From positions 1-64,000 of the forward strand of contig JANLFP010000010.1 of NCBI GenBank assembly GCA_024655905.1: a stretch of 64,000 nt of DNA. The letters are read 5' to 3'. The notes beneath the pieces were generated by a model, which was given only the letters and a program-made list of their open reading frames with translations, was not told the DNA's origin and made no database searches. Source of the stretch: Tepidanaerobacteraceae bacterium (lineage in GTDB: Bacteria; Bacillota; Thermosediminibacteria; Thermosediminibacterales; Tepidanaerobacteraceae). Positions 1-64,000 of this stretch are shown here, one piece after another (the stretch's first letter is position 1; each line of letters starts with the position of its first letter). The translations under genes were made by a program, and so were the position numbers.

Positions 1-203
1 TATGGAAATATTTGTAAGCCATGCCGTTCCCACCTCAATATCGGAAGTTATTGTATATATTCGACATTGAGTGGGCTTGTACCTTCTCAGAATATTCTGC
101 CTTTTAGCTTTTCTTGATAAAATTTTGTATGTATGTTTTTACTTACCATGATACGAATTCGGTGACCTGCGAATTATGGGCTTAGAGTGTTTCAAAATAT
201 CCA

Positions 204-264
204 CATTGGGGACATATCTCCCTCTCCTATAGTTTTCCAATCCCAGAAAAGGAGATCTGTCCCA
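204..264. repeat. REP-like hairpin, copy A
   Basis: The 13-nt arm GGGACATATCTCC (209-221) pairs with GGAGATCTGTCCC (251-263), 12 of 13 pairs, around a 29-nt loop. The element is bounded by CATTGGGGACA on the left and TGTCCCA on the right. A sister copy begins 21 nt later. This looks like a repetitive extragenic palindrome; no REP-associated transposase is in the window. It could also stabilise the 3' end of the phn mRNA. Confidence 0.6.
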
Positions 265-284
265 CAAATCATTATATTCACCTT

Positions 285-344
285 CATTGGGGACATTCCT
301 CCGACTACCCCAGACGCATACCCCAGAAGAGGAGGTGTGTCCCA
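285..344. repeat. REP-like hairpin, copy B
   Basis: This is the sister of the hairpin at 204-264. Arm GGGACATTCCTCC (290-302) pairs with GGAGGTGTGTCCC (331-343). Compared with copy A, one stem pair changes from T-A to C-G on both sides. That compensatory change suggests the fold matters. The loops share only the CCCAGAA run before the right arm. Confidence 0.6.
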
Positions 345-377
345 TAACCTTTTACATAACTTATTATACCATTTCTT

Positions 378-1493
378 TTATTTCCAGAATATATTTTGTT
401 TAATGGTCTCCACCAATCTTTTTACATCTTCCGCCGAAATATCCCCGATGCTTCCTATTCTGAAGGTAGGCAATTGTGTGAGCTTTCCAGGATATATGAT
501 AAAACCGCAGGCTTTAAGCCTGTTATAAAATTCTTTAAAATCAAACATGGCACTTTCAGGATAAAAAAAACTTGTAACTATTGGAGACTGGTATTCCAAG
601 GGAAGAAGACTTTTAAAACCGATATCCTGCATGCCTTTTAAAAGGGTCTGCTGATTTTCCCGGTAACGTTCATACCTTTTTTTAATGCCTCCTTCCTCCT
701 CCAGTTCCAGCAGCGCTTGATGAAAGGCCAGCACCGCATGAGTGGGTGATGTGAAGCGCCATTTGCCGTGATGTTCCTCCATGGTCCGCCACTGATCGTA
801 TAAATCTAGTGCCAGGGAGCGTGCCCGGCCTTTACATCCTGTTACGGCATCTTTTTCGGCGATGATGAAGCCGAAGCCAGGAACCCCCTGGATACATTTG
901 TTGGCACTACTTATCAAAAAATCTATCTTAAGTTTTGCTACATCAAATTCTATTCCTCCAAAACTACTCATTGCATCAACTATGAAAACTTTGTCGTATT
1001 TTTTTACTATTTCACTTATTTTATCAATAGGGTTCAACATGCCCGTGGTGGTTTCACAGTGGACTGCCGCCACATGGGTGATGCCTGGCTCTTTTTTTAA
1101 AACATTTTCCAGCTTCCCTAAATCCGGCGGCATAAGCTCCCCGTCATCCAGAATAACCGTATCTATGTTTAAAATCTCAGCTATTTGCGCTATTCGCCGC
1201 CCATAAACACCGTTTATGACCACCAAGAGTTTGCCATGCCGGGGTATTGCCGACCCTATGACCGATTCCACACAGAAAGTCCCACTACCCTGCATCAATA
1301 TAGCTGTGTAATCCCGGATTTCTTTTGTAGCAAGACCCACAAGCCTCTCCCGGATTTCCTGAACAAAACCGTTATAGTCCTCATCCCAGGTACACTGATC
1401 TTTAAGCATAGCAGCTTTTACACCGGCAGTAGTAGAAAGGGGGCCCGGGGTAAACAGCAAATAAGGGTTTCCTTGAAGTTTATCCAATCTCAT
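378..1493 (-). CDS. phnW: 2-aminoethylphosphonate:pyruvate transaminase
   Basis: A PLP-dependent class V aminotransferase that converts 2-aminoethylphosphonate plus pyruvate to phosphonoacetaldehyde plus alanine in the cytosol. It has 371 residues, normal for PhnW. The N-terminal [10 protein letters not shown], the [11 protein letters not shown] substrate/PLP loop (about 145-155), VDAMSSFGG with Asp173 for the pyridine nitrogen, and [12 protein letters not shown] with PLP lysine 199 all fit the family. An AAGGAGGAAC ribosome site precedes ATG. It is the last gene of the phn operon, and the upstream phnX supplies the next enzyme of the pathway, which settles the substrate better than sequence alone. 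Confidence 0.93.
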
Positions 1494-1523
1494 ATATTAG
1501 TTCCTCCTTCTTAGTATTAAGAA

Positions 1524-2882
1524 TCACTCATTTACTTCCGCTATAGCCTTATCCAGTATCTCTATGGCCAAGTCTATTTCCTCCTGCCGGATTACTAAAG
1601 GAGGGGACAATGTTATGATATTTCCATGGGAAATTTTAAAACTTAAGCCCTTTTCAAGACAAGAATACATTATTTTTTCCGTTTCATCCACGGCGGGTTC
1701 TTTGGTTTTTCTATTTTTTACCAGCTCAACAGCAAACAACAGACCAATGCCTCTCACATCTCCGATGAGCGAATACTTTTCCCTAAGTTTTTTAAGCCTT
1801 TGGTACATGTAGCTGCCCATTTTTTCACAATGAACCAGCAAGTTCTCTTTTTGTATAAATTCTATAGTGGCCAGAGCCGCTGCGGCTCCCACAGGGCTTT
1901 TTTCATGGGTATAATGGCCTATGGAAAAATGCTGTGCTACATCCAGTTCTTCTTTTGCGATTAAGGCTGCCATGGGGAAAATCCCTCCACCCAGACCTTT
2001 ACCTATAACCACCATATCGGGCACTATACCATAATGTTCAAAAGCAAACATTCTACCGGTTCTTCCCAGTGATATAGCAGTTTCATCCAGTATCAACAAA
2101 ACTCCATGGCGGTCGCACAATTTTCGTATCTCATTGAAATAACCCGAAGGTGGAAGTTGCACATCAGTATTTCTGACAGTCTCCAGGATAACCGCTCCTA
2201 CATCTCCCGCCTTCTCCAGCACATTTCCAAGGTATTCTACACACTTTAAATCGCATATATCACATTCACCCATTATGCAGCGATAATTGTTAACCGGAAG
2301 AACATGCTCCACTCCCGGCAACAGCGGACCCATACCTTTACTGAAAGCTGATTCCCCCCCTACTGAAATGGCATCCAACGAAGCACCGTGAAATGAATCC
2401 CACATGGAAACTACCTTAAACCTTCCTGTGGCAATGCGTGCAAGTTTTAACGCTATTCCAACGGCAGAAGTGGCTCCCGGTGCAAACAACACCTTGTTTA
2501 AAGTTCCTGGTGCAATTTGGGCAAGCTTTTCGGCTAGTTCTATTATCTTTATATTGGTGTATCTTCTGGTAGAAAAAGGAAGTATATCCAACTGCTTCTT
2601 GACGGCATCTATAACATATGGATTTGCAAACCCTACTTGGTGCACATTGTTTCCGTGAAAATCCATTATCTTCCTGCCCTGTAAGTCTTCAAGATATATT
2701 CCTTTACATGAATTCAACACGTCCAGGCACGGTGTGGATAAAGACTGGTGTAAGAAAAACTCGGCATCCTTTTTTAGCCACTTTTTGGTTTCTTCGTCTA
2801 TATTATCCAGAATCCATTTTTCCCGGTAAGGCGAAATGTTTATATCCCCCTCCAATCTCAATTCATGGCCGTACTTCTGCAT
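1524..2882 (-). CDS. pbfA: class III PLP enzyme, probable (R)-1-hydroxy-2-aminoethylphosphonate ammonia-lyase
   Basis: A 452-residue class III aminotransferase-fold protein. PLP Asp266 (LILDETAISLGRTG) and PLP lysine 295 (VVIGKGLGGG) are visible. A second transaminase is not needed beside phnW. In other bacteria a class III homologue in this position, PbfA, removes ammonia from (R)-1-hydroxy-2-aminoethylphosphonate to give phosphonoacetaldehyde, which feeds the same PhnX. That assignment is from context; from sequence alone it could be a true aminotransferase. A cysteine group (C202, C207, C210, C214) follows the substrate region. Its start overlaps the end of phnX by 25 nt, so the two are translated from one message. 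Confidence 0.7.
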   Translation of the reverse strand: MQKYGHELRLEGDINISPYREKWILDNIDEETKKWLKKDAEFFLHQSLSTPCLDVLNSCKGIYLEDLQGRKIMDFHGNNVHQVGFANPYVIDAVKKQLDILPFSTRRYTNIKIIELAEKLAQIAPGTLNKVLFAPGATSAVGIALKLARIATGRFKVVSMWDSFHGASLDAISVGGESAFSKGMGPLLPGVEHVLPVNNYRCIMGECDICDLKCVEYLGNVLEKAGDVGAVILETVRNTDVQLPPSGYFNEIRKLCDRHGVLLILDETAISLGRTGRMFAFEHYGIVPDMVVIGKGLGGGIFPMAALIAKEELDVAQHFSIGHYTHEKSPVGAAAALATIEFIQKENLLVHCEKMGSYMYQRLKKLREKYSLIGDVRGIGLLFAVELVKNRKTKEPAVDETEKIMYSCLEKGLSFKISHGNIITLSPPLVIRQEEIDLAIEILDKAIAEVNE

Positions 2883-3700
2883 AATTTTTCTCTCCTTTCT
2901 AAAAGCCTCATGTTGATGTCCTGTATTACATATTCCAACTCTCCTATGGTATCGATGACGTAATGGGCTCCCGCCTGCCTGAAGTGTTTCCGGGCATTCA
3001 GTACCTTTTGGTCCAGCAGTTTCAGGTCCATATGGCTTACTTCTTCCCGGCTAAGCCCCATCTCACTACCACCCAGCACTACACCCACACTCCACATGCC
3101 GGCATTGAGGCCTTCTTTTATGTCGCTAACGGTATCTCCGACTTTTACCATGGCTTCTTGGGGATAAATCCCCAGCAGCATGGCATTCTTATAGCACATC
3201 CATGGAAAAGGTCTCCCTGCAGGTACATCCGTAGGAGTAACTACCACATCCGGTATCACGCCATACTCTTCGGCTTTCTTTGCAACTATTTTCATCATAT
3301 CAGCCGTATATCCTGTGGTGGAACCTATCTTAATCCCATTTTTTCTTAAACTATAAAAGAGCTCTGCAACCCCCGGAATAGGTTTTGAATAATAAGGCAA
3401 TATCTCCAAAAGAATCGGCACAAATTCCCTATAAAGACCATTCACATCTTCTTCATCGGGCTTTTTACCGAACTTTTCCACCCAGGCATCGGAAACCCTT
3501 TTTATATTACACAATGCTTTGATGTGGTCTCGCTTCGTAAGTCCCATGAAAGTGCGGACCTCATCCGCCGTAAGTTGAATGTCTCTTTTTTTAAATAGCT
3601 CAAGAAAGGCTTCTACCGGTGCAAAACAGCCATAATCCACCAGAGTCCCAGCCCAGTCAAAGACTACTGCCTTTATGTTTCCTTTATAATTTGCCAACAT
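2858..3700 (-). CDS. phnX: phosphonoacetaldehyde hydrolase (phosphonatase)
   Basis: A HAD-superfamily enzyme of 280 residues that splits the C-P bond of phosphonoacetaldehyde to acetaldehyde and phosphate. The nucleophile motif FDWAGTLVD has Asp15 and the family-typical Ala17 in place of the usual second Asp. MGLTKRDHI carries the Schiff-base lysine (Lys56) that distinguishes phosphonatase from other HAD proteins. VKVGDTVSDIKEGLNAGMW is the C-terminal acidic motif. Start ATG is 7-8 nt after GGAGG. It joins the two PLP enzymes downstream, both of which would yield its substrate. Confidence 0.95.
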   Translation of the reverse strand: MLANYKGNIKAVVFDWAGTLVDYGCFAPVEAFLELFKKRDIQLTADEVRTFMGLTKRDHIKALCNIKRVSDAWVEKFGKKPDEEDVNGLYREFVPILLEILPYYSKPIPGVAELFYSLRKNGIKIGSTTGYTADMMKIVAKKAEEYGVIPDVVVTPTDVPAGRPFPWMCYKNAMLLGIYPQEAMVKVGDTVSDIKEGLNAGMWSVGVVLGGSEMGLSREEVSHMDLKLLDQKVLNARKHFRQAGAHYVIDTIGELEYVIQDINMRLLERREKLCRSTAMN

Positions 3701-3715
3701 TTTACATCCTCCATA

Positions 3716-4525
3716 TTAACTTAATATATTAAATGTACTCATTTCCTCTGTCAGCTCCAGTTTCAGCAGTTTGCAAACCATGGGTGCTATGGCAAGCTGT
3801 GGCACCTCTTCGCTATAGAATCCCGGCTTAAAAGCAGAGCTTATGGTAAAGAGCGGTACATGACGCTCATCGGGGCTTATACCCTGGTGTAAGCCGTCGT
3901 TGTTCATGCCGTGGTCTGAGGTGATGACAATATGGTAATTATTTTCCATCCACCCGGGTGCCAACCACGCAAACCACCTGTCCAGTTCTATGGCCTGTTT
4001 TCTATACTCTTTGGAATCGGGGCCGAAAAGATGGCCCACATAATCCATGCCCATGGGGTGAATTAACAGAAAATCCGGATCATATCTCCTGCGGAGGATT
4101 TCGCCGTCTATCATCAGATGAGAATCGGGATAGGAATCATCAAAATAAAATTTGCCGTATTGTATGGCACTATTCTCATCCCTTTGCTCACGGTCCTCGA
4201 TAATGTCATAAGGCACATGGTTGTATAGTTCGCTGATAAAAAAGTAGGCCGCCGCTGCAGTTTTCAATCCTTTTTCCTTAGCCAGATGAAAGATACTCTT
4301 TTGTTCAGAAAGCCGTATAATATCATTTGACGTAATGCCACTCACATGAGGGGCGGTACCGGTCAAAAGGACTTCATACAGAGGCCTGGATACGGTAGGC
4401 AATTCCGTTTTTACTAAAAACCTTGCGGCCAAGTTTTTCTCCACAAGGTGATTGAGATAACCCATCTGCATGCATGCCGTGTCATACCGCAATCCATCTA
4501 TCATAACCATAATGACTTTTCCCAT
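3716..4525 (-). CDS. alkaline-phosphatase-superfamily hydrolase of the phosphonate operon
   Basis: A 269-residue protein of the type I phosphodiesterase/nucleotide pyrophosphatase branch. Metal and nucleophile motifs are present: MIDGLRYD (Asp10), ELPTVSRP (Thr44 as likely nucleophile), MGMDYVGHLFG and SDHGMNNDGLH. There is no signal peptide, so it acts in the cytosol. It is far shorter than classical phosphonoacetate hydrolase PhnA, a relative of the same superfamily. Its place between transporter and phnX suggests it trims an imported phosphonate ester or related compound to a PhnX-pathway substrate. That is inference; the substrate is unknown. Confidence 0.75.
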   Translation of the reverse strand: MGKVIMVMIDGLRYDTACMQMGYLNHLVEKNLAARFLVKTELPTVSRPLYEVLLTGTAPHVSGITSNDIIRLSEQKSIFHLAKEKGLKTAAAAYFFISELYNHVPYDIIEDREQRDENSAIQYGKFYFDDSYPDSHLMIDGEILRRRYDPDFLLIHPMGMDYVGHLFGPDSKEYRKQAIELDRWFAWLAPGWMENNYHIVITSDHGMNNDGLHQGISPDERHVPLFTISSAFKPGFYSEEVPQLAIAPMVCKLLKLELTEEMSTFNILS

Positions 4526-4552
4526 TCTGATTCCTCCATTTTATATGGCTCT

Positions 4553-5695
4553 TTATACTGCGGTTTTTATCATTTCCCGGGCTTGAGGCACGCCTTTCAG
4601 CAGGGAAGAACCGCTTTTCGAATCATAGACCAAGCATGCTTCGGGGAATACCTTTATGTCGATTTTCTCGCCGGTCTTAAAAATGCAATTATCTTCTGCA
4701 GGCAAATCTATCAACATGGTGCCGCCTTGAAAAAGGCCCACATGTAATCTTATAATATTTCCCATGAAATTGTTCATTTGCACCTCTCCCCGAAGCACAG
4801 TTATAGCGCGGTCCTCAACCGTATTCCTGGCAAGACCGACGCTTTCCGCCCTGATCATGACCGTTATGGGCATGCCCGGCTGTGCATAATATGCCAGTTC
4901 AGGAAGCAGTAGTGTAAAGCGGCCGAACTGCCCAATGGCCGGGTGGATCGAGAGCAATATGCCGTCAAAACGGGACGCGGCTCCAATAAATTCTGCCGTG
5001 AACAAGCTCGCCGGATTCCTGTAAAGGTTTTGAGGCGTGGCCATTTCCACTATTTCACCGTTCCGCATAACCGCTATACGGTCCGACATAGCCAGAGCCT
5101 CAGCCTGGTCATGGGTTACATATATAGCGGTTATCCCTAGTTCCTGTTGAATTTGCCGGATCTCATTCCTGAGTGCCGTCCTTACCGATGCATCCAGGGC
5201 ACTCAGTGGCTCATCCAGAAGCAGGATTTCCGGTTTTGGTGCCAGAGCCCTGGCCAGAGCCACGCGCTGCTGTTGTCCGCCGCTTAATTCATGTGGATAG
5301 CGCTTTTCAAAGCCCTTCAGGCCTACCTTTTCAAGCCAACATCGTGCTTCATGCCGGGCTTTTTCGTGGTCCATACCCTGTACCTCCAGACCGAAACTGA
5401 TGTTTCCCAGGGCTGTTAGATTTGGGAATAGGGCGTAGTTTTGAAATACCATGCCCACCTTGCGCTTCTGCGGAGGGACGCAGCTAAAATTACAGTCGTC
5501 AAGCCAGACTTCTCCTTCATCAGCACTTTCAAGGCCGGCAATAATCCGAAGGAGGGTGCTTTTGCCACAGCCGCTGGGGCCCAACAAGCTTACAAATTCT
5601 CCTGCGCCTACGGTTATTTCTATGCCTTTTAAAGCCTGAAAAGTTCCAAACCACTTGCTTATGCCTTTAAGCCTTAACTGTTTCACCCATATCAC
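4553..5695 (-). CDS. phnT: 2-aminoethylphosphonate ABC transporter ATPase
   Basis: The energy-coupling subunit of the phosphonate importer, 380 residues. Walker A GPSGCGKST, Q-loop VFQNYALF, signature LSGGQQQR and Walker B ILLLDEPLSALD are all intact. The C-terminal third (about 245-380) is a TOBE-like regulatory domain as in spermidine/iron/AEP type ATPases. The first codon is GTG and the frame overlaps the end of phnV by 29 nt; a second GTG three codons later is an equally possible start. Assignment to AEP rather than iron or polyamine rests on the linked phnW and phnX. Confidence 0.88.
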   Translation of the reverse strand: MIWVKQLRLKGISKWFGTFQALKGIEITVGAGEFVSLLGPSGCGKSTLLRIIAGLESADEGEVWLDDCNFSCVPPQKRKVGMVFQNYALFPNLTALGNISFGLEVQGMDHEKARHEARCWLEKVGLKGFEKRYPHELSGGQQQRVALARALAPKPEILLLDEPLSALDASVRTALRNEIRQIQQELGITAIYVTHDQAEALAMSDRIAVMRNGEIVEMATPQNLYRNPASLFTAEFIGAASRFDGILLSIHPAIGQFGRFTLLLPELAYYAQPGMPITVMIRAESVGLARNTVEDRAITVLRGEVQMNNFMGNIIRLHVGLFQGGTMLIDLPAEDNCIFKTGEKIDIKVFPEACLVYDSKSGSSLLKGVPQAREMIKTAV

Positions 5696-6554
5696 TCGCT
5701 TTCTTTTGTATTATAAAATCATCCTCTTTTTGAACATTTTGATCAGGCTGGCTCAGGTAGCCCGCAACTGAAGTAAATAAAAAGGTGATGATTATGGCGA
5801 TCATAGACATAGCACTGGTTTGATGCCCGTCTATGCGGAAATATTTGTTTAAAAGAACAGGATATGTCTCCCAGCCAGCGCCTACAATCAACTGAGCCAG
5901 GGCAAAGTCATCGAAGGCTGTGGCAAAAGCCATAGCCCCAGCTACAGCTATACCTCTCTTGAGAGATGGAATCAAAATCCCCGTTAGAAACTGAAAGGTG
6001 GTACAACGCAGAGTACAGGCAGCCTCATACAAAAGCTTGACATTTATGGCCCTAAAGCTGTTTTGTAAAGTCCAGTATACAAACGGAAGTCCAAAGGCTG
6101 CCTCCGCACCGATCAATAACACAGGCTGCCCTAGCAATACCGGCAAGAATTCTCCATAAAAGCTTACCACACCTATAGCCAACACAACTCCCGGCAGTGC
6201 CACCGGAATTATGGCAAGAGCCTCCAGCCAATCCCCAATACGGTTCTTTCCGATATTTAATGCCAGCAGTGCCAGAATTACCACTCCCACTTCAATTATG
6301 GAAGCTAGTATCGATAGAAAAAGGGATCGACCCATGGTGCCGACAAAAGCCGGGTCTCTAAAAACTTGAACATATGCATTGATAGTCCAGGATTCGGGCA
6401 GAATGGTAGTAGTCCAGCGCCGGGCTAGAGAAAAGAGCAGAGTCGCTATAAGCGGCAAAAAAGTATATATAAGAAAAAAACCGGTAATCAACCACATAAA
6501 CCAATGTTCCTGGCTTTTGTTGTCATATGATGTCGCATGTTTCATTCCAACCAC
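5667..6554 (-). CDS. phnV: 2-aminoethylphosphonate ABC transporter permease
   Basis: An inner-membrane permease of the binding-protein-dependent type, 295 residues with about six hydrophobic helices. The EAA loop reads LLYEAACTLRCTTFQFLTGILIP. It is preceded by GAGGTGG, which favours ATG at 6545 over the GTG at 6554 as start. It pairs with the permease encoded just upstream to form the channel. The end overlaps phnT. Confidence 0.85.
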   Translation of the reverse strand: MVGMKHATSYDNKSQEHWFMWLITGFFLIYTFLPLIATLLFSLARRWTTTILPESWTINAYVQVFRDPAFVGTMGRSLFLSILASIIEVGVVILALLALNIGKNRIGDWLEALAIIPVALPGVVLAIGVVSFYGEFLPVLLGQPVLLIGAEAAFGLPFVYWTLQNSFRAINVKLLYEAACTLRCTTFQFLTGILIPSLKRGIAVAGAMAFATAFDDFALAQLIVGAGWETYPVLLNKYFRIDGHQTSAMSMIAIIITFLFTSVAGYLSQPDQNVQKEDDFIIQKKASDMGETVKA

Positions 6555-7378
6555 CTCGCTGCTTTTCGGTTTGCGTACCTATATATCAGAACTACGAAAA
6601 CCATAATTATTAAAAGAATAAAGGATAAGGCATTAGCATCGGCGTGCCGGAACAATGACTGTTGTATTAAATATCCAATCTGAATGGTGATCAAATTAAC
6701 ATTGTCTCCGGATATGGCCTGCGCCGTGGCGTAGGTCCCCAGTGCCTGGAGAAATACCAGTGCAGTCGATGAAAGATAAGCCGGAAGCAGCACCGGTCCA
6801 GCGACCCGGAAAGCATATTGAAATTTTCCAGCACCCAGAGTGGACGCGGCTTCCATCCACTCCTGCCGTAGCGCTCCCGCTGCGGGAAGAAAAATCATGG
6901 ACATAAACGGTATCAGAAATGATAGGTATGCCCAGTGAAGCCCCTGTATGGATGACAATTGAAACCCGGGGTAAAGATTGATACCGGCTTTTTTAAGCAA
7001 TATGGTGAGCATACCGTTGGTGCCCAGGGTGGCCACAATGGCGAAGGCAAGGCTTATACCTCCGTTGTGGGCAGCAAAGTTAAGGATGGCCAGGAACCAT
7101 CCATGCCTTTTTAACCTACGTGCCCATACCAAGGCCAATGCCGCACCCGCGATGGATGCTTCTACCGTAGTCCACGCAGCAAGAAGCAAGCTTTGTTTCA
7201 GTGCAATAAAATAAGTGCTATTCTGCATCACCCTAATCCATCCGGCAAATCCATCCTGAAAGCTGGTTCTAATGAGTGCAGTCAGAGGAAAAATCAAAAA
7301 GAAAGCACATATCACAAGATAGGGAACGGTTAAAAGGGATGGCAATTCGGGCCGCCATCCCTTTTTATTACCGCTCAT
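6542..7378 (-). CDS. phnU: 2-aminoethylphosphonate ABC transporter permease
   Basis: The second channel subunit of the phosphonate importer, about 278 residues from the chosen ATG at 7378. That ATG overlaps the phnS stop as ATGA and has AGAGGTG eight nt upstream; an upstream ATG at 7402 would add eight unlikely residues. The EAA loop is WMEAASTLGAGKFQYAFRVAGPVL. Six hydrophobic segments are visible. The gene end overlaps phnV, so phnS-U-V-T are translationally coupled. Confidence 0.86.
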   Translation of the reverse strand: MSGNKKGWRPELPSLLTVPYLVICAFFLIFPLTALIRTSFQDGFAGWIRVMQNSTYFIALKQSLLLAAWTTVEASIAGAALALVWARRLKRHGWFLAILNFAAHNGGISLAFAIVATLGTNGMLTILLKKAGINLYPGFQLSSIQGLHWAYLSFLIPFMSMIFLPAAGALRQEWMEAASTLGAGKFQYAFRVAGPVLLPAYLSSTALVFLQALGTYATAQAISGDNVNLITIQIGYLIQQSLFRHADANALSFILLIIMVFVVLIYRYANRKAARWLE

Positions 7379-8454
7379 TGGCCGAGCACCTCTTTTGTCC
7401 ATCTATCGGCAATAAGCTCGGGGGGAACCTCCGACCACGCCTGGGGCTTGCCCACATTACCGTAAAAACTTTCGGGAAGCATGCGGTCTTTAACCTCTTT
7501 CGGAAGCGTCAGGTTTCCGGCTATGGCACGTATGGGCCGGGCATATCCTTTTGCGAAAATTATCTGTCCTTCATCGGATGTAACAAAGTCCGCAAAAAGC
7601 TTTGCGAGATTCGGATGGGGGGCCCATTTATTGAGTATAAGTGCACCGGGTGCATAGATGGAGCCTTCTTTGGGAAATACAATCTCCAGGTCTACTTCAT
7701 TTTTTAATTTTTCTTTGTACCCCTGTGCAAGAAAATCATATAATATAACGATAGGAGCTTCGCCCTTTTGGATATTAGCAATACTGCCTTTTACATTTTT
7801 GATATTACCTTGTTTTTTGAGCTGTGCAAAATATTTCATTGCCGGATCAAGGTTCTTTATATCTCCTCCCAGTGCATAAGCCACTGCCAGCACGGCATTA
7901 ACTCCGCTTCCCGAAGAGCGGGGATCCGACATGACCACCATGTTCTTATACTCTGGTTTTAAAAGGTCGGCCCAGGACTGGGGTATATCTTTCACTATCT
8001 CCTTGTTTACCAGAAAAACGGGCACACCCACGTAAAGGCCGAACCAGTTGCCATCGGGGTCTTTAGCCCAATCCGGAATCTTATCCCAGTTGGCATTTTT
8101 ATATGCCATGGTCACTCCCTCTTTCACCGCCACAGGCCCCCAGACCATGCCTATTTCTGCAGAATCGGCCTGAGGATTGTTCCTCTCTGCTTTGAATTTG
8201 GTGATCTCTTCAGCGCTACTCATATCGGTATCCTGTCGGGTTATTCCGTATTTCGCATTAAATACCTGGAACATTTCTTTCCAGTTAGCCCAGTCATCAG
8301 GCTGCCCGTATGTAACATACTTGCCTTCGGCTTTTGCTTTGTTTTCGTCCGGAGGTGTATTCGGATTAGCGGCTCCATTATTTCCGGAACATCCAGTAAA
8401 TAGAATCACAGCGCTCAACATCAGCAAAATGATCGCCTTCAGATTTTGTCTCAT
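7375..8454 (-). CDS. phnS: 2-aminoethylphosphonate-binding lipoprotein
   Basis: The extracellular solute receptor of the importer, 359 residues. It begins with a lipoprotein signal peptide ending in the lipobox FTGC, so Cys22 is lipidated and the protein is tethered outside the membrane. The body is an iron/AEP-type (family 1) solute-binding fold, with GDIKNLDPAMKYFAQLKKQG and PIVILYDFLAQGY typical of that group. It is the first gene of the operon. A GAGGAG ribosome site lies 10-12 nt before ATG. Ligand identity is inferred from phnW and phnX in the same operon. Confidence 0.87.
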   Translation of the reverse strand: MRQNLKAIILLMLSAVILFTGCSGNNGAANPNTPPDENKAKAEGKYVTYGQPDDWANWKEMFQVFNAKYGITRQDTDMSSAEEITKFKAERNNPQADSAEIGMVWGPVAVKEGVTMAYKNANWDKIPDWAKDPDGNWFGLYVGVPVFLVNKEIVKDIPQSWADLLKPEYKNMVVMSDPRSSGSGVNAVLAVAYALGGDIKNLDPAMKYFAQLKKQGNIKNVKGSIANIQKGEAPIVILYDFLAQGYKEKLKNEVDLEIVFPKEGSIYAPGALILNKWAPHPNLAKLFADFVTSDEGQIIFAKGYARPIRAIAGNLTLPKEVKDRMLPESFYGNVGKPQAWSEVPPELIADRWTKEVLGQ

Positions 8455-8553
8455 TTCATGTCACTCCTCTTTTTAATATTGAATTCTTGCACACAGAATC
8501 TCTTCAATGTCCCTCCTTTATCTTCAATTTTCATCCTAAAATATATCACCTTT

Positions 8554-8577
8554 GTGTTAAATTAATATTAATAACAC
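8554..8577. promoter_or_regulatory. palindrome upstream of phnS, candidate operator
   Basis: A 24-nt near-perfect palindrome with outer arms GTGTTA and TAACAC around the self-complementary core TTAATATTAA. It lies 100-123 nt before the phnS start, in the likely promoter region. No regulator gene belongs to the operon within this window, so the binding protein is unknown. The site is too AT-rich to exclude chance with certainty. Confidence 0.4.
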
Positions 8578-8673
8578 GTTAATTTTGTGTTTTTAATTTT
8601 AATATCGTGTGTTTATGTGGTTTTTGCGATAAAAAATACCGGATACTTAATCCAAAATCCGAAAAATAAAAAA

Positions 8674-8689
8674 CACCTCAAATGAGGTG
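8674..8689 (-). terminator. rho-independent terminator of the ABC exporter operon
   Basis: CACCTCA and TGAGGTG form a 7-bp stem. Read on the minus strand it is followed by TTTTTTATTTTTC, a good U-tract. It lies about 110 nt past the stop of the exporter gene that ends at 8798. A-rich sequence on the other side also gives a short U-tract in the opposite direction. Confidence 0.75.
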
Positions 8690-8797
8690 AAAAAACTAAA
8701 ACCATCAGAAAAAATAGGTTCTTTTCAATTCAGTTTTGAAGACACCGCCAATGAGTTAAGTTCTATGCATGAAAGAAAGTCTGTTAAGACCATTGAT

Positions 8798-10708
8798 TCA
8801 TTCTAGAATCTCCCTGCCGGTATAAAGTTCATAGTATCTACCTTTTTGTTCAAGCAGCTCTTCATGGCTGCCCCGCTCTATGATTTCCCCGTTCTCTATC
8901 ACCAGTATTGCATCGGCGTTGCGAACAGTGGATAATCTGTGGGCTATCACAAATACGGTCCTTTCTTTCATCAGAGCTGCCATGCCTTTTTCAACCAGGC
9001 GCTCGGTACGTGTATCGATAGAACTGGTCGCTTCATCTAAAATCATTACCGGAGGTGAAGCAACATAGGCCCGCGCGACGGCAATCAGTTGCCTTTGCCC
9101 CTGCGACAGGTTTGCGCCGTCTTTGCTTATGACAGTATGGTACCCCTGTGGAAGGCGCATTATGAATGAATCTGCGCCTACCGCTTTTGCGGCATTTATA
9201 CACTCCTCGTCCGTGGCATTGAGATTTCCATAGCGTATATTATCCAAAACTGTACCTGTGAAAAGGTGCGTATCCTGCAGGACCATGCCGAGAGAACGCC
9301 GCAGGCTTTCTTTTTTTATTCTCTTTATGTCTATGCCATCAAAGGTTATAAGGCCCTCTTTAATATCGTAAAATCTGTTTAACAAATTCGTGATAGTCGT
9401 TTTGCCTGCGCCCGTTGACCCTACAAAGGCGATCATCTGGCCAGGTTTTGCATACAGGGAAACGTTCTTCAGGACGAGTTTCTTATTGTCATAGGAAAAT
9501 GTGACATTATAAAAACGGACATCCCCTCTCAGCGGCTCAAGACGGGCTTTCCCATCCGGTTCTATTATGCGCCAGGCCTTTATACCGGTTTTCACGTCGC
9601 CTGGCACTTCTGAAAAAGTGCCATCCTCATTTTTTTCAACAGATACGAGCGTGACATTCCCCCCATCAACCTCCGGCTTTTGGTCCATGACATTAAATAT
9701 TCTTTCAGCGCCGGCCATTGCCGCAAGAATATTGTTTATCTGATTTGTAATCTGATTGATCGGCTGGCCAATCTGGCGAGAATACTGCAAAAATGCGGCA
9801 AGGGAACCAATATCGAATGAACCTTTCAGCGTAAGTATGCCGCCCATAACGGCAATTGCAGCATAACAAATGTTGTTGAGATTTACCATAACCGGCATGA
9901 TTATGCCCGCCAGAAAATTTGCCTTTGTGGCTACTTGGCGAAAACTTTCATTTATTTTATAAAATGATTCCTTTGCAGCTTCTTCATGATTAAACACCTT
10001 AACTTCCTTCAGACCGCCTATGATTTCCTCGATATAACCGTTAAGCTCACCCAGGATCTTTTGCTGATTTTGAAAATAACCGCGGCTTTTCTTGCCTATT
10101 TTTGTGCTTATAAAAATCATAAGAGCAAGCACAAGTGCGGTAATGGAAAACAGTGCCGGACTGAGCATGATCATTACCGCAATAGATCCGAAAAACATTA
10201 AAATGCTGGAGAACAATTGTGTAAGGCTTTGCTCAAGCATCATCTGTACATTGTCGATATCATTGGTGTAAAGGCTCATGAGTTCACCATGCGTATGTGT
10301 GTCAAAATATTCCAGAGGCAGCTCCTGCATTTTATCGAACAGTTCCGAGCGCAGAATATTGATTGTTTTCTGCGCCACTCTTATAGTAAACCTCGTCTGA
10401 ATATAAGCGGCGCATACCCCCACAAGATAAAGAACGCCCAGGCACAATAACGCGAAAGCCAACCCCCGCAAATTTCCGGGCAGAATATATTCATTTATCA
10501 AAGGCTTAAGAAAATATGAACCCGCAAGCATGCTGCCTGAACTTGTCAAAAGTGCGGCTACGACTATCGCTATCTGCAATTTGCTGTAGCGAAGATAAGC
10601 TAAAATCCGGGCCATCGTAGTTTTAATGTCTCTGGGCTTTTCAAAGCTGATTGGCATGCTCCCTGGGCCCCTCATGGGGCTGCGAGCGTCTTTTCTGTTT
10701 TCTGCCAT
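8798..10708 (-). CDS. heterodimeric ABC exporter subunit with consensus ATP site
   Basis: A fused membrane-ATPase half-transporter of 636 residues, like the YheH/BmrD group of multidrug exporters. Six transmembrane helices occupy roughly residues 45-330, and the ATPase follows from about 390. Walker A is GSTGAGKTTI, the signature LSQGQRQ and Walker B VMILDEATSS with the catalytic Glu intact. A charged insert of about 45 residues sits between the two domains. It begins exactly where the partner gene ends and is controlled with it by the MarR gene upstream. The exported compound cannot be read from sequence. Confidence 0.85.
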   Translation of the reverse strand: MAENRKDARSPMRGPGSMPISFEKPRDIKTTMARILAYLRYSKLQIAIVVAALLTSSGSMLAGSYFLKPLINEYILPGNLRGLAFALLCLGVLYLVGVCAAYIQTRFTIRVAQKTINILRSELFDKMQELPLEYFDTHTHGELMSLYTNDIDNVQMMLEQSLTQLFSSILMFFGSIAVMIMLSPALFSITALVLALMIFISTKIGKKSRGYFQNQQKILGELNGYIEEIIGGLKEVKVFNHEEAAKESFYKINESFRQVATKANFLAGIIMPVMVNLNNICYAAIAVMGGILTLKGSFDIGSLAAFLQYSRQIGQPINQITNQINNILAAMAGAERIFNVMDQKPEVDGGNVTLVSVEKNEDGTFSEVPGDVKTGIKAWRIIEPDGKARLEPLRGDVRFYNVTFSYDNKKLVLKNVSLYAKPGQMIAFVGSTGAGKTTITNLLNRFYDIKEGLITFDGIDIKRIKKESLRRSLGMVLQDTHLFTGTVLDNIRYGNLNATDEECINAAKAVGADSFIMRLPQGYHTVISKDGANLSQGQRQLIAVARAYVASPPVMILDEATSSIDTRTERLVEKGMAALMKERTVFVIAHRLSTVRNADAILVIENGEIIERGSHEELLEQKGRYYELYTGREILE

Positions 10709-12453
10709 TATATAACCAGCCCTTCCTGTTGAGAATTACAAATTTCCCTGTACAGTCTGTTGTTTTCAAACAACTCATCATGCTTACCTATACCGACCAC
10801 CCTGCCGTCATCCAGCACCACTATTTTGTCCGCGTTTTTCACGGAACTGATTCGCTGTGTGATAATCAGCACTGTTGTATCCTTCAGGTTTTCAGAAAAG
10901 GATTTCCTGATTCTGGCTTCGGTCGCAGTGTCAATTGCGCTGGTGCTATCGTCCAGTATCAATATCGGCGGCTTTTTGAGCAGAGCCCTTGCGATACAAA
11001 GCCTCTGTTTCTGCCCTCCGGAAACATTGACTCCTCCCTGGCCGAGCCTGGTGTCATAACCATCCGGAAAGCTGATAATGAAATCGTGCGCTTGAGCATA
11101 GCTTGCAGCTTTTTCAATATCCTCCTGGGTTGCATTTTCGTTGCCCCACATCAAATTTTCTCGTATTGTTCCGGAAAATAGCACATTTTTCTGCAAAACC
11201 ATTCCGATACCGTCTCGCAACTGTTTAAGACTATATTCGCGCACATCAATACCGTCAATTAAAACCTGCCCTTTTGTAACATCATATAGCCGCGGAATAA
11301 GGCTGACAAGAGTGGTTTTGCCCGAACCCGTTCCCCCCACAATCGCCACATATTCGCCCGGCTCGATACTGAAATTGATATCGGAGAGAACATTCCTTCC
11401 TCCTTCTGCATATTTAAAATCAACATGCCTGAATTCGATTTTTCCCTTGCGCACCAGAGGGGAATTTATCTCTCTTTTATGATCTGTATCATCATTGTCC
11501 GTTATGTCGATTTTCGTGTTGACCACCTCCAGAATCCTTTTGGCACAGGCTTCGGCACGGGCAAACAGTATAAATATCATGGAAAAAATCATTATACTCA
11601 TCAGAATATGCATCAGATAACTGATAAAACTGATAAGAGAGCCTGCACCCATCTCATGCCCGGCTACCATCCTGCCACCGAACCAGATCACAATTAAAGT
11701 AGCGCCGTTCAGCACAAACATCATTAATGGCATAATTAAACTTATCAGGTTTCCCGCGTTTATTGCCGCCTCGGTCAAAGCATCGTTAGACTTTTTAAAT
11801 TTCTGCTTCTCATAGCGTTCGCGAACAAAAGCCTTCACAACGCGTATGGCCGTCAGGTTTTCCTGCACAGTGCCGTTAAGGTTGTCTATTTTTTTCTGCA
11901 TTTCGGCAAACTTTTGCTCCGCAGGCCGGAGCACCAAGAATATTCCCGCAATCAGTAGCGAGACTGCAATAAAAATCACTACCGACAACCGGGCATTTAT
12001 GCTCACCGCGAAAAAAATTGCGCATACAAGCATAAGAGGCGCACGCAGCAGCATGCGCAGACACATGAGAAGCGTATTTTGCATCTGCGTCACGTCGCTT
12101 GTAAGTCTCGTGACAAGCGATGCAGTGGAAAACTTATCAATGTTTGAAAAGGAAAATGCCTGCACCCTGTCAAAAAGCGCCCTGCGTAGATTGGCCGCAA
12201 AACCCTGACTTGCTTCTGCAGAAAATCTCATGTTCAAACCGCCGGCCATGATACTGATAGCCGCCAGCAGCACCATAAAAATGCCGTTTTTTACTATAAA
12301 ATATATATCCTTTGAGGGTATGCCTTCATCGACAATTTTGGACATTAACAGCGGTATCATTAATTCGCACACCACATCAACCATTACAAACATCACACAC
12401 AGCATCACATATTTTTTATAATTTCCGATATACGAATATAATTGCTTTATCAC
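10708..12453 (-). CDS. heterodimeric ABC exporter subunit with degenerate ATP site
   Basis: The partner half-transporter, 581 residues, with an N-terminal six-helix membrane domain and C-terminal ATPase. Walker A is GGTGSGKTTL and the signature VSGGQKQ. Walker B reads ILILDDSTSA, with Asp in place of the catalytic Glu. That is the usual mark of the non-hydrolysing site in heterodimeric exporters such as YheI/BmrC. It starts 4 nt from the end of the MarR gene, so regulator and exporter form one transcript. Confidence 0.86.
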   Translation of the reverse strand: MIKQLYSYIGNYKKYVMLCVMFVMVDVVCELMIPLLMSKIVDEGIPSKDIYFIVKNGIFMVLLAAISIMAGGLNMRFSAEASQGFAANLRRALFDRVQAFSFSNIDKFSTASLVTRLTSDVTQMQNTLLMCLRMLLRAPLMLVCAIFFAVSINARLSVVIFIAVSLLIAGIFLVLRPAEQKFAEMQKKIDNLNGTVQENLTAIRVVKAFVRERYEKQKFKKSNDALTEAAINAGNLISLIMPLMMFVLNGATLIVIWFGGRMVAGHEMGAGSLISFISYLMHILMSIMIFSMIFILFARAEACAKRILEVVNTKIDITDNDDTDHKREINSPLVRKGKIEFRHVDFKYAEGGRNVLSDINFSIEPGEYVAIVGGTGSGKTTLVSLIPRLYDVTKGQVLIDGIDVREYSLKQLRDGIGMVLQKNVLFSGTIRENLMWGNENATQEDIEKAASYAQAHDFIISFPDGYDTRLGQGGVNVSGGQKQRLCIARALLKKPPILILDDSTSAIDTATEARIRKSFSENLKDTTVLIITQRISSVKNADKIVVLDDGRVVGIGKHDELFENNRLYREICNSQQEGLVI

Positions 12454-12456
12454 CTT

Positions 12457-12933
12457 TTATTCTCTCCTTTTCAATTGGGCAGGAGGTTGTACCCCCATTG
12501 ATTCCAGGTTGTAAATCATGCGGATATAAAACTTTTTTAACTGTTCCCGTTCTTCGTCGGAAAAACCGTTAAAAATATTTCTATCAATCTCATAAAATGT
12601 GTTTTCGCATTCCTCAAGCAGTTGCAGCCCTTTGTCAGTGAGTGTTATGAGATTTCTGCGCAAATCGTTCTCATCGACGATTTTGCGCACCAAACCGGCC
12701 TTCTCCATCCGTTTGAGAGATATGGCTACAGTCGGTGGACTTATTCCAAGCATCTGAGCAATGTCCTTCTGTGAAGCAGCCATATTTCTCACTTCATATT
12801 TCAGGGAAAACAATATCGCCGGATGACTGGCCTCACTCAGGCCGCGCCTCGCGAACTCAGACTTTATGCAGTTGTGATGCATTCGCTCAAAAGTACGAAA
12901 CAGCCATTCAAGAGCATTGGGATCATATTCCAC
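12457..12933 (-). CDS. MarR-family transcriptional repressor
   Basis: A winged-helix regulator of 158 residues. The recognition region reads QKDIAQMLGISPPTVAISLKRMEKAGLVRK (about 56-85), followed by the wing DENDLRRNLITLTDKG. It is first in the operon with the two exporter genes. This is the common arrangement in which a ligand, often the exported drug, lifts repression. A palindrome over the transcription start (12967-12987) fits autorepression. A GGGGGGAGG ribosome site precedes ATG. Confidence 0.88.
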   Translation of the reverse strand: MEYDPNALEWLFRTFERMHHNCIKSEFARRGLSEASHPAILFSLKYEVRNMAASQKDIAQMLGISPPTVAISLKRMEKAGLVRKIVDENDLRRNLITLTDKGLQLLEECENTFYEIDRNIFNGFSDEEREQLKKFYIRMIYNLESMGVQPPAQLKRRE

Positions 12934-12966
12934 ATCGTTTCCTCCCCCCCATTTTCGTTTGCTGTC

Positions 12967-12987
12967 TAATTATTTGTCGACTAACTA
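12967..12987. promoter_or_regulatory. candidate MarR operator
   Basis: An imperfect 21-nt palindrome with TAATTA on the left and TAACTA on the right, around GTC. It lies just downstream of the -10 of the marR promoter, where a bound dimer would block the start site. Size and AT-rich arms match MarR-family operators. The assignment is by position only. Confidence 0.45.
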
Positions 12988-12994
12988 TTTTCGT

Positions 12995-13023
12995 ATTCTA
13001 TAGTATTTTGTTCATGTTGTCAA
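12995..13023 (-). promoter_or_regulatory. sigma-A promoter of the marR-ABC operon
   Basis: On the minus strand TTGACA (13018-13023) and TAGAAT (12995-13000) are separated by exactly 17 nt. The transcript would start near 12988, about 55 nt before the marR ATG. The candidate operator covers that start. Confidence 0.7.
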
Positions 13024-13083
13024 TAGAACGAAAATGGTTTTTCATTCATTTTGCTCGGATTATCAAGAACAGTGCAAATGCGC

Positions 13084-13113
13084 TTGTTAATAACGGTTTT
13101 TTTATGGTATAAT
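13084..13113 (+). promoter_or_regulatory. promoter of the RMD1/YagE-family gene
   Basis: TTGTTA (13084-13089) and a perfect TATAAT (13108-13113) are separated by 18 nt. The message would begin about 18 nt before the ATG at 13138, with TCGGAGG between. It is divergent from the marR promoter about 60 nt away. Confidence 0.6.
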
Positions 13114-13137
13114 TTTCATGTCGGAGGATTGATAACA

Positions 13138-13956
13138 ATGGCTGAAATATACTTTAAAGCGGTTTCTCTTTGCAATGAGCTGAACCTAAATCATCTCGGC
13201 AAACATTTTGGATTCAACAAAAAGTATCAGTGGGATGAGCCTTTATACTTGACATCCCAGCAATTAGACGGCATAATAAGGTTTCCGAATGATAAGTCGG
13301 TATATATATTTTCTTTCGGTTCCATAGTCTTTCTGAATTTTGCACATCATGAGATGTCAGACTTCATCGATTATCTAAAAAAAATTGAAAAAGACCTTTC
13401 AAATACAACTCTGGATTATTTTGACGATTACAACCTCGAAATTAACCCCAACGAGGATTTTTCAATCAATTATGACCGTATGATGCTTCCCGAACTGAAG
13501 TCATTTCATTCAGATATAATTTCAACTGTCCTTGCCAAATCCACAGCTTTGGATAAAATAGAAGATGGAATAAATAAGCTTTTAGACGACATTGAAGATA
13601 TGATTCATTTCCTCGAAGAAGGGCATCTGAACATTTCCGATGAAAGACTGGCCAAGGTATCGGGTAAAATACTCGGTTTTAAATATAACACTATATCGTA
13701 TGTAATGCTTCTGGACAAACCCAACATAACATGGATAAATGAAGAAAGCCAAAATCTTTACAACGAGCTTGAAAAGCTGTTCGAGCTGAGGGACAGGTAT
13801 GAAAAAATCCGTCATAAAACGGAAACGCTGCTCGATATCACCGAAGTCTTTACAGGCCTTGTACATGCAAAAAGAGGCACCCGCCTGGAATGGATGGTCA
13901 TAATTCTAATTTTCGCAGAAATCCTCTTATCAATAATTATGTATATATGGAAATAA
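13138..13956 (+). CDS. RMD1/YagE (DUF155) family membrane-anchored protein
   Basis: A 272-residue protein. The region SDIISTVLAKSTALDKIEDGINKLLDDIEDMI and the C-terminal GTRLEWMVIILIFAEILLSIIMYIW match the conserved block and single C-terminal transmembrane helix of the DUF155 family. Yeast members act in meiosis or mitochondrial translation; the bacterial role is unknown. I chose ATG at 13138 because CGGAGG lies 9 nt upstream; the frame stays open further upstream but without a ribosome site. Phosphomannomutase follows after 55 nt on the same strand. Confidence 0.75.
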   Translation: MAEIYFKAVSLCNELNLNHLGKHFGFNKKYQWDEPLYLTSQQLDGIIRFPNDKSVYIFSFGSIVFLNFAHHEMSDFIDYLKKIEKDLSNTTLDYFDDYNLEINPNEDFSINYDRMMLPELKSFHSDIISTVLAKSTALDKIEDGINKLLDDIEDMIHFLEEGHLNISDERLAKVSGKILGFKYNTISYVMLLDKPNITWINEESQNLYNELEKLFELRDRYEKIRHKTETLLDITEVFTGLVHAKRGTRLEWMVIILIFAEILLSIIMYIWK

Positions 13957-14011
13957 TATTTAACAATAATAGAATAATGGATGCTACAATAAAATTTGCG
14001 GAGGTGTCTTT

Positions 14012-15367
14012 ATGAACTTAAATCCCAATATATTCAGGCAGTATGATATAAGAGGCATCGTGGAACGCGATTTGGATGAAGAAATCTCCAACACTCTGGG
14101 CAGGGCTTTTGGGAGCTTTGCCATTAGAAACGGCGATAAAAAAGTTGTGGTTGGCAGCGACAATCGCTCCTCTTCTCCTTCTTTAAAAAAATCCCTCATA
14201 GACGGTCTTTTATCTACCGGCTGCGATGTAATTGATATAGGTACTGTAATTACGCCAATTTTTTATTTCTCCAGGATTTTCTACAATATCAATCCCGGCG
14301 TTATGGTCACCGCCAGCCACAATCCGCCGGAATTCAACGGCTTTAAGGTGGGTTTTGGGCCCGGAACCATATACGGCGAAGAAATACAGCATCTGCGCTG
14401 GATGATGGAAAAGGGCGACTTTGTCACGGGAAACGGAAATTTATCATATTTGAACCCCACCGAAGATTACATAAACATGATATGCGAAAAGATACGGCTT
14501 GATAAAAAACTGCGGGTGGGTGTAGACTGCGGAAACGGCACCGCATCCTTTTTTGCTGAAAAACTTTTAAGGCGTCTTGGCGTCGAAGTATATCCCTTAT
14601 ACTGCGATTCCGATCCATCTTTCCCCAATCATTTCCCAGATCCGGTAAAACCCGAAAATCTCAGGGATTTAAGGGATCTGGTTTTAAAAGAGAACCTTGA
14701 TCTGGGCATCGGCTTCGACGGAGACGGTGACCGCATCGGCGTTGTGGACGACAGCGGGAATATCATATTCGGCGATATGCTGATGATCCTGTTCTGGAGG
14801 GAAATCCTGCCGAAACATCCCGGCACCACAGCCATTATAGAGGTGAAGTGCTCCCAAGCCCTTTTTGAAGAAATTCAAAAGCTGGGCGGAAAGCCCATGT
14901 TTTACAAAACTGGCCATTCTCTCATAAAGGCAAAGATGCGGGAGATCGGTGCGGTGTTCACCGGCGAGATGTCGGGCCACATGTTCTTTGCGGACGAGTA
15001 CTACGGCTATGACGATGCGCTTTATGCCGCCGCGCGGCTGCTCAGAATCCTGTCAAAAACATCACGCAAGCTCTCGGAGCTTTTGTCCGACGTTCCCCGC
15101 TATTACTCGACGCCGGAACTTCGGGTACACTGCCCCGATGAGGAAAAATTCAAGAAGGTCGAAGAAGTGAAGGAGTATTTCAGGGATAAATATCCCATGA
15201 TTGAAGTAGACGGAGCCCGGGTGCTCTTCCCCGAAGGCTGGGGACTTGTGCGAAGCTCCAATACCGGCCCGGAACTCATCGTGCGGTGCGAAGCCAAAAC
15301 TTTTGAAGGGTTGGAGAAAATAAAGGCTGAAATGCAGAATGCATTGAAACCTCTAAAGCTTTTTTAA
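14012..15367 (+). CDS. manB: phosphomannomutase/phosphoglucomutase
   Basis: An alpha-D-phosphohexomutase of 451 residues that interconverts hexose 6- and 1-phosphates for sugar-nucleotide supply. The catalytic phosphoserine loop TASHNPPEFNG has Ser102. The magnesium loop is FDGDGDRIGVVD, the sugar-specificity loop GEMSGHMFF and the C-terminal phosphate site RSSNTGPELIVRCEA. The order and spacing are those of bacterial PMM/PGM (AlgC/ManB type). GGAGGTG precedes ATG. A strong terminator follows at 15427. Its product could feed envelope polymer synthesis at the right end of the window, but they are not linked. Confidence 0.9.
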   Translation: MNLNPNIFRQYDIRGIVERDLDEEISNTLGRAFGSFAIRNGDKKVVVGSDNRSSSPSLKKSLIDGLLSTGCDVIDIGTVITPIFYFSRIFYNINPGVMVTASHNPPEFNGFKVGFGPGTIYGEEIQHLRWMMEKGDFVTGNGNLSYLNPTEDYINMICEKIRLDKKLRVGVDCGNGTASFFAEKLLRRLGVEVYPLYCDSDPSFPNHFPDPVKPENLRDLRDLVLKENLDLGIGFDGDGDRIGVVDDSGNIIFGDMLMILFWREILPKHPGTTAIIEVKCSQALFEEIQKLGGKPMFYKTGHSLIKAKMREIGAVFTGEMSGHMFFADEYYGYDDALYAAARLLRILSKTSRKLSELLSDVPRYYSTPELRVHCPDEEKFKKVEEVKEYFRDKYPMIEVDGARVLFPEGWGLVRSSNTGPELIVRCEAKTFEGLEKIKAEMQNALKPLKLF

Positions 15368-15426
15368 TCCTCAATCACTTTCCAGATTATAAGCGGGCTT
15401 TTCACACAAGCTTGACATAATAAAAT

Positions 15427-15474
15427 CCACCTGCTCTTTCCATTTTTTTGGAAACACAGGTGGCTAATTTTTTA
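15427..15474 (+). terminator. terminator after phosphomannomutase
   Basis: CCACCTG (15427-15433) pairs with CAGGTGG (15457-15463). An inner stem TTTCCA/TGGAAA lies inside, and CTAATTTTTT follows. It ends the plus-strand transcript and faces the tRNA gene on the other strand. Confidence 0.85.
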
Positions 15475-15536
15475 AAAGTATCTAATTAAAACCACTAGAT
15501 TTTTTCGCCTGTGGATGAGTGCTTGTGATTTAAAAT

Positions 15537-15623
15537 TGGTGCCGAAGAGGGGATTCGAACCCCTACAGGCCGTAGCCCACTAGACCCTGAATCTAGCGCG
15601 TCTGCCAATTCCACCACTTCGGC
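15537..15623 (-). tRNA. tRNA-Leu (anticodon CAG)
   Basis: Read on the minus strand: acceptor stem GCCGAAG pairs with CTTCGGC, D-arm GGTGGAATTGGCAGAC, and anticodon stem-loop CTAGA-TTCAGGG-TCTAG giving anticodon CAG. A long variable arm typical of class II leucine tRNAs and the T-arm GGGGTTCGAATCCCC follow. The CCA end is encoded (15537-15539). It decodes CUG codons. Confidence 0.97.
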
Positions 15624-15695
15624 ACTTGCTCGATGCATTATATATATTAGCATATTGTTAAAAATAATTCAAGAGCGCCGTAGATATTTTTTTCA

Positions 15696-16598
15696 TTAAA
15701 CCTTTACATAAAGCCCGATTGTCTCGAATCTTTCCTTTATTTGCATAAGCTTTTGCTGCGGTGGAGCCTGGCGAACGGGCATTTTATATTCTATGCCGAG
15801 CCTGCAGTATTTTTCGCTTATATCGTGAAAAGGAAGCAAATCTATTTCATTTATGCCTTTCAATGTGGAAATAAATTCCACAAGACCATCTACATTTTTT
15901 TGTGTATCTGTTATACCGGGAATCACGGGAAAACGCAATATGACATCCCGGCCTCTCCCCCTGCCCGCCAGCATCCGCAGATTTTCTTTTATCAGGTTGT
16001 TTGAAACTCCGGTGTATTTCCTGTGCTCCTCTTCATCGGCCAGCTTCAGGTCGTATAGGAATACATCCACATAATCTACGACCGACGAAAATATTCTTTC
16101 GGGAGCATAGCCGGATGTGTCCAGTGCGGTGTGAATGTCCCTTTTTTTGCATTCCACAAGCGCTTCTTCCAAGAATTCATGCTGCATCAGCGGTTCTCCA
16201 CCGGAAAAGGTCACTCCGCCGCCTGAATTGTCGTACAGGAGGACATCCTTCTCTATTTCTTTCAACAATTCTTCTACCGTTATCGTTTGGCCCGCATGTC
16301 TCAAAGCCTCTGTGGGGCAGGCTTCGGAACAAAGGCCGCAATTATTGCACCGGCTGCGGTCGATATAGTGAACGCCGTTTTCAAAAGATATCGCGCCAGA
16401 CGGGCAAATACCGGCACAGGTTTTGCACCGCATGCACTTATATTCAAAAAACATAAGCGATTTTTCTTGAGAAATGCCTTCTGGATTGTGGCACCACCAG
16501 CACCTTAGAGGACATCCTTTTAGAAATACCGTTGTCCTTATTCCGGGGCCGTCATGAACGGCGTATCTTTTTATGTCGAAAATCAATCCATTTACCAT
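15696..16598 (-). CDS. hypE: glycyl radical enzyme activase of the HypD-type enzyme
   Basis: A radical SAM enzyme of 300 residues that installs the glycyl radical on its partner. The CX3CX2C cluster motif is GCPLRCWWCHNPEG (Cys29, 33, 36). A ferredoxin insert with two further Cys sets follows: CMRCKTCAGICP and CNNCGLCSEACP (about 55-95). SGGEPLMQ is the SAM-binding GGE motif. It lies 158 nt downstream of the glycyl radical enzyme gene on the same strand, the usual pairing. The symbol follows from the partner assignment. Confidence 0.88.
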   Translation of the reverse strand: MVNGLIFDIKRYAVHDGPGIRTTVFLKGCPLRCWWCHNPEGISQEKSLMFFEYKCMRCKTCAGICPSGAISFENGVHYIDRSRCNNCGLCSEACPTEALRHAGQTITVEELLKEIEKDVLLYDNSGGGVTFSGGEPLMQHEFLEEALVECKKRDIHTALDTSGYAPERIFSSVVDYVDVFLYDLKLADEEEHRKYTGVSNNLIKENLRMLAGRGRGRDVILRFPVIPGITDTQKNVDGLVEFISTLKGINEIDLLPFHDISEKYCRLGIEYKMPVRQAPPQQKLMQIKERFETIGLYVKV

Positions 16599-16756
16599 TT
16601 ATTTGTCCCCATCCTTTTGTACCTTTTTACTTATATAAATTCAATAAAACCGAAGCCCGCCGTTATGGTGGAGGTAGTCTTCTTCTACAAGCTTTCAATT
16701 TTAAACCTGGCAACTCTATCTTTCCCGTTTTAAATCCATAAATCGCAATGTTTAAA

Positions 16757-19195
16757 TCATACTTCTTTATGTTCTGTCCTTGCGATTATCTCTTCCTGCA
16801 AACCCTTCGGAAGATTGACAAAATAATCGCTGTATCCGGCCACTCTTACCATCAGGTCCTGGAAATCTTTCGGCCGCTTCTGTGCCTCCCTGAGCAGTTC
16901 TACGCTTACCACATTGAACTGAACGTGATGACCTCCCATATTGAAGAAGGTTTTTATGAGCTGTGCTAGTTTCCTCAGGTTTTCCTCGCCTTCGAGCAGA
17001 TCCGGTGTCAGTTTCTGGTTCAGGAGTGCTCCGCCGGTTCTGTCCCAATCGCACTTAGAAACGGACCTGAAAACCGCAGCAATCCCTTTTTTATCGCTTC
17101 CCTGAACCGGAGAAATTCCTTCGGAGACGGGAAAACCGGCTTTTCTTCCATCAGGGGTCGCACCCGTAACTTTCCCAAAATATACATGAGCGGTGGTGGG
17201 CAAAAAGTATGCCCTCTTCGATGCTCTTCTTACCGGTGATGGCGGGTAGGCTTCAATCATCTCAACTATATTGTCGACTATTTTCTTTGCGATTTCATCG
17301 GTGTAATCATCGTCTTCCCCGTATCGCGGGGTTTTATTCAATATGATTTGCCTCATAAATTCATGCTTATCTTCAAAGTTTTGTTTGAGAGCCTCGAGAA
17401 GTTCCGGCATGGAAATTGTCTTTTTGTCAAAAACATGATATTTGATAGAGGTGAGGCTGTACGTAAGTGTGCCCAGACCAACTATTTGAACGTATTGAGT
17501 ATTGTATCTTGTGCCTCCTGAATTGTAATCCCTGGCTTTTACTACGCAGTCGTCAGTCCAAAGGGAAAGGAATGGAACGGGCATATATTTTGCAAAAAGC
17601 GCTTCAATTATGTCGTTGCCCTTCATTTTTATATCCATGAAATGTTTTACCTGCTTTGTAAAAGCTCCCCACAATTCGTCGAAAGTCTTGAAGTTCTTCG
17701 GTTCTCCCGTTTCCAAGCCCAATTTTTTGCCGCTTTGCGGATCTATGCCGTTGTTCAATGTGATTTCCAGGATTTTTGGAAGGTTGAAATATCCAGTAAG
17801 AATATAGGCTTCCTTCCCGAAGGCGCCCGTCTCAACGCATCCGCTGACACCTGCTGTGCGGGCGTCTTCCAGTTTTTTGCCCTGCCTCAGCATTTTTACG
17901 ATGACTCCATCGAAATTGAAGAACGGCGGCTCTCCAAATCCGGGTCCCACAACTTTTATTGCCTTGAGCAGGAAGCGCTCGGGGTTTTTGTCGCTAACCA
18001 GCACGGCGGTATTGGGCTGCAAAGTCCGTATCTCGTCAAGGACCTCCAGGAGCAAATATGAGACTTCATTTACGCCATCCGAACCGTCTTTCTTCAACCC
18101 TCCTATATTGATTTTTGTAAAGTCATTGTAAGTGAAGCTTTCTTCTGCCGTGACCCCAACCTTTGGTACTGCCGGCTGATTGTTAATCTTTATCCAAAAG
18201 GCCTCCAGCAGTTCTTTGGCTTTTTCTCTGGTAAGTTTTCCCTCCGCCACATCCTTTTCATAGAACGGGTACAGATGCTGGTCCATACGGCCGGGGTTGT
18301 AGGAGTCCCACGGATTTGTCTCATAGACTACTCCAACATGGACAAACCAGTAATGCTGGAGCGCTTCCCAGAATGTCCCGGGAGCGTGGGCTGGAACGCG
18401 GCGGCATATTCTGGCCATTTCATTTAATTCTTTCCTTCTCTCTGCGTCTTTTTCTTCCTCAGCCATTTTCTCAAGCTTTTCCGCATATCGCTCGGCGTAA
18501 ACGAGCATCGCGTCCGCCGCGATATCCATGGCCTTAAGCTCCTCGATTTTATCAAAGTAATCCGGATCGTTGGGTTCCATTTCCCGTATTTTGCTTCTAA
18601 TTTCTTCTTTTATTTCTAAAAGCCCTTTTCCGAAAATTCTTTCGCCACCGGCGGTGTGGCCGGGAGCCCTTTGCTCCATGAATTCCGTCCATATCCCTGC
18701 TTCATAAGCTTCTATCCACTCTTCGGGGAGATTGTCAAAGATGATTTCCCTCAATGTGGCGCCTTTCCATGCGGGGATAACTTCCTTCTCATACAATTCC
18801 CTGGTTTTTTCGTCCACCTTATAAGGCATGTTCTCTCTGGAGTTCAAGATTTCAAGGTCCTGCATGCTGTGAGTGCACATTTCCGGATATGTGGGCACTT
18901 CCTGCGGCCCGGTCCCTCTCAAACCCACAATCAGCTGTCCATCTTCAACCGGCAGGCTCACGCGCTCCATCAGGTACTTGAAGGCCATCGCGCGCTGCAC
19001 GGGAATCGATTTGCCGGCGGCAATTCCGCTTTTGTAGAATTCGGTAATGATTCTTGCCCTTTCATCGGATATCCTGACTTCTGCCCCCACGCTCTCCTCC
19101 CTGAGTTTTGCGATTCTTTCGTTCATCGGCCTGACGGCAGCCCTCTTTTTTTGCATCTCTTTTTCAACGGCCAGACATCCTAAGGAATCACTCAT
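16757..19195 (-). CDS. hypD: glycyl radical enzyme, probable trans-4-hydroxy-L-proline dehydratase
   Basis: An oxygen-sensitive glycyl radical enzyme of 812 residues. The radical motif is RVAGYSD (Gly787) and the thiyl cysteine is Cys453 in SGCVETG. Compared from memory with Clostridioides difficile HypD, the catalytic and pocket residues are all present with the same spacing: Phe172, His180, Asp297, Ser353, Phe359, Cys453, Glu455, Tyr469, Thr667. This predicts dehydration of trans-4-hydroxyproline to pyrroline-5-carboxylate. The N-terminus is about 20 residues longer than HypD, but GGAGGCGG supports this ATG. No P5C reductase (proC) lies nearby. A sigma-54 type promoter precedes it. Confidence 0.82.
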   Translation of the reverse strand: MSDSLGCLAVEKEMQKKRAAVRPMNERIAKLREESVGAEVRISDERARIITEFYKSGIAAGKSIPVQRAMAFKYLMERVSLPVEDGQLIVGLRGTGPQEVPTYPEMCTHSMQDLEILNSRENMPYKVDEKTRELYEKEVIPAWKGATLREIIFDNLPEEWIEAYEAGIWTEFMEQRAPGHTAGGERIFGKGLLEIKEEIRSKIREMEPNDPDYFDKIEELKAMDIAADAMLVYAERYAEKLEKMAEEEKDAERRKELNEMARICRRVPAHAPGTFWEALQHYWFVHVGVVYETNPWDSYNPGRMDQHLYPFYEKDVAEGKLTREKAKELLEAFWIKINNQPAVPKVGVTAEESFTYNDFTKINIGGLKKDGSDGVNEVSYLLLEVLDEIRTLQPNTAVLVSDKNPERFLLKAIKVVGPGFGEPPFFNFDGVIVKMLRQGKKLEDARTAGVSGCVETGAFGKEAYILTGYFNLPKILEITLNNGIDPQSGKKLGLETGEPKNFKTFDELWGAFTKQVKHFMDIKMKGNDIIEALFAKYMPVPFLSLWTDDCVVKARDYNSGGTRYNTQYVQIVGLGTLTYSLTSIKYHVFDKKTISMPELLEALKQNFEDKHEFMRQIILNKTPRYGEDDDYTDEIAKKIVDNIVEMIEAYPPSPVRRASKRAYFLPTTAHVYFGKVTGATPDGRKAGFPVSEGISPVQGSDKKGIAAVFRSVSKCDWDRTGGALLNQKLTPDLLEGEENLRKLAQLIKTFFNMGGHHVQFNVVSVELLREAQKRPKDFQDLMVRVAGYSDYFVNLPKGLQEEIIARTEHKEV

Positions 19196-19260
19196 TGTTT
19201 CCGCCTCCTCAATATTTATTTTACTAAAGATAAATAATTACATTTCCATTTTGATTATTA

Positions 19261-19276
19261 TGCAATATTTTTGCCA
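19261..19276 (-). promoter_or_regulatory. sigma-54 (-24/-12) promoter of hypDE
   Basis: Read on the minus strand the element is TGGCAAAAATATTGCA. GG and GC are separated by exactly 10 nt, as sigma-54 requires. Only the less conserved CG after TGGCA differs from consensus. The predicted start is about 55 nt before the hypD ATG. It implies that an enhancer-binding activator is needed; none is encoded in this window. Confidence 0.65.
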
Positions 19277-19338
19277 ACATGCCGATTAATAAATAGGAGA
19301 CTTTAATTTATATCACAGTTGTATAATTGACAGCAATT

Positions 19339-19347
19339 TGCAATGCA
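19339..19347. promoter_or_regulatory. possible activator half-site pair upstream of hypDE
   Basis: TGCAATGCA, two TGCA blocks in a row, lies about 65 nt upstream of the -24 element of the hypDE promoter. A longer relative, TGCATTAATGCA, lies upstream of the other sigma-54 promoter (26671-26682). Their position suits enhancer sites, but the motif is short. Confidence 0.25.
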
Positions 19348-19430
19348 CCATTTTTAGTATATGATAACCGCCTATTTATAAGACAATATCCCGTTTCAAA
19401 TACTTTTTCCCCCAACAATGCCCTCCAACT

Positions 19431-20393
19431 TTAATATAGATGGCACGCTACAAAGTGCTCTCCGCCAGAATTTTTTAATTCAGGCTTTACTTCTTCGCAT
19501 ATCGGCTTTGCAAAGCCGCATCTTTTTTTAAACAGACAGCCTTGCGGAGGATTTATAGGACTTGGAACGTCTCCTTCGAGGAGCAGTCTCTGGCGGCTCC
19601 TCTCCAATTTAGGGTCTGCAATCGGTATTGCAGAAATGAGAGCTTTTGTATACGGATGCAAGGGATGCTCATATAATTCAATGCTTTCGGCAAGTTCAAC
19701 AATATTTCCCAAGTACATAACGGCAACTCTGTCAGATATGTGTTTTACCATGCGCAAGTCGTGCGCAATAAATAGGTAAGTAAGCTTTAACTCCTGCTGC
19801 AGCTTTATTAGCAGGTTTACAATTTGAGCCTGAATCGATACATCCAGTGCAGAAATTGGTTCATCGCAAACAATGAATTTAGGTTCTATGGCTAGAGCTC
19901 TGGCAATTCCGATTCTTTGCCTTTGTCCTCCCGAAAATTCATGAGGATATCTGTCCGCATGTTCTTTATTCAGGCCAACGATATTGAGCAATTCATATAT
20001 TCTATGCGTTCTCTCCTTTCCTTTGTATAAATTGTGTATATCAATGCCTTCTCCTATTATGTCCCTTACTGTCATGCGTGGATCGAGGGAAGCATAGGGA
20101 TCCTGGAATATCATTTGAGCTTTTTTGCAAAACTCTCTGGCTGCTCGGCCTTTTAGCTGGTGCACATTTTCACCTTCAAACAGCACTTCGCCAGCTGTAG
20201 GCTCATATAATCTCACCAGAACCCGTCCCGTGGTGGATTTGCCGCATCCGCTTTCGCCCACAAGGCCTAATGTTTCGCCTTCTCTAATAAAAAAATTGAC
20301 ATTGTCAATAGCCTTCAGCATTTGGCCGTATCCAACATCAAAATATTTTTTCAAATTTTTTACTTCAAGCAGATAATTATATTCAAATACCAT
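19431..20393 (-). CDS. oppF: oligopeptide ABC transporter ATPase, F-type subunit
   Basis: One of two ATPases of the peptide importer, 320 residues. Walker A is GESGCGKST, the signature FSGGQRQR and Walker B FIVCDEPISALD. The C-terminal oligopeptide/dipeptide domain with INPPQGCLFKKRCGFAKPICEE carries the Cys set that holds an iron-sulfur cluster in some family members. It is the last gene of the operon and overlaps oppD by 11 nt. Confidence 0.92.
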   Translation of the reverse strand: MVFEYNYLLEVKNLKKYFDVGYGQMLKAIDNVNFFIREGETLGLVGESGCGKSTTGRVLVRLYEPTAGEVLFEGENVHQLKGRAAREFCKKAQMIFQDPYASLDPRMTVRDIIGEGIDIHNLYKGKERTHRIYELLNIVGLNKEHADRYPHEFSGGQRQRIGIARALAIEPKFIVCDEPISALDVSIQAQIVNLLIKLQQELKLTYLFIAHDLRMVKHISDRVAVMYLGNIVELAESIELYEHPLHPYTKALISAIPIADPKLERSRQRLLLEGDVPSPINPPQGCLFKKRCGFAKPICEEVKPELKNSGGEHFVACHLY

Positions 20394-21408
20394 CGCTCTT
20401 GCCCCCCGACTTTAGAGACTGCCGAATCTTTTGAGCCTTTTCATGAAGAAGCCAACATGCGCATTGATGCCCTTCGCCCAAATCAATCATTTCAGGATAT
20501 ATTGATTTGCATATTTTCATTGCATAGGCACAACGCGCTGCAAAGCCGCATCCGTCAGGAGGCGAGAACAAATCCGGCGGCGTGCCCTCTATTGACGCCA
20601 GCTTTCCTTTCTTATCCAAATTCAATCCGGGAACGGAATTCAAAAGGCCCCAAGTATACGGGTGCTGGGGATAATAAAATATATCATTGACATTCCCCGA
20701 TTCTACTATTTTGCCGGCATAAAACACCAGCACCCTGTCGGCCATATTTGCAACAACACCGAGGTCATGGGTTATCAGCATTATTGAAGTATCGAACTTT
20801 TTTTGCAAGGATTTCATCAAATCCAAAATCTGGGCTTGTATGGTAACATCCAGTGCAGTAGTAGGTTCATCTGCAATTAAAAGCCTTGGATTGCACGCCA
20901 TTGCCATTGCTATCATGACACGCTGCCTCATCCCTCCGGAAAACTCGTGGGGATACTGGCGCATCCTTTTTTCGGGATTAGGCATGCCGACAAAATTGAG
21001 CATCTCGATAACTCTATTGATTGCCTTCCTCTTGTTTAATTTTGTATGTCTTTCTATGGCTTCCTGTATCTGTTTTCCTATGGTCATTGTTGGATTCAAA
21101 TATGTCATGGGGTCCTGAAATATCATGCCTATTTTAGAACCCCTTATTTCCATCATGCCTTTTTTGCTCAGTTTCAACAAATCTATATTATCAAATATTA
21201 TTTCGCCGCCTGTTATTTCACCGGGCGGAGAAGGAATAAGACCCATTATGGCTTTTGAAGTTACGCTCTTTCCGCATCCCGACTCGCCGACAACAGCTAC
21301 GCATTCTCCTTCATCCAAATAAAACGATACTCCCCTTACAGCATTTACCTGGCCGCCATAGGTTTTAAAATTTACTTTTAGGTCTCTTACTTCCAATAAT
21401 CTGCCCAT
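20383..21408 (-). CDS. oppD: oligopeptide ABC transporter ATPase, D-type subunit
   Basis: The partner ATPase, 341 residues. Walker A is GESGCGKSV, the signature FSGGMRQR and Walker B LLIADEPTTALD. The C-terminal region LFSPPDGCGFAARCAYAMKICKS is the oligopeptide transporter extension with conserved cysteines. It is cotranscribed with the two permeases upstream. Confidence 0.92.
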   Translation of the reverse strand: MGRLLEVRDLKVNFKTYGGQVNAVRGVSFYLDEGECVAVVGESGCGKSVTSKAIMGLIPSPPGEITGGEIIFDNIDLLKLSKKGMMEIRGSKIGMIFQDPMTYLNPTMTIGKQIQEAIERHTKLNKRKAINRVIEMLNFVGMPNPEKRMRQYPHEFSGGMRQRVMIAMAMACNPRLLIADEPTTALDVTIQAQILDLMKSLQKKFDTSIMLITHDLGVVANMADRVLVFYAGKIVESGNVNDIFYYPQHPYTWGLLNSVPGLNLDKKGKLASIEGTPPDLFSPPDGCGFAARCAYAMKICKSIYPEMIDLGEGHQCACWLLHEKAQKIRQSLKSGGKSDGI

Positions 21409-21440
21409 TTTTTACCCCCTGCTTCAAGCCTGCATCATTA

Positions 21441-22391
21441 TCATCTTGATGACCCGCGCATTTTCGGATCCAATGCATCTCTCAAACCATCACCAAGCAA
21501 ATTAAGGGAAAGCATCGTGGTGCTGATGAAAAAAGACGGCAAAAACATTTCCCACGGGTAAACCCTGAAAGTTTGTGAACCCGCCTGCGCAAGCTGCCCC
21601 CAGCTCGTATCAGGAGGCTGAATACCAATGCCGATATAGCTTAAAAAAGCTTCTCCGAATATTGCTCCGGGAATTGCCATCGTTATATTTGTAATTAGGA
21701 GCCCCATCATATTGGGTATTAGGTGTTTCAGAATGATTCTCATGCTGCTCGCACCCAGCACTTTCGATGCCAGCACAAATTCCTGATTCTTTAGCTGCAG
21801 CACCTGTCCCCTGACAAAACGCGCACTTCCTATCCAGCCTATGATCACCATGGCTATTATTAGGCTGGTCATTCCGGACCCTCCTCTGACCATCATGACA
21901 AGTATCGCCACAATCAGTGAAGGTATTCCATAAAGCACATCGATTATCCTCATGATTATCATGTCTACGGCACCGCCAAAATAGCCCGATATGCCGCCTA
22001 TAATGATACCTATAATCTGATTGAGCAGAGTGACGGCAAATCCGATTGTAAGGGATACCCTTGCTCCCAGCCATATTCTTACCCAAAGATCGCGGCCTAG
22101 AGAATCGGTACCAAACCAGTGCTTAAGGCTTGGAAGTTGATCAGTTGCAGTTGAATTGGTGGTTCTATAGTCCATAGAATTCAGATAAGGTCCAATTATT
22201 GCCATAATAATATAAAATATTATTATGAAAAGACCCAACATCGCTACTTTGTTTTTTTTCAATCTCGTCCATGCATCCTGCCAGTATGTGAGGCTTGGCC
22301 TGGTTATAGCATTGTAATTTTCTACATCTTTTCCGACAACTGTAAACATGCCATCGTTTAAAATAATTGGGTTCTGCATCGTCTGTTTCAC
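21441..22391 (-). CDS. oppC: oligopeptide ABC transporter permease, C-type subunit
   Basis: A membrane permease of 316 residues. It has the long N-terminal cytoplasmic stretch and first helix typical of OppC/DppC (AMLGLFIIIFYIIMAIIGPYL), about six helices in all. The EAA-type loop is QEFVLASKVLGASSMRIILKHLIPNMMG. The gene starts 2 nt from the end of oppB. Confidence 0.92.
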   Translation of the reverse strand: MKQTMQNPIILNDGMFTVVGKDVENYNAITRPSLTYWQDAWTRLKKNKVAMLGLFIIIFYIIMAIIGPYLNSMDYRTTNSTATDQLPSLKHWFGTDSLGRDLWVRIWLGARVSLTIGFAVTLLNQIIGIIIGGISGYFGGAVDMIIMRIIDVLYGIPSLIVAILVMMVRGGSGMTSLIIAMVIIGWIGSARFVRGQVLQLKNQEFVLASKVLGASSMRIILKHLIPNMMGLLITNITMAIPGAIFGEAFLSYIGIGIQPPDTSWGQLAQAGSQTFRVYPWEMFLPSFFISTTMLSLNLLGDGLRDALDPKMRGSSR

Positions 22392-22392
22392 C

Positions 22393-23313
22393 TTACTTTC
22401 CGGATATTCTTATTCTCGGGTCGACTAATCCGTAGATTACATCGACGATAAAATTTGCTGCTACGAGAAATACCCCGTAGAAAACCGTCATGCCAAGTAT
22501 CATACTGTAATCAAGATCATTAATGCCTGATACATAAAACCTTCCCATTCCAGGTATTGCATATATCTGTTCAATAACGAAAGTGCCCGTCAGAATTCCT
22601 GCGGTAATAGGTCCCAATATTGTCACTACAGGCAGTATGGCATTCCTGAGCTGATGCCTCGTGATTATCTGCCATGACGATAGGCCCTTTGCCTGTGCAG
22701 TCATAATATAATCCTGATTTATTACTTCCAGCATGCTTGCCCTCATTGTCCTCGTTATAACCGCAAGAGTATAAAGCGACAGCGCAAAAACCGGAAGTAC
22801 GGTATATCTAAATCCTTCCCATCTCGCTATCGGAAACATCTTGAGCTTCAAACCAAAAATATATTGGAGCAGTGAACCATTTATAAAATCAGGCACTGAT
22901 ACCCCGACTATGGCAATAAATACACAAAAATAATCGAAAAACTTCCCATTATTCAGCGCTGCCATAATTCCAAGAAAAAGGCCTAGTATCGTTGCAAGAA
23001 CTATTGACCTTATGCCCAAATCTGCAGAAACTGGAAATGTCTGGGCAAGTATGGTATTTACGCTCCTATTGCTGTATTTTAATGAAAGGCCCAAATCCCC
23101 GCGCAAAAGATTGCCGATGTAGTGAAAGTATTGCACATAGAGAGGTTTGTCAAAACCATAATATGCCATCATGTTTGCTTTAATTTCAGGAGTCATCTTT
23201 TCACTGGTAAAAGGATCTCCCGGCATCAACCTCACGAGTATGAAGACCGTAGTCACGAGCACCAGTACCGTAAACAAAGAAATTATAAACCTTTTCAGTA
23301 TATATCTTCCCAA
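22393..23313 (-). CDS. oppB: oligopeptide ABC transporter permease, B-type subunit
   Basis: A membrane permease of 306 residues with six helices. The start RYILKRFIISLFTVLVLVTTVFILVRLMPGDPF is the classic OppB/DppB opening. The loop YIMTAQAKGLSSWQIITRHQLRNAILPVVTILG is the ATPase contact. GGGAGGC precedes the start. A 278-nt structured gap separates it from oppA. Confidence 0.92.
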   Translation of the reverse strand: MGRYILKRFIISLFTVLVLVTTVFILVRLMPGDPFTSEKMTPEIKANMMAYYGFDKPLYVQYFHYIGNLLRGDLGLSLKYSNRSVNTILAQTFPVSADLGIRSIVLATILGLFLGIMAALNNGKFFDYFCVFIAIVGVSVPDFINGSLLQYIFGLKLKMFPIARWEGFRYTVLPVFALSLYTLAVITRTMRASMLEVINQDYIMTAQAKGLSSWQIITRHQLRNAILPVVTILGPITAGILTGTFVIEQIYAIPGMGRFYVSGINDLDYSMILGMTVFYGVFLVAANFIVDVIYGLVDPRIRISGK

Positions 23314-23368
23314 ATGTTTTGCCTCCCTTCGAGGTTGAACCTTTAAAATGAAAGTAGAAAACCTCTCT

Positions 23369-23514
23369 CTGCGGCTATAAATAAAGAGGCCTTGGTTCAG
23401 ACGGGGTTTCCCCGAAATTCGAGGTTAGATGTTCGATTAAGTTTGAATTGCCTTTCGGGCAATTTCTTCTATGTCGAATTTCTCGCTTCGAACTTCGAAG
23501 AAACCTTAGCCGCA
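23369..23514 (-). other. structured oppA-oppB intercistronic region
   Basis: A closing helix TGCGGCTA (23369-23376) with TAGCCGCA (23507-23514) encloses several hairpins. These are CGGGG-TTT-CCCCG (23402-23414), AATTGCC-TTTCG-GGCAATT (23446-23464) and a longer stem GAAATTCG with CGAATTTC (23414-23421, 23475-23482). Such a fold could protect the oppA message, so that binding protein outnumbers permease. No reading frame makes sense here. Confidence 0.55.
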
Positions 23515-23591
23515 CTTATGCATAAATCATGGGACACACGCCTCCTCTTCCGGAACGTGCGCCCATTTAATTGCTTTCAATGAATGCTTTT

Positions 23592-25247
23592 TTACTCGAA
23601 ATATGCAAATACAAAATCCAGATCTGAGCCGATAAAATACCTTGACATACCCTTTAGATTATCTTTTTCAAGGTACCCAACCTGTCTGCACTGCAGAGGT
23701 ACAAATGGACACTCTTCAACGAGTATCTTCTCCGCATCCCAGAAATATTGCTGTCTCTTAACCGCATCAGCTTCGGTTCTGGCTGCTTCTATCAACTTAT
23801 CAAACTCTGCATTGCTCCAGCCGGTAGAGTTTTGGCTGTTATTGCTCTCAAACAGCTCAAGATATGTCATCGGGTCGTCATAGTCGGGCATCCAGCCATT
23901 GTATACGGCATCATACTGTTTTGCGGTATCATCGGCCAATTTCTGTTTATAAGTAACCAGCTTTATTGTGACTGCAATGCCGAGATTCCTCGTCAATTGA
24001 TCCTGCAGCACTTCTGCAAGCGCCTTATCTGCAGCCGAATCAGAAAACTTCAATTCCAGGGTTATGTCTTTAGGGTCCTTGATATTAAGCGCAGACATTG
24101 CCTTGGCAAGATATTCCTTTGCTTTGGCAGCATCTCCGGTTTTGGGATAAATATCTATGGGACATTCTTCTGTGTATTTTCCGCCTTTCGCTCCCGCAAC
24201 CATCGGAAGCACCAGTCTTGTATATGGGAGATACAGGCCCTTTGTGGCAGTGTTCACGTATTCTTCCCTATTTATAGCATAGTTCAGCGCCTTCCTGAAA
24301 TCTTCATTGGCCAACCAGGGTTTACCCGGGGCGTTAAGATTCAGCCTCAGCCAGTCAACTGCTCCATTCATGATGAGCTTGACTTTGGGATTATCTTTAT
24401 ACTTGTCCCATAATGCATTCGGTATGGAAACAAAATCAAGCTCTCCGTTTTCATACATGCTCAGGGCGGTATTGGGGTCGGTTATCTGAAGTATATTTAC
24501 TTTATCCAATTTTATGGCGTCTTTGTTCCAGTAATCGGGATTTTTTTCGAGAGTTACGCCGGATTCATGCTTCCATTCCTTTAAAATAAATGGGCCGTTA
24601 TAAACATTGTTTTCTGCTTCAAGTGCAAAATTGTTGCCATATTTCTCAACGATATCTTCCCTGGTCGGCATGAAGCACGCAAGGCTGAGATATCCCAGGA
24701 AATAAGCAGCAGGATTGGTTAGTTTTATTTCTAAAGTCTTTTCATCAATGGCTTTTACTCCGAGCTGATTTACATCCGTTATTTTCCCGCTGTTGTATTC
24801 ATAACCGTTTAATATGCAGTATCCTGCAAAGGCATATGGTGAACTTGTTTTGGGATTGAGCAGTCTTCTAATGCCGTATTCAAAATTATAGGCTGTAACC
24901 GGCTGCCCATCAGACCATTTTGCATCCCTAAGATGGAACGTATAGGTCTTTCCGTCACTCGAAATGTCCCACTTTTCCGCCATGCCCGGCTGTACCTTGC
25001 CATCATGCAGCCTCACAAGTCCCTCGAAAATCGCATTGGCGACCTCGGCAGATTGCATGGAATTCATAAGTTGCGGATCAAGGCTGGGTATTTCAGCCGT
25101 CTGCGCGAAAGTCAATACTTGAGATTTGCTGGCAGATTCCGTATTGCCTTTTTCCGCCGAATTTTTGCTCCCGCAGCCCACAAATGCTGTTCCGGCCATC
25201 AGGATCACCATCAATAAAGCAAGAATTGATACAAGTTTCTTTTTCAT
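23592..25247 (-). CDS. oppA: oligopeptide-binding lipoprotein
   Basis: The extracellular receptor of the peptide importer, 551 residues, SBP family 5. The signal peptide ends in lipobox FVGC (Cys25). The family signature appears as GMAEKWDISSDGKTYTFHLRDAKWSDGQPVTAYNFEYGIRR (about 95-135). It lies 32 nt after the Xaa-Pro peptidase gene, so the two share a message. Together with the peptidases this suggests uptake of proline- or hydroxyproline-containing peptides; the ligand itself cannot be read from sequence. Confidence 0.9.
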   Translation of the reverse strand: MKKKLVSILALLMVILMAGTAFVGCGSKNSAEKGNTESASKSQVLTFAQTAEIPSLDPQLMNSMQSAEVANAIFEGLVRLHDGKVQPGMAEKWDISSDGKTYTFHLRDAKWSDGQPVTAYNFEYGIRRLLNPKTSSPYAFAGYCILNGYEYNSGKITDVNQLGVKAIDEKTLEIKLTNPAAYFLGYLSLACFMPTREDIVEKYGNNFALEAENNVYNGPFILKEWKHESGVTLEKNPDYWNKDAIKLDKVNILQITDPNTALSMYENGELDFVSIPNALWDKYKDNPKVKLIMNGAVDWLRLNLNAPGKPWLANEDFRKALNYAINREEYVNTATKGLYLPYTRLVLPMVAGAKGGKYTEECPIDIYPKTGDAAKAKEYLAKAMSALNIKDPKDITLELKFSDSAADKALAEVLQDQLTRNLGIAVTIKLVTYKQKLADDTAKQYDAVYNGWMPDYDDPMTYLELFESNNSQNSTGWSNAEFDKLIEAARTEADAVKRQQYFWDAEKILVEECPFVPLQCRQVGYLEKDNLKGMSRYFIGSDLDFVFAYFE

Positions 25248-25279
25248 TAATGCTAAGCCCCCTTGTTTTAAATGTATTT

Positions 25280-26353
25280 CTATATTATGATAAGATGCTT
25301 TGGCGACTTTGTGATGATTTCACATCCGTCTTTTGTTACTGCGACTGTATCCTCGATTCTGACACCCCCCCATCCTGGTATATATATGCCCGGTTCTACG
25401 GTTACTACATTACCTTCTTCAAGAGTCGAAGTGGATTTAGCTGACATAGACGGCTCTTCATGAATTTCAAGACCTACACCATGTCCTAATCCATATTCAA
25501 ACACCTCCTTGATTCCTGCTTCTATGATAATATCTCTTGCCAGCTTATCTACTGTTTTGCATTCTACCCCCGCCTTTATAATCTTTATCGACTCCTCCTG
25601 TGACTTTTTGACGATGTTGTAAATGCTTATTTGCTTTTCGCTTGCCTTGCCCAATACCACGGTACGGGTCATGTCAGACCTGTAGCCGTTATACATGGAA
25701 CCAACATCGATGGTTATAAAATCTCCTTCTTCCACGGGCTTATTGGAAGGAACTGCATGAGGCTTTGAACTGTTTTTCCCAGATGCAACGATTATTGAAA
25801 ACCCTATATCTTCGGCTCCTTTTTTCCGTATAACGTATGCGAGCTCCCTTTCGATATCCCTCTCAGTCACTCCGGGTTTAATATATTTTAAAATTTCGTC
25901 AAAAGCTTCATCTGTAATCTCCGCTGCTTTCTTTATGCACTCGATTTCTTCGCTGTCCTTTACACTCCTTACTTTCTCAACCAATCCTATGGTGCCTACT
26001 AGCTCTACATCGCCCAAACCGTTCTTCAATTTTTCGTATAGATCCACGCTGACGCAGTTTTTCTCAAAACCCAATCTTTTTATAACGAATTTATCGCATA
26101 CGGATTTTATCGTCTCCGGCAAATCGGGATTTGGTGAACGCCATTTAATTACTTCGAAGCCTGGGCATTCCTGTTCAGCCTGCTCGGTGTACCTGGAATC
26201 CGTTATAAAAGCTCTCCCTTTTTTCGATATTACCGCATACGATTCGGAACCGGTAAAGCCGCTCAAATAGCGCAAATTGGCATCCTTCACCAGCAGCATC
26301 CCATCCAAATTTTCTTTTTCCATAACATCAAGCAATTTTTCAATACGCTCCAT
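25280..26353 (-). CDS. pepQ: M24 Xaa-Pro peptidase heading the opp operon
   Basis: A creatinase-fold metallopeptidase of about 357 residues that cleaves peptide bonds before proline or hydroxyproline. The metal ligands are [16 protein letters not shown] (two Asp), [11 protein letters not shown] (His), [11 protein letters not shown] and [10 protein letters not shown] (two Glu). The N-terminal half is the creatinase/prolidase domain. I take ATG at 26353, because GGGAG lies 11 nt upstream; the open frame extends six codons further to a TTG. It is first in an operon with oppABCDF, under a sigma-54 type promoter. Dipeptidase versus aminopeptidase P activity is not decidable here. Confidence 0.87.
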
Positions 26354-26474
26354 GATTTTGCACACTCCCAAAAATTTTTATTTTATATGACTTGACTTAT
26401 CAACAGTTTTTTATGATGTGGTTATGGCTTTATGTATCTTTGTCTAATAAAGCCCTATTTATGTTTAAATCTTT

Positions 26475-26490
26475 TGCAAATACTATGCCA
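26475..26490 (-). promoter_or_regulatory. sigma-54 (-24/-12) promoter of the pepQ-oppABCDF operon
   Basis: Read on the minus strand the element is TGGCATAGTATTTGCA. GG and GC are again exactly 10 nt apart, matching the element upstream of hypDE. The start would be about 110 nt before the peptidase ATG. Two such sites in front of two functionally related operons are unlikely to be chance. Confidence 0.65.
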
Positions 26491-26611
26491 GGCATATTTT
26501 AAAATTCGGATTAAGTTTTCAGTTTTTCTTCAAACTCCATAAATATATAAACTTTTTTATTATTATACGCCGGTATGCTTGTGCGTCACTAATGTTAATA
26601 ATTAAAAATGG

Positions 26612-26629
26612 TGTCCCATTTTAGGGACA
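26612..26629. repeat. TGTCCC/GGGACA hairpin
   Basis: TGTCCC (26612-26617) and GGGACA (26624-26629) flank a 6-nt loop. The stem ends match the tips of the REP-like hairpins at 204-344, and the terminator at 26761-26788 shares the GGGACAT block. It may be a reduced member of that family. Confidence 0.35.
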
Positions 26630-26670
26630 TCAAAAGCCCGTTTTTAAGACATCTTCTTAAATTACGTACT

Positions 26671-26682
26671 TGCATTAATGCA
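26671..26682. promoter_or_regulatory. TGCATTAATGCA palindrome upstream of the pepQ-opp promoter
   Basis: A perfect 12-nt palindrome about 180 nt upstream of the -24 element. This distance suits an enhancer site for a sigma-54 activator. A related TGCAATGCA lies upstream of the hypDE promoter. Confidence 0.3.
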
Positions 26683-26760
26683 TACATATCAGACTTTACT
26701 CGAAGAACTACTAAAAACTCTTCCCTCGGGTTAGCAATATTCTTTAAATCCTTAATAACA

Positions 26761-26788
26761 AAAGATGCCCTTTTTTCGGGACATCTTT
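26761..26788 (-). terminator. terminator of the second M24 peptidase gene
   Basis: AAAGATG-CCC pairs with GGG-A-CATCTTT with one bulged A. Read on the minus strand, TTTTGTTATT follows. It lies 14 nt past the gene end. Confidence 0.65.
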
Positions 26789-26801
26789 AAAAATATTTTT
26801 A

Positions 26802-27902
26802 TTAGCGGATTATTATCATCTCTTTCGAAGCATTATTGAGCACTTCGCCCCTGCCGTTGTCTATCAGCACGATGTCTTCAACCCTCATCCCAAAATTACC
26901 CGCTATATAAATGCCCGGTTCCACGCTGAAGGCCATGCCGTTTTGCAGCACCTGTTTGTTGCCCTCCATAATGTTGGGAGCTTCATGAACACCGACTCCT
27001 ATGCCGTGGCCCGTTCTATTGAAAAAGTACTGCCCGTATCCGGCTTGCCTTATCACATTTCTTGCGGCCAGGTCGACTTCTTCTGCTGCAGCGCCTTCTC
27101 TAGCACAGGCTTCTGCTCGGCTGTTCGCTTCAACTACGATGCCATATATTTTTTTCTGCTCATCAGTCGGCTCTCCCACAAACGCAGTCCTTGAAATGTC
27201 CGAACAGTATCCGTTATACCTGCACCCAAAGTCCATTATTATTACATCCTTTTTTTCGATTATCCTGCCGTCGTCGTTGTAATGGGGTTTGGAACTGTTG
27301 GGGCCCGATGCCACAATGGTTTCAAATGCAAGTTCCTGCCCGCCGTTTTCAAAAAGTATCTGTTCTATCTTTTTCTTTATTTCTCTTTCCGCAATCCCTG
27401 GCCGGATGAAATTCACAATTTGAGACGCAGCCATATCGGCGATTTGAGCCGCCCTTCTCAGGTTTTCCATCTCTTCTTTTGTCTTTATAATCCTCATTCT
27501 TTCCATTATACGGCAACCGTTTGTGAAATTTGCATTTAAAATATTTCTCATTTCGATTAAGTCTACGGCCCTTATTCCGTCGTTTACTCCTATGGTTTTG
27601 CCGTCTAAATCATAATATTTATTCATTTTGCCGAATGCTTCAAGAAAACCTAGGGAGTCGCTCCAAGTGAATATATCCGCATTTTCGCCGAGCACTTCCC
27701 GAGTCTCTTCATAGCACAGCTCAGGAGATATGTAAAAATATCTTCCGTCCGATAAAATGAATAGAGCTTTGAACCTTTCATCAATCAGAGGGCGAAGCCC
27801 CGTCAGGTATTCCAGATCCGGCGAAGGCCCCACAACAAGTACATCCGTTTTGTTTTCTTTCATTAAACCAGTAAGTTTGTCCAATTGTTTTTCCAATATC
27901 AT
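26802..27902 (-). CDS. pepQ: second M24 Xaa-Pro peptidase
   Basis: A 366-residue paralogue of the peptidase at 25280. Metal ligands appear in DFGCRYNGYCSDISRTAF (two Asp), RTGHGIGVGVHEAPN (His), FSVEPGIYIAG (Glu) and GMRVEDIVLI (Glu). The N-terminal domain differs strongly from the first copy, suggesting another peptide preference. It has its own terminator, so it is not simply cotranscribed with the opp operon. Upstream lie the remains of a dead ABC operon, whose promoter may now drive it; GGAGGAATTAATAATG is a good ribosome site. Confidence 0.85.
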   Translation of the reverse strand: MILEKQLDKLTGLMKENKTDVLVVGPSPDLEYLTGLRPLIDERFKALFILSDGRYFYISPELCYEETREVLGENADIFTWSDSLGFLEAFGKMNKYYDLDGKTIGVNDGIRAVDLIEMRNILNANFTNGCRIMERMRIIKTKEEMENLRRAAQIADMAASQIVNFIRPGIAEREIKKKIEQILFENGGQELAFETIVASGPNSSKPHYNDDGRIIEKKDVIIMDFGCRYNGYCSDISRTAFVGEPTDEQKKIYGIVVEANSRAEACAREGAAAEEVDLAARNVIRQAGYGQYFFNRTGHGIGVGVHEAPNIMEGNKQVLQNGMAFSVEPGIYIAGNFGMRVEDIVLIDNGRGEVLNNASKEMIIIR

Positions 27903-27921
27903 TATTAATTCCTCCGTTTCA

Positions 27922-28596
27922 TTATGCTGTTATTCTTTTTTCTTTTTTTAGACCGCTAATACTCAAACGTTTCTGTTCATTTTCTCTAATCCTATTCCAA
28001 GCATGAATAACCAATGCAACAGTTACTACTGCATATGAAATGAATACCCTAAAGTATTCTCCTATTATAGCATTTCCAAAAAGATTATTTCCTGCCAAAG
28101 GCATTACTACAAACATTAAATGGAAAAGGGCCGTGCCAATAAAAACATTTGGTATGGATGCCTTATTAACCGTTGCACCGCCGACAAGAAGACTGGCTGC
28201 AGCAAAAAGAGCCAACTGATCAGTTCCATTATATGTGGACATGGTACCTACATTTTGAAGATATACTATCTGACCATATCCAGCCAAAACCGTTGAAATA
28301 ATAATTGATATTATCCGGGTCTTTTCGACATTTATACCTGCTGTACTCGATACTTCCATATCCTGACCTACTGCTCTAATTTCCTGGCCAAGTTTGGTCT
28401 TTCTTAGCCATACTGTTAAAAGACACAATAAAGCAACGACAAGGAATGAAAATAAAGGTATAGAAATAGCATCAATTCCTGGTGTCTTGCCGCCTATTTG
28501 TATAGGTATGCCAAAAAGTCTGTCAAAAAACTTATCAAAAGCACCTTTAATACCTGGTAATTCAACGGTTACCAGTATCAATGCAATCTGACCCAA
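27922..28596 (-). pseudogene. 5'-truncated sugar/nucleoside-type ABC permease
   Basis: The 224 residues match the C-terminal two-thirds of an RbsC/BMP-type permease (BPD_transp_2 fold), including VGQDMEVSSTAGINVEKTR and SLLVGGATV. About 100 N-terminal residues are missing. The apparent start is a TTG without ribosome site at a junction where the frame of an ATPase fragment runs in. A deletion has therefore removed the end of the ATPase gene and the start of this one. I treat it as non-functional. Confidence 0.75.
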
Positions 28597-28597
28597 A

Positions 28598-28745
28598 AAG
28601 AATATTCATCAAGGTTAATTTACCCGCACCGTTTTCACCAACCAAACCAAGTATTTCGCCTTTTCTCAGAGCAAAGCTGACATTTTTTAACACACGATTT
28701 CCGAAAAAATCTTTGCTTACTTTTTCAAAACGTATATTATGCCAG
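28598..28745 (-). pseudogene. ABC ATPase remnant with mutated Walker A
   Basis: Minus-strand translation gives VSKDFFGNRVLKNVSFALRK followed by GEILGLVGENGAGKLTLMNI, the start of a sugar-type ABC ATPase (RbsA/MglA-like). Only about 45-50 residues remain of roughly 500. The Walker A serine/threonine is leucine (GKLT for GKST). The fragment is out of frame with both neighbours, so two deletion junctions bound it. Confidence 0.75.
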
Positions 28746-29340
28746 AGAAACCTTTCCCCAAAATATATGTATCCTCCAGAACCAGTATATGATTTTTCTT
28801 TACTTCTTTTGTATTTGCATCAGTATAATATATATAGTTCCATTTGGCTCCAGGCGAGTATTTCTCATAACCCGCAAGAATACCGTTTACATCATCTTTC
28901 TTTGCATTCCCCTCTATTACGTTCTTTGCAAATTCTCCAAGGCCAGCTGAATTGCAATAGCTAAAGGAAAATGCAACGGTACCCATTCTACCGGCCTGTC
29001 CCTTTGCCACTACCGCATCTTCAATTTTCTTAAGTATTGCTGGCCAGTTTCCTGCTTCATTTTTAAGATCCAATCCTAGTGCCCCTGGATAACCCATTAA
29101 CGGCGATGGTGTATCGGGTTCTACAAATATGGCTCCTGTTTCCGCTACTTCTTTTACAAGAGGCTCCGTTTGGGCATCATTGGTGCAGAAGAAGGCAGTA
29201 TCCTTTCCATATTTTTAAACTAGCTGAGGTACTTTTTCAAGTATAGCCTGACATGCTCCTGCAACTCCAACATCGCTTACCGGATCCGGTACTGTTTCAA
29301 AAACAAATTGTAAACCTAAATCTTTACAAGCTTCTTCCAT
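28717..29340 (-). pseudogene. DUF3798-like solute-binding protein remnant with in-frame stop
   Basis: Minus-strand translation reads a periplasmic-binding-protein C-terminal part: DLGLQFVFETVPDPVSDVGV, then AILEKVPQLV-stop-KYGKDTAFFCTNDAQTEP, then MGYPGALGLDLKNEAGNWPA. The TAA near 29217 interrupts it, and the N-terminal half and signal peptide are absent. The C-terminus runs into the ATPase remnant in the wrong frame. The family name DUF3798 is from memory. It begins immediately after the uvrA stop codon, so the 5' deletion ended at that gene. Confidence 0.7.
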
Positions 29341-32219
29341 TATTGCCCTTCTCCTTGAGAGAAGTTCAATGCCCATGTGTTTTCCGACATTTCCAAATGG
29401 CTGCTCAACACTTTCCTCAAAAACTGCCCTGTGTAGGAGTTCGGATTCTCTGCCACCTGCTCGGGAGTGCCTGTAGCCACCACCTCGCCTCCTCTATCAC
29501 CGCCCTCGGGGCCCAAATCTATGATGTAGTCGGCTGTCTTTATTACATCCAGATTGTGTTCAATTACGATAACGGTGCTGCCTCCTTCCACCAGCCGATG
29601 CAGCACATCCAGAAGGTTCTGGATATCCGCCGGGTGCAGGCCGGTGGTGGGCTCGTCAAGAATATAGATTGTGCCGCCGTTGCTTTTTCTGGAAAGTTCC
29701 GTGGCCAGCTTTACCCTCTGGGCTTCACCGCCAGACAGTGTGGTTGAAGACTGGCCCAGCTTTATGTATCCCAGACCAACATCTTTCATGGTATCCAGCT
29801 TGCGCTTGATTTTGGGGATATTTTTAAAAAATTCCAGTGCTTCTTCCACCGTCATATCAAGTACTTCAGCGATATTTTTGCCTTTGTATTTTACTTCCAG
29901 CGTCTCGCGGTTGTATCGCTTGCCTTTGCAAACCTCACAGGGCACGTATATATCAGCTAAAAAATGCATCTCTATCTTGATGATGCCGTCTCCCTTGCAG
30001 GCCTCGCATCTGCCACCCTTTATATTAAAGCTGAAGCGTCCGGGTTTATAGCCTTTCATTCGGGCTTCCGGCGTCATGGCGAAAACCTCGCGGATATCGT
30101 TGAACACTCCCGTATATGTGGCGGGATTCGACCTCGGGGTCCTCCCTATAGGAGACTGGTCTATGTCTATCACCTTTTCTATATGTTCCACGCCCAGAAT
30201 TTCATCAAAGTCGCCGGCATTTGCCCGGGAGTTATAAAGCCTCTGTTTCAATGCTTTATGCAATATTTCGTTTATTAATGTGCTCTTGCCCGACCCTGAA
30301 ACACCTGTCACGCAGACAAAGAGGCCCAGAGGAAATTTTACATCTATATTCTTCAGATTATGCTCTCTGCAGCCCTTGAGTTCCAGCCATTTTTCCCCCG
30401 GCTTCCTCCTGATGGACGGTACCGGAATCTTTTTCTTCCCGCTGAGGTACTGGCCGGTAATTGAGTTTTGGCATCTTTCCACGGCTTCCGGCGGACCGGC
30501 AGCCACTACATAACCTCCGTGCTCTCCCGCACCCGGGCCTATATCTATTATATAATCCGCAGCCCTCATTGTATCTTCATCATGCTCCACTACCAGCACC
30601 GTATTTCCCAAATCCCGAAGCTCTTTAAGGGTGCTGAGCAGTCTTTCATTATCCCGCTGGTGAAGGCCTATGCTCGGCTCGTCAAGGATATACAGCACCC
30701 CCACCAATCGAGAGCCTATCTGGGTAGCAAGCCTTATCCTCTGGGATTCGCCGCCGGAAAGGCTTCCGGACGGCCGGTCCAGGGTAAGATAGTCGAGGCC
30801 AACATCCACCAGGAAACGGAGGCGGTTTCTGATTTCTTTTAGAACCTGATGCGCTATCATTTCCTCTCTAGGAGTAAGCGGAAGGGTTTCGAAAAATTCT
30901 ATGGCTTCCCTTATGGAAAAAGCCGTAACATCTGCTATGGATTTTCCCCTCACAGTCACAGCCAGGCTTTCCGGCTTAAGCCTTGTCCCCCTGCATGCCG
31001 GGCACGGTTTGGCGCTCATATATTCTTCTATTTCTTCACGCGACCATTCCGAACCTGTCTCCTGGTATCTTCTTTTCAGATTGTTCACGACACCTTCAAA
31101 ATATCCCCTGAAATGCCTGCTGTTATCTCCAAACCTGCTTTCATAAGTAAATTCGATTGGTTCACTTGAACCGTAGAGAATTACGTCCACCACTTGCGGG
31201 GGCATATCTTTTATCGGAGTATTTACATCATATCCGTGATGTTTCAAAACAGCCTTAAGCATTTGAAAATAATAACCGTCGGGAGTACTGTTCCACGGCT
31301 CGACTGCCCCTTCCGAGATGGATTTGGAGTGGTCTGGAATCACCAGGTCCGGATCTATTTCCATGTTTATGCCGAGTCCGCTGCACACAGGACATGCACC
31401 ATAAGGGCTGTTGAAAGAAAACATGCGGGGAGTGAGCTCCTCAAGGCTCACGCCGCAGTCCGCGCAGGCAAAATTTTGGGAAAATAGCATTTCTCTGCTA
31501 TCTGCCACATCTATTATCACAAGTCCCTCAGCCTGCGAGAGAGCGACCTCGATGGAATCCGCCAGTCTGGACTGTATACCCGGCTTTAATACAATCCTGT
31601 CCACTATGATTTCTATGTCGTGTTTTTTATATTTATCCAGCTTAATTTCTTCGCCCACATCCCTTATCTCGCCATCCACCCGCATTCTCACAAAACCGCT
31701 CTTTTTTATCTGCTCAAAAAGCTTTTGGTATTCGCCCTTTCTCCCCCGCACAACCGGTGCCATAACCTGTATTTTTGTGCCCTCGGGCAGTTCCATGACA
31801 GCATCCACCATCTGGTCAACGGTCTGCTGTGTGATTTCTTTGCCGCATTTGGGGCAATGGGGTTTTCCGATTCTTGCAAAGAGAAGCCTGAGATAATCAT
31901 ATATTTCCGTTACCGTTCCCACAGTAGACCTGGGGTTCTTGCTGGTTGTTTTCTGATCTATTGAAATGGCCGGCGAAAGTCCCTCTATGTAATCCACATC
32001 GGGTTTGTCCATCTGCCCGAGAAATTGTCGGGCATAGGCCGAAAGGGATTCCACATATCGCCTCTGGCCTTCGGCGTATATGGTATCAAAGGCCAGCGTG
32101 GATTTTCCTGACCCAGAAAGCCCAGTTATGACCACAAGTTTATCCCTGGGAATCTCTACATCGATATTTTTCAAATTGTGCTCGCGTGCACCCTTGACAA
32201 TAATTTTGTTTGTGGACAC
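29340..32219 (-). CDS. uvrA: excinuclease ABC subunit A
   Basis: The damage-sensing ATPase of nucleotide excision repair, 959 residues, about the length of Bacillus UvrA. Two ABC ATPase modules are visible, with Walker A motifs GLSGSGKST (near 35) and GVSGSGKST (near 640) and signatures LSGGESQR and LSGGEAQR. Zinc-binding cysteine pairs occur as CPKCG, CADCG...CPVCSG and CEACKGDG...CEVCKGK. Start is GTG at 32219 with GGAGTG upstream. It follows uvrB on the same strand after 114 nt, the standard Firmicute order. Confidence 0.98.
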
Positions 32220-32333
32220 TGATTATCACTCCAAAAAACATTTTTCTCCTTTTCTGAACATGCAATTCATAATCGAAGGATTTGCCCTTTCAGAAAATGC
32301 ATGTCATCCGGCATATGGCTTGGATTAATGCTT

Positions 32334-34355
32334 TTAGCCCTGCTTTTTGCCCCCGGCTTCCGTTTTTCTAACTACACTGAAGGCTTCGGCCTGCAGTTCA
32401 AAAATCAGGTCCCTGATTCTGGCAGCCTTTTCAAATTCCAAGTTCTTTGCGGCTTCCTTCATCTCTTTTTCGAGTTTCTCAAGCAGTGACTTGATTTCTT
32501 TTTTATTCATTCTGGTTATATCTTTTTCAGGCAGATACTCAGCACCATTCTCCGCCACTTTTGTAGCCTCTATGACATCTCTTATGGATTTTTTAACCGT
32601 TTGCGGAGTTATGCCGTGCTTTTTGTTATAATCCATTTGAATCTTTCGGCGCCGATTGGTCTCATTTATTGCTCTAGCCATGGATTCGGTTACGGTGTCG
32701 GCGTACATTATGACTCTGCCCTCTGCATTTCTCGCAGCCCGGCCTATTGTCTGTATCAGAGATGTCTCGGAGCGCAGGAATCCCTCCTTGTCGGCATCCA
32801 ATATGGCTACCAGTGAAACTTCCGGCAGATCAAGCCCTTCCCTCAGAAGGTTTATACCCACCAGGCAGTCGAACTTTCCAAGCCTCAGGTCCCTCAATAT
32901 CTGCAACCGCTCCAGGGTATGAATTTCCGAATGAAGATATCTTACCCTGATGCCCGATTCTTTAAGATAATCGGTGAGATCTTCCGCCATCTTCTTGGTA
33001 AGGGTGGTCACAAGCACGCGCTGGCCTTTTTCCGCCCTCTTCTTTACTTCAGCAATCAGATCATCTATTTGGCCTTTTACTGGCCTTACTTCAACTTCCG
33101 GGTCCACCAGGCCCGTGGGGCGTATGATCTGTTCCACAACCCGAGAACTTTTCTGCAATTCATATGGCCCCGGTGTGGCCGAAAGAAAAATTGCCTGATT
33201 TATGCGTTCCTCGAATTCTTCGAAAACAAGTGGTCTGTTGTCAAAAGCCGAAGGCAGCCTGAAACCGTGTTCCACAAGCGACTCCTTGCGGGACCTGTCG
33301 CCAGCCCACATGGCGTGAAGCTGCGGCAGGGTGACATGAGACTCGTCAATTATTATAAGAAAATCCTTCGGAAAATAATCGAGAAGTGTAAAAGGCGCTT
33401 CTCCCGGCTTTCGTCCGGTCAGATGCCTTGAATAATTCTCTATGCCCTTGCAGTAGCCCATTTCTCTGAGCATTTCCATGTCATAATTGGTCCTCTGCTC
33501 CAGCCTAGCCGCTTCCAGTTCTTTGCCCCTTTCCCTGAATTCCGCCACGCGCTGTTTCAATTCCTCCTGAATGGATTTTATCGCAGCTTCTATTTTGTCC
33601 ATCGATGTGGTATAATGGGATGCCGGGAATATCGAAACGTGATTTCTGTGACCCACTATCTCGCCCGTCAACGTATCGACTTCGGTGATTCTATCTATGG
33701 TATCCCCGAAAAACTCGACCCGGACAGCCCTCTCCGTAAAAGACGCCGGATATATTTCCAGAACGTCGCCGCGCATGCGGAAAGTACCCCGCTTGAATTC
33801 ATACTCGTTCCTGTTGTATTGAATGTCAATGAGCCGACGCACTACCTCGTCTCTATCCCGCTCCATCCCTGTTCTTAGGGAGACAACCAGGCTTTTGTAA
33901 TCGTCTGGAGAACCCAAGCTGTATATGCATGAAACGCTTGCAACAATGACCACGTCCCTTCTTTCAAAAAGCGCCGCGGTGGCAGAATGCCTCAGCTTGT
34001 CTATCTCATCGTTTATTGAGGAGTCTTTCTCGATATACGTATCGGTCTGAGGTATGTATGCCTCGGGCTGGTAGTAGTCATAATAGCTTACGAAGTATTC
34101 CACTGCATTGTTCGGAAAAAACTCTTTCAGCTCGCTGCAGAGCTGGCCTGCCAGAGTTTTGTTGTGGGCTATGACCAGAGTGGGTTTTTGGACCTCCTGT
34201 ATGAGATGGGCTATAGTAAAGGTTTTGCCCGTTCCTGTAGCTCCCAAAAGCGTCTGGAATTTATATCCTCGGAAAATTCCTTCAGCCAGCTCTTTGATAG
34301 CTTTGGGCTGGTCTCCTTTCGGAGTATACTCTGATACTACTTTAAACAACCCCAT
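32334..34355 (-). CDS. uvrB: excinuclease ABC subunit B
   Basis: The DNA-loading helicase-like subunit of excision repair, 673 residues. Walker A is [10 protein letters not shown], followed by the beta-hairpin [21 protein letters not shown], the DESH box [11 protein letters not shown], and [19 protein letters not shown] (motif VI). The C-terminal UVR domain ([28 protein letters not shown]) for contact with UvrC or UvrA is present. It forms an operon with uvrA; uvrC is not in the window. Confidence 0.98.
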
Positions 34356-34564
34356 GATAACCCCTGCTTTGCTTTAAAAATAAATGCAAACTTCTACAGT
34401 AAGCAAGCATACTTTATGTTTTAATAAGGCTCAAGTGCGTTTGCGAATTGTATCTAAAACATTATACCATAATAGATATTTTATGAAAAGATCGGAAACG
34501 AAAATATGTTCGCATTTAAAATTGTTAATAATAAAACTTGATAAGTTTCGTAATAAAAAAATAA
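34356..34564. other. uvrBA upstream region
   Basis: An AT-rich gap without a supported gene. It should contain the uvrBA promoter, but I could not single out a convincing -35/-10 pair or a LexA-type operator. Confidence 0.45.
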
Positions 34565-34588
34565 AAAACCGGGGATTTTCCCGGTTTT
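34565..34588 (-). terminator. terminator of the 65-aa gene
   Basis: AAAACCGGG and CCCGGTTTT make a 9-bp stem with a 6-nt loop. On the minus strand it is followed by TTTATTTTTTTATTA. It starts at the stop codon of the small gene. Confidence 0.85.
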
Positions 34589-34785
34589 CAATTCATGTAA
34601 ATGATTTTGTTCCTGCGACGCGTGAAAAAACCGCTTGATTTTCTGCCGTAAGTATCCTTATTTCCGGATTGAGTATCTATGCTCATTATTTTCAGCATTA
34701 TCTCCCGCTTCTCTTCACCAGTGGCGGTAGTGTAAGCTTTCAGCAGCATATCTCTCTCCCTGTCCAAATATTCGCTTCTCGTCAT
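34588..34785 (-). CDS. small hypothetical protein, 65 aa
   Basis: A short gene supported by AAGGAGGG eight nt before ATG at 34785 and by a strong terminator right at its end. The product (MTRSEYLDRERDMLLKAYTT at the start, highly charged, C-terminal FFTRRRNKIIYMN) is soluble and mostly helical by eye. I do not recognise a family. The frame stays open upstream, but that part is AT-rich and lacks a ribosome site. It stands alone between uvrB and the fumarylacetoacetate hydrolase family gene. Confidence 0.65.
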   Translation of the reverse strand: MTRSEYLDRERDMLLKAYTTATGEEKREIMLKIMSIDTQSGNKDTYGRKSSGFFTRRRNKIIYMN

Positions 34786-35063
34786 CGTTTTCCCTCCTTT
34801 TTCTACATATTTTTTTGTATGCATGAGCATGTCAAAAGGTACAAAAATTATAAAGTCCGTTAGTTCTTTCACGAACATTATATCATACCGTAAAATTACA
34901 TTCAAGTATATATTGTAAAAAAATCATATAATTTTCCAAATATTATCTTAATGTCTCTGTTGTTGCGTATCTATTAAAACTTTTCAACTCGATATTAGTT
35001 TGTCTTGAAAATTGCTTTTTATACAAAATTATCCTGGACTTTTCGGGTCAATCTTTGTCGTTT

Positions 35064-35816
35064 TTAAATGACGCGGTTTTTTAAAGCGCCAATCCCTTCG
35101 ATCGCTACCTCTACCGTATCTCCCTTTTGCATCGGGCCAATACCTTGCGGAGTACCGGTCATCACCACATCTCCGGGCAGAAGAGTCATAATGCGAGAAA
35201 TAAAGCTTATAAGCTCATTGACAGGAGTTATCATCATAGCGGTTGAAGAATTTTGTTTCAATTTCCCATTTAAATATGTGCACAGCTTAAGGTTTTCGGG
35301 GGTAATATCGGTTTCTATCCATGGCCCCAGGGGGCAGAACGTATCGAACGATTTTGCCCTGGTCCACTGGCCATCCTTTCTCTGCAGGTCACGTGCCGTC
35401 ACATCATTCCCGCAGGTATAGCCCAGTATGTATTTCGGCGCATCCTGCGGCTCAACATTTTTGCAAACCGATTTTATTACCACTGCCAGCTCTCCCTCAT
35501 AATCCACTCTTTTGGACATGTCGGGGCAAACTATGCAGTCTCCGGGATTTATCACTGCTGTCGGGGGTTTTAAAAAAATTATCGGTTCTTCGGGAATATC
35601 TTCTCCCATTTCAAGGGCATGTTCTCTATAGTTTTTGCCAACACACACGATTTTGGAAGGGGCTACCGGAGAAAGCAGTGTTGCCTCCGAAATACTGCAA
35701 GATCTATGGCCCATATTGAATTCGCCGAATACATCGCCCGTCACTTCAAATATGGAATCCGCTTCCAAAACTCCGTATATGATTTCTTGTTCGCATTTGA
35801 ATCTTACTATTTTCAA
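35064..35816 (-). CDS. fumarylacetoacetate hydrolase family protein
   Basis: A 250-residue protein of the FAH fold, the group with bacterial acylpyruvases, 2-oxo-diacid decarboxylases and oxaloacetate tautomerases. Family blocks are [38 protein letters not shown] (metal ligands Glu and Asp), [26 protein letters not shown] and [15 protein letters not shown]. Start is TTG at 35816, 7 nt after GGGAGGC. It stands alone on the minus strand, divergent from the SAM-controlled met operon. The substrate cannot be named from sequence. Confidence 0.85.
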
Positions 35817-35899
35817 ATTCTGCAGCCTCCCAGTAAAAAATAGCTTTTCAACATATTACATTATTTTTCGATAATGTTCAATAGGTTATTTATATATTA

Positions 35900-35928
35900 T
35901 TGACAAATCCATTAATGAGTGCTATTAT
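35900..35928 (+). promoter_or_regulatory. promoter of the metNIQ operon
   Basis: TTGACA (35900-35905) and TATTAT (35923-35928) are spaced by 17 nt. Transcription would begin about 20 nt before the riboswitch. Confidence 0.75.
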
Positions 35929-35955
35929 TTTAATCAATAAAAACGAATAAAAAAA

Positions 35956-36071
35956 CTCTTATCAAGAGCAGGCTGAGGGACAGGCCCTATGACGCCCGGC
36001 AACCGGCAGCAGAGGATTTTTGCTGCAGCGGTGCTAATTCCTGCAGGACTTTATGTTCTGGCAGATGAGAG
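35956..36071 (+). ncRNA. SAM-I (S-box) riboswitch
   Basis: The aptamer shows the S-box core: CTCTTATC, then AGAGCAGGCTGAGGGACAGG, CCCTATGACGCCCGGCAACC, and the closing GATGAGAG that pairs with the start (P1). It binds S-adenosylmethionine and, when occupied, lets the terminator at 36083 form. The gene downstream is the methionine importer metNIQ, a typical S-box target. Confidence 0.95.
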
Positions 36072-36082
36072 GGTTTTCAATG

Positions 36083-36112
36083 CCTCTTCCTATTGTCAGA
36101 AGGGGTTTTTTA
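36083..36112 (+). terminator. SAM-riboswitch terminator
   Basis: CCTCTTC (36083-36089) pairs with GAAGGGG (36099-36105), followed by TTTTTTATTTTT. Its left arm can instead pair with the GAGAGG of the P1 3' side, the expected antiterminator switch. Confidence 0.85.
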
Positions 36113-36201
36113 TTTTTGCATTTATCGGGGGGTTACAGCTTGGGAAATAGCTTTTCATTACTGTTTGTACCGCCAGCGGTAGCGGTGGAATGGGGGTTAA
36201 G

Positions 36202-37227
36202 ATGATATCAATAAAAAATTTGACAAAAGTATATCATTCGGATTCAGGGGACGTAATGGCGCTGGAAGGAGTCAACCTCCACATCAGGAAGGGAGAAATC
36301 TTCGGCGTGATAGGATTAAGCGGTGCTGGCAAGAGCACATTGCTAAGATGCATAAACATGCTTGAAAAACCCACCTCCGGTTCAGTGGAAATAGATGGAG
36401 TCGAAATGACTTCCCTCGCCCCAGGCGATTTAAAGGAGATGCGCAAGAAAATAGGTATGATTTTCCAGCATTTTAACCTTCTCAATTACAGAAACGTGAG
36501 GGGCAATGTGGCTTTTCCCCTGGAGATAGCCGGTCTTGATAAAAAGGCCATAAATCAAAAAGTGGAAAGGCTGCTGGAGCTGGTGGGGCTTTCAGACAAG
36601 GCCGAAAGTTTCCCTTCGCAGCTTTCCGGAGGACAGAAGCAGAGGGTTGGCATCGCACGAGCGCTAGCCAATGACCCGAAGGTACTGCTGTGCGATGAAG
36701 CCACTTCAGCCCTGGATCCGCAGACAACCCTTTCAATATTAAATCTCCTAAAGGATATAAACAAAAAATTGGGAATTACGATGGTAATCATCACCCACGA
36801 AATGAATGTGATAAAACACATTTGCGACAGTATGGCCGTCATCGAAAACAGCAGAGTCGTGGAACAGGGGCCGTTGCTGGAAATTTTTGCTAATCCGAAA
36901 ACGGATACCGCAAAAAAATTCTTAAATTCAATCACCATGTCGGAGCTTCCAGAAGAACTGAAAGACAGAATTCGCAGTTTCAGCAGCTATCACATGGATG
37001 GCAAAATAGTAAAGATAGGTTTTTTCGGCAACGTAACGGCCGAACCCATCATATCCACTCTGGTGAAAAAGTTCGATGTGGATGCAAACATTCTGTTCGG
37101 CAATGTCGACCATATACAGGGCACTCCTTACGGAACGCTGGTGCTGGAACTTCGGGGCAATAACGGCAGTGTTGACAGAGCTATTGAACATCTAAAAAAT
37201 CTAGGGCTCAAATTAGAGGTGATATGA
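36202..37227 (+). CDS. metN: methionine ABC transporter ATPase
   Basis: The ATPase of the high-affinity methionine importer, 341 residues. Walker A is GLSGAGKST, then QHFNLLNYRNVRGNVAFPLE, signature LSGGQKQR and Walker B VLLCDEATSALD. The C-terminal NIL domain (about 260-341), which binds methionine to inhibit transport, distinguishes MetN from other polar amino acid ATPases. I chose ATG at 36202 because GGGGGTT lies just upstream; the ATG at 36190 has a poorly spaced site. It is under SAM-riboswitch control. Confidence 0.95.
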   Translation: MISIKNLTKVYHSDSGDVMALEGVNLHIRKGEIFGVIGLSGAGKSTLLRCINMLEKPTSGSVEIDGVEMTSLAPGDLKEMRKKIGMIFQHFNLLNYRNVRGNVAFPLEIAGLDKKAINQKVERLLELVGLSDKAESFPSQLSGGQKQRVGIARALANDPKVLLCDEATSALDPQTTLSILNLLKDINKKLGITMVIITHEMNVIKHICDSMAVIENSRVVEQGPLLEIFANPKTDTAKKFLNSITMSELPEELKDRIRSFSSYHMDGKIVKIGFFGNVTAEPIISTLVKKFDVDANILFGNVDHIQGTPYGTLVLELRGNNGSVDRAIEHLKNLGLKLEVI

Positions 37228-37230
37228 AAA

Positions 37231-37884
37231 ATGAATGGGACAATGAATCTTCTGCTGGTATCAACCTGGCAAACGGTTTATATGGTTTTTATATCTGTTG
37301 TCATCGCTTCGATAATCGGTATTCCACTCGGCATTCTGCTGATGATAACGGACAAAGGACAGATATGCAAAAATCAGATTGTGAATGCCATTTTGGGATT
37401 TGCCGTAAATATATTTCGATCCATACCATTTGTAATTCTGCTTATCGTATTGATTCCATTTACAAGATTTCTGGTGGGGACATCCATCGGGACTACTGCC
37501 GCTATTGTTCCTCTTTCCATAGCAGCAATCCCTTTCATGGGGCGGCTCACCGAAACTTCTCTGAGAGAGGTGGACAGAGGCCTTATAGAAGCAGCCCAGT
37601 CCATGGGAGCTTCCCCCATTCAGATAATTACAAAGGTGCTCATTCCGGAAGCCCTTCCATCCATAGCTTCCGGAGTCACAATAATGACCATCAACCTGGT
37701 GGGATACTCCACCATGGCAGGGGTCATAGGAGGAGGTGGTCTTGGCGATCTTTCGGTAAGGTACGGATACCAGCGGTTCATGCCTGATATAATGCTGTAT
37801 ACCGTTTTAATCCTCCTGGCAATGGTACAGTTGATTCAAATGCTGGGAGATTTTGTCGCAAAGCAGCTTTCGAAAAATCGTTGA
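37231..37884 (+). CDS. metI: methionine ABC transporter permease
   Basis: The membrane channel subunit, 217 residues with five helices, typical for MetI. The ATPase contact loop is LIEAAQSMGASPIQIITKVLIPEALPSI. It begins 3 nt after the metN stop with AGAGGTGAT as ribosome site, so it is coupled to metN. Confidence 0.95.
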   Translation: MNGTMNLLLVSTWQTVYMVFISVVIASIIGIPLGILLMITDKGQICKNQIVNAILGFAVNIFRSIPFVILLIVLIPFTRFLVGTSIGTTAAIVPLSIAAIPFMGRLTETSLREVDRGLIEAAQSMGASPIQIITKVLIPEALPSIASGVTIMTINLVGYSTMAGVIGGGGLGDLSVRYGYQRFMPDIMLYTVLILLAMVQLIQMLGDFVAKQLSKNR

Positions 37885-37917
37885 TTTTCATTTTATTAAT
37901 GTAAAGGAGAGGTCAAA

Positions 37918-38769
37918 ATGAGGAAAACTTTAACACTGCTGCTGGTTCTTTGCCTGTTACTGGCAGCAGCGGCTGGATGCAGCGCCAAACAGAATCCGTC
38001 TTCTTCCGCGTCTGAAGGGCAGGCCCAGGATACCGGCTCACAGGCAAAGCCGGTAACAATAAAAGTGGGTGCTTCTCCGATCCCGCACGCCGAAATATTG
38101 AATGTGATAAAACCAATGCTTGAAAAAGAGGGTATTAAACTGGAAATTATAGAATTTACAGACTACAATCAGCCTAATCTGCAGCTGGCAGACAAGCAGC
38201 TCGACGCCAATTATTTCCAGCATATTCCTTATCTCGAAAAATTCTCAAAAGATCATAATCTGGACCTGACATATATTGCAAAAGTCCATATCGAACCCAT
38301 GGGAGTTTATTCAATTAAGGTTAAAAACCTGAATGACTTAAAAGAAGGAGACAGCGTGGCAATACCCAATGATCCCACAAATGGAGGCAGAGCCTTGCTT
38401 CTCCTGCAAAAAACCGGCCTTTTGAAATTGAAGGATGGCGTCGGCATAAATGCCACCGTCAATGACATTTCTGAAAATCCCAAAAAGCTCAAGATTCAGG
38501 AACTGGAAGCAGCCACACTGCCGAGAGTGCTTCAAGATGTAGATGCCGCTGTCATAAACACCAACTATGCTCTGGAGGCAAAACTTGTACCCGCTAAAGA
38601 TGCCTTAGCCATTGAATCTGCTGATTCTCCCTATGTGAACATCCTGGCCGTGCGCAAAGGAGACGAAAACAGGCCTGAACTTAAAAAACTTGCGGAGGCT
38701 TTAAATTCTCCCGAGGTTAAGAAATTCATAGAGGACAAATACCAGGGAGCGGTGGTTCCCGCGTTCTGA
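37918..38769 (+). CDS. metQ: methionine-binding lipoprotein
   Basis: The solute receptor of the importer, NlpA family, 283 residues. The signal peptide ends in lipobox AAGC (Cys20). The family blocks VGASPIPHAEIL, FTDYNQPNLQLADKQLDANYFQHIPYLE and IPNDPTNGGRALLLLQ bind methionine. AAGGAGAGG precedes ATG. A terminator follows. Confidence 0.95.
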   Translation: MRKTLTLLLVLCLLLAAAAGCSAKQNPSSSASEGQAQDTGSQAKPVTIKVGASPIPHAEILNVIKPMLEKEGIKLEIIEFTDYNQPNLQLADKQLDANYFQHIPYLEKFSKDHNLDLTYIAKVHIEPMGVYSIKVKNLNDLKEGDSVAIPNDPTNGGRALLLLQKTGLLKLKDGVGINATVNDISENPKKLKIQELEAATLPRVLQDVDAAVINTNYALEAKLVPAKDALAIESADSPYVNILAVRKGDENRPELKKLAEALNSPEVKKFIEDKYQGAVVPAF

Positions 38770-38777
38770 AATGCAAT

Positions 38778-38812
38778 CAGAGGCGTGATTAGCTTCCCGC
38801 CTCTGTCCCTTT
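38778..38812 (+). terminator. terminator of metNIQ
   Basis: CAGAGGCG (38778-38785) and CGCCTCTG (38798-38805) form a perfect 8-bp stem, followed by TCCCTTTTTCTT. Confidence 0.85.
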
Positions 38813-38996
38813 TTCTTGTCCATGCATGACAGCACGATAATCATGTTGCGAGCCATGGCAAGATGCCGCATTAATAAACCGTCGCGGCTTGCATGCTTGT
38901 TGCAATAGCCGTCGAAGATTGAACCGAAAAAGTCAGTATGCGAGCACTGCGGCCGGTACATAAAAAAATGTTATTATTCGAAGGTGAGTTGTTTTG

Positions 38997-39647
38997 ATGC
39001 AAAGAAAAAAGATCGGCGTTATTGCCGGTACACCTGTAGACACCCGGATGGGAACAGATTTCATCGCAAAAAGAGGGTATGAAGCAATTGGCGTTCCCAC
39101 AGCGTCTTGCCCAGAGGAGCAAAACCTGCTCCAATTTTTAAACCCTTCCGCACTCACCGAAAAAGTTAAGGACGCGATTCAAAACTTCGAGCAAAATTCC
39201 ATATTCAGTACAATTATCTACTGCAACTCCCTCTCATCGGCCATTGATGTTGACAATATCAAAAAAACCTGCAATCAAAGCCGTGTGGTAACGCCACTGG
39301 ACGCATATGCCGTCATGGCATTGCGGTATAAAAGGATTATGATTTGGGCCGCCAACGGGCAGTGCCTTTCTGGCATAGAAAAAATCTTCTATGAAAAAAA
39401 TGGCTTGATTGAGATAATAGGTGTTTCAATGCTGCCGGTTATTAAAGCAATAGAAGCCCGCATGGCTCCAGAAAAAATCATAGAGCTGTTGAATTTAACG
39501 GGCATCTTTCGCGAGAGGCTTTGCTGCGAAGCCCTGGTGCTTGGCTGTACACATCTGCCATACTTAAAGGAAAGCCTTCAGAAAAAAATCTCATTGCCAA
39601 TAATCGACCCTGCAGAGGAAATACTTCGCATCCTGGAAGAGGAATAG
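38997..39647 (+). CDS. Asp/Glu racemase family protein
   Basis: A 216-residue protein of the aspartate/glutamate/hydantoin racemase superfamily. The N-terminal catalytic Cys region is represented by TIIYCNSLSSAID, and the second by ALVLGCTHLPYLKESL (Cys and His). GVIAGTPVDTRMGTDFI is the substrate phosphate-like loop. The start at 38997 follows AAGGTGAG by 8 nt. It is separated from metQ by a terminator and is convergent with the PDZ gene. Whether it racemises glutamate for cell wall synthesis or acts on another amino acid is open. Confidence 0.75.
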   Translation: MQRKKIGVIAGTPVDTRMGTDFIAKRGYEAIGVPTASCPEEQNLLQFLNPSALTEKVKDAIQNFEQNSIFSTIIYCNSLSSAIDVDNIKKTCNQSRVVTPLDAYAVMALRYKRIMIWAANGQCLSGIEKIFYEKNGLIEIIGVSMLPVIKAIEARMAPEKIIELLNLTGIFRERLCCEALVLGCTHLPYLKESLQKKISLPIIDPAEEILRILEEE

Positions 39648-39675
39648 AACCGCCTCTCCCCGAGCCAATCTTCTT

Positions 39676-40923
39676 TCATTTTTGCTGATTTCTATGCAGG
39701 ATATTCCTCAGCCATTGGAATAAGCCCGCTTCCTCCACAATGACATACGCGGCATCTTCATTTCCCGGCACTAATATAGCTCCCAGGGAATTTACTCCTT
39801 CCGGATATGCATTGATTTCTGCATTTCTTATGCTGCCGTCCGGCTTTTTTACCGTCAGCCAGATGTACGTCGGGTACTGTGACAAAATATCTTTTAAATC
39901 TTCAGAACCCATTAACTCCCTGCCGTTGGCCGCAAGGATAATATCACCCGGACCAAGCCCCATTCTCTCAGCTGGGGAGCCTTTCATTACATCCAGCACC
40001 CTTTCCCCTCGATTCAGACGGGAGAATAGGGGAGTATTGCTTTTTTCCCTATTCTTGCCATATATTATGAGAAACTCATGCGCCGCAGGAGCAAAAATAG
40101 CTGCCAAATAAGCATATATTCTGTGTCTGGACGCCATAACCGACAAAAAAAGCAAAATGCAGCTGAATGCCAGCAGATTCAGCGCTGAAGATCTGCACCG
40201 CTTTTTAGGCAGCCCGGCCAGTGCAATGTCGCCATAACCCAAGGCTGCGACTACAGGAATCATCATAAAAATAGCATTCGGATTTTTCAATATATCGGAA
40301 ATTGGTCTAATCAAAGGCCACCAGTCGGGCATCTGAATAAGAGTCTTTTCCGGTATTTCGGCCGTAATTACCGTTAAAAGCATTATTGGGACGGGCCAGA
40401 ACTCCTGGAGGGAGAAACCGCCTATAATACCGTATCGCTCGCTTTTCACAAAAATGGGTGCCGCATTTATATACCCGGCAAAATATATCAACGTGCTTTC
40501 CACAAGATGTAAAACCGCAACCAGACCCATAAGGCCGGCTACATCCACTCTGGGATATCCTAAGATGAGGGAAAACAGCGATACTATGCCTCCCGCATAG
40601 GAAAAGCACATGAGATGGGGATGTATCAGCATCAATATCAACGCAACAGGCCATACATATATAAGACCCGCTTCGGTAATGCTTATGCCGAGCAATATAA
40701 CCGTCAGGCTTCCTATCAGGCCGCCCATGCATCCGTAAAAAACTGCATAAAGCACCTTCTCAAGCGGATTAATCTTTGCGGCTCCGAACATTTTCTTTTC
40801 CATCTCTGCCGTTTTCCTGTATTGGTTCCACACGAGAAAAATTACTATCCAGAAAAACGGATTGAAAATGGCCTGCGGCATCCCCTGCAGTATGAGGAAA
40901 ATTACTTTTAAAAATGGAAACAT
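39676..40923 (-). CDS. PDZ-domain multipass membrane protein, MinJ-like
   Basis: About 415 residues: eight or more hydrophobic helices fill residues 5-310. A PDZ domain follows (about 320-390, with GERVLDVMKGSPAERMGLGPGDIILAANGREL). Bacillus MinJ, the bridge between DivIVA and MinD, has this same layout and lies in the same place beside ctpB and ftsEX. Sequence alone would also allow an unassigned PDZ protein. Start ATG at 40923 follows AGAGGAG. It is the last gene of the ftsEX operon. Confidence 0.7.
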   Translation of the reverse strand: MFPFLKVIFLILQGMPQAIFNPFFWIVIFLVWNQYRKTAEMEKKMFGAAKINPLEKVLYAVFYGCMGGLIGSLTVILLGISITEAGLIYVWPVALILMLIHPHLMCFSYAGGIVSLFSLILGYPRVDVAGLMGLVAVLHLVESTLIYFAGYINAAPIFVKSERYGIIGGFSLQEFWPVPIMLLTVITAEIPEKTLIQMPDWWPLIRPISDILKNPNAIFMMIPVVAALGYGDIALAGLPKKRCRSSALNLLAFSCILLFLSVMASRHRIYAYLAAIFAPAAHEFLIIYGKNREKSNTPLFSRLNRGERVLDVMKGSPAERMGLGPGDIILAANGRELMGSEDLKDILSQYPTYIWLTVKKPDGSIRNAEINAYPEGVNSLGAILVPGNEDAAYVIVEEAGLFQWLRNILHRNQQK

Positions 40924-40935
40924 GCACAATCTCCT

Positions 40936-42183
40936 CTATCTTGCGGCAGTAATTGAAGCCTTAAGGACCTCCACGGCTTTTGCCAGCTGGTTATCCTTTT
41001 CTTTCGGCACTGAAATTGGGTTCAAGCCTTTATCCAGCTCCACCTTCACATTCGGCTGAATTCCGACTCCGTCAATACACTTTCCGCTCGGGATATAATA
41101 CCGTGCTATCGTCAATTTTATGCCGCCTCCGTTATCAAAAGGTTCCAGTTCCTGAACGGACCCTTTTCCGAAGGTTTTTGTCCCAACCAGTATTCCGGCT
41201 TTATAATCCTGAATGGCGCCCGCCAGTATCTCTGATGCGCTGGCGCTGTTCTCGTTCACGAGCACCGCCAGCGGCATGGATATCTTATTTTCGTCAGAAT
41301 AATATTCTTCCAGCTTGTTTTTATTTCGGTCTTCGGTATAAACAATCAGGCCTTTGCCAAGGATTTGATCAGCCACCTTTACGGATTCATTCAACGATCC
41401 CCCGGGATTGTTTCTAAGATCCAGCACGAGCGCCTTTGCCCCCTTTTTTTTCAAATCGCCGAGGGCGCTTTTGAATTCATCGGAGGTGTAGGAATCAAAG
41501 GATGATATTTTTATGTATCCGATATTCTCATTCAACATTTCATGCCAGACCGTCTTTAATCTGATGCTGTCCCTGACCAGTTCAAACTTCAGCGGGCCTT
41601 TTGCTCCCGCTCGCTCGATGTACAAAGTTACTTTAGTGCCTTTCGGCCCTCTAAGAACCCTCACCGCATCGTCTACGCTTTTGCCAGTCATATCGACGTC
41701 ATTCACTTTTACAATCCTGTCCTGCGGAAGTATGCCCGCTTTTTGAGCCGGAGTGCCTTCTATCGGAGAAATCACCACAATGGCACCCGATTCTTCGTCA
41801 TATCCCAGAGATATTCCAACGCCATCAAAAGAACCGTTGACAGAAATCATAAAATTCTCGAATTCATCGGGATTCATATACACGGAATAGGGATCTTTCA
41901 GAGCCTGAACCATGCCTCTGATGGCTCCTTCCACCAGAGAATCATAGTCAGCATCCTTTACATATTTGCTTTTTATCAGTTTCATGACCTCGGCGACGGG
42001 CTTCAGCATTTCCAGGTCATTTGATTCTACATCCTTTTCGGATAAAGCCGCTTCTTTATGGAGTTTATTCAAAGCATAAGAGGGCGCACTCGCAGATTTG
42101 GCCCCCAGAATAAATGAAAGCAGCGATACTGCTGTACACAGCATCGCCACCATGATGATATTTTTATATCTAACGGCCCACAT
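40936..42183 (-). CDS. ctpB: S41 carboxyl-terminal processing protease
   Basis: A secreted or membrane-anchored serine protease of about 415 residues. An N-terminal helix anchors it. A PDZ domain (about 105-190) holds GVGISLGYDEESGAIVVISPIEGTPAQKAG. The catalytic part has VLVNENSASASEILAGAIQDY (Ser nucleophile) and VGTKTFGKGSVQ (Lys base). A C-terminal peptidoglycan-binding domain seen in some CtpB proteins is absent. ATG at 42183 follows AGGGTGGG and is preferred over the TTG at 42201. In Bacillus the homologue CtpB cleaves SpoIVFA in sporulation. Confidence 0.88.
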   Translation of the reverse strand: MWAVRYKNIIMVAMLCTAVSLLSFILGAKSASAPSYALNKLHKEAALSEKDVESNDLEMLKPVAEVMKLIKSKYVKDADYDSLVEGAIRGMVQALKDPYSVYMNPDEFENFMISVNGSFDGVGISLGYDEESGAIVVISPIEGTPAQKAGILPQDRIVKVNDVDMTGKSVDDAVRVLRGPKGTKVTLYIERAGAKGPLKFELVRDSIRLKTVWHEMLNENIGYIKISSFDSYTSDEFKSALGDLKKKGAKALVLDLRNNPGGSLNESVKVADQILGKGLIVYTEDRNKNKLEEYYSDENKISMPLAVLVNENSASASEILAGAIQDYKAGILVGTKTFGKGSVQELEPFDNGGGIKLTIARYYIPSGKCIDGVGIQPNVKVELDKGLNPISVPKEKDNQLAKAVEVLKASITAAR

Positions 42184-42301
42184 AGATTTCCCACCCTGCA
42201 AGGTATGAATTTACATCATATAGATATTATACCACTTATTCCTTCAAAATCCAGTACCAAAAATCGATTCTGCTTAAAACTGGCGATTGATTTATTCTAC
42301 C

Positions 42302-43444
42302 TTATTTCAACCAATTCCACGGGTCGACAGTCTGTCCATCTTTTCTGACCCCAAAGTGCAGGTGGGGACCTGTTGATAACCCCGTGCTGCCCACCAGGCC
42401 GATTTCTTCTCCTTTTTTCACTTTGTCTCCGTCGTTTACCAGGATTTTTGAAAGGTGGGAATACTGGGTGGAAAGCTGACCGCCGTGGTCTATAATCACA
42501 GTATTGCCATATCCGCCATACCATCCGGTATAGATTACCACGCCATCATCGGCAGCCACCACATCCGAGCCGGTCGGAGCGGCAATATCCACGCCATCAT
42601 GAAATCTTTTTGTCTTCAAAATGGGATGTATCCTCCAGCCGTAATCTGATGTCACCCTTGTAGAGCTCGGCACCGGCCACCTGAACTCTCCGGTCCCCAT
42701 GTATGCCCTCTTGCTATTTGCCTGGATTTGCTGAATCATTTTTGAAAGACGCTCTGCATCTTTCTGGAGCTCTTCTTCCTGCCTCTCATACTCACTTTCC
42801 TGCGCTTCAAGCTGAGCATAAAGCCGCTGCCTGTCGGCCTGCCTCGATGCTATTGTAGCCTTCTGTCGGCTTATGTTATTCTTGTGCTCCGCAATCTGCC
42901 TTTTTTCCTCCTCAAGCTCCGCCTTTTTCTGCTCCACTATCTCCTTTTTTGCCCTGAAATCCGCCAACAGATTCTTGTCAGAATCGATAACCCTTTTCAC
43001 CATGTCCAACCTTGTCAAAAAATCGGCAAAGCTGGTAGATGCCATCAAAACTTCTATGTAATCCACCGGCCCGGTCATATACATGGCTTTCATGCGTATG
43101 TTAAGGGTCTTTCGCTGGTCTTCAACCTGGGCCTGTGCGACTTCCAATTGCTGTTGGGTGTTGACAAGCTTTTGCTGGGTGTCTTTCAGCTTTGCTTCGG
43201 TAGCCTGCAGTTCTTTCTGCGCTTTTTCCAAATCTTTTTCAATGGCTTCCAGCTCCGAAGCGACGTCCTGTTTCTTGTCATTAACATCTTTGAGGTTGTT
43301 CCGAATGTTGGCCAGTTTAGCCTTGATGATTTCCTGCTGCTTTTTCAAGTCTTGCAAATCTATGGCCGATGCAGTAGTTATATTGCCAAAAATTAAAATT
43401 GTTATGAGCAGCAACGTTAGAAATCTATATTTTTTGTCGATCAA
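42302..43444 (-). CDS. coiled-coil M23 peptidoglycan hydrolase
   Basis: A secreted endopeptidase of about 380 residues, the likely wall hydrolase controlled by FtsEX. A signal peptide ends near NITTASA. Two long coiled coils (about 35-260) resemble EnvC and CwlO/PcsB regulators. The LytM domain has [11 protein letters not shown] and GPHLHFGV with zinc ligands intact, so unlike some partners it should cut peptidoglycan itself. TTG at 43444 has a perfect GGGGAGGAGG 6 nt upstream and is preferred over the ATG at 43474. It follows ftsX directly. Confidence 0.88.
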
Positions 43445-43470
43445 AACTATCCTCCTCCCCCGGCAAGTCT

Positions 43471-44343
43471 TCATACGTGCAGGAATCGTCTGATGGAAAA
43501 GCTGCTTCCGAAAGCTCCCAGACTCATGCCTATAGCAAGGAATCCCAGCGCATAATCATAGAATTCTTTTGCGGGAATGAGCGATATCATGGGTACATTC
43601 AATTTTACTACATTGTAAAGATAGCTGTACCCGCCTGCAAGGATACCGACGGCAACTGACGAACCTATAAATCCAAGCATCATGCCCTCCAGCAGAAAAG
43701 GCCATCTCACAAACCAGTCGGTGGCTCCAATATATTTCATTATGTTAATTTCCCTGCGCCTGGCAAACACAGTCAATCTGATTGTGTTTGAAATGATGAA
43801 AATGGAAACCGCTGCAAAAACCGCCATTACAGCCAGGCCGAGCACCCTCACCCAATATATAATATTGAATAATTTTTCCACCACTCCCTTGCCGTACTTC
43901 ACCTCCTCTATCCCCTGCAGTTTCTGAACCTCTCCGGCCACGCGGGCCACCTCCTGGGGATTTTCAACCTTTATCCTGAAAGAATTGGGCAGGGGATTGT
44001 CAATGCCTTCAAGCAGTTCTTTTCCCACCTGCTGTTTGAATTCTTCCAGAGCCGCTTCTTTTGAAACAAACCTTATTTGCTTAACACCGCTTATCGAAGA
44101 AATCTCCGCATTCAGGCGCGCAATGCTGCTCCCATCTGCCGCGTCTTCAAGATATGCCGTGATTTCCACCTGAGATTCCACATCTTTCAATATATGGTCG
44201 AAATTAACCGAAAGGAGCAGGAAAGAGCCGAATATGACCAGCGCCGAAGCCACCGCGCCTATAGAAGCTAGACTCATCCATCTGTTCCTTGCAAAACTGA
44301 TAAAGGCTTCCCTAAAAAAATAGTTGAACGTCCTAAGCCTCAT
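43471..44343 (-). CDS. ftsX: cell division ABC protein FtsX
   Basis: The membrane subunit of the FtsEX complex, about 290 residues with four helices. The start [23 protein letters not shown] is the family opening. The extracellular loop between helices 1 and 2 (about 50-160) would hold the M23 hydrolase. The chosen ATG at 44343 has GAGGTG 9 nt upstream; a GTG four codons earlier is less likely. It overlaps ftsE. Confidence 0.93.
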
Positions 44344-45019
44344 TGCTGTAAACACCTCTCTCTTCGTCCCTTACCAGTGCGCCTTTATCAAGCTGCAAAA
44401 CCCTTTTTCTCATGCCGTCCACCAGTTCCCTGGCGTGAGTAGCAACCACCACCGTAGTACCGCGCTTATTGATTTCGTTCAATAATTTCATTATTTCCCA
44501 AGAAGTGTCCGGATCAAGGTTTCCGGTGGGTTCATCCGCAACCAGCACATCCGGATTGTTCACCAGAGCCCGGGCAAGCGCCACCCTCTGCTGTTCTCCT
44601 CCAGAAAGTTCCGATGGCTTTGCGCCAGCTTTGTCGGCCAATCCCACCTTTTCCAGCACATAAGGCACCCTTTTTTTAATCTCCCTGCTTGAAGCTTCAG
44701 TCACTTCCATGGCAAAAGCCACATTTTCATATACGGTCTTTTCCGGAAGAAGCCGGAAATCCTGAAACACAATGCCGATACGTCTTCGAAGGAACGGAAC
44801 TTCCCTGCTTTTCATCCTTGTTATATTCTTGCCATTGAAAAAAATCTGGCCCTTCGTGGGAAGCTCCTCCCTGAAAAGCAGTTTTATGAATGTGGACTTG
44901 CCAGCGCCGCTGGGACCCACTATGAATACAAACTCTCCCTTGGAAATCTTTATATTTATATCCTTCAGGGCAACAAGGCCACCCGGATATATTTTTGTAA
45001 CTCCGTAAGTCTCAATCAC
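44333..45019 (-). CDS. ftsE: cell division ATPase FtsE
   Basis: The ATPase of FtsEX, 228 residues from the GTG at 45019, exactly the usual length; GGGAG precedes it. Frames upstream of that GTG add an implausible MCALGVVC. Motifs: Walker [36 protein letters not shown], signature LSGGEQQR, Walker [13 protein letters not shown]. It heads the operon ftsE-ftsX-M23-ctpB-minJ-like. Confidence 0.95.
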
Positions 45020-45364
45020 ACAAACCACTCCCAATGCGCACACCTTTTATTAAACTTCGACGTCAATCCTAAAATTCCTCCATAAAAAACAATAAAAATA
45101 TGGAAAATATCAAACTTCGCGGGCTTATATAGTATATCATCAAAACATCCCGCGCCTCAACTCCGTCTGACGATATGTGGCGCTTTCAGGAGAAAAAAGC
45201 TTGTTTTTCTTCGATAAAACGGTTGCAATTCATAAAAATTTGTCCCAATCCCATATTGAGGCAAAAAAAGAAGATTGCCAAAAGAATGGGGCTTTTTGAT
45301 ATATGCGTTATCAAAAACCCCGCTCCTTGACAACCTTGACAAACCCACCGGCTCAACATTCTTT
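45020..45364. other. ftsE upstream region
   Basis: No gene is supported. It holds the 5' region of ftsE and a hairpin (45288-45321) past the end of the large glycosyltransferase gene. Confidence 0.5.
45288..45321 (-). terminator. hairpin past the GT-GH130 gene, probable terminator
   Basis: GGGG-C-TTTTTGATA pairs with TATCAAAAA-CCCC, 13 pairs with one bulge and a 7-nt loop. On the minus strand ATTCTTTTGG follows, a modest U-tract. It is 44 nt past the stop codon. Confidence 0.6.
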
Positions 45365-48300
45365 TTATATCACTTTCTGTTTCAATCGATTCCTAACTTC
45401 CTCGGGTATCAGGTCCTCCACCCTTCCCGTTGCGAGGCAGATGTTGGAATCGGCTGCACCGTAGTAAACGAGGATTTCATCGTTATCATCCAGCACTTCT
45501 TTGTCCAATGCCGGCACCGCGCCGCAGGTGAAAACCACATTGGGCACCCAGCTTACACCGGCCTTGCCTATTTCACATTCGGTTTCGGGCGAAAGTACAG
45601 GATTCGGGGAACGATATAACAACCTTCCCGGGTCCTTTAAGTCCACCAGAATTACCCCCAGCCTGTAAACCATTTCCCTGTCAACCCCATGGTATATGAG
45701 GAGCCAGCCGTATTTCGTTTTTATCGGCTGCGCGCCTGCGCCTATTTTCAGAGAATCCCACATCATGCCGGACCGGGGACCCATGATTATCTTGTGGCCA
45801 TCTCGGGGCCAGGGAAATACCAGTTCGTCCGAGTAGGAAATCCATATGCTGGGTTCTATACGATGGTATATAACGTATTTGCCTTCAATTTTCTCCGGAA
45901 ACAGAAAGGCATCTTTGTCCCATAAACCGGGAAACGCAAATCCCCTTCTCTTCCACCTGTCAAAGTCCCTGTTCAAAAAGTCTGCCACCGGAATTGACGC
46001 TGCCGCTATTTGAGCCACCACGCCATCATAGGCGGTATAAAGCATAAAAATCTCATCGCCGATTATTACAACCCTGGGATCCTCGCACCCTTTTCTTTCC
46101 TGTTCCCTTTCCGGTATAAACACCGGCTTATCCAGCCTTTCTATAATATTGTAGCCATCCGATATGGCAAGACCTATCCTTGAAATGTTATCCTGCCCAA
46201 AGGCCCTGTACAGCAGATACACTTTATCTTTTATTCGAAAAGCCGCAGTATTTAGCACGTATTTATTTTCCCACCAGTGTCCTTTTATTGGATCAAGAAG
46301 CGGATTTCTGTCGAATCTTTTTAATTCACGGGCTCTAGGCCAATTTTCCAGCTCTTGAATAACAATTTCCTCTCTGGGAGGCTTTACTCCCAGAAGTACT
46401 ATTGTCAGATCACTGCTTTCGCGCCCCAGGCTCACCAGTTGAAACACTTGTTCCAGAATTTCTCCCGGATCATAACCCAATTCTTTATAAATTTCTTCCA
46501 ATAAATCGTGGTTAAACCAGTCCCTTTCGATGTGCAGGGACAGCGGAGTAGGAATGCCTTCACCGCCTTTGAAGCTGTAACTCGCCCAGGTCCATGCCGA
46601 ACACGGGAAAAAAGTACCATCTTCTAGCATCAGCCCGAGGCCGTATCCATCGGCCATAGCAGCTATCCTGGCCGAATCTTCCATTCTGTTTTCATCAGCC
46701 AGTCTTGCCGCCAGCTTTTTCAGTCTGGCTGCAAATTGCCGGTGATGCCAGTTCTCAAAAATATGATGCGCAGAAAAAGTCGCTTTGCCGTAGTGTCCCA
46801 AAATTGAATTGACAAATTTTCTTCCAACTTCCTTTCGTTCCCTCACATAGGCCTTCCAAATATCGGAAAAATGTTCTGCCTCCACTATGCTCTTGGCAAC
46901 TCTCGTGAAATAGCGAAGTTTCGGATAATCGCCGCCCATGCCTTTTCCCAGATTCATAATGGCTATCCGGGCGGTAAGGCGGTTTAGATCCGATATCTCC
47001 CGAAGCTCGTTCAATGCCGGGAACTTATTTCTGCTCACTACCATGGGGGAAAGTTCCACTTCTTCAAAACTGTCGGGCCGCAGATTGTCCTTCAGCCAGT
47101 AGAATATACGGTCAAAATAATCTTTATCCTCGGTAAATTGGGCAAGAGTCAGTATATCCCGGACATCCACATTATCCAGAAGCTGGCGCATGTTTCTGAA
47201 GCCCAATCTAATAATCAGATTTCTCGGTGGAAATTCGTACAAAAGCTTTCTGAGTATTTCCCATTTTACCGCCATGATTTTGTTGTGCGGAAAAATTTCA
47301 AAAAGCCTTTTCACCATTGTCATTGTGCCTTCTTCAGTATAAAGATCGCCCGGGCACAATGCATCTATCGTCTTTTCCACACCTGTCAAGAAAGATTCAT
47401 AGCCTTTTAGCAAATCGTCAGACAAACCGCGGCTGTTGATGCCGATGTTCCGCATATAATCTTCAAATGCCGCTTCATATCTTTTTTGCAGCTTCTTGAA
47501 TATCTCGCCGGTATAAACCTCCCTTTTGTTTGCACCGGTGAGCTTTTTCGGCATGACTATAGGCACACCCGGGATAAATTCCAGATAATCCAGAGGCATG
47601 AGAACCGGCCTTGTTTCCTGAACTTTTTTGCCCCAGTTGTGGATAAATTCTTGCCTGAAATTAAAAAAAGCATCGGCGTATTCTTTATATATATCGCGAA
47701 TCATTGCCGGAAAAATTGCATTGGTCTCTATTCCGTTTTCTTCCAATATCTTTTTGGGTTCGGCCGTTTTTGCCAGAATTCCGGCAATAAGACCTTCATA
47801 GACCGTCATCAGGGACTCCAGAGAATCCTTTTTTCCAGCATCGTCTAAAAAACCGAATCCGATTAAAAATTCATACACAATTTTAGCCCAGGCAGAAGGG
47901 GATATATATACGGTTTTAATGGAATCTTGCGCCGCCTTTTCCAGTATGTCGTTCGATTCAGCGCTCAGCACCCTGCTAAAGAAGTTCTGATAATGATGAT
48001 AACCTTCTTTAAAAGAATCCACAAAATCATTATAATTGCACATTATTTCATCGGGGAACTCCTTGCTTTCTTCCCTAATCGCGTCAAGGGATTCAACAAC
48101 AGGTTTCCGGTCCAGCCATACATCCTCATCCCTTTTTATGCATTCGAATAAAGCGCAGGCTCTTTGTTTGAAAACAATACTTTTTTTGCAGAAATCGGGC
48201 GCAGATAGCTTGGTGCCCAAACTTACTTCGCAAATCTTTTTTTTCCATTTTAAAACAGTAGTAATAAGCCACGGATCAAAGCCATAACCACCCGCCAGTT

Positions 48301-48928
48301 CCTGGAACTGGTCGAACTCCACGCAAATGTCTTCCACCAAGTCGTGGGAAAATGAATAAATACCGCTTAATGGATCGCTTACTTCTACTCTGTATAAAGC
48401 TGCCAGCAGCGGTGCAATCAAAAGCGATCCCGCCGGATCCTCAAAAGGGTGCCGTTGAAAAGAAGCAATCGTCAAGTCGTAATCATTCAATATGGGCTGC
48501 GTCAACTTATCAATCCATTCCGGCTTTATGCCCTGACTGCCACGGCTTTGCAAATCTGCTGCCAGCAGTGTTACGTCAGCTTCAAAGTAACGGGCCAGTT
48601 CGAATATCGCCCTGATGCTCCATCCCCTTCCCTTCATTTTCCGGGGCATCACAAAAGCTGCAACCGGCATGTTTTCAAATTCTTTTTTCAGCATTTCTGG
48701 TATATGCGCACCTCGAGGATCCCCGGCACATATTACAAGCTTCCGACCGGAACTATTCTTCATACTGGCCAGAGATGCCTTCACTACATCGGTCAAAGTC
48801 TGTTCTTCATTATAAAAAGGGATGCCGATAATAACATCTATACCCTCAAAATGCTGCAACTGATTTTTTACTAGATTCAACATGTCGGAAAAGAAATTTT
48901 CCCCATTGATTCCACTTGTTGTGCTCAC
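45365..48928 (-). CDS. GT81-like glycosyltransferase fused to a GH130 module
   Basis: A 1187-residue cytosolic protein with two enzyme-like ends. Residues about 28-260 form a GT-A fold: IDVIIGIPFYNEEQTL, MPRKMKGRGWSIRAIF, LLAADLQSRG and DYDLTIASFQRHP...SDPLSGIYSF. This resembles GT81 glucosyl(phospho)glycerate synthases, but the metal motif reads AAD instead of DAD. Residues about 868-1187 are GH130: EDPRV with Asp950 as general acid, then IKTKYGWLLIYHGVD. GH130 enzymes phosphorolyse or hydrolyse beta-mannosides. The middle (300-860) is mostly helical and unassigned. It is last of a three-gene operon. A sugar polymer or solute synthase with its own remodelling domain is my inference. Confidence 0.7.
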   Translation of the reverse strand: MSTTSGINGENFFSDMLNLVKNQLQHFEGIDVIIGIPFYNEEQTLTDVVKASLASMKNSSGRKLVICAGDPRGAHIPEMLKKEFENMPVAAFVMPRKMKGRGWSIRAIFELARYFEADVTLLAADLQSRGSQGIKPEWIDKLTQPILNDYDLTIASFQRHPFEDPAGSLLIAPLLAALYRVEVSDPLSGIYSFSHDLVEDICVEFDQFQELAGGYGFDPWLITTVLKWKKKICEVSLGTKLSAPDFCKKSIVFKQRACALFECIKRDEDVWLDRKPVVESLDAIREESKEFPDEIMCNYNDFVDSFKEGYHHYQNFFSRVLSAESNDILEKAAQDSIKTVYISPSAWAKIVYEFLIGFGFLDDAGKKDSLESLMTVYEGLIAGILAKTAEPKKILEENGIETNAIFPAMIRDIYKEYADAFFNFRQEFIHNWGKKVQETRPVLMPLDYLEFIPGVPIVMPKKLTGANKREVYTGEIFKKLQKRYEAAFEDYMRNIGINSRGLSDDLLKGYESFLTGVEKTIDALCPGDLYTEEGTMTMVKRLFEIFPHNKIMAVKWEILRKLLYEFPPRNLIIRLGFRNMRQLLDNVDVRDILTLAQFTEDKDYFDRIFYWLKDNLRPDSFEEVELSPMVVSRNKFPALNELREISDLNRLTARIAIMNLGKGMGGDYPKLRYFTRVAKSIVEAEHFSDIWKAYVRERKEVGRKFVNSILGHYGKATFSAHHIFENWHHRQFAARLKKLAARLADENRMEDSARIAAMADGYGLGLMLEDGTFFPCSAWTWASYSFKGGEGIPTPLSLHIERDWFNHDLLEEIYKELGYDPGEILEQVFQLVSLGRESSDLTIVLLGVKPPREEIVIQELENWPRARELKRFDRNPLLDPIKGHWWENKYVLNTAAFRIKDKVYLLYRAFGQDNISRIGLAISDGYNIIERLDKPVFIPEREQERKGCEDPRVVIIGDEIFMLYTAYDGVVAQIAAASIPVADFLNRDFDRWKRRGFAFPGLWDKDAFLFPEKIEGKYVIYHRIEPSIWISYSDELVFPWPRDGHKIIMGPRSGMMWDSLKIGAGAQPIKTKYGWLLIYHGVDREMVYRLGVILVDLKDPGRLLYRSPNPVLSPETECEIGKAGVSWVPNVVFTCGAVPALDKEVLDDNDEILVYYGAADSNICLATGRVEDLIPEEVRNRLKQKVI

Positions 48929-48940
48929 CGGCTCTCCTCC

Positions 48941-49963
48941 TTAAACGGCAGGAATTAATCTTTGACTTTTTTTCTCGATGACATTCTTTATGGCATGATG
49001 GGCCATAAGAAAGGATATAACCGCTTCGGCCCCTTGATTGAGGTTCACACCATCGGGAACCAGCGCGTCGTGGCACCCCTGAGTGTCTTTATTGTAAAGG
49101 GGTATGCCGTTGATGTTTTTCCCCCAGTACCAGTCATAAGCAATCCTCGCTTTATAAGCGTATTCCGATTCCCCGGTTACAGCAAAAGCCTCAAGGCAAG
49201 CTAGCACTACCGAAGCAGCATCCACCGGCTGCTGATCGAAATCGGGTATAAAACTTTGCCTGTGCCACCATCCCCGGTTTCCAACGATGTTTAAATATCC
49301 CTTTTTAAAAAGAGAGTCCGTCAGGAAGTCAAGAGTGTCCTTCGCAACTTTCAGAGCTCTGGCGTTGCCGCTGACCCTGTAAAAACCAAAAAGAGCATGA
49401 GGTATTACCGCGTTGCAATAAGTCAATTTATCTTCAAACCACAACCAGTCGGGGCTTCGATTCATTTGGTACAGCATTATAAGCTTATCCGCCATCTGCT
49501 TCGCATAGGGCAGCACCCATAAATACCTGCCTCTATCGATAAGGTTTTCAATTCCAATCAATGCATATGATATGGCTCTCGGAGAATTGAATTTAAATGC
49601 CCTCGGGAGGGCTTTTCCCAATATTTTTTTTGCCATTTTTTCAGTATCGGATATTCCGCAGTTCAGTGCAAAACTCGCCGCGATGATACCCCTCCCCATG
49701 CTGTCTTCGGAATTTATAACGGGCGAAAATTTCCCATCAAGCTTTAAATTCTGCCATATGCCCCTTGAATCCTGAGCCTCTTCAAGGAAACGGATGTATA
49801 TGTTCATTAGCCTCTCTTTTTCCTTCGATTCCATATCCATGGCCACCAGCAGCGCCCTGGCATTGTCGTCTACGGTATATCCGCTTTCTTTTTTCGGCTT
49901 TGATTTGTCTGCGAACTGTATTATGCCGGTAGAATCGGTCATGTTCAAGAAATGCCTGTACAT
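48941..49963 (-). CDS. alpha/alpha-barrel glycosidase-like protein
   Basis: A 340-residue soluble, all-helical protein. The repeats of aromatic and glycine-rich turns (GYTVDDNARALL, SPRAISYALIGIENL, WWHRQSFIPDFDQQPVDAASVV) fit an (alpha/alpha)6 barrel. Such domains often stand behind GT4 transferases in thermophile genomes. The function is not known to me. Its ATG immediately follows the TAG of the GT4 gene, and the GT-GH130 gene starts 13 nt after it, so all three are translated together. Confidence 0.65.
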   Translation of the reverse strand: MYRHFLNMTDSTGIIQFADKSKPKKESGYTVDDNARALLVAMDMESKEKERLMNIYIRFLEEAQDSRGIWQNLKLDGKFSPVINSEDSMGRGIIAASFALNCGISDTEKMAKKILGKALPRAFKFNSPRAISYALIGIENLIDRGRYLWVLPYAKQMADKLIMLYQMNRSPDWLWFEDKLTYCNAVIPHALFGFYRVSGNARALKVAKDTLDFLTDSLFKKGYLNIVGNRGWWHRQSFIPDFDQQPVDAASVVLACLEAFAVTGESEYAYKARIAYDWYWGKNINGIPLYNKDTQGCHDALVPDGVNLNQGAEAVISFLMAHHAIKNVIEKKSQRLIPAV

Positions 49964-51115
49964 CTAGTACACCTTCCTCTCGGCATTCACTTGAAGAATT
50001 CCCTGCAGAATTCGAACATAACTTTTCGCCACTTCTGGCCATAACATGGTCTTGCCGAGCTTCATAGCCCTCTTTTCGAGCTGCGCTTTCAATTGAGGAT
50101 TTGAAAGGATTCTGTCAATCAAATCTGCCAGCTGTTCCGGATTTGCCTCCGATGCTACGAGGCCTCTGCCTTCCGACAGTATCTCTAGAGAATAATCATA
50201 CGGGGTCGATACTATTGCTCTGCCGCATCCCACGGCATACGAGAGCGTTCCGCTTACAGCCTGATTGCGGTGCGGATAGGGCGTCAGGTATATGTCTGTC
50301 ATATGCAGTATCTCGCCCAATTCCTCCAGGCTTATATATCTGTTGATAAATTTGATATTGTCTTTAACGTTCAGTTTTTCTATTAAATCCAGCAGGGAAT
50401 CGCGATAAGTCTCTCCCATCCGCTTCTTCAGATTGGGATGAGTTTCGCCTGCCACCAGATATATTATGTCTGGATATTTTTCTTTTAATATCGATATGGC
50501 TTTAATGCCCAGCTCTATTCCCTTTCCGGGACCAATAAACCCGAATGTGGTGACAAGCGTCCTTCCCGCTATGTTGTAAGACTTCTTCAGCAGTTCCCGG
50601 GGTTTTTCCCTGAACATCGGCACCCCGTGCGGCACAACATATATCTTCTCCACAGGAATCCGGTACACTCTGTTTAAAAGCTCGGATGATCTGCGCGTCA
50701 TGCAAATGACCGCCAGAGCCTTTTTTCCCAGCTTCGCCAGAATCCCCCTCTGTCGGAATCCCGGATGAGGCAAAACAGTATGGGTATTCAATATAAAAGG
50801 TTTGTTCAGATTGGAGGCAAAATCAAGAACAAAACTTCCGTCCCGCCCTCCGAAAATGCCGTACTCATGTTCTATGAAAACCACATCGACTTCAGCCGAG
50901 TTTAAAAACTCCGCCGCGATATTGTAGTCGTCTTTTTTGTCTTCCCTCAGTTCAAATACTACTTCCGGCGGATAATCATACATGGAATTCTTATCGGTAA
51001 TTGCCAGAATGGAAACGTTTTGCCCCCAGATGGCGAGATTGTTTTTCAAATCTCTCGCAAATGACGCAATGCCGCATTCTCTCGGAGGGTAAGTGGATAA
51101 TATGGCTATATTCAT
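49964..51115 (-). CDS. GT4 glycosyltransferase
   Basis: A GT-B fold transferase of about 383 residues, cytosolic, using a nucleotide sugar. The N-terminal acceptor half starts AILSTYPPRECGIASFARDL. The donor half has FGFIGPGKGIELGIKA and the EX7E-like region LTPYPHRNQAVSGTLSYAVGCGRAIVSTPYDYSLEIL. GAGGGGAA is 9 nt before the ATG at 51115. It is first of a three-gene operon with the barrel protein and the GT-GH130 fusion. The sugar and acceptor are unknown. Confidence 0.85.
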   Translation of the reverse strand: MNIAILSTYPPRECGIASFARDLKNNLAIWGQNVSILAITDKNSMYDYPPEVVFELREDKKDDYNIAAEFLNSAEVDVVFIEHEYGIFGGRDGSFVLDFASNLNKPFILNTHTVLPHPGFRQRGILAKLGKKALAVICMTRRSSELLNRVYRIPVEKIYVVPHGVPMFREKPRELLKKSYNIAGRTLVTTFGFIGPGKGIELGIKAISILKEKYPDIIYLVAGETHPNLKKRMGETYRDSLLDLIEKLNVKDNIKFINRYISLEELGEILHMTDIYLTPYPHRNQAVSGTLSYAVGCGRAIVSTPYDYSLEILSEGRGLVASEANPEQLADLIDRILSNPQLKAQLEKRAMKLGKTMLWPEVAKSYVRILQGILQVNAERKVY

Positions 51116-51312
51116 AAGCATTTCCCCTCTATATTATTTTTTGTTTTGCATGTCCAATGTCATATTAATATTATTTTATATTAAGCCATGTATTATCCAA
51201 ACACGGTACCAGCAATTATCCGTTATCTGATATTTCTTTATTAATGATAATTTTACCATCAATTTTGCTCAAGTTCAAACGTAATAAAAAAGTGCAATCA
51301 AGAGAAAACCGC

Positions 51313-51329
51313 CCTGAGATTTTTTCAGG
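51313..51329 (-). terminator. weak terminator of the 161-aa gene
   Basis: CCTGA and TCAGG flank GATTTTT; outer bases add partial pairing. On the minus strand GGCGGTTTTCTCTT follows. It lies 40 nt past the gene end. Confidence 0.45.
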
Positions 51330-51368
51330 ACGACTTCTTTAAAAATAATGGTTATTATTAGTTTTATA

Positions 51369-51854
51369 TTAAAAAATTTTCCTCATTTGGCTCCTCCTGT
51401 TATATAATTCCCTGACAAAATCCCCAATATCTATTATAAAACATCCCCGCTTTAGCCAGGCCGTTTTTATATCGGGCCTTATGAGCGGAATCTCCAGTAC
51501 GGCGCTTTCAGAGTACAGTTTTAAAGAGAGACGCTGTACCATTTCACCGGGGTCCAGCCAGATATTTGTTTCCAGATGAAGCTTTATGTCATCTTCATCG
51601 TCCACAAATATTATTTCCTGCGGAACCGCACCATGCGCCTCAAAAATGCCCGCAAGATCCCGATAATCATAACACCTTTTTCTTCCTATGGCGGCCAGCC
51701 GTTTGCCTCCCGTGATTGTGCCGGAAAATTCATAAGTGTCTCTTGATTCGCTCCCTTCCAATTTCTTCCCGTTAAAAAGAACCTCCATGGCCAATTCATA
51801 ACCCGGATTTATTGGTACTGCCGTTCGGGTATAAAGTTCAAGCCCGGTTTTCAT
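51369..51854 (-). CDS. hypothetical protein, 161 aa
   Basis: A soluble protein without signal peptide or helices in the membrane. It reads mostly as beta strands (TAVPINPGYELAMEVLFNGK, ETNIWLDPGEMVQRLSLKLY) and ends with a basic helix. I do not recognise a family. A GGGAGGG ribosome site precedes ATG by about 8 nt, and a hairpin follows, so it is probably a real single-gene unit. It lies upstream of, and on the same strand as, the glycosyltransferase operon. Confidence 0.6.
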   Translation of the reverse strand: MKTGLELYTRTAVPINPGYELAMEVLFNGKKLEGSESRDTYEFSGTITGGKRLAAIGRKRCYDYRDLAGIFEAHGAVPQEIIFVDDEDDIKLHLETNIWLDPGEMVQRLSLKLYSESAVLEIPLIRPDIKTAWLKRGCFIIDIGDFVRELYNRRSQMRKIF

Positions 51855-52048
51855 AAAATTCTCCCTCCCATTTGATAGACGTTCATATTATTATATTCTT
51901 CCGGCCATGCAGTGGCTACCGGGCAAAAATTTAAATCTGGCGATTGTCAAATCAAGCAGGAATAATTTGATGCGCATAGAATATAAATTATAATGATTCT
52001 TTAAAATTTTTAATGCGCTTTATATCATCAAAGGTGGGGGGAAAAGCG

Positions 52049-52414
52049 TTGAAGAACTTGGGCGAGTTCAAGCAGGAAATCATTAAGATAAACAACCAAA
52101 TAAACGAAGAGATGTACGGCAGGGGTCTGGATTGGCAAAAAATTGAAATTATAGGAGACAAAATAATAATACTCGCTTTAAACCGCAGGATATCTGTATT
52201 GAAGCATATAGATGGAAAGGATTCCCTTACCGCAAGGCTTATGGATCTTGCGCTTCTCAATGAATTTAAGGTTCGATTCAAGGCATGTTTTGAGGAAGTA
52301 TTCGGATTAAAAGTCAGAAGTGTGTTGAAAGATTACGATCCCGTCAATCAACTGGCCGGCACCATTATAATAACCGTTGAACCCGTGGAGGAATTTCTGT
52401 CAAGAGAAGATTAA
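52049..52414 (+). CDS. DUF2294-like protein
   Basis: A 121-residue soluble protein. The pattern INEEMYGRGLDWQKIEIIGDKIIILALN followed by a helical middle and FKACFEEVFGLKVRSVLKDYD...GTIIITVEPV resembles the DUF2294 family, whose function is unknown. Start is TTG at 52049, because GGTGGGGGG lies 7 nt upstream; the ATG at 52013 has no ribosome site. It is a stand-alone gene; the next gene has its own promoter. Confidence 0.6.
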   Translation: MKNLGEFKQEIIKINNQINEEMYGRGLDWQKIEIIGDKIIILALNRRISVLKHIDGKDSLTARLMDLALLNEFKVRFKACFEEVFGLKVRSVLKDYDPVNQLAGTIIITVEPVEEFLSRED

Positions 52415-52462
52415 GCAAGAATAATGATAAAGTTTATCATCAATAAAAATTCGATTCGAGTC

Positions 52463-52491
52463 TTGACAAAATTATCATAAGTCTGTATATT
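52463..52491 (+). promoter_or_regulatory. promoter of the NIF3-like operon
   Basis: A consensus pair, TTGACA (52463-52468) and TATATT (52486-52491), with 17 nt between. The message would start near 52498, leaving a leader of about 190 nt with strong structure. Confidence 0.75.
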
Positions 52492-52559
52492 ATTTATTAA
52501 GATTTATTTATCTTTAAAAAAATATTGGACTGGATAAGAAAGATCCGCGAGGATAGTTC

Positions 52560-52660
52560 GAGGCCGTCAAATAAATACTTTAATAGGGAAATGTTTTATC
52601 ATTTTCCTGGAGGAATGATGGTGAGATTTTCCCATGAGGAAGTATTTATTTGGCGGCCTC
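52560..52660 (+). promoter_or_regulatory. long structured leader with 21-bp closing stem
   Basis: Bases 52560-52580 and 52640-52660 are inverted copies with one G-T difference (GAGGCCGTC... against ...GGCGGCCTC). Inside, GGGAAA pairs with TTTCCC, and ATCATT-TTCCT pairs with AGGA-ATGAT. The whole 101 nt folds as one rod ending 27 nt before the ATG of the NIF3-like gene. It matches no riboswitch I know. A miniature inverted-repeat element is the other possibility. Confidence 0.6.
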
Positions 52661-52687
52661 TTTATATGTCCAAAAAAGGAGGACAAG

Positions 52688-53692
52688 ATGAAGGTAAAAG
52701 ATATGGTAAATGTGCTCAATAAGATAACAGGAGGGAGGGTTGTATGCGAAACAACAGACATTTTTTCGGGCAAAAACCCTTTTGTAGTGATGAAATCGTC
52801 CAACATCCCCGGAAAATCCGTGATGGAAATCCCCGGCCTAGTTTTCGGCAATCCAGATGCCCAAATCCATAAGGTAGCAGTCACCATGACGCTCACAGAG
52901 GGCAATATAGAACTGGCCGGAGCTACAGGGGTCGATGTCATAGTAGCTCACCACCCTGTAGCGGATGCTGCCAACTCAGGCGGTGTCACTCTGAAGCACT
53001 ATTTAAGCCTGTACAATATTTCGGTTTTCGAGCTTCACGAGGCTTTTCACGGTCTGCATCCCGGCATCGCTTACATTCACGGCCACAGGGCCTTCAGGGT
53101 GGATATAAGATACGGAGGAATCCCCGGAAATATCATGTATGTGGGCAAAGCCCTTGATGACATAAAAACTCTTGGCGATATGCTTTGCCGTTTAAACCGA
53201 ATGATGGACATGGATAAAGAGCTGAAGATATCGGATATGGAAAAATCCCTCATGGGGTGCGGGAACATGAAAGATTCGGCCACGGCAGTGGGTGGGGAAA
53301 TTTATCTGGGAACTCCTGATAGCCCGGTGAACACAATCCTTCATATTTTCCCGCATACGGGCTTTACGGCGGAACACCTTGCAAGAGCAAAAAGCGAGCA
53401 TCCGGAAATAGACACGGTACTGGCCACCATCAGTCGGGTGAAAAAAAACAGCGAACTGGTAAAAAAAGCCGAAGAACTGGGGCTCAATTTCATCTGCGGC
53501 AACTCCCATGCCCTTGAAATATTCGAAAATGGCCTGCCACTTGCTTTTGCCCTTAAGCACTATCTTCCAGAGGATGTGGAGATAGTAGTGTTCCGCGAGA
53601 GAATAACTTCGACACCGCTAGAAAATTTTGGGTCAAAGTATATTCGGGAATATGCAAGGTACATTTCTGAAAATTATTTGATAGAAAAGTGA
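52688..53692 (+). CDS. NIF3-like family protein
   Basis: A protein of 334 residues from the ATG at 52688, which has AAAAGGAGGAC as ribosome site. The motifs VDVIVAHHPVADA, ELHEAFHGLHPGIAYIHGH and FICGNSHALEIFENG resemble the metal-site histidines of NIF3/YbgI-type dinuclear metal proteins, though the spacing is longer than in the core family. No signal peptide. It is followed by a membrane protein gene 104 nt on, on the same strand. Substrate and reaction are unknown. Confidence 0.65.
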   Translation: MKVKDMVNVLNKITGGRVVCETTDIFSGKNPFVVMKSSNIPGKSVMEIPGLVFGNPDAQIHKVAVTMTLTEGNIELAGATGVDVIVAHHPVADAANSGGVTLKHYLSLYNISVFELHEAFHGLHPGIAYIHGHRAFRVDIRYGGIPGNIMYVGKALDDIKTLGDMLCRLNRMMDMDKELKISDMEKSLMGCGNMKDSATAVGGEIYLGTPDSPVNTILHIFPHTGFTAEHLARAKSEHPEIDTVLATISRVKKNSELVKKAEELGLNFICGNSHALEIFENGLPLAFALKHYLPEDVEIVVFRERITSTPLENFGSKYIREYARYISENYLIEK

Positions 53693-53796
53693 ACGGTGAA
53701 AGGGGTGATGATAACAGTCCAGCTTCCTATTTCTTCCTTCTTTAATACCCATTTTTACCCGAAAAACCAAAAAAAATTCAAAAGGAGGTTTCATCA

Positions 53797-54885
53797 ATGG
53801 CAGTCAATGAAAAGGAAATTACTTCCACTGAACGAAGGGTGGAAACCATCGAGTATGTGGGTCTTGCCCTGTTATTTGTTTCTCTGGCCATATTGTTTTT
53901 AAAACCGTCTCTCATCGGCGGCATTTTTGACGCCATGATGGGAAGGGTCGTTCCGATAGTTGTAAAGGTATACCTTACCGGGACTTTGGGCAGCGCTATT
54001 ATACTCTCTGTTATGACGGGGCGCATTCTGGAACGCCTCGGTTTTACCGATGCGCTGGTTCGCGTATTTACGCCCATGGCTAAATGGCTGAAAATAACCC
54101 CGCTGGTTATAGTTCCCGCTATATACAATATTCTCGGAGATATCAACGCTTCCGGCAGAATAACCGCTCCTTCCCTCAAGAGAGCCGGTGCTACAAAAGA
54201 CGAGCAAAAGATAGCAATAGCCACAATGTGCCAGGGCAATCAATCTTTTTCCACCTTCATGCTGGGTCTTCTGGCCTTTACAAAGGGCGGGATATGGGCC
54301 TTCCCCATCGTGATTGTAGGGCTTTTCCTGCCGGTGATTCTGGTGCCGCTAATCTTAAGCAAAACCATATACCGAAATGTAAAATACAAAGATATCAGCG
54401 AGATGCCGCGGTTTACGCCAAATACCCCTGCAATTCCCACCATTTTCAACGGTGCCCGGGAAGGAGCCGAGCTGCTGTTTTTACTGCTTATACCGGCTGC
54501 AGCAGTGGTGTTTGCCCTCATCGGCGCTCTGGATTATGTAGGGATATGGAAACCAATCGAATCGGGAATTACAGCATTTCTTTCAGCGCTTTCCATCGAC
54601 CCCGCCACAGGATTGCAATCGGTACTTGTATCCCCAACCCTTGCCATGAACACGCTGGTTGAAACTATAGGCAAGGTTCCGGTTCGCCTTGCCATTGGCT
54701 CCTTCATTATCGCCGCTTCCGGATTCCCGTTGCAGATACCTCTCGCCCAGATACCGGCTGTATGGGCTCAGAATTCCGATTTGTCGGCGGGAGAAGCCAT
54801 GCAGGCATCTATAATTGGAATGATAATCAGGATAATATCCGCCTTTGCACTGGCATGGATACTGGCACCCTTTGTAGTAAGATAG
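53797..54885 (+). CDS. nucleoside-recognition-type membrane protein (CD0519/CD1768-like)
   Basis: A 362-residue protein with about nine hydrophobic helices. It looks like the Gate/nucleoside-recognition superfamily seen in spore maturation and transport proteins; GDINASGRITAPSLKRAGA and TMCQGNQSFSTFMLGLLAF are candidate substrate regions. AAAAGGAGG precedes ATG. Family naming is from memory of clostridial genomes. It is cotranscribed with the NIF3-like gene and ends at a terminator. A transported small molecule handled by the NIF3-like protein is my inference. Confidence 0.65.
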   Translation: MAVNEKEITSTERRVETIEYVGLALLFVSLAILFLKPSLIGGIFDAMMGRVVPIVVKVYLTGTLGSAIILSVMTGRILERLGFTDALVRVFTPMAKWLKITPLVIVPAIYNILGDINASGRITAPSLKRAGATKDEQKIAIATMCQGNQSFSTFMLGLLAFTKGGIWAFPIVIVGLFLPVILVPLILSKTIYRNVKYKDISEMPRFTPNTPAIPTIFNGAREGAELLFLLLIPAAAVVFALIGALDYVGIWKPIESGITAFLSALSIDPATGLQSVLVSPTLAMNTLVETIGKVPVRLAIGSFIIAASGFPLQIPLAQIPAVWAQNSDLSAGEAMQASIIGMIIRIISAFALAWILAPFVVR

Positions 54886-54953
54886 CATAATCCTTGTCAA
54901 ATATAAAAGATTATAGCCGAGTCGCTGGGTTAAGCTTCCAAATTTAAATCAAG

Positions 54954-54992
54954 CACCGCTTTCAGGCTAAAAAGCAGGTAAGCGGTGTTTTT
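54954..54992 (+). terminator. terminator of the NIF3-membrane protein operon
   Basis: CACCGCTT (54954-54961) pairs with AAGCGGTG (54980-54987), then TTTTTGCTT. Confidence 0.8.
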
Positions 54993-55114
54993 GCTTAAAG
55001 CAAACAATCGATATATGTCTTATTTCCCGGAATTGCCAGTAAATATCGAAGTCAACCGCAGGATTAATCAGGTAGGATTGCTTTTGAGATAAATACGTCA
55101 GCAAATAGCATATC

Positions 55115-55303
55115 AAGGATGTAACTGGATAGTCCGCATAGACCTAGAGAAATTCTTCTACAAAGCAACATCCTTAATTGGTTAGTCCACAATGTTTGAA
55201 GGAATGCCGACCTATGTAACAGCTATTAAACAGAGCCCTTGATAATGCTTGCCAGCAAGATCAAGGGCTCATGATATGAGTGAAGAGCTGAAAGGAATTC
55301 AGC
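55115..55303. ncRNA. candidate structured RNA or mobile-element fossil
   Basis: Three helices lie in a row: AAGGATGT with ACATCCTT (55115-55122, 55168-55175), an 11-bp perfect stem GAGCCCTTGAT with ATCAAGGGCTC (55233-55243, 55260-55270), and GCTGAA-AGGAA-TTCAGC (55287-55303). A repeated GGATAGTCC/GGTTAGTCC pair occurs within. No reading frame fits. It could be a small RNA or the leftover end of an insertion element; strand is unclear. Confidence 0.35.
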
Positions 55304-55397
55304 AAAACTTGGTGAACAGCCATTTTTAAACAGAATGCATGGGGGCAAGGGGCCGTGTCTAATCACCCGCTCCTGATCGATTTTTCTGCTTAAAACA

Positions 55398-56327
55398 TTA
55401 TTTTCTCTTTAATTCCTCTGCCGCACCGGCTATATCATCAGCCGTAAGGTGGTACAGCTTCAACAGTTCATCCGGATTTCCCGACTGTCCGAACTCATCG
55501 GCTATACCTATCCTTTTCATTATTGTGGGCCTGGTTTCCGCCAAAACTTCGGCCACGGCACTGCCCAGGCCTCCGATGATGTTGTGTTCTTCCGCAGTAA
55601 CAATAGCGCCGCATTCTGCCGCTTTTACTATTACTTCTTTATCGATGGGCTTTAATGTCGAGATGTTCACCACCATGGCTTCGATACCTTTTTTTGACAG
55701 CGTTTCAGCGGCTTTGAGAGATTCCCCCACCATTACACCAGTAGCGATTATGGCCACGTCTTTGCCTTCCCGCAGGATAACCCCTTTTCCTATTTCAAAT
55801 CTGTAATTTTTATCGAATATGGTCTCCACGGGGTGACGGCCGAATCTAAGATATACAGGTCCTTTATGCAGTGCTGCGGCTCTTACCGCCTGTTTTGCCT
55901 CTTCGGCATCAGCAGGATTTATTACAACCATATGTGGGATTGCCCTCATTAGCGCCATGTCTTCCACCGACTGGTGCGTTGCTCCGTCTTCACCCACTGT
56001 AATGCCTGCATGGGTCGCAGCAATTTTGACATTCAAATTTGGGTAACATATGGAGTTTCTTATCTGCTCAAAAGCTCTGCCCGCAGCAAAGATAGCAAAG
56101 GTGCTGGCAAACGGTATCTTTCCGCAGGTGGCAAATCCAGCTGCAGTACCCATCAAATTTTGTTCAGCAATGCCAATGTTGAAAAATCTATCGGGGAATT
56201 TTTTAGCAAAAACGCTGGTTTTGGTGGACTTTGACAGGTCCGCATCCAAAACAACTATCTCTCTTATTTCTTCGCCAAGCTCCGCCAGAGCCTGGCCGTA
56301 AGCCTCACGGGTCGCAATTTTCGCCAT
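55398..56327 (-). CDS. transketolase, C-terminal subunit
   Basis: The pyrimidine-binding half of a split transketolase, about 309 residues, working in the non-oxidative pentose phosphate path. RFFNIGIAEQNLMGTAAGFA holds the catalytic Glu that activates thiamine pyrophosphate, GEDGATHQSVEDMALMRAIPHM is the substrate region, and IVTAEEHNIIGGLGSAVAE is in the C-terminal domain. I take ATG at 56327, 8 nt after AGGAG; ATGs at 56333 and 56363 are alternatives. It follows the N-terminal subunit gene. Relatives of DXP synthase are excluded by the split gene and short size. Confidence 0.9.
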   Translation of the reverse strand: MAKIATREAYGQALAELGEEIREIVVLDADLSKSTKTSVFAKKFPDRFFNIGIAEQNLMGTAAGFATCGKIPFASTFAIFAAGRAFEQIRNSICYPNLNVKIAATHAGITVGEDGATHQSVEDMALMRAIPHMVVINPADAEEAKQAVRAAALHKGPVYLRFGRHPVETIFDKNYRFEIGKGVILREGKDVAIIATGVMVGESLKAAETLSKKGIEAMVVNISTLKPIDKEVIVKAAECGAIVTAEEHNIIGGLGSAVAEVLAETRPTIMKRIGIADEFGQSGNPDELLKLYHLTADDIAGAAEELKRK

Positions 56328-56450
56328 TTTCATCACTCCTGAATCAATTTTTTCTTTCACCAAAAAAAGATAAGAAGTCGCATGTCAATAGACACGGAAA
56401 TTCGGTTCCGCAGTTCTTGAATCTCCATTAATTCCGATGCCCGGTATGAA

Positions 56451-57272
56451 TCAAAGAGCTTTAAGCGCTTCTTCGGCCTGCTCCCTTGTGGGGGCTTTGC
56501 CGTGCCAATCCGCCACGTTTTCCATAAAAGGCACGCCTTTGCCTTTGACTGTCTTTGCCACTATGACGGTGGGCCTGCCTTTGGTGCTTTTGGCTTCTTC
56601 CACTGCATTCAATATCTCCTTGAAGTCATGACCGTCGATATCTATCACGTGCCATCCAAACGCTTTGAATTTATCCTGTATCTTTTCCGGCGACATGACC
56701 TGAGTGATGGGGCCATCTATCTGCAGGCCGTTGTGATCTACAAAAGCCGTGAGATTATCCAGCTTGTAGTGTGCAGAAGCCATGACTGCCTCCCACACCT
56801 GACCTTCTTCTGTTTCGCCATCCCCAAGAAGAACATATACCCTGTAATCTTTCCTGTCCAGTTTTGCTGCCAGCGCCATGCCATTGGCGGCAGAAAGGCC
56901 CTGGCCGAGAGAGCCGGTGGTCATGTCCAAGCCGGGAGTGCCCTTCATATCTGGATGCCCCTGGAGCATAGCTCCGGTTTTTCTGAGTTTCATGAGTTCC
57001 TCTCTTGCGAAATAGCCCTTTTCTGCCAGCACAGCATAAAGAGCCGGCGCTGCGTGGCCTTTTGAAAGTACAAATCGGTCTCTTTCCGACCATGTGGGTC
57101 GTTTTGGGTCCACATTGAGGACGTCAAAATACAGGGCCGTTAGAATGTCTGAGCAGGAGAGGGACCCGCCCGGATGGCCCGAACCGGCCTCAGCCGTCAT
57201 CTCGATAATATGCCGCCGCACGTTGCGGGCTATGGAAGTTAATTCTTCGATTTTTTCCTGAGTTATACTCAT
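56451..57272 (-). CDS. transketolase, N-terminal subunit
   Basis: The thiamine diphosphate-binding half, 273 residues. [18 protein letters not shown] and [16 protein letters not shown] carry the family histidines, and [19 protein letters not shown]...DHNGLQIDG is the GDG-N magnesium/ThDP motif. The operon partner is the C-terminal subunit 120 nt downstream. Split transketolases are usual in Clostridia. Confidence 0.92.
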
Positions 57273-57356
57273 ATTATCACTCCTCTTTTTAATAAAATTT
57301 TAAGGTTGATTTCACTATAGAAAGTCAATTTTGGTGGTAGTAACGTCCCGGCACCG

Positions 57357-57479
57357 TACCGTTCGGTAAACCGCTCTAAAGTCTGGCCCTGCGCTTCGCA
57401 GGTGAACCGGCAATTCGGCGTCCTGCCTCAGGTGCCGGCCGGCATGCATCTGTGCATGCCGTACCCGCCGAAGGCGGGT
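57357..57479. repeat. GC-rich multi-hairpin intergenic element
   Basis: Four or more tight hairpins follow each other: TACCG-TT-CGGTA (57357-57368), CCTGCG-CTT-CGCAGG (57388-57402), CGGCATGCA-TCTG-TGCATGCCG (57440-57461) and ACCCGCC-GAA-GGCGGGT (57463-57479). The region is far richer in GC than nearby gaps. It lies between YitT and transketolase genes, with no plausible reading frame. Confidence 0.5.
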
Positions 57480-57565
57480 GTTGTTCCGGACTTGAGAGCT
57501 TTAAACCTCACTTTATGGTGCCTTTGGCCGTCACGTACCGCCTTTTTTAGGTTTTTAAAGCAAAA

Positions 57566-58411
57566 TCAAGGTTTGTTAAAGCTAAAGCCTTCGCCCAAAA
57601 CTTCGTGCACGTCATGTACAATCACGAAAGCTTTAGGGTCGATTTCATGCACTATATTTTTCAAGCGGGAAAGTTCCATGCGTGTTACCACGCAAATGAG
57701 CATATTTTTATTTTCTCCAGTATAAGCCCCTCTGGCTCCAAGAAAGGTCACCCCCCGCTCCATATCATTCAATATTTTCCTTGAAATATTCTCGGCTTCA
57801 TCGGATATTATGTATACGGCTTTGGCGAAATTTACGCCTTCCTGTATGATATCTATGACTTTGCTGCTGACAAACAGAGCTATCCAGGAATACATTGCCA
57901 GTTCCCAGTTGAAGGATAATCCATCCAGGCCTATGACGAAAAAATCCACCAACAGTATTCCCTTGCCAATGCTCACTGCTGGAATGAAATGGTTTATAAG
58001 CAAAGCTGCCAGGTCCGAACCCCCGGTGGACCCACGCGCTCTGAAAACTATGCCCAGGCCCGCACCCAGAATGAGACCGCCGTATACCGTGGAAAGCAGC
58101 AGATCGTGGGTTGGTACGGGGAAATTTTTGGTGGCTTCCGTAAAAACGGAAAACAGCAGGGCTCCCACCAGAGTCTTTGCACCGAACCCCCTACCCAAAA
58201 AAATTACTCCTGCCACAAAAAGCGGTATATTTAAAGCCAACATGGTCCAGCCCACAGGCAATCCGAAGAGATAATGCAGCACGGTGGCAAGGCCGCTAAC
58301 ACCGCCCGCCGCCACTTTATTGGGGACAAGAAACATGGTAAGGCCAAGAGAGCCTATAAAAGAACCCGCCGCGATTTGCAAGTATTCAATTAAACACGGC
58401 CTTATTCTCAA
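57566..58411 (-). CDS. YitT family membrane protein
   Basis: A 281-residue membrane protein of the DUF161/DUF2179 family. Five or six helices in residues 10-180 include GSFIGSLGLTMFLVPNKVAAGGVSGLATVLHY and the glycine-rich RARGSTGGSDLAALLINHF. The C-terminal DUF2179 domain has GVTFLGARGAYTGENKNMLICVV. In Bacillus the relative YvjA lies near ftsEX. Function is unknown. It stands alone on the minus strand between the envelope-polymer genes and transketolase. Confidence 0.88.
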   Translation of the reverse strand: MRIRPCLIEYLQIAAGSFIGSLGLTMFLVPNKVAAGGVSGLATVLHYLFGLPVGWTMLALNIPLFVAGVIFLGRGFGAKTLVGALLFSVFTEATKNFPVPTHDLLLSTVYGGLILGAGLGIVFRARGSTGGSDLAALLINHFIPAVSIGKGILLVDFFVIGLDGLSFNWELAMYSWIALFVSSKVIDIIQEGVNFAKAVYIISDEAENISRKILNDMERGVTFLGARGAYTGENKNMLICVVTRMELSRLKNIVHEIDPKAFVIVHDVHEVLGEGFSFNKP

Positions 58412-58547
58412 TTAAATCACCTTCGTCCCCTTAAACCTTATTTTATTATTTCCCGCATAAAAATACAAGCTGTCGTGGAATTTATTTGTTTTTCGGTGGG
58501 ATTTAATGGTTCCTCCCGACGAACGGCATTTCCGGGTTTTGGATATG

Positions 58548-59309
58548 TCATAAAGCTTTTTCCCCGAATCGCCCGAATTTATACAGTATAACCATTGCCA
58601 AAAAAAGCGGGAGCACACTCATTCTTTTTATTCTCGACGGCTGAGTGACAAGTCTGTACAACCATTCAAGACCCGCTTTTTGCATGAAAACCGGTGCCCG
58701 CTGGACCCTTCCAGCCAGCACATCCAGGCTGCCGCCAACTCCCATAGCTACGCTGCATTGCAGTCTGGGTCTGTTCTTCAACATGAAAAATTCCTGCTTA
58801 GGGGCACCCATGGCCACCAGAAGTATATCCGTGCCTGATTTGTTTATCTTATCAACTATCCATTCTTCTTCGCTTTCATCAAAATATCCGTGTTGGGTGC
58901 CGGCTATTTTTATGCCCGGAAACTTACTCTTTATGTTGGTCGAGGCTTCGTCCGCCACTTTCGGCTTCCCTCCCAGCAGAAAAACCGACATATTCCTTCG
59001 GGCTGCCATGTCCAGAATCATCTCCATCAAATCATACCCCGCAGTCCTGCCGCAAAGAGGCTCGCCGATTATTCTGGATGCCAGAACAACTCCTATGCCG
59101 TCAGGAAATCGCATATCCGCTCCGTTAACGGCCTTCCGCAATTCTTCGTCGGTTCGTGAAGCCATAATAATCTCCGCGTTTGGAGTCACTATTGTTTTTA
59201 AGCCATGCGATTTTAGAAAGTCTTCAATTCTTTTCAGCGCCCCATCATAGTCCAATCTATCCAGTATTATTCCCATAATATTTATTTTGCCTTCTTCGCA
59301 GGAACTCAT
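58548..59309 (-). CDS. tagA: WecG/TagA/CpsF family glycosyltransferase
   Basis: A GT26 transferase of 253 residues that adds N-acetylmannosamine or a related sugar to an undecaprenyl-linked GlcNAc. The blocks TPNAEIIMASR, RFPDGIGVVLASR, LLGGKPKVADEA, GYFDESEEEWIV and VAMGAPKQEFFM are diagnostic. The C-terminal amphipathic tail anchors it to the membrane. Its ATG overlaps the csaB stop as ATGA, and GGAGGGG precedes it. With csaB and the O-antigen ligase it suggests a secondary cell wall polymer. Confidence 0.9.
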   Translation of the reverse strand: MSSCEEGKINIMGIILDRLDYDGALKRIEDFLKSHGLKTIVTPNAEIIMASRTDEELRKAVNGADMRFPDGIGVVLASRIIGEPLCGRTAGYDLMEMILDMAARRNMSVFLLGGKPKVADEASTNIKSKFPGIKIAGTQHGYFDESEEEWIVDKINKSGTDILLVAMGAPKQEFFMLKNRPRLQCSVAMGVGGSLDVLAGRVQRAPVFMQKAGLEWLYRLVTQPSRIKRMSVLPLFLAMVILYKFGRFGEKAL

Positions 59310-60406
59310 ATATGCCCCTCCAGCAGCTCCATCGCCAAAACGGCATTATAAAAAGCCTTATCTTTGAGTTCTTCCTTAACGTTCAACAGCAAGTTTCGAG
59401 TTTCTTCCTTATGCTTCAGAGCCTCCTCAAAAAGGCTGCAGAGCTTTATGATATCCAACTCTCCCGGTTTTCCGGCGGATGGCTGGTTTACCATGTCCAG
59501 AAAATGTTCGACTTTCGGGTCGTATATCAAACCCAGCAGAGGAACCCCCATCATTGCCCCGAATATCAAAGCATGGAGCCTCATGCCGAAGATGAGGTCC
59601 ATTTTTCCGCTGAGCCACAGAAGTTCCCTTGGGCTCATGGGTTTTTCCAGTATATGCGCCCTATTTTTCATAAGTTTCATTACCTCAAGGGATTCATAAA
59701 AATCTTTGGGAAACTGCATGGGCAGAAAAATAATATCCGCACCGAAGGTTTTTGACACGTAATCACAGGCTCCGGCTATTATTTCTCGGCTCCTGCCGAG
59801 ATTCCACGGCCTCAGGGAAATCCCCACTTTAATGCGGGAGTCGTCCAGAACAATTTTTTGTTGATTCAGGATTGAAAAGCCCTCTTCATCTTTTATCGGC
59901 TCGAGGACAAAAGCCGGGTCGGCCGTAACCACCAGCGGAGGCTTTTTGACCCCAAGGTTTTCCAGTTCCTTTTTTGAGTGCTCGTCCCTCACCGAAATCA
60001 GGTCAACCGTGTTTCCCACCAGTCTTATCATTCGTTTATTTATGTCTCGGTAAACCGGCCCCACGCCATTGGCATAAAACATCACTTTTTTCCCCATTTT
60101 TTTTGCCATGTAAACTATCATTAGATAGTATGGAATGGATCTGGAACTGGTAACATCCTGAAGAAGCCCTCCCCCTCCGCTTATTACCAGATCCGATGCT
60201 ATGATTTCCTTTAGAATGCTCAAGGGGCTGGTCCTTTTTACCGCTGAAATGCCGTGAAGTTTTCTGGTCATTTCGGGATCGGCTGAAAGGGCGGTAATCT
60301 GAATGCTATTATTCAATTTTTTCAATGATTCCGCAATGGCTTCAAGAATAGCCTCATCGCCGGTATTTCCAAACCCGTAATACCCCGAGACCAGCACCTT
60401 ATGCAT
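59306..60406 (-). CDS. csaB: polysaccharide pyruvyl transferase CsaB
   Basis: A protein of 366 residues from the ATG at 60406, preceded by AAGGAGAAAAGG; the frame opens earlier but that part lies inside the upstream gene. VSGYYGFGNTGDEAILEAI is the family start, ISGGGGLLQDVTSSRSIPYYL the donor site, and FGMRLHALIFGAMMGVPLLGL a C-terminal motif. CsaB ketal-links pyruvate to the wall polysaccharide that SLH domains bind, so it predicts an S-layer or SLH-anchored proteins. It overlaps DUF5693 by 8 nt and tagA by 4 nt. Confidence 0.9.
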   Translation of the reverse strand: MHKVLVSGYYGFGNTGDEAILEAIAESLKKLNNSIQITALSADPEMTRKLHGISAVKRTSPLSILKEIIASDLVISGGGGLLQDVTSSRSIPYYLMIVYMAKKMGKKVMFYANGVGPVYRDINKRMIRLVGNTVDLISVRDEHSKKELENLGVKKPPLVVTADPAFVLEPIKDEEGFSILNQQKIVLDDSRIKVGISLRPWNLGRSREIIAGACDYVSKTFGADIIFLPMQFPKDFYESLEVMKLMKNRAHILEKPMSPRELLWLSGKMDLIFGMRLHALIFGAMMGVPLLGLIYDPKVEHFLDMVNQPSAGKPGELDIIKLCSLFEEALKHKEETRNLLLNVKEELKDKAFYNAVLAMELLEGHI

Positions 60407-62327
60407 TGTATCCTTTTCTCCTTTTTTCATAAAGATAGAATCCTCCCAGTGCCGCGGACCCAATAACGCCTCCCAGAGCCATCCCTTCAAGGGACCGGAT
60501 AACGGATACCAAAGCTGCTATGTGAAAATGACTGAAAGTGTTCATCATCGAAACTTCTCCCAGCAATGCCGCCATGTAAAGCCATCCTGCCCATCTTTTG
60601 TAGCCCATGGCGCCCATTCCTCCAGCCATCATCAGCGCGGGGAACCCCAAAAGGAACTCCTTTGTGCGGGGCCTCACCCAGAGCGTGTTTTCCAGCCATA
60701 TCCTGAAATAAAGTTCCCATTTAGGTATGGGAATTGCCGAAAAATTTCCGGTACGGTTGATGAGCACAAACAGCACGACTCCAAATGCTGAAAGTGCTAT
60801 GAGGCTTCCAATCGACAGGATGGGCTTTTTCAAAGGTACGCCGCCGAAATTGTCTTTTAAATAAAGAATTAAAATAATACCAAAGGAAAAAATATACAGT
60901 GCCTTAATACCGCGGAATTTTTCCAGTCCCAAAAGCGCATCTATGCCTCCATATATTCCCCACAGCACTGCAGCTCCCATTAATGTATGGGCCGATGCCC
61001 GGAAAAAGCTGTATGCAGCCGAGCGCCATGCGTGTAAGAAGCCTTCATCATCAGAAGAAATTTCCCTTTTCATTTCCGCATATATACCCAGCACGGGAAA
61101 ACTCACCGCTGCCAGCAGTCCTGCCGCATCTCTGAATAATGCGAAGTTCGCGACTGCCATTGCATTTAACACAATAAAGAATAGTAAAAGCGCTTTTAGA
61201 GCGGCGGATTCCTTCATGCCTGCAATCCTAATGATTTTCCATAAAGCCCATAGGACTCCCAGCGCGGAAAGAAGTGACAACAGTTTGCTTGCGGCAAAGG
61301 GCGTAAAACCGGCGGCCTTATCGGGGAAAACCGCCAGCTTGAATCCATGGGACACGAGCATATCCCTGATTTGCCCTATATGCTCCTTATCGTATGCCAG
61401 CATGTCTTCCTGACCCGATAGAAAAAGGTGCAGGTATAAGAGCCTGTCGTTCCTGTCCCTTGCCGCCAGGAGATATTCATCCATCCACTTGTGCGGCGGG
61501 CGGTTGTATACTCTTATAGCGGAGTAGCCCAGCTTTTCTATGATTCCTTTGAGCTGTTCCGAGTCCAGGAACTCATCGAAGCCCAGCTTTATACCATTTG
61601 ATGCCGCATAATTTTTCAAGATATTTGCACTTTCGGCACCAGATGGAGCTTCATTGCCTTGGGGAATCAATGTGGAAATATTTCTCCCGGCAAGCTGGCT
61701 ATTCAAACTGTTCATTTCAACGGCTGTTTTTTGCTTCAAGTCCTTGACCATTACCGCTGTATTGAGTCCCAGCGCATCGGCCATGTCAAGGAATCTTTCG
61801 TCAAACCCCATCCCGATGGCGGAAAATCCTCCGGTGCCCTTTACTTCCTGCACAACATAGAGGCCGCTTTCATCAGCATAGGATTTTATTTCATATCTCC
61901 TGGCTTTCATGAAGGATATCAGTTTTTTAAATATGTCCGCATCTCTTGTAAATAAATAAAAACTTTTGGGATTGAAGTCCTTTCTCGAAATATATTCCTT
62001 CAAAAATCTCGAATCCACGCCAAGAAACCTACTATGGTCAAGGACCTGCCATCCGTTTAGCACCAATACCCTGCCGCTGGCCTGCAGGTCCTTCACGGTG
62101 GTCTCTTCCACCGCAAGAGTTGTAACACCTGACGCCTTCAACTCACTCAACACTTCTTCCGGGCTTTCATGGACCACTGCCGCCAGCATGGTCACCTCTC
62201 CGGCGGGAACGGAAATCTCCACGTATTTCCCCTTTGCCTCCGCGGAAATCTTTAAAGCCAGCAAATATGCGGATATAATAACAGATGCAATCAGCAAAGC
62301 AGTCAGCAGTCTTTCTACCGTTTTCAT
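60399..62327 (-). CDS. DUF5693 family membrane protein
   Basis: A 642-residue protein. An N-terminal helix (about 9-30) leads to a long extracellular domain (about 30-340) resembling a TIM-barrel-like sugar or peptide fold, followed by eight or more helices (345-640). In Firmicutes this family sits beside csaB, and I name it by that context and by memory. The role is not known; a transport or modification step of the wall polymer is inference. It starts 3 nt after the GT4 gene stop. Confidence 0.75.
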   Translation of the reverse strand: MKTVERLLTALLIASVIISAYLLALKISAEAKGKYVEISVPAGEVTMLAAVVHESPEEVLSELKASGVTTLAVEETTVKDLQASGRVLVLNGWQVLDHSRFLGVDSRFLKEYISRKDFNPKSFYLFTRDADIFKKLISFMKARRYEIKSYADESGLYVVQEVKGTGGFSAIGMGFDERFLDMADALGLNTAVMVKDLKQKTAVEMNSLNSQLAGRNISTLIPQGNEAPSGAESANILKNYAASNGIKLGFDEFLDSEQLKGIIEKLGYSAIRVYNRPPHKWMDEYLLAARDRNDRLLYLHLFLSGQEDMLAYDKEHIGQIRDMLVSHGFKLAVFPDKAAGFTPFAASKLLSLLSALGVLWALWKIIRIAGMKESAALKALLLFFIVLNAMAVANFALFRDAAGLLAAVSFPVLGIYAEMKREISSDDEGFLHAWRSAAYSFFRASAHTLMGAAVLWGIYGGIDALLGLEKFRGIKALYIFSFGIILILYLKDNFGGVPLKKPILSIGSLIALSAFGVVLFVLINRTGNFSAIPIPKWELYFRIWLENTLWVRPRTKEFLLGFPALMMAGGMGAMGYKRWAGWLYMAALLGEVSMMNTFSHFHIAALVSVIRSLEGMALGGVIGSAALGGFYLYEKRRKGYNA

Positions 62328-62330
62328 CCC

Positions 62331-63428
62331 TTATTCTCCTGTCTTCCGGAGTATTGTATCATATATCTCCATCGTTTTTTCAGCCATAGTCCGGGCGGAA
62401 AACTTTTCAAAGACGGTGGCTCTGGCAGCCTGACCGAGCGAAAAAGCGGCTTGCTTAGATGACAATATGTTTATTATGGCTTCCGCCAGAAATTTTTCAT
62501 CTTTGGGCGGCACGAGAAGCCCGTTCACACCGTTTTTTACCACTTCAGGAATTCCCCCGGCTTCAGTGGCAACCACCGGTTTTCCCAGAGCCATGGCTTC
62601 CAGAAGCGCAAGGCCCATGCCTTCGCTGACAGAGGGAAGCACAAAGACATCAAAATCAGCAACCAGGCTTTCCACATTCTCATGATAGCCCAAAAAATCC
62701 ACATTGCTCATTATTCCCATTTCATCTGCCAGATTTTTTAACTTATCCCTCAGCGGTCCATCCCCCACAATGACCATTCGGGCTTTCGGAAAACTTTTCA
62801 GCACCCTCATCATGGCCTTTATGGCGTATTCATACCCTTTTTCAGGCACCAGCCTGGCTACTGTGCCGATTATTGGACCATCGGCAATGCCGAATTCTTT
62901 TTTCAAACGGGGTTCAACCCCGCCGAATTTCTCCACATCTATGCCATTGTATACTATTTTTATCATGTCAGCGGGAACGCCGTTTTCTATAAGACTTATC
63001 TTTACCGCTCTCGAAATGGCTATAATGCAGTCCGTAAAAACGATTGAAACTATTTTTGCAGCCATCCGGTGAAAAAAATCCTTTTTTCCGGCGCCAAGGC
63101 CGTGGCGGGTGAGCACCACCCTGCGCCCTGACAGCCTGCCGGCTATACGCCCTGCAAAACTGGCGTGAGTGTGCACAACATCGATTTTTTCCGAAAGAAT
63201 TATATCTCTGATTTGCTTAATGTGCTGCAATTTCATCGATTTTTCTCCGCCGGAAATTGTAAAAACCTTTATGCCCATATTTCGCAGCAGTCTTTCCAGC
63301 TCTCCGCCCGACGGGCAGGCTGCCAATAATTCATAGCGCCCGAAGTTCCAGGCTGAAACAAGATTGATGAAATATCTCCCAGCACCGCCTATATTCGTAT
63401 CGGTTAGGACATGGAGAACTCTTTTCAT
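62331..63428 (-). CDS. GT4 glycosyltransferase
   Basis: A GT-B transferase of 365 residues. The N-terminal LTDTNIGGAGRYFINL, then HTHASFAGRIAGRLSGRRVVLTRHG, and the donor half VARLVPEKGYEYAIKA...VLPSVSEGMGLALLEAMALGKPVVATEAGGIPEVV (EX7E motif) mark GT4. It probably adds a sugar to a lipid-linked envelope polymer. The start overlaps the ligase-like gene's end by 4 nt (ATGA). Confidence 0.9.
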   Translation of the reverse strand: MKRVLHVLTDTNIGGAGRYFINLVSAWNFGRYELLAACPSGGELERLLRNMGIKVFTISGGEKSMKLQHIKQIRDIILSEKIDVVHTHASFAGRIAGRLSGRRVVLTRHGLGAGKKDFFHRMAAKIVSIVFTDCIIAISRAVKISLIENGVPADMIKIVYNGIDVEKFGGVEPRLKKEFGIADGPIIGTVARLVPEKGYEYAIKAMMRVLKSFPKARMVIVGDGPLRDKLKNLADEMGIMSNVDFLGYHENVESLVADFDVFVLPSVSEGMGLALLEAMALGKPVVATEAGGIPEVVKNGVNGLLVPPKDEKFLAEAIINILSSKQAAFSLGQAARATVFEKFSARTMAEKTMEIYDTILRKTGE

Positions 63429-64000
63429 GCCATTGCTCCCTCATTCAAAGCTTCTTCCCGCCGAGCAGCCAGTGCGGATGTCATGCCGAAAACCAGCCAG
63501 AAATCCATTACAATCCTGGGGCTGAACCACACATAGTCGAACATGCCGTGTAAAAGGTGCCCTGCCAGGGCTCCCACCGCTGCCGCAAGCAAAAAGGAAT
63601 GCCAGGTATCTTTTCCGATGCAGTTCACGGCTCTTGAAAAACCTGCAATTATCATCCAGATAAATGTCAGAATCCCGGCCACGCCCATCTCAATCCCCAT
63701 TTCCAGGTAAAGGTTGTGGGCGTGAAGCGCCGGAGTCCCCGCTATCATATAATCCCTGTATACCCTGGAAAACGCAGTAAGTCCCAGACCCGCGCCGGCA
63801 ATCCAGTAATCCTTTATCATCCTGATGGCCGCTATCCATATGGTCACCCGAAAGGCATTTGAACTATCCTCCAGGCTTCCTATGCTTGCAATGCGGTTTA
63901 CCACCACCGAAGGCATGAAAAGCGGGGAAACAAAGCCAAGCAATATCAACCATATCAACAGTCTAGGCTCTTTTATGGCAGCAAACACCAGCAGAGCCAG
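63425..64000 (-). CDS. O-antigen ligase family protein, C-terminal part (runs off right edge)
   Basis: Only about 190 C-terminal residues are in the window and the frame is open to the last base. Hydrophobic helices surround a loop containing AAIRMIKDYWIAGAGLGLTAFSRVYRDYMIAGTPALHAHNLYLEMGIEMGVAGIL, the family Wzy_C block with the conserved HNLYLE. Such proteins join or polymerise glycans on the outer face of the membrane. It is the most upstream visible gene of the envelope operon. Confidence 0.85.
   Translation of the reverse strand: MALLVFAAIKEPRLLIWLILLGFVSPLFMPSVVVNRIASIGSLEDSSNAFRVTIWIAAIRMIKDYWIAGAGLGLTAFSRVYRDYMIAGTPALHAHNLYLEMGIEMGVAGILTFIWMIIAGFSRAVNCIGKDTWHSFLLAAAVGALAGHLLHGMFDYVWFSPRIVMDFWLVFGMTSALAARREEALNEGAMA

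What the first reader, a model, noticed from the sequence alone, without database searches (positions are those of the whole stretch)
45365..48928. GT81-like transferase fused to a GH130 mannoside enzyme
One 1187-aa chain has a synthase-like end and a phosphorylase/hydrolase-like end, with about 560 unassigned helical residues between. The GT metal motif reads AAD instead of DAD, and GH130 Asp950 is kept. Building and phosphorolysing a glycan in one polypeptide suggests an intracellular reserve or compatible-solute glycan, perhaps beta-mannan-like, as GH130-type enzymes do elsewhere.
Basis: partly seen in the sequence, partly recalled or inferred. Interest (0 to 1): 0.65.

Follow-up and report, generated by a model that had tools for sequence, protein, structure and literature searches.

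The report
GH130 phosphorylase fused to transferase-like modules
A long bacterial protein carries an intact enzyme for cutting mannose chains with phosphate, joined to a sugar-transferase-like part whose metal-binding site is damaged and to a large well-conserved domain that matched no known structure; it sits beside other mannose genes and probably recycles a mannose chain made inside the cell.

Summary
The 1187-aa chain is real and keeps its three-part layout in about 50 homologues from related clostridia. The C-terminal part is GH130: every residue I checked that it shares with the characterised Thermoanaerobacter beta-1,2-mannoside phosphorylases is invariant (51/51), so phosphorolysis of a beta-mannoside (probably beta-1,2) is likely. 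The first 400 residues form one GT78/GT81-like module. Its DxD and metal histidine are intact in 0 of 50 fused proteins but in 5 of 5 unfused relatives, and GT78/GT81 enzymes make alpha, not beta, bonds. So 'builds and phosphorolyses in one chain' is unlikely in its simple form. The middle ~460 residues are a separate, confidently modelled domain with no match in Pfam, PDB sequences, PDB folds or viral folds. The gene is in an operon with a GT4 and a barrel-like protein; elsewhere the same set sits with phosphomannomutase and GDP-mannose pyrophosphorylase, and 90 of 92 genomes with the barrel gene also have GH130. Best reading: turnover of a mannose glycan made inside the cell, with a pseudo-transferase and an orphan domain attached to the phosphorylase. 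New variant of a known kind; substrate and middle domain untested.

The parts
45365..48928 (-). Fusion protein, 1187 aa: GT78/GT81-like module + orphan domain + GH130
48194..48850 (-). GT-A domain, residues about 27-245
   Evidence: weak PF00535; Foldseek to mannosylglycerate synthase and GpgS; unfused relatives
48554..48562 (-). Degraded DxD motif, residues 123-125 (Ala-Ala-Asp)
47729..48193 (-). Helical C-terminal half of the transferase module, residues about 246-400
   Evidence: unfused relatives align to fusion positions 17-406; mannosylglycerate synthase matched over ~415 alignment columns, TMt 0.75-0.77
46331..47716 (-). Orphan middle domain, residues 405-866
   Evidence: AlphaFold2 pLDDT 89, pTM 0.85; no Pfam, PDB-sequence, PDB-fold or viral-fold match
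45407..46324 (-). GH130 domain, residues 869-1174, beta-1,2-mannoside phosphorylase-like
46079..46081 (-). GH130 catalytic Asp950 (EDPR motif)
   Evidence: alignment to 7fip/9fj8; invariant 51/51
48936..48942 (-). Shine-Dalgarno sequence AAGGAGG of the fusion gene
48941..49963 (-). 340-aa protein, probably an (alpha/alpha) barrel; operon partner
   Evidence: weak GH88/GH127; profile hit to YPO2471 7tem 1.7e-8; conserved neighbour; fold itself not modelled
49964..51121 (-). GT4 glycosyltransferase, first gene of the trio
   Evidence: PF00534 1e-18; conserved neighbour
14012..15367 (+). Phosphomannomutase/phosphoglucomutase; far away here, but its homologue is a neighbour of the fusion in other genomes

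Best explanation
The protein is a cytoplasmic beta-mannoside phosphorylase (GH130, most likely acting on beta-1,2 bonds). It releases alpha-mannose 1-phosphate from a mannose-containing glycan made by the same cell and returns it to the GDP-mannose pool. The GT4 encoded at the head of the operon is the likely active transferase, making an alpha-mannosyl primer or core. The barrel-like partner probably trims or remodels that glycan. The N-terminal GT78/GT81-like module has lost its canonical metal site and most likely acts as a glycan- or nucleotide-sugar-binding (regulatory or scaffolding) pseudo-transferase. The middle domain joins it to the phosphorylase and may hold the substrate chain. Shown by computation: layout, conservation, intact GH130 residues, degraded GT metal site, mannose gene neighbourhood. 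Inferred: beta-1,2 linkage, direction of reaction, endogenous substrate, roles of the N-terminal and middle modules.
For: GH130 residues N893, EDPR 949-952, K1005, H1022-R1023, K1061, H1080 and D1160 are invariant in 51/51 and most match the Thermoanaerobacter beta-1,2-mannoside phosphorylases 7fip/9fj8. NCBIfam scores the beta-1,2-mannobiose phosphorylase model at 255 bits against 87 for the beta-1,2-mannosidase model. GH130 is the most constrained part: mean pairwise identity 70% versus 44% (GT-A) and 47% (middle). DxD plus C-His: 0/50 fused, 5/5 unfused. Of the 20 distant loci taken with 12-20 kb of DNA, most carry GT4 and/or the barrel gene, and about half carry phosphomannomutase and GDP-mannose pyrophosphorylase. 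43 of 48 fusion genomes have the barrel gene, and 90 of 92 barrel genomes have GH130. In one genome without the fusion, a ManC-isomerase-mutase-like fusion, GT4-barrel, GT4 and stand-alone GH130 lie in a row. The own genome has GDP-mannose pyrophosphorylase and no other GH130.
Against: No substrate has been tested. The NCBIfam score is below the curated cut-off (255 vs 450 bits), so substrate or linkage may differ. In 9fj8 the residue aligned with K1061 is Arg, so that position is not strictly shared by both characterised enzymes. D125 is kept in 42/50 and the first DxD position is Glu in 31/50, and the literature has GT-A enzymes that work without C-His or DxD (PMC7185993), so transferase activity is not excluded. 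CsaB and a GT4 about 8-12 kb away leave a cell-wall glycan possible.
Confidence: 0.6

Rival explanations
1. Bifunctional synthase-phosphorylase: the N-terminal module is an active transferase (metal held by Asp125 and water, or metal-independent) that makes the acceptor or chain, and GH130 shortens or recycles it.
For: The GT fold is kept; Arg/Lys101 is kept 50/50, Asp125 42/50, an acid at position 123 in 32/50. GT-A families exist that lost C-His or DxD and stay active (PMC7185993). Synthesis and breakdown genes are often paired.
Against: No fused member has DxD plus C-His, though all 5 unfused relatives do. Only 8 GT-A positions are near-invariant against 108 in GH130. GT78/GT81 are retaining (alpha), GH130 cleaves beta bonds, so they cannot share a linkage by the mechanisms known for these families.
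Confidence: 0.15
2. Bacterial mannogen: GH130 runs mainly in the synthetic direction, or in both, and builds a soluble beta-1,2-mannan reserve from mannose 1-phosphate, as the GH130-fold GT108 enzymes do in Leishmania; GT4 supplies the primer.
For: Thermoanaerobacter GH130 enzymes make beta-1,2-oligomannan from Man1P in vitro and sit in a GDP-mannose cluster with no known source of substrate (PMC4264767); GT108 enzymes share the fold and do both reactions (PMC8950772); GDP-mannose gene neighbourhood.
Against: High cytoplasmic phosphate normally favours phosphorolysis; I know of no such polymer reported from these bacteria; no GT108 comparison was run here; no other beta-mannosyltransferase candidate was sought.
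Confidence: 0.12
3. Catabolism of imported beta-mannosides (yeast, plant or microbial glycans).
For: This is the known role of many GH130 enzymes (PMC4264767, PMC8950772).
Against: Neighbours identified in many genomes are GDP-mannose synthesis and GT4 genes. The transporters checked in the window are annotated for 2-aminoethylphosphonate or oligopeptides. The genome was not searched for mannanases.
Confidence: 0.08
4. Part of cell-wall or secondary-polymer mannose metabolism: GH130 trims or salvages beta-mannose from a wall glycan or its precursor.
For: CsaB pyruvyl transferase and a GT4 lie 8-12 kb away; GT4 and ManC are common in wall-glycan pathways.
Against: The proteins look cytoplasmic; CsaB is not among the neighbours identified at other fusion loci; no flippase or polymerase is in the trio.
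Confidence: 0.05

Closest known systems
GH130 beta-1,2-mannobiose / beta-1,2-oligomannan phosphorylases Teth514_1789 (7fip) and Teth514_1788 (9fj8), Thermoanaerobacter sp. X-514
   Same: Best sequence matches of the C-terminal domain (8.8e-62, 3.3e-57), same catalytic residues, same lysine in the NKDA-like motif; both live in GDP-mannose contexts
   Different: Those are ~310-aa single-domain proteins; here GH130 follows 866 extra residues, and the score is below the curated cut-off of the equivalog model
GT78 mannosylglycerate synthase, Rhodothermus marinus (2bo4, 2y4j)
   Same: Fold over the GT-A domain and the helical C-terminal domain (Foldseek 3.7e-11, TMt 0.75)
   Different: Metal ligands (DxD, His217) not conserved in the fused family; no direct sequence match of the fused module in the PDB search
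GT81 glucosyl-3-phosphoglycerate synthase (GpgS)
   Same: Unfused relatives of the N-terminal module match GpgS at 1.2e-13, with DSD and His aligned
   Different: The fused module lacks that metal site; Foldseek ranks GpgS below GT78
GT108 dual mannosyltransferase-phosphorylases (Leishmania mannogen)
   Same: GH130-like fold; logic of making and breaking beta-1,2-mannan (PMC8950772)
   Different: No GT78-like or orphan domain described there; sequence relation not tested here

Membership tests
GH130 | Pfam PF04041 over the gathering score | tested here: met
   182 bits vs cut-off 26
GH130 | Catalytic Asp and -1 mannose residues (Asn, Asp, Asp) | tested here: met
   N893, D950, D1160 invariant 51/51 and aligned to 7fip/9fj8
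GH130 phosphorylase (not hydrolase) | Basic phosphate-binding residues kept, not replaced by Glu | tested here: met
   H1022, R1023, K1061, H1080 invariant 51/51 and the same as in 7fip; the exact phosphate contacts were not checked on a structure, so this rests on identity with a proven phosphorylase
GH130 beta-1,2 type | Lysine that confers beta-1,2 specificity (Lys199 of BT3780) | tested here: inconclusive
   K1005 is invariant and aligns with Lys of 7fip, 9fj8 and Uhgb_MS, but with Arg of TM1225, listed as a beta-1,4 enzyme; its equivalence to Lys199 is inferred
GH130 | Mannoside phosphorolysis activity | not testable with these tools
   needs an assay
GT78 | GT-A plus helical C-terminal fold | tested here: met
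GT78 / GT81 | DxD motif and C-His metal ligand | tested here: not met
   0/50 fused members keep both; 5/5 unfused do
GT78 (Pfam MGS_GT) | PF21969 match | tested here: not met
   not reached by the window protein; best unfused relative reaches 26.6 bits vs cut-off 27
GT108 | Sequence match to Leishmania MTPs and GDP-Man-dependent beta-1,2-mannosyl transfer | not tested
   no GT108 sequence compared; activity needs an assay

The most novel reading that the evidence does not exclude
The protein is a single-chain manager of a bacterial beta-1,2-mannan reserve ('bacterial mannogen'): the orphan ~460-aa domain is a new functional domain that primes, holds or measures the chain, the pseudo-transferase senses GDP-mannose, and GH130 elongates or shortens the polymer with mannose 1-phosphate.
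Probability: 0.12. Interest if true: 0.85.

Novelty: new variant of a known kind. Interest (0 to 1): 0.55.

Why it matters
The source and role of beta-1,2-mannosides in bacteria with such phosphorylases is an acknowledged gap: the authors of the Thermoanaerobacter enzymes wrote that no potential source of beta-1,2-oligomannan had been identified in that genus (PMC4264767). This conserved operon (GT4 + barrel protein + GH130, with GDP-mannose genes) gives a small, testable gene set for that question. The fusion also offers a likely case of a transferase turned into an accessory module, and a large conserved domain with no structural relative found, physically tied to a phosphorylase.

Tried and rejected
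Frameshift or chance fusion: rejected, since the same layout occurs in about 50 homologues. '560 unassigned residues': rejected, since about 150 of them belong to the transferase module. Middle domain from a known family: Pfam on 49 members, PDB sequences, PDB folds and viral folds all negative. Middle domain on viral contigs: none; on plasmids, the N-terminal/middle query hit only a distant Halorussus transferase. A second copy of the middle domain or another GH130 in the genome: none. GT4-B (the neighbour of stand-alone GH130 in other genomes) as a missing partner: no close homologue in this genome, only weak GT4 matches. Papers describing a GT78/GT81-GH130 fusion: none seen in the library.

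Full report
OBSERVATION. The window holds one ORF of 1187 aa at 45365-48928 on the minus strand, starting with GTG, with AAGGAGG just upstream. GH130 is found at the C-terminus by Pfam (1.6e-53) and by PDB sequence (7fip 6.8e-61, 9fj8 3.5e-56). A weak glycosyltransferase 2 match covers residues 34-163. The metal motif reads Ala-Ala-Asp at 123-125, and Asp950 lies in the EDPR motif.

NOT AN ARTEFACT. The window's contig belongs to a 3.2-Mb genome that is 99.98% complete. Named close relatives are Tepidanaerobacteraceae. Full-length homologues with the same layout are found in 24 loci of relatives and in about 48 of 399 genomes drawn from the phylum, nearly always as one ORF of about 1170-1275 aa. 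Some genomes carry two copies.

THREE MODULES. (1) Residues 1-400. The AlphaFold2 model of residues 1-866 (pLDDT 85) matches mannosylglycerate synthase (GT78) over its GT-A and helical domains (3.7e-11, TM-score 0.75 by target length), followed by GpgS (GT81). The profile of the unfused relatives matches GpgS (1.2e-13) and mannosylglycerate synthase (1.1e-6). (2) Residues 405-866. Modelled with 49 sequences, this is a confident single domain (pLDDT 89, pTM 0.85), yet Foldseek finds nothing in the PDB (best E 0.096, probability at most 0.13 among the best 50) or in viral proteins, and neither Pfam nor PDB sequences match. It keeps 29 near-invariant residues. (3) Residues 869-1174, GH130.

STATE OF THE TWO ACTIVE SITES. 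In GH130, Asn893, EDPR 949-952, Lys1005, His1022-Arg1023, Lys1061, His1080 and Asp1160 are invariant in all 51 homologues that cover them. All are shared with Teth514_1789 (7fip), and all but Lys1061 (Arg there) with Teth514_1788 (9fj8). Known GH130 hydrolases instead lack the basic phosphate-binding residues and carry glutamates (PMC4599007). Mean pairwise identity is 70% for GH130 against 44% for the GT-A domain and 47% for the middle domain. In the transferase module none of 50 fused proteins keeps both Asp of DxD plus the metal His, whereas all five unfused relatives do. In GpgS and mannosylglycerate synthase the second Asp and this His bind or face the metal (PMC2581804). The third position (Asp125) and the G(R/K)G loop are mostly kept, and some GT-A enzymes work without C-His or metal, while others such as COSMC became scaffolds (PMC7185993). 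So loss of activity is likely but not proven.

WHY 'MAKE AND BREAK IN ONE CHAIN' IS UNLIKELY. GT78 and GT81 are retaining families that make alpha-glycosides (PMC2581804, PMC7185993), and GT4 is also a retaining family (established knowledge). GH130 enzymes act on beta-mannosides with inversion (PMC4264767). The transferase module therefore cannot make the bond that GH130 breaks by any mechanism known for its family. If the cell makes the beta-bond, GH130 itself in reverse is the simplest candidate, as in vitro for the Thermoanaerobacter enzymes (PMC4264767) and as the GH130-fold GT108 enzymes do with Leishmania mannogen (PMC8950772).

OPERON AND NEIGHBOURHOOD. GT4 (49964-51121), the 340-aa protein (48941-49963) and the fusion gene are consecutive on one strand with gaps of 0 and 12 bases. 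No signal peptide or membrane helix is evident. A terminator-like hairpin lies before GT4 (51337-51305; a consensus match only). The trio is kept in the order, followed by ftsE/ftsX in several genomes. In distant genomes the same GT4 and barrel genes are near the fusion, often with phosphomannomutase (about 60% identical to the window's 14012-15367 gene), GDP-mannose pyrophosphorylase, or a GT4 fused to a mannose-6-phosphate isomerase domain. Over 399 genomes, 43 of 48 fusion genomes have the barrel gene (against 49 of 351 others), and 90 of 92 barrel genomes have GH130. The Fisher p-values are tiny but not corrected for shared ancestry. In at least 16 genomes, nearly all without the fusion, a stand-alone GH130 lies 0.2-5.4 kb from the barrel gene. 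A similar GT4 / GH130 / GH130 / GT4-barrel row occurs on a plasmid of Ilyobacter polytropus, and GT4-barrel genes lie near GH130 on plasmids of Rhizobium and Sphingobium. So the fusion looks like a clostridial elaboration of a wider GT4-barrel-GH130 set for which I found no description.

MECHANISM. Shown: intact GH130, degraded GT metal site, mannose gene setting. Inferred: GH130 phosphorolyses a beta-mannoside made in the cell and returns Man1P to phosphomannomutase or GDP-mannose pyrophosphorylase; GT4 primes; the barrel protein trims or remodels; the transferase-like module binds glycan or nucleotide sugar; the middle domain couples them. The beta-1,2 assignment rests on the best matches and on Lys1005, whose equivalence to the specificity lysine of BT3780 (PMC4599007) is inferred. 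NCBIfam gives 255 bits to the beta-1,2-mannobiose phosphorylase model but the curated cut-off is 450, so a different acceptor sugar is possible.

LIMITS. One genome-collection scan, two structure predictions, no cellular AlphaFold library, and no search of other phyla beyond plasmids were available. The GH130 domain itself was not modelled, and no domain contacts could be measured. 'No known fold' for the middle domain means none found in the PDB or in viral models. The literature library is open-access only.

Noticed in passing
window 48941-49963: 340-aa barrel-like protein with invariant DDNAR, YCN, DQQP and NQGAE motifs that accompanies GH130 in 90 of 92 genomes, and is fused to GT4 in others (L078, L079, L107); no assigned function.
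   Followed up: partly
L107 1219-4332: A 1037-aa protein that joins GDP-mannose pyrophosphorylase, mannose-6-phosphate isomerase and a phosphomannomutase-like part, next to GT4-barrel, GT4 and GH130.
   Followed up: partly
L076 11342-12709: GT4 glycosyltransferase fused to a mannose-6-phosphate isomerase C-terminal (cupin) domain, near the GH130 fusion; recurs in L084 and L087.
   Followed up: partly
L113 (Ilyobacter polytropus plasmid pILYOP02) 6916-12642: GT4, two GH130 and a GT4-barrel fusion in a row on a conjugative plasmid.
   Followed up: partly
window 51369-51854: 161-aa protein without Pfam match, conserved just upstream of the trio in relatives.
   Followed up: no
window 59306-63428: CsaB polysaccharide pyruvyl transferase, a 642-aa protein without an NCBIfam match, and a GT4: a likely cell-wall polymer locus.
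   Followed up: no
window 1524-5695: Hydroxy-aminoethylphosphonate ammonia-lyase next to a 2-aminoethylphosphonate-type ABC transporter: a phosphonate-use locus.
   Followed up: no
L076 12773-13999, L084 5717-7030, L093 12961-14193: A recurring ~410-aa protein (no Pfam match where checked) beside the GH130 fusion and GT4 genes.
   Followed up: no
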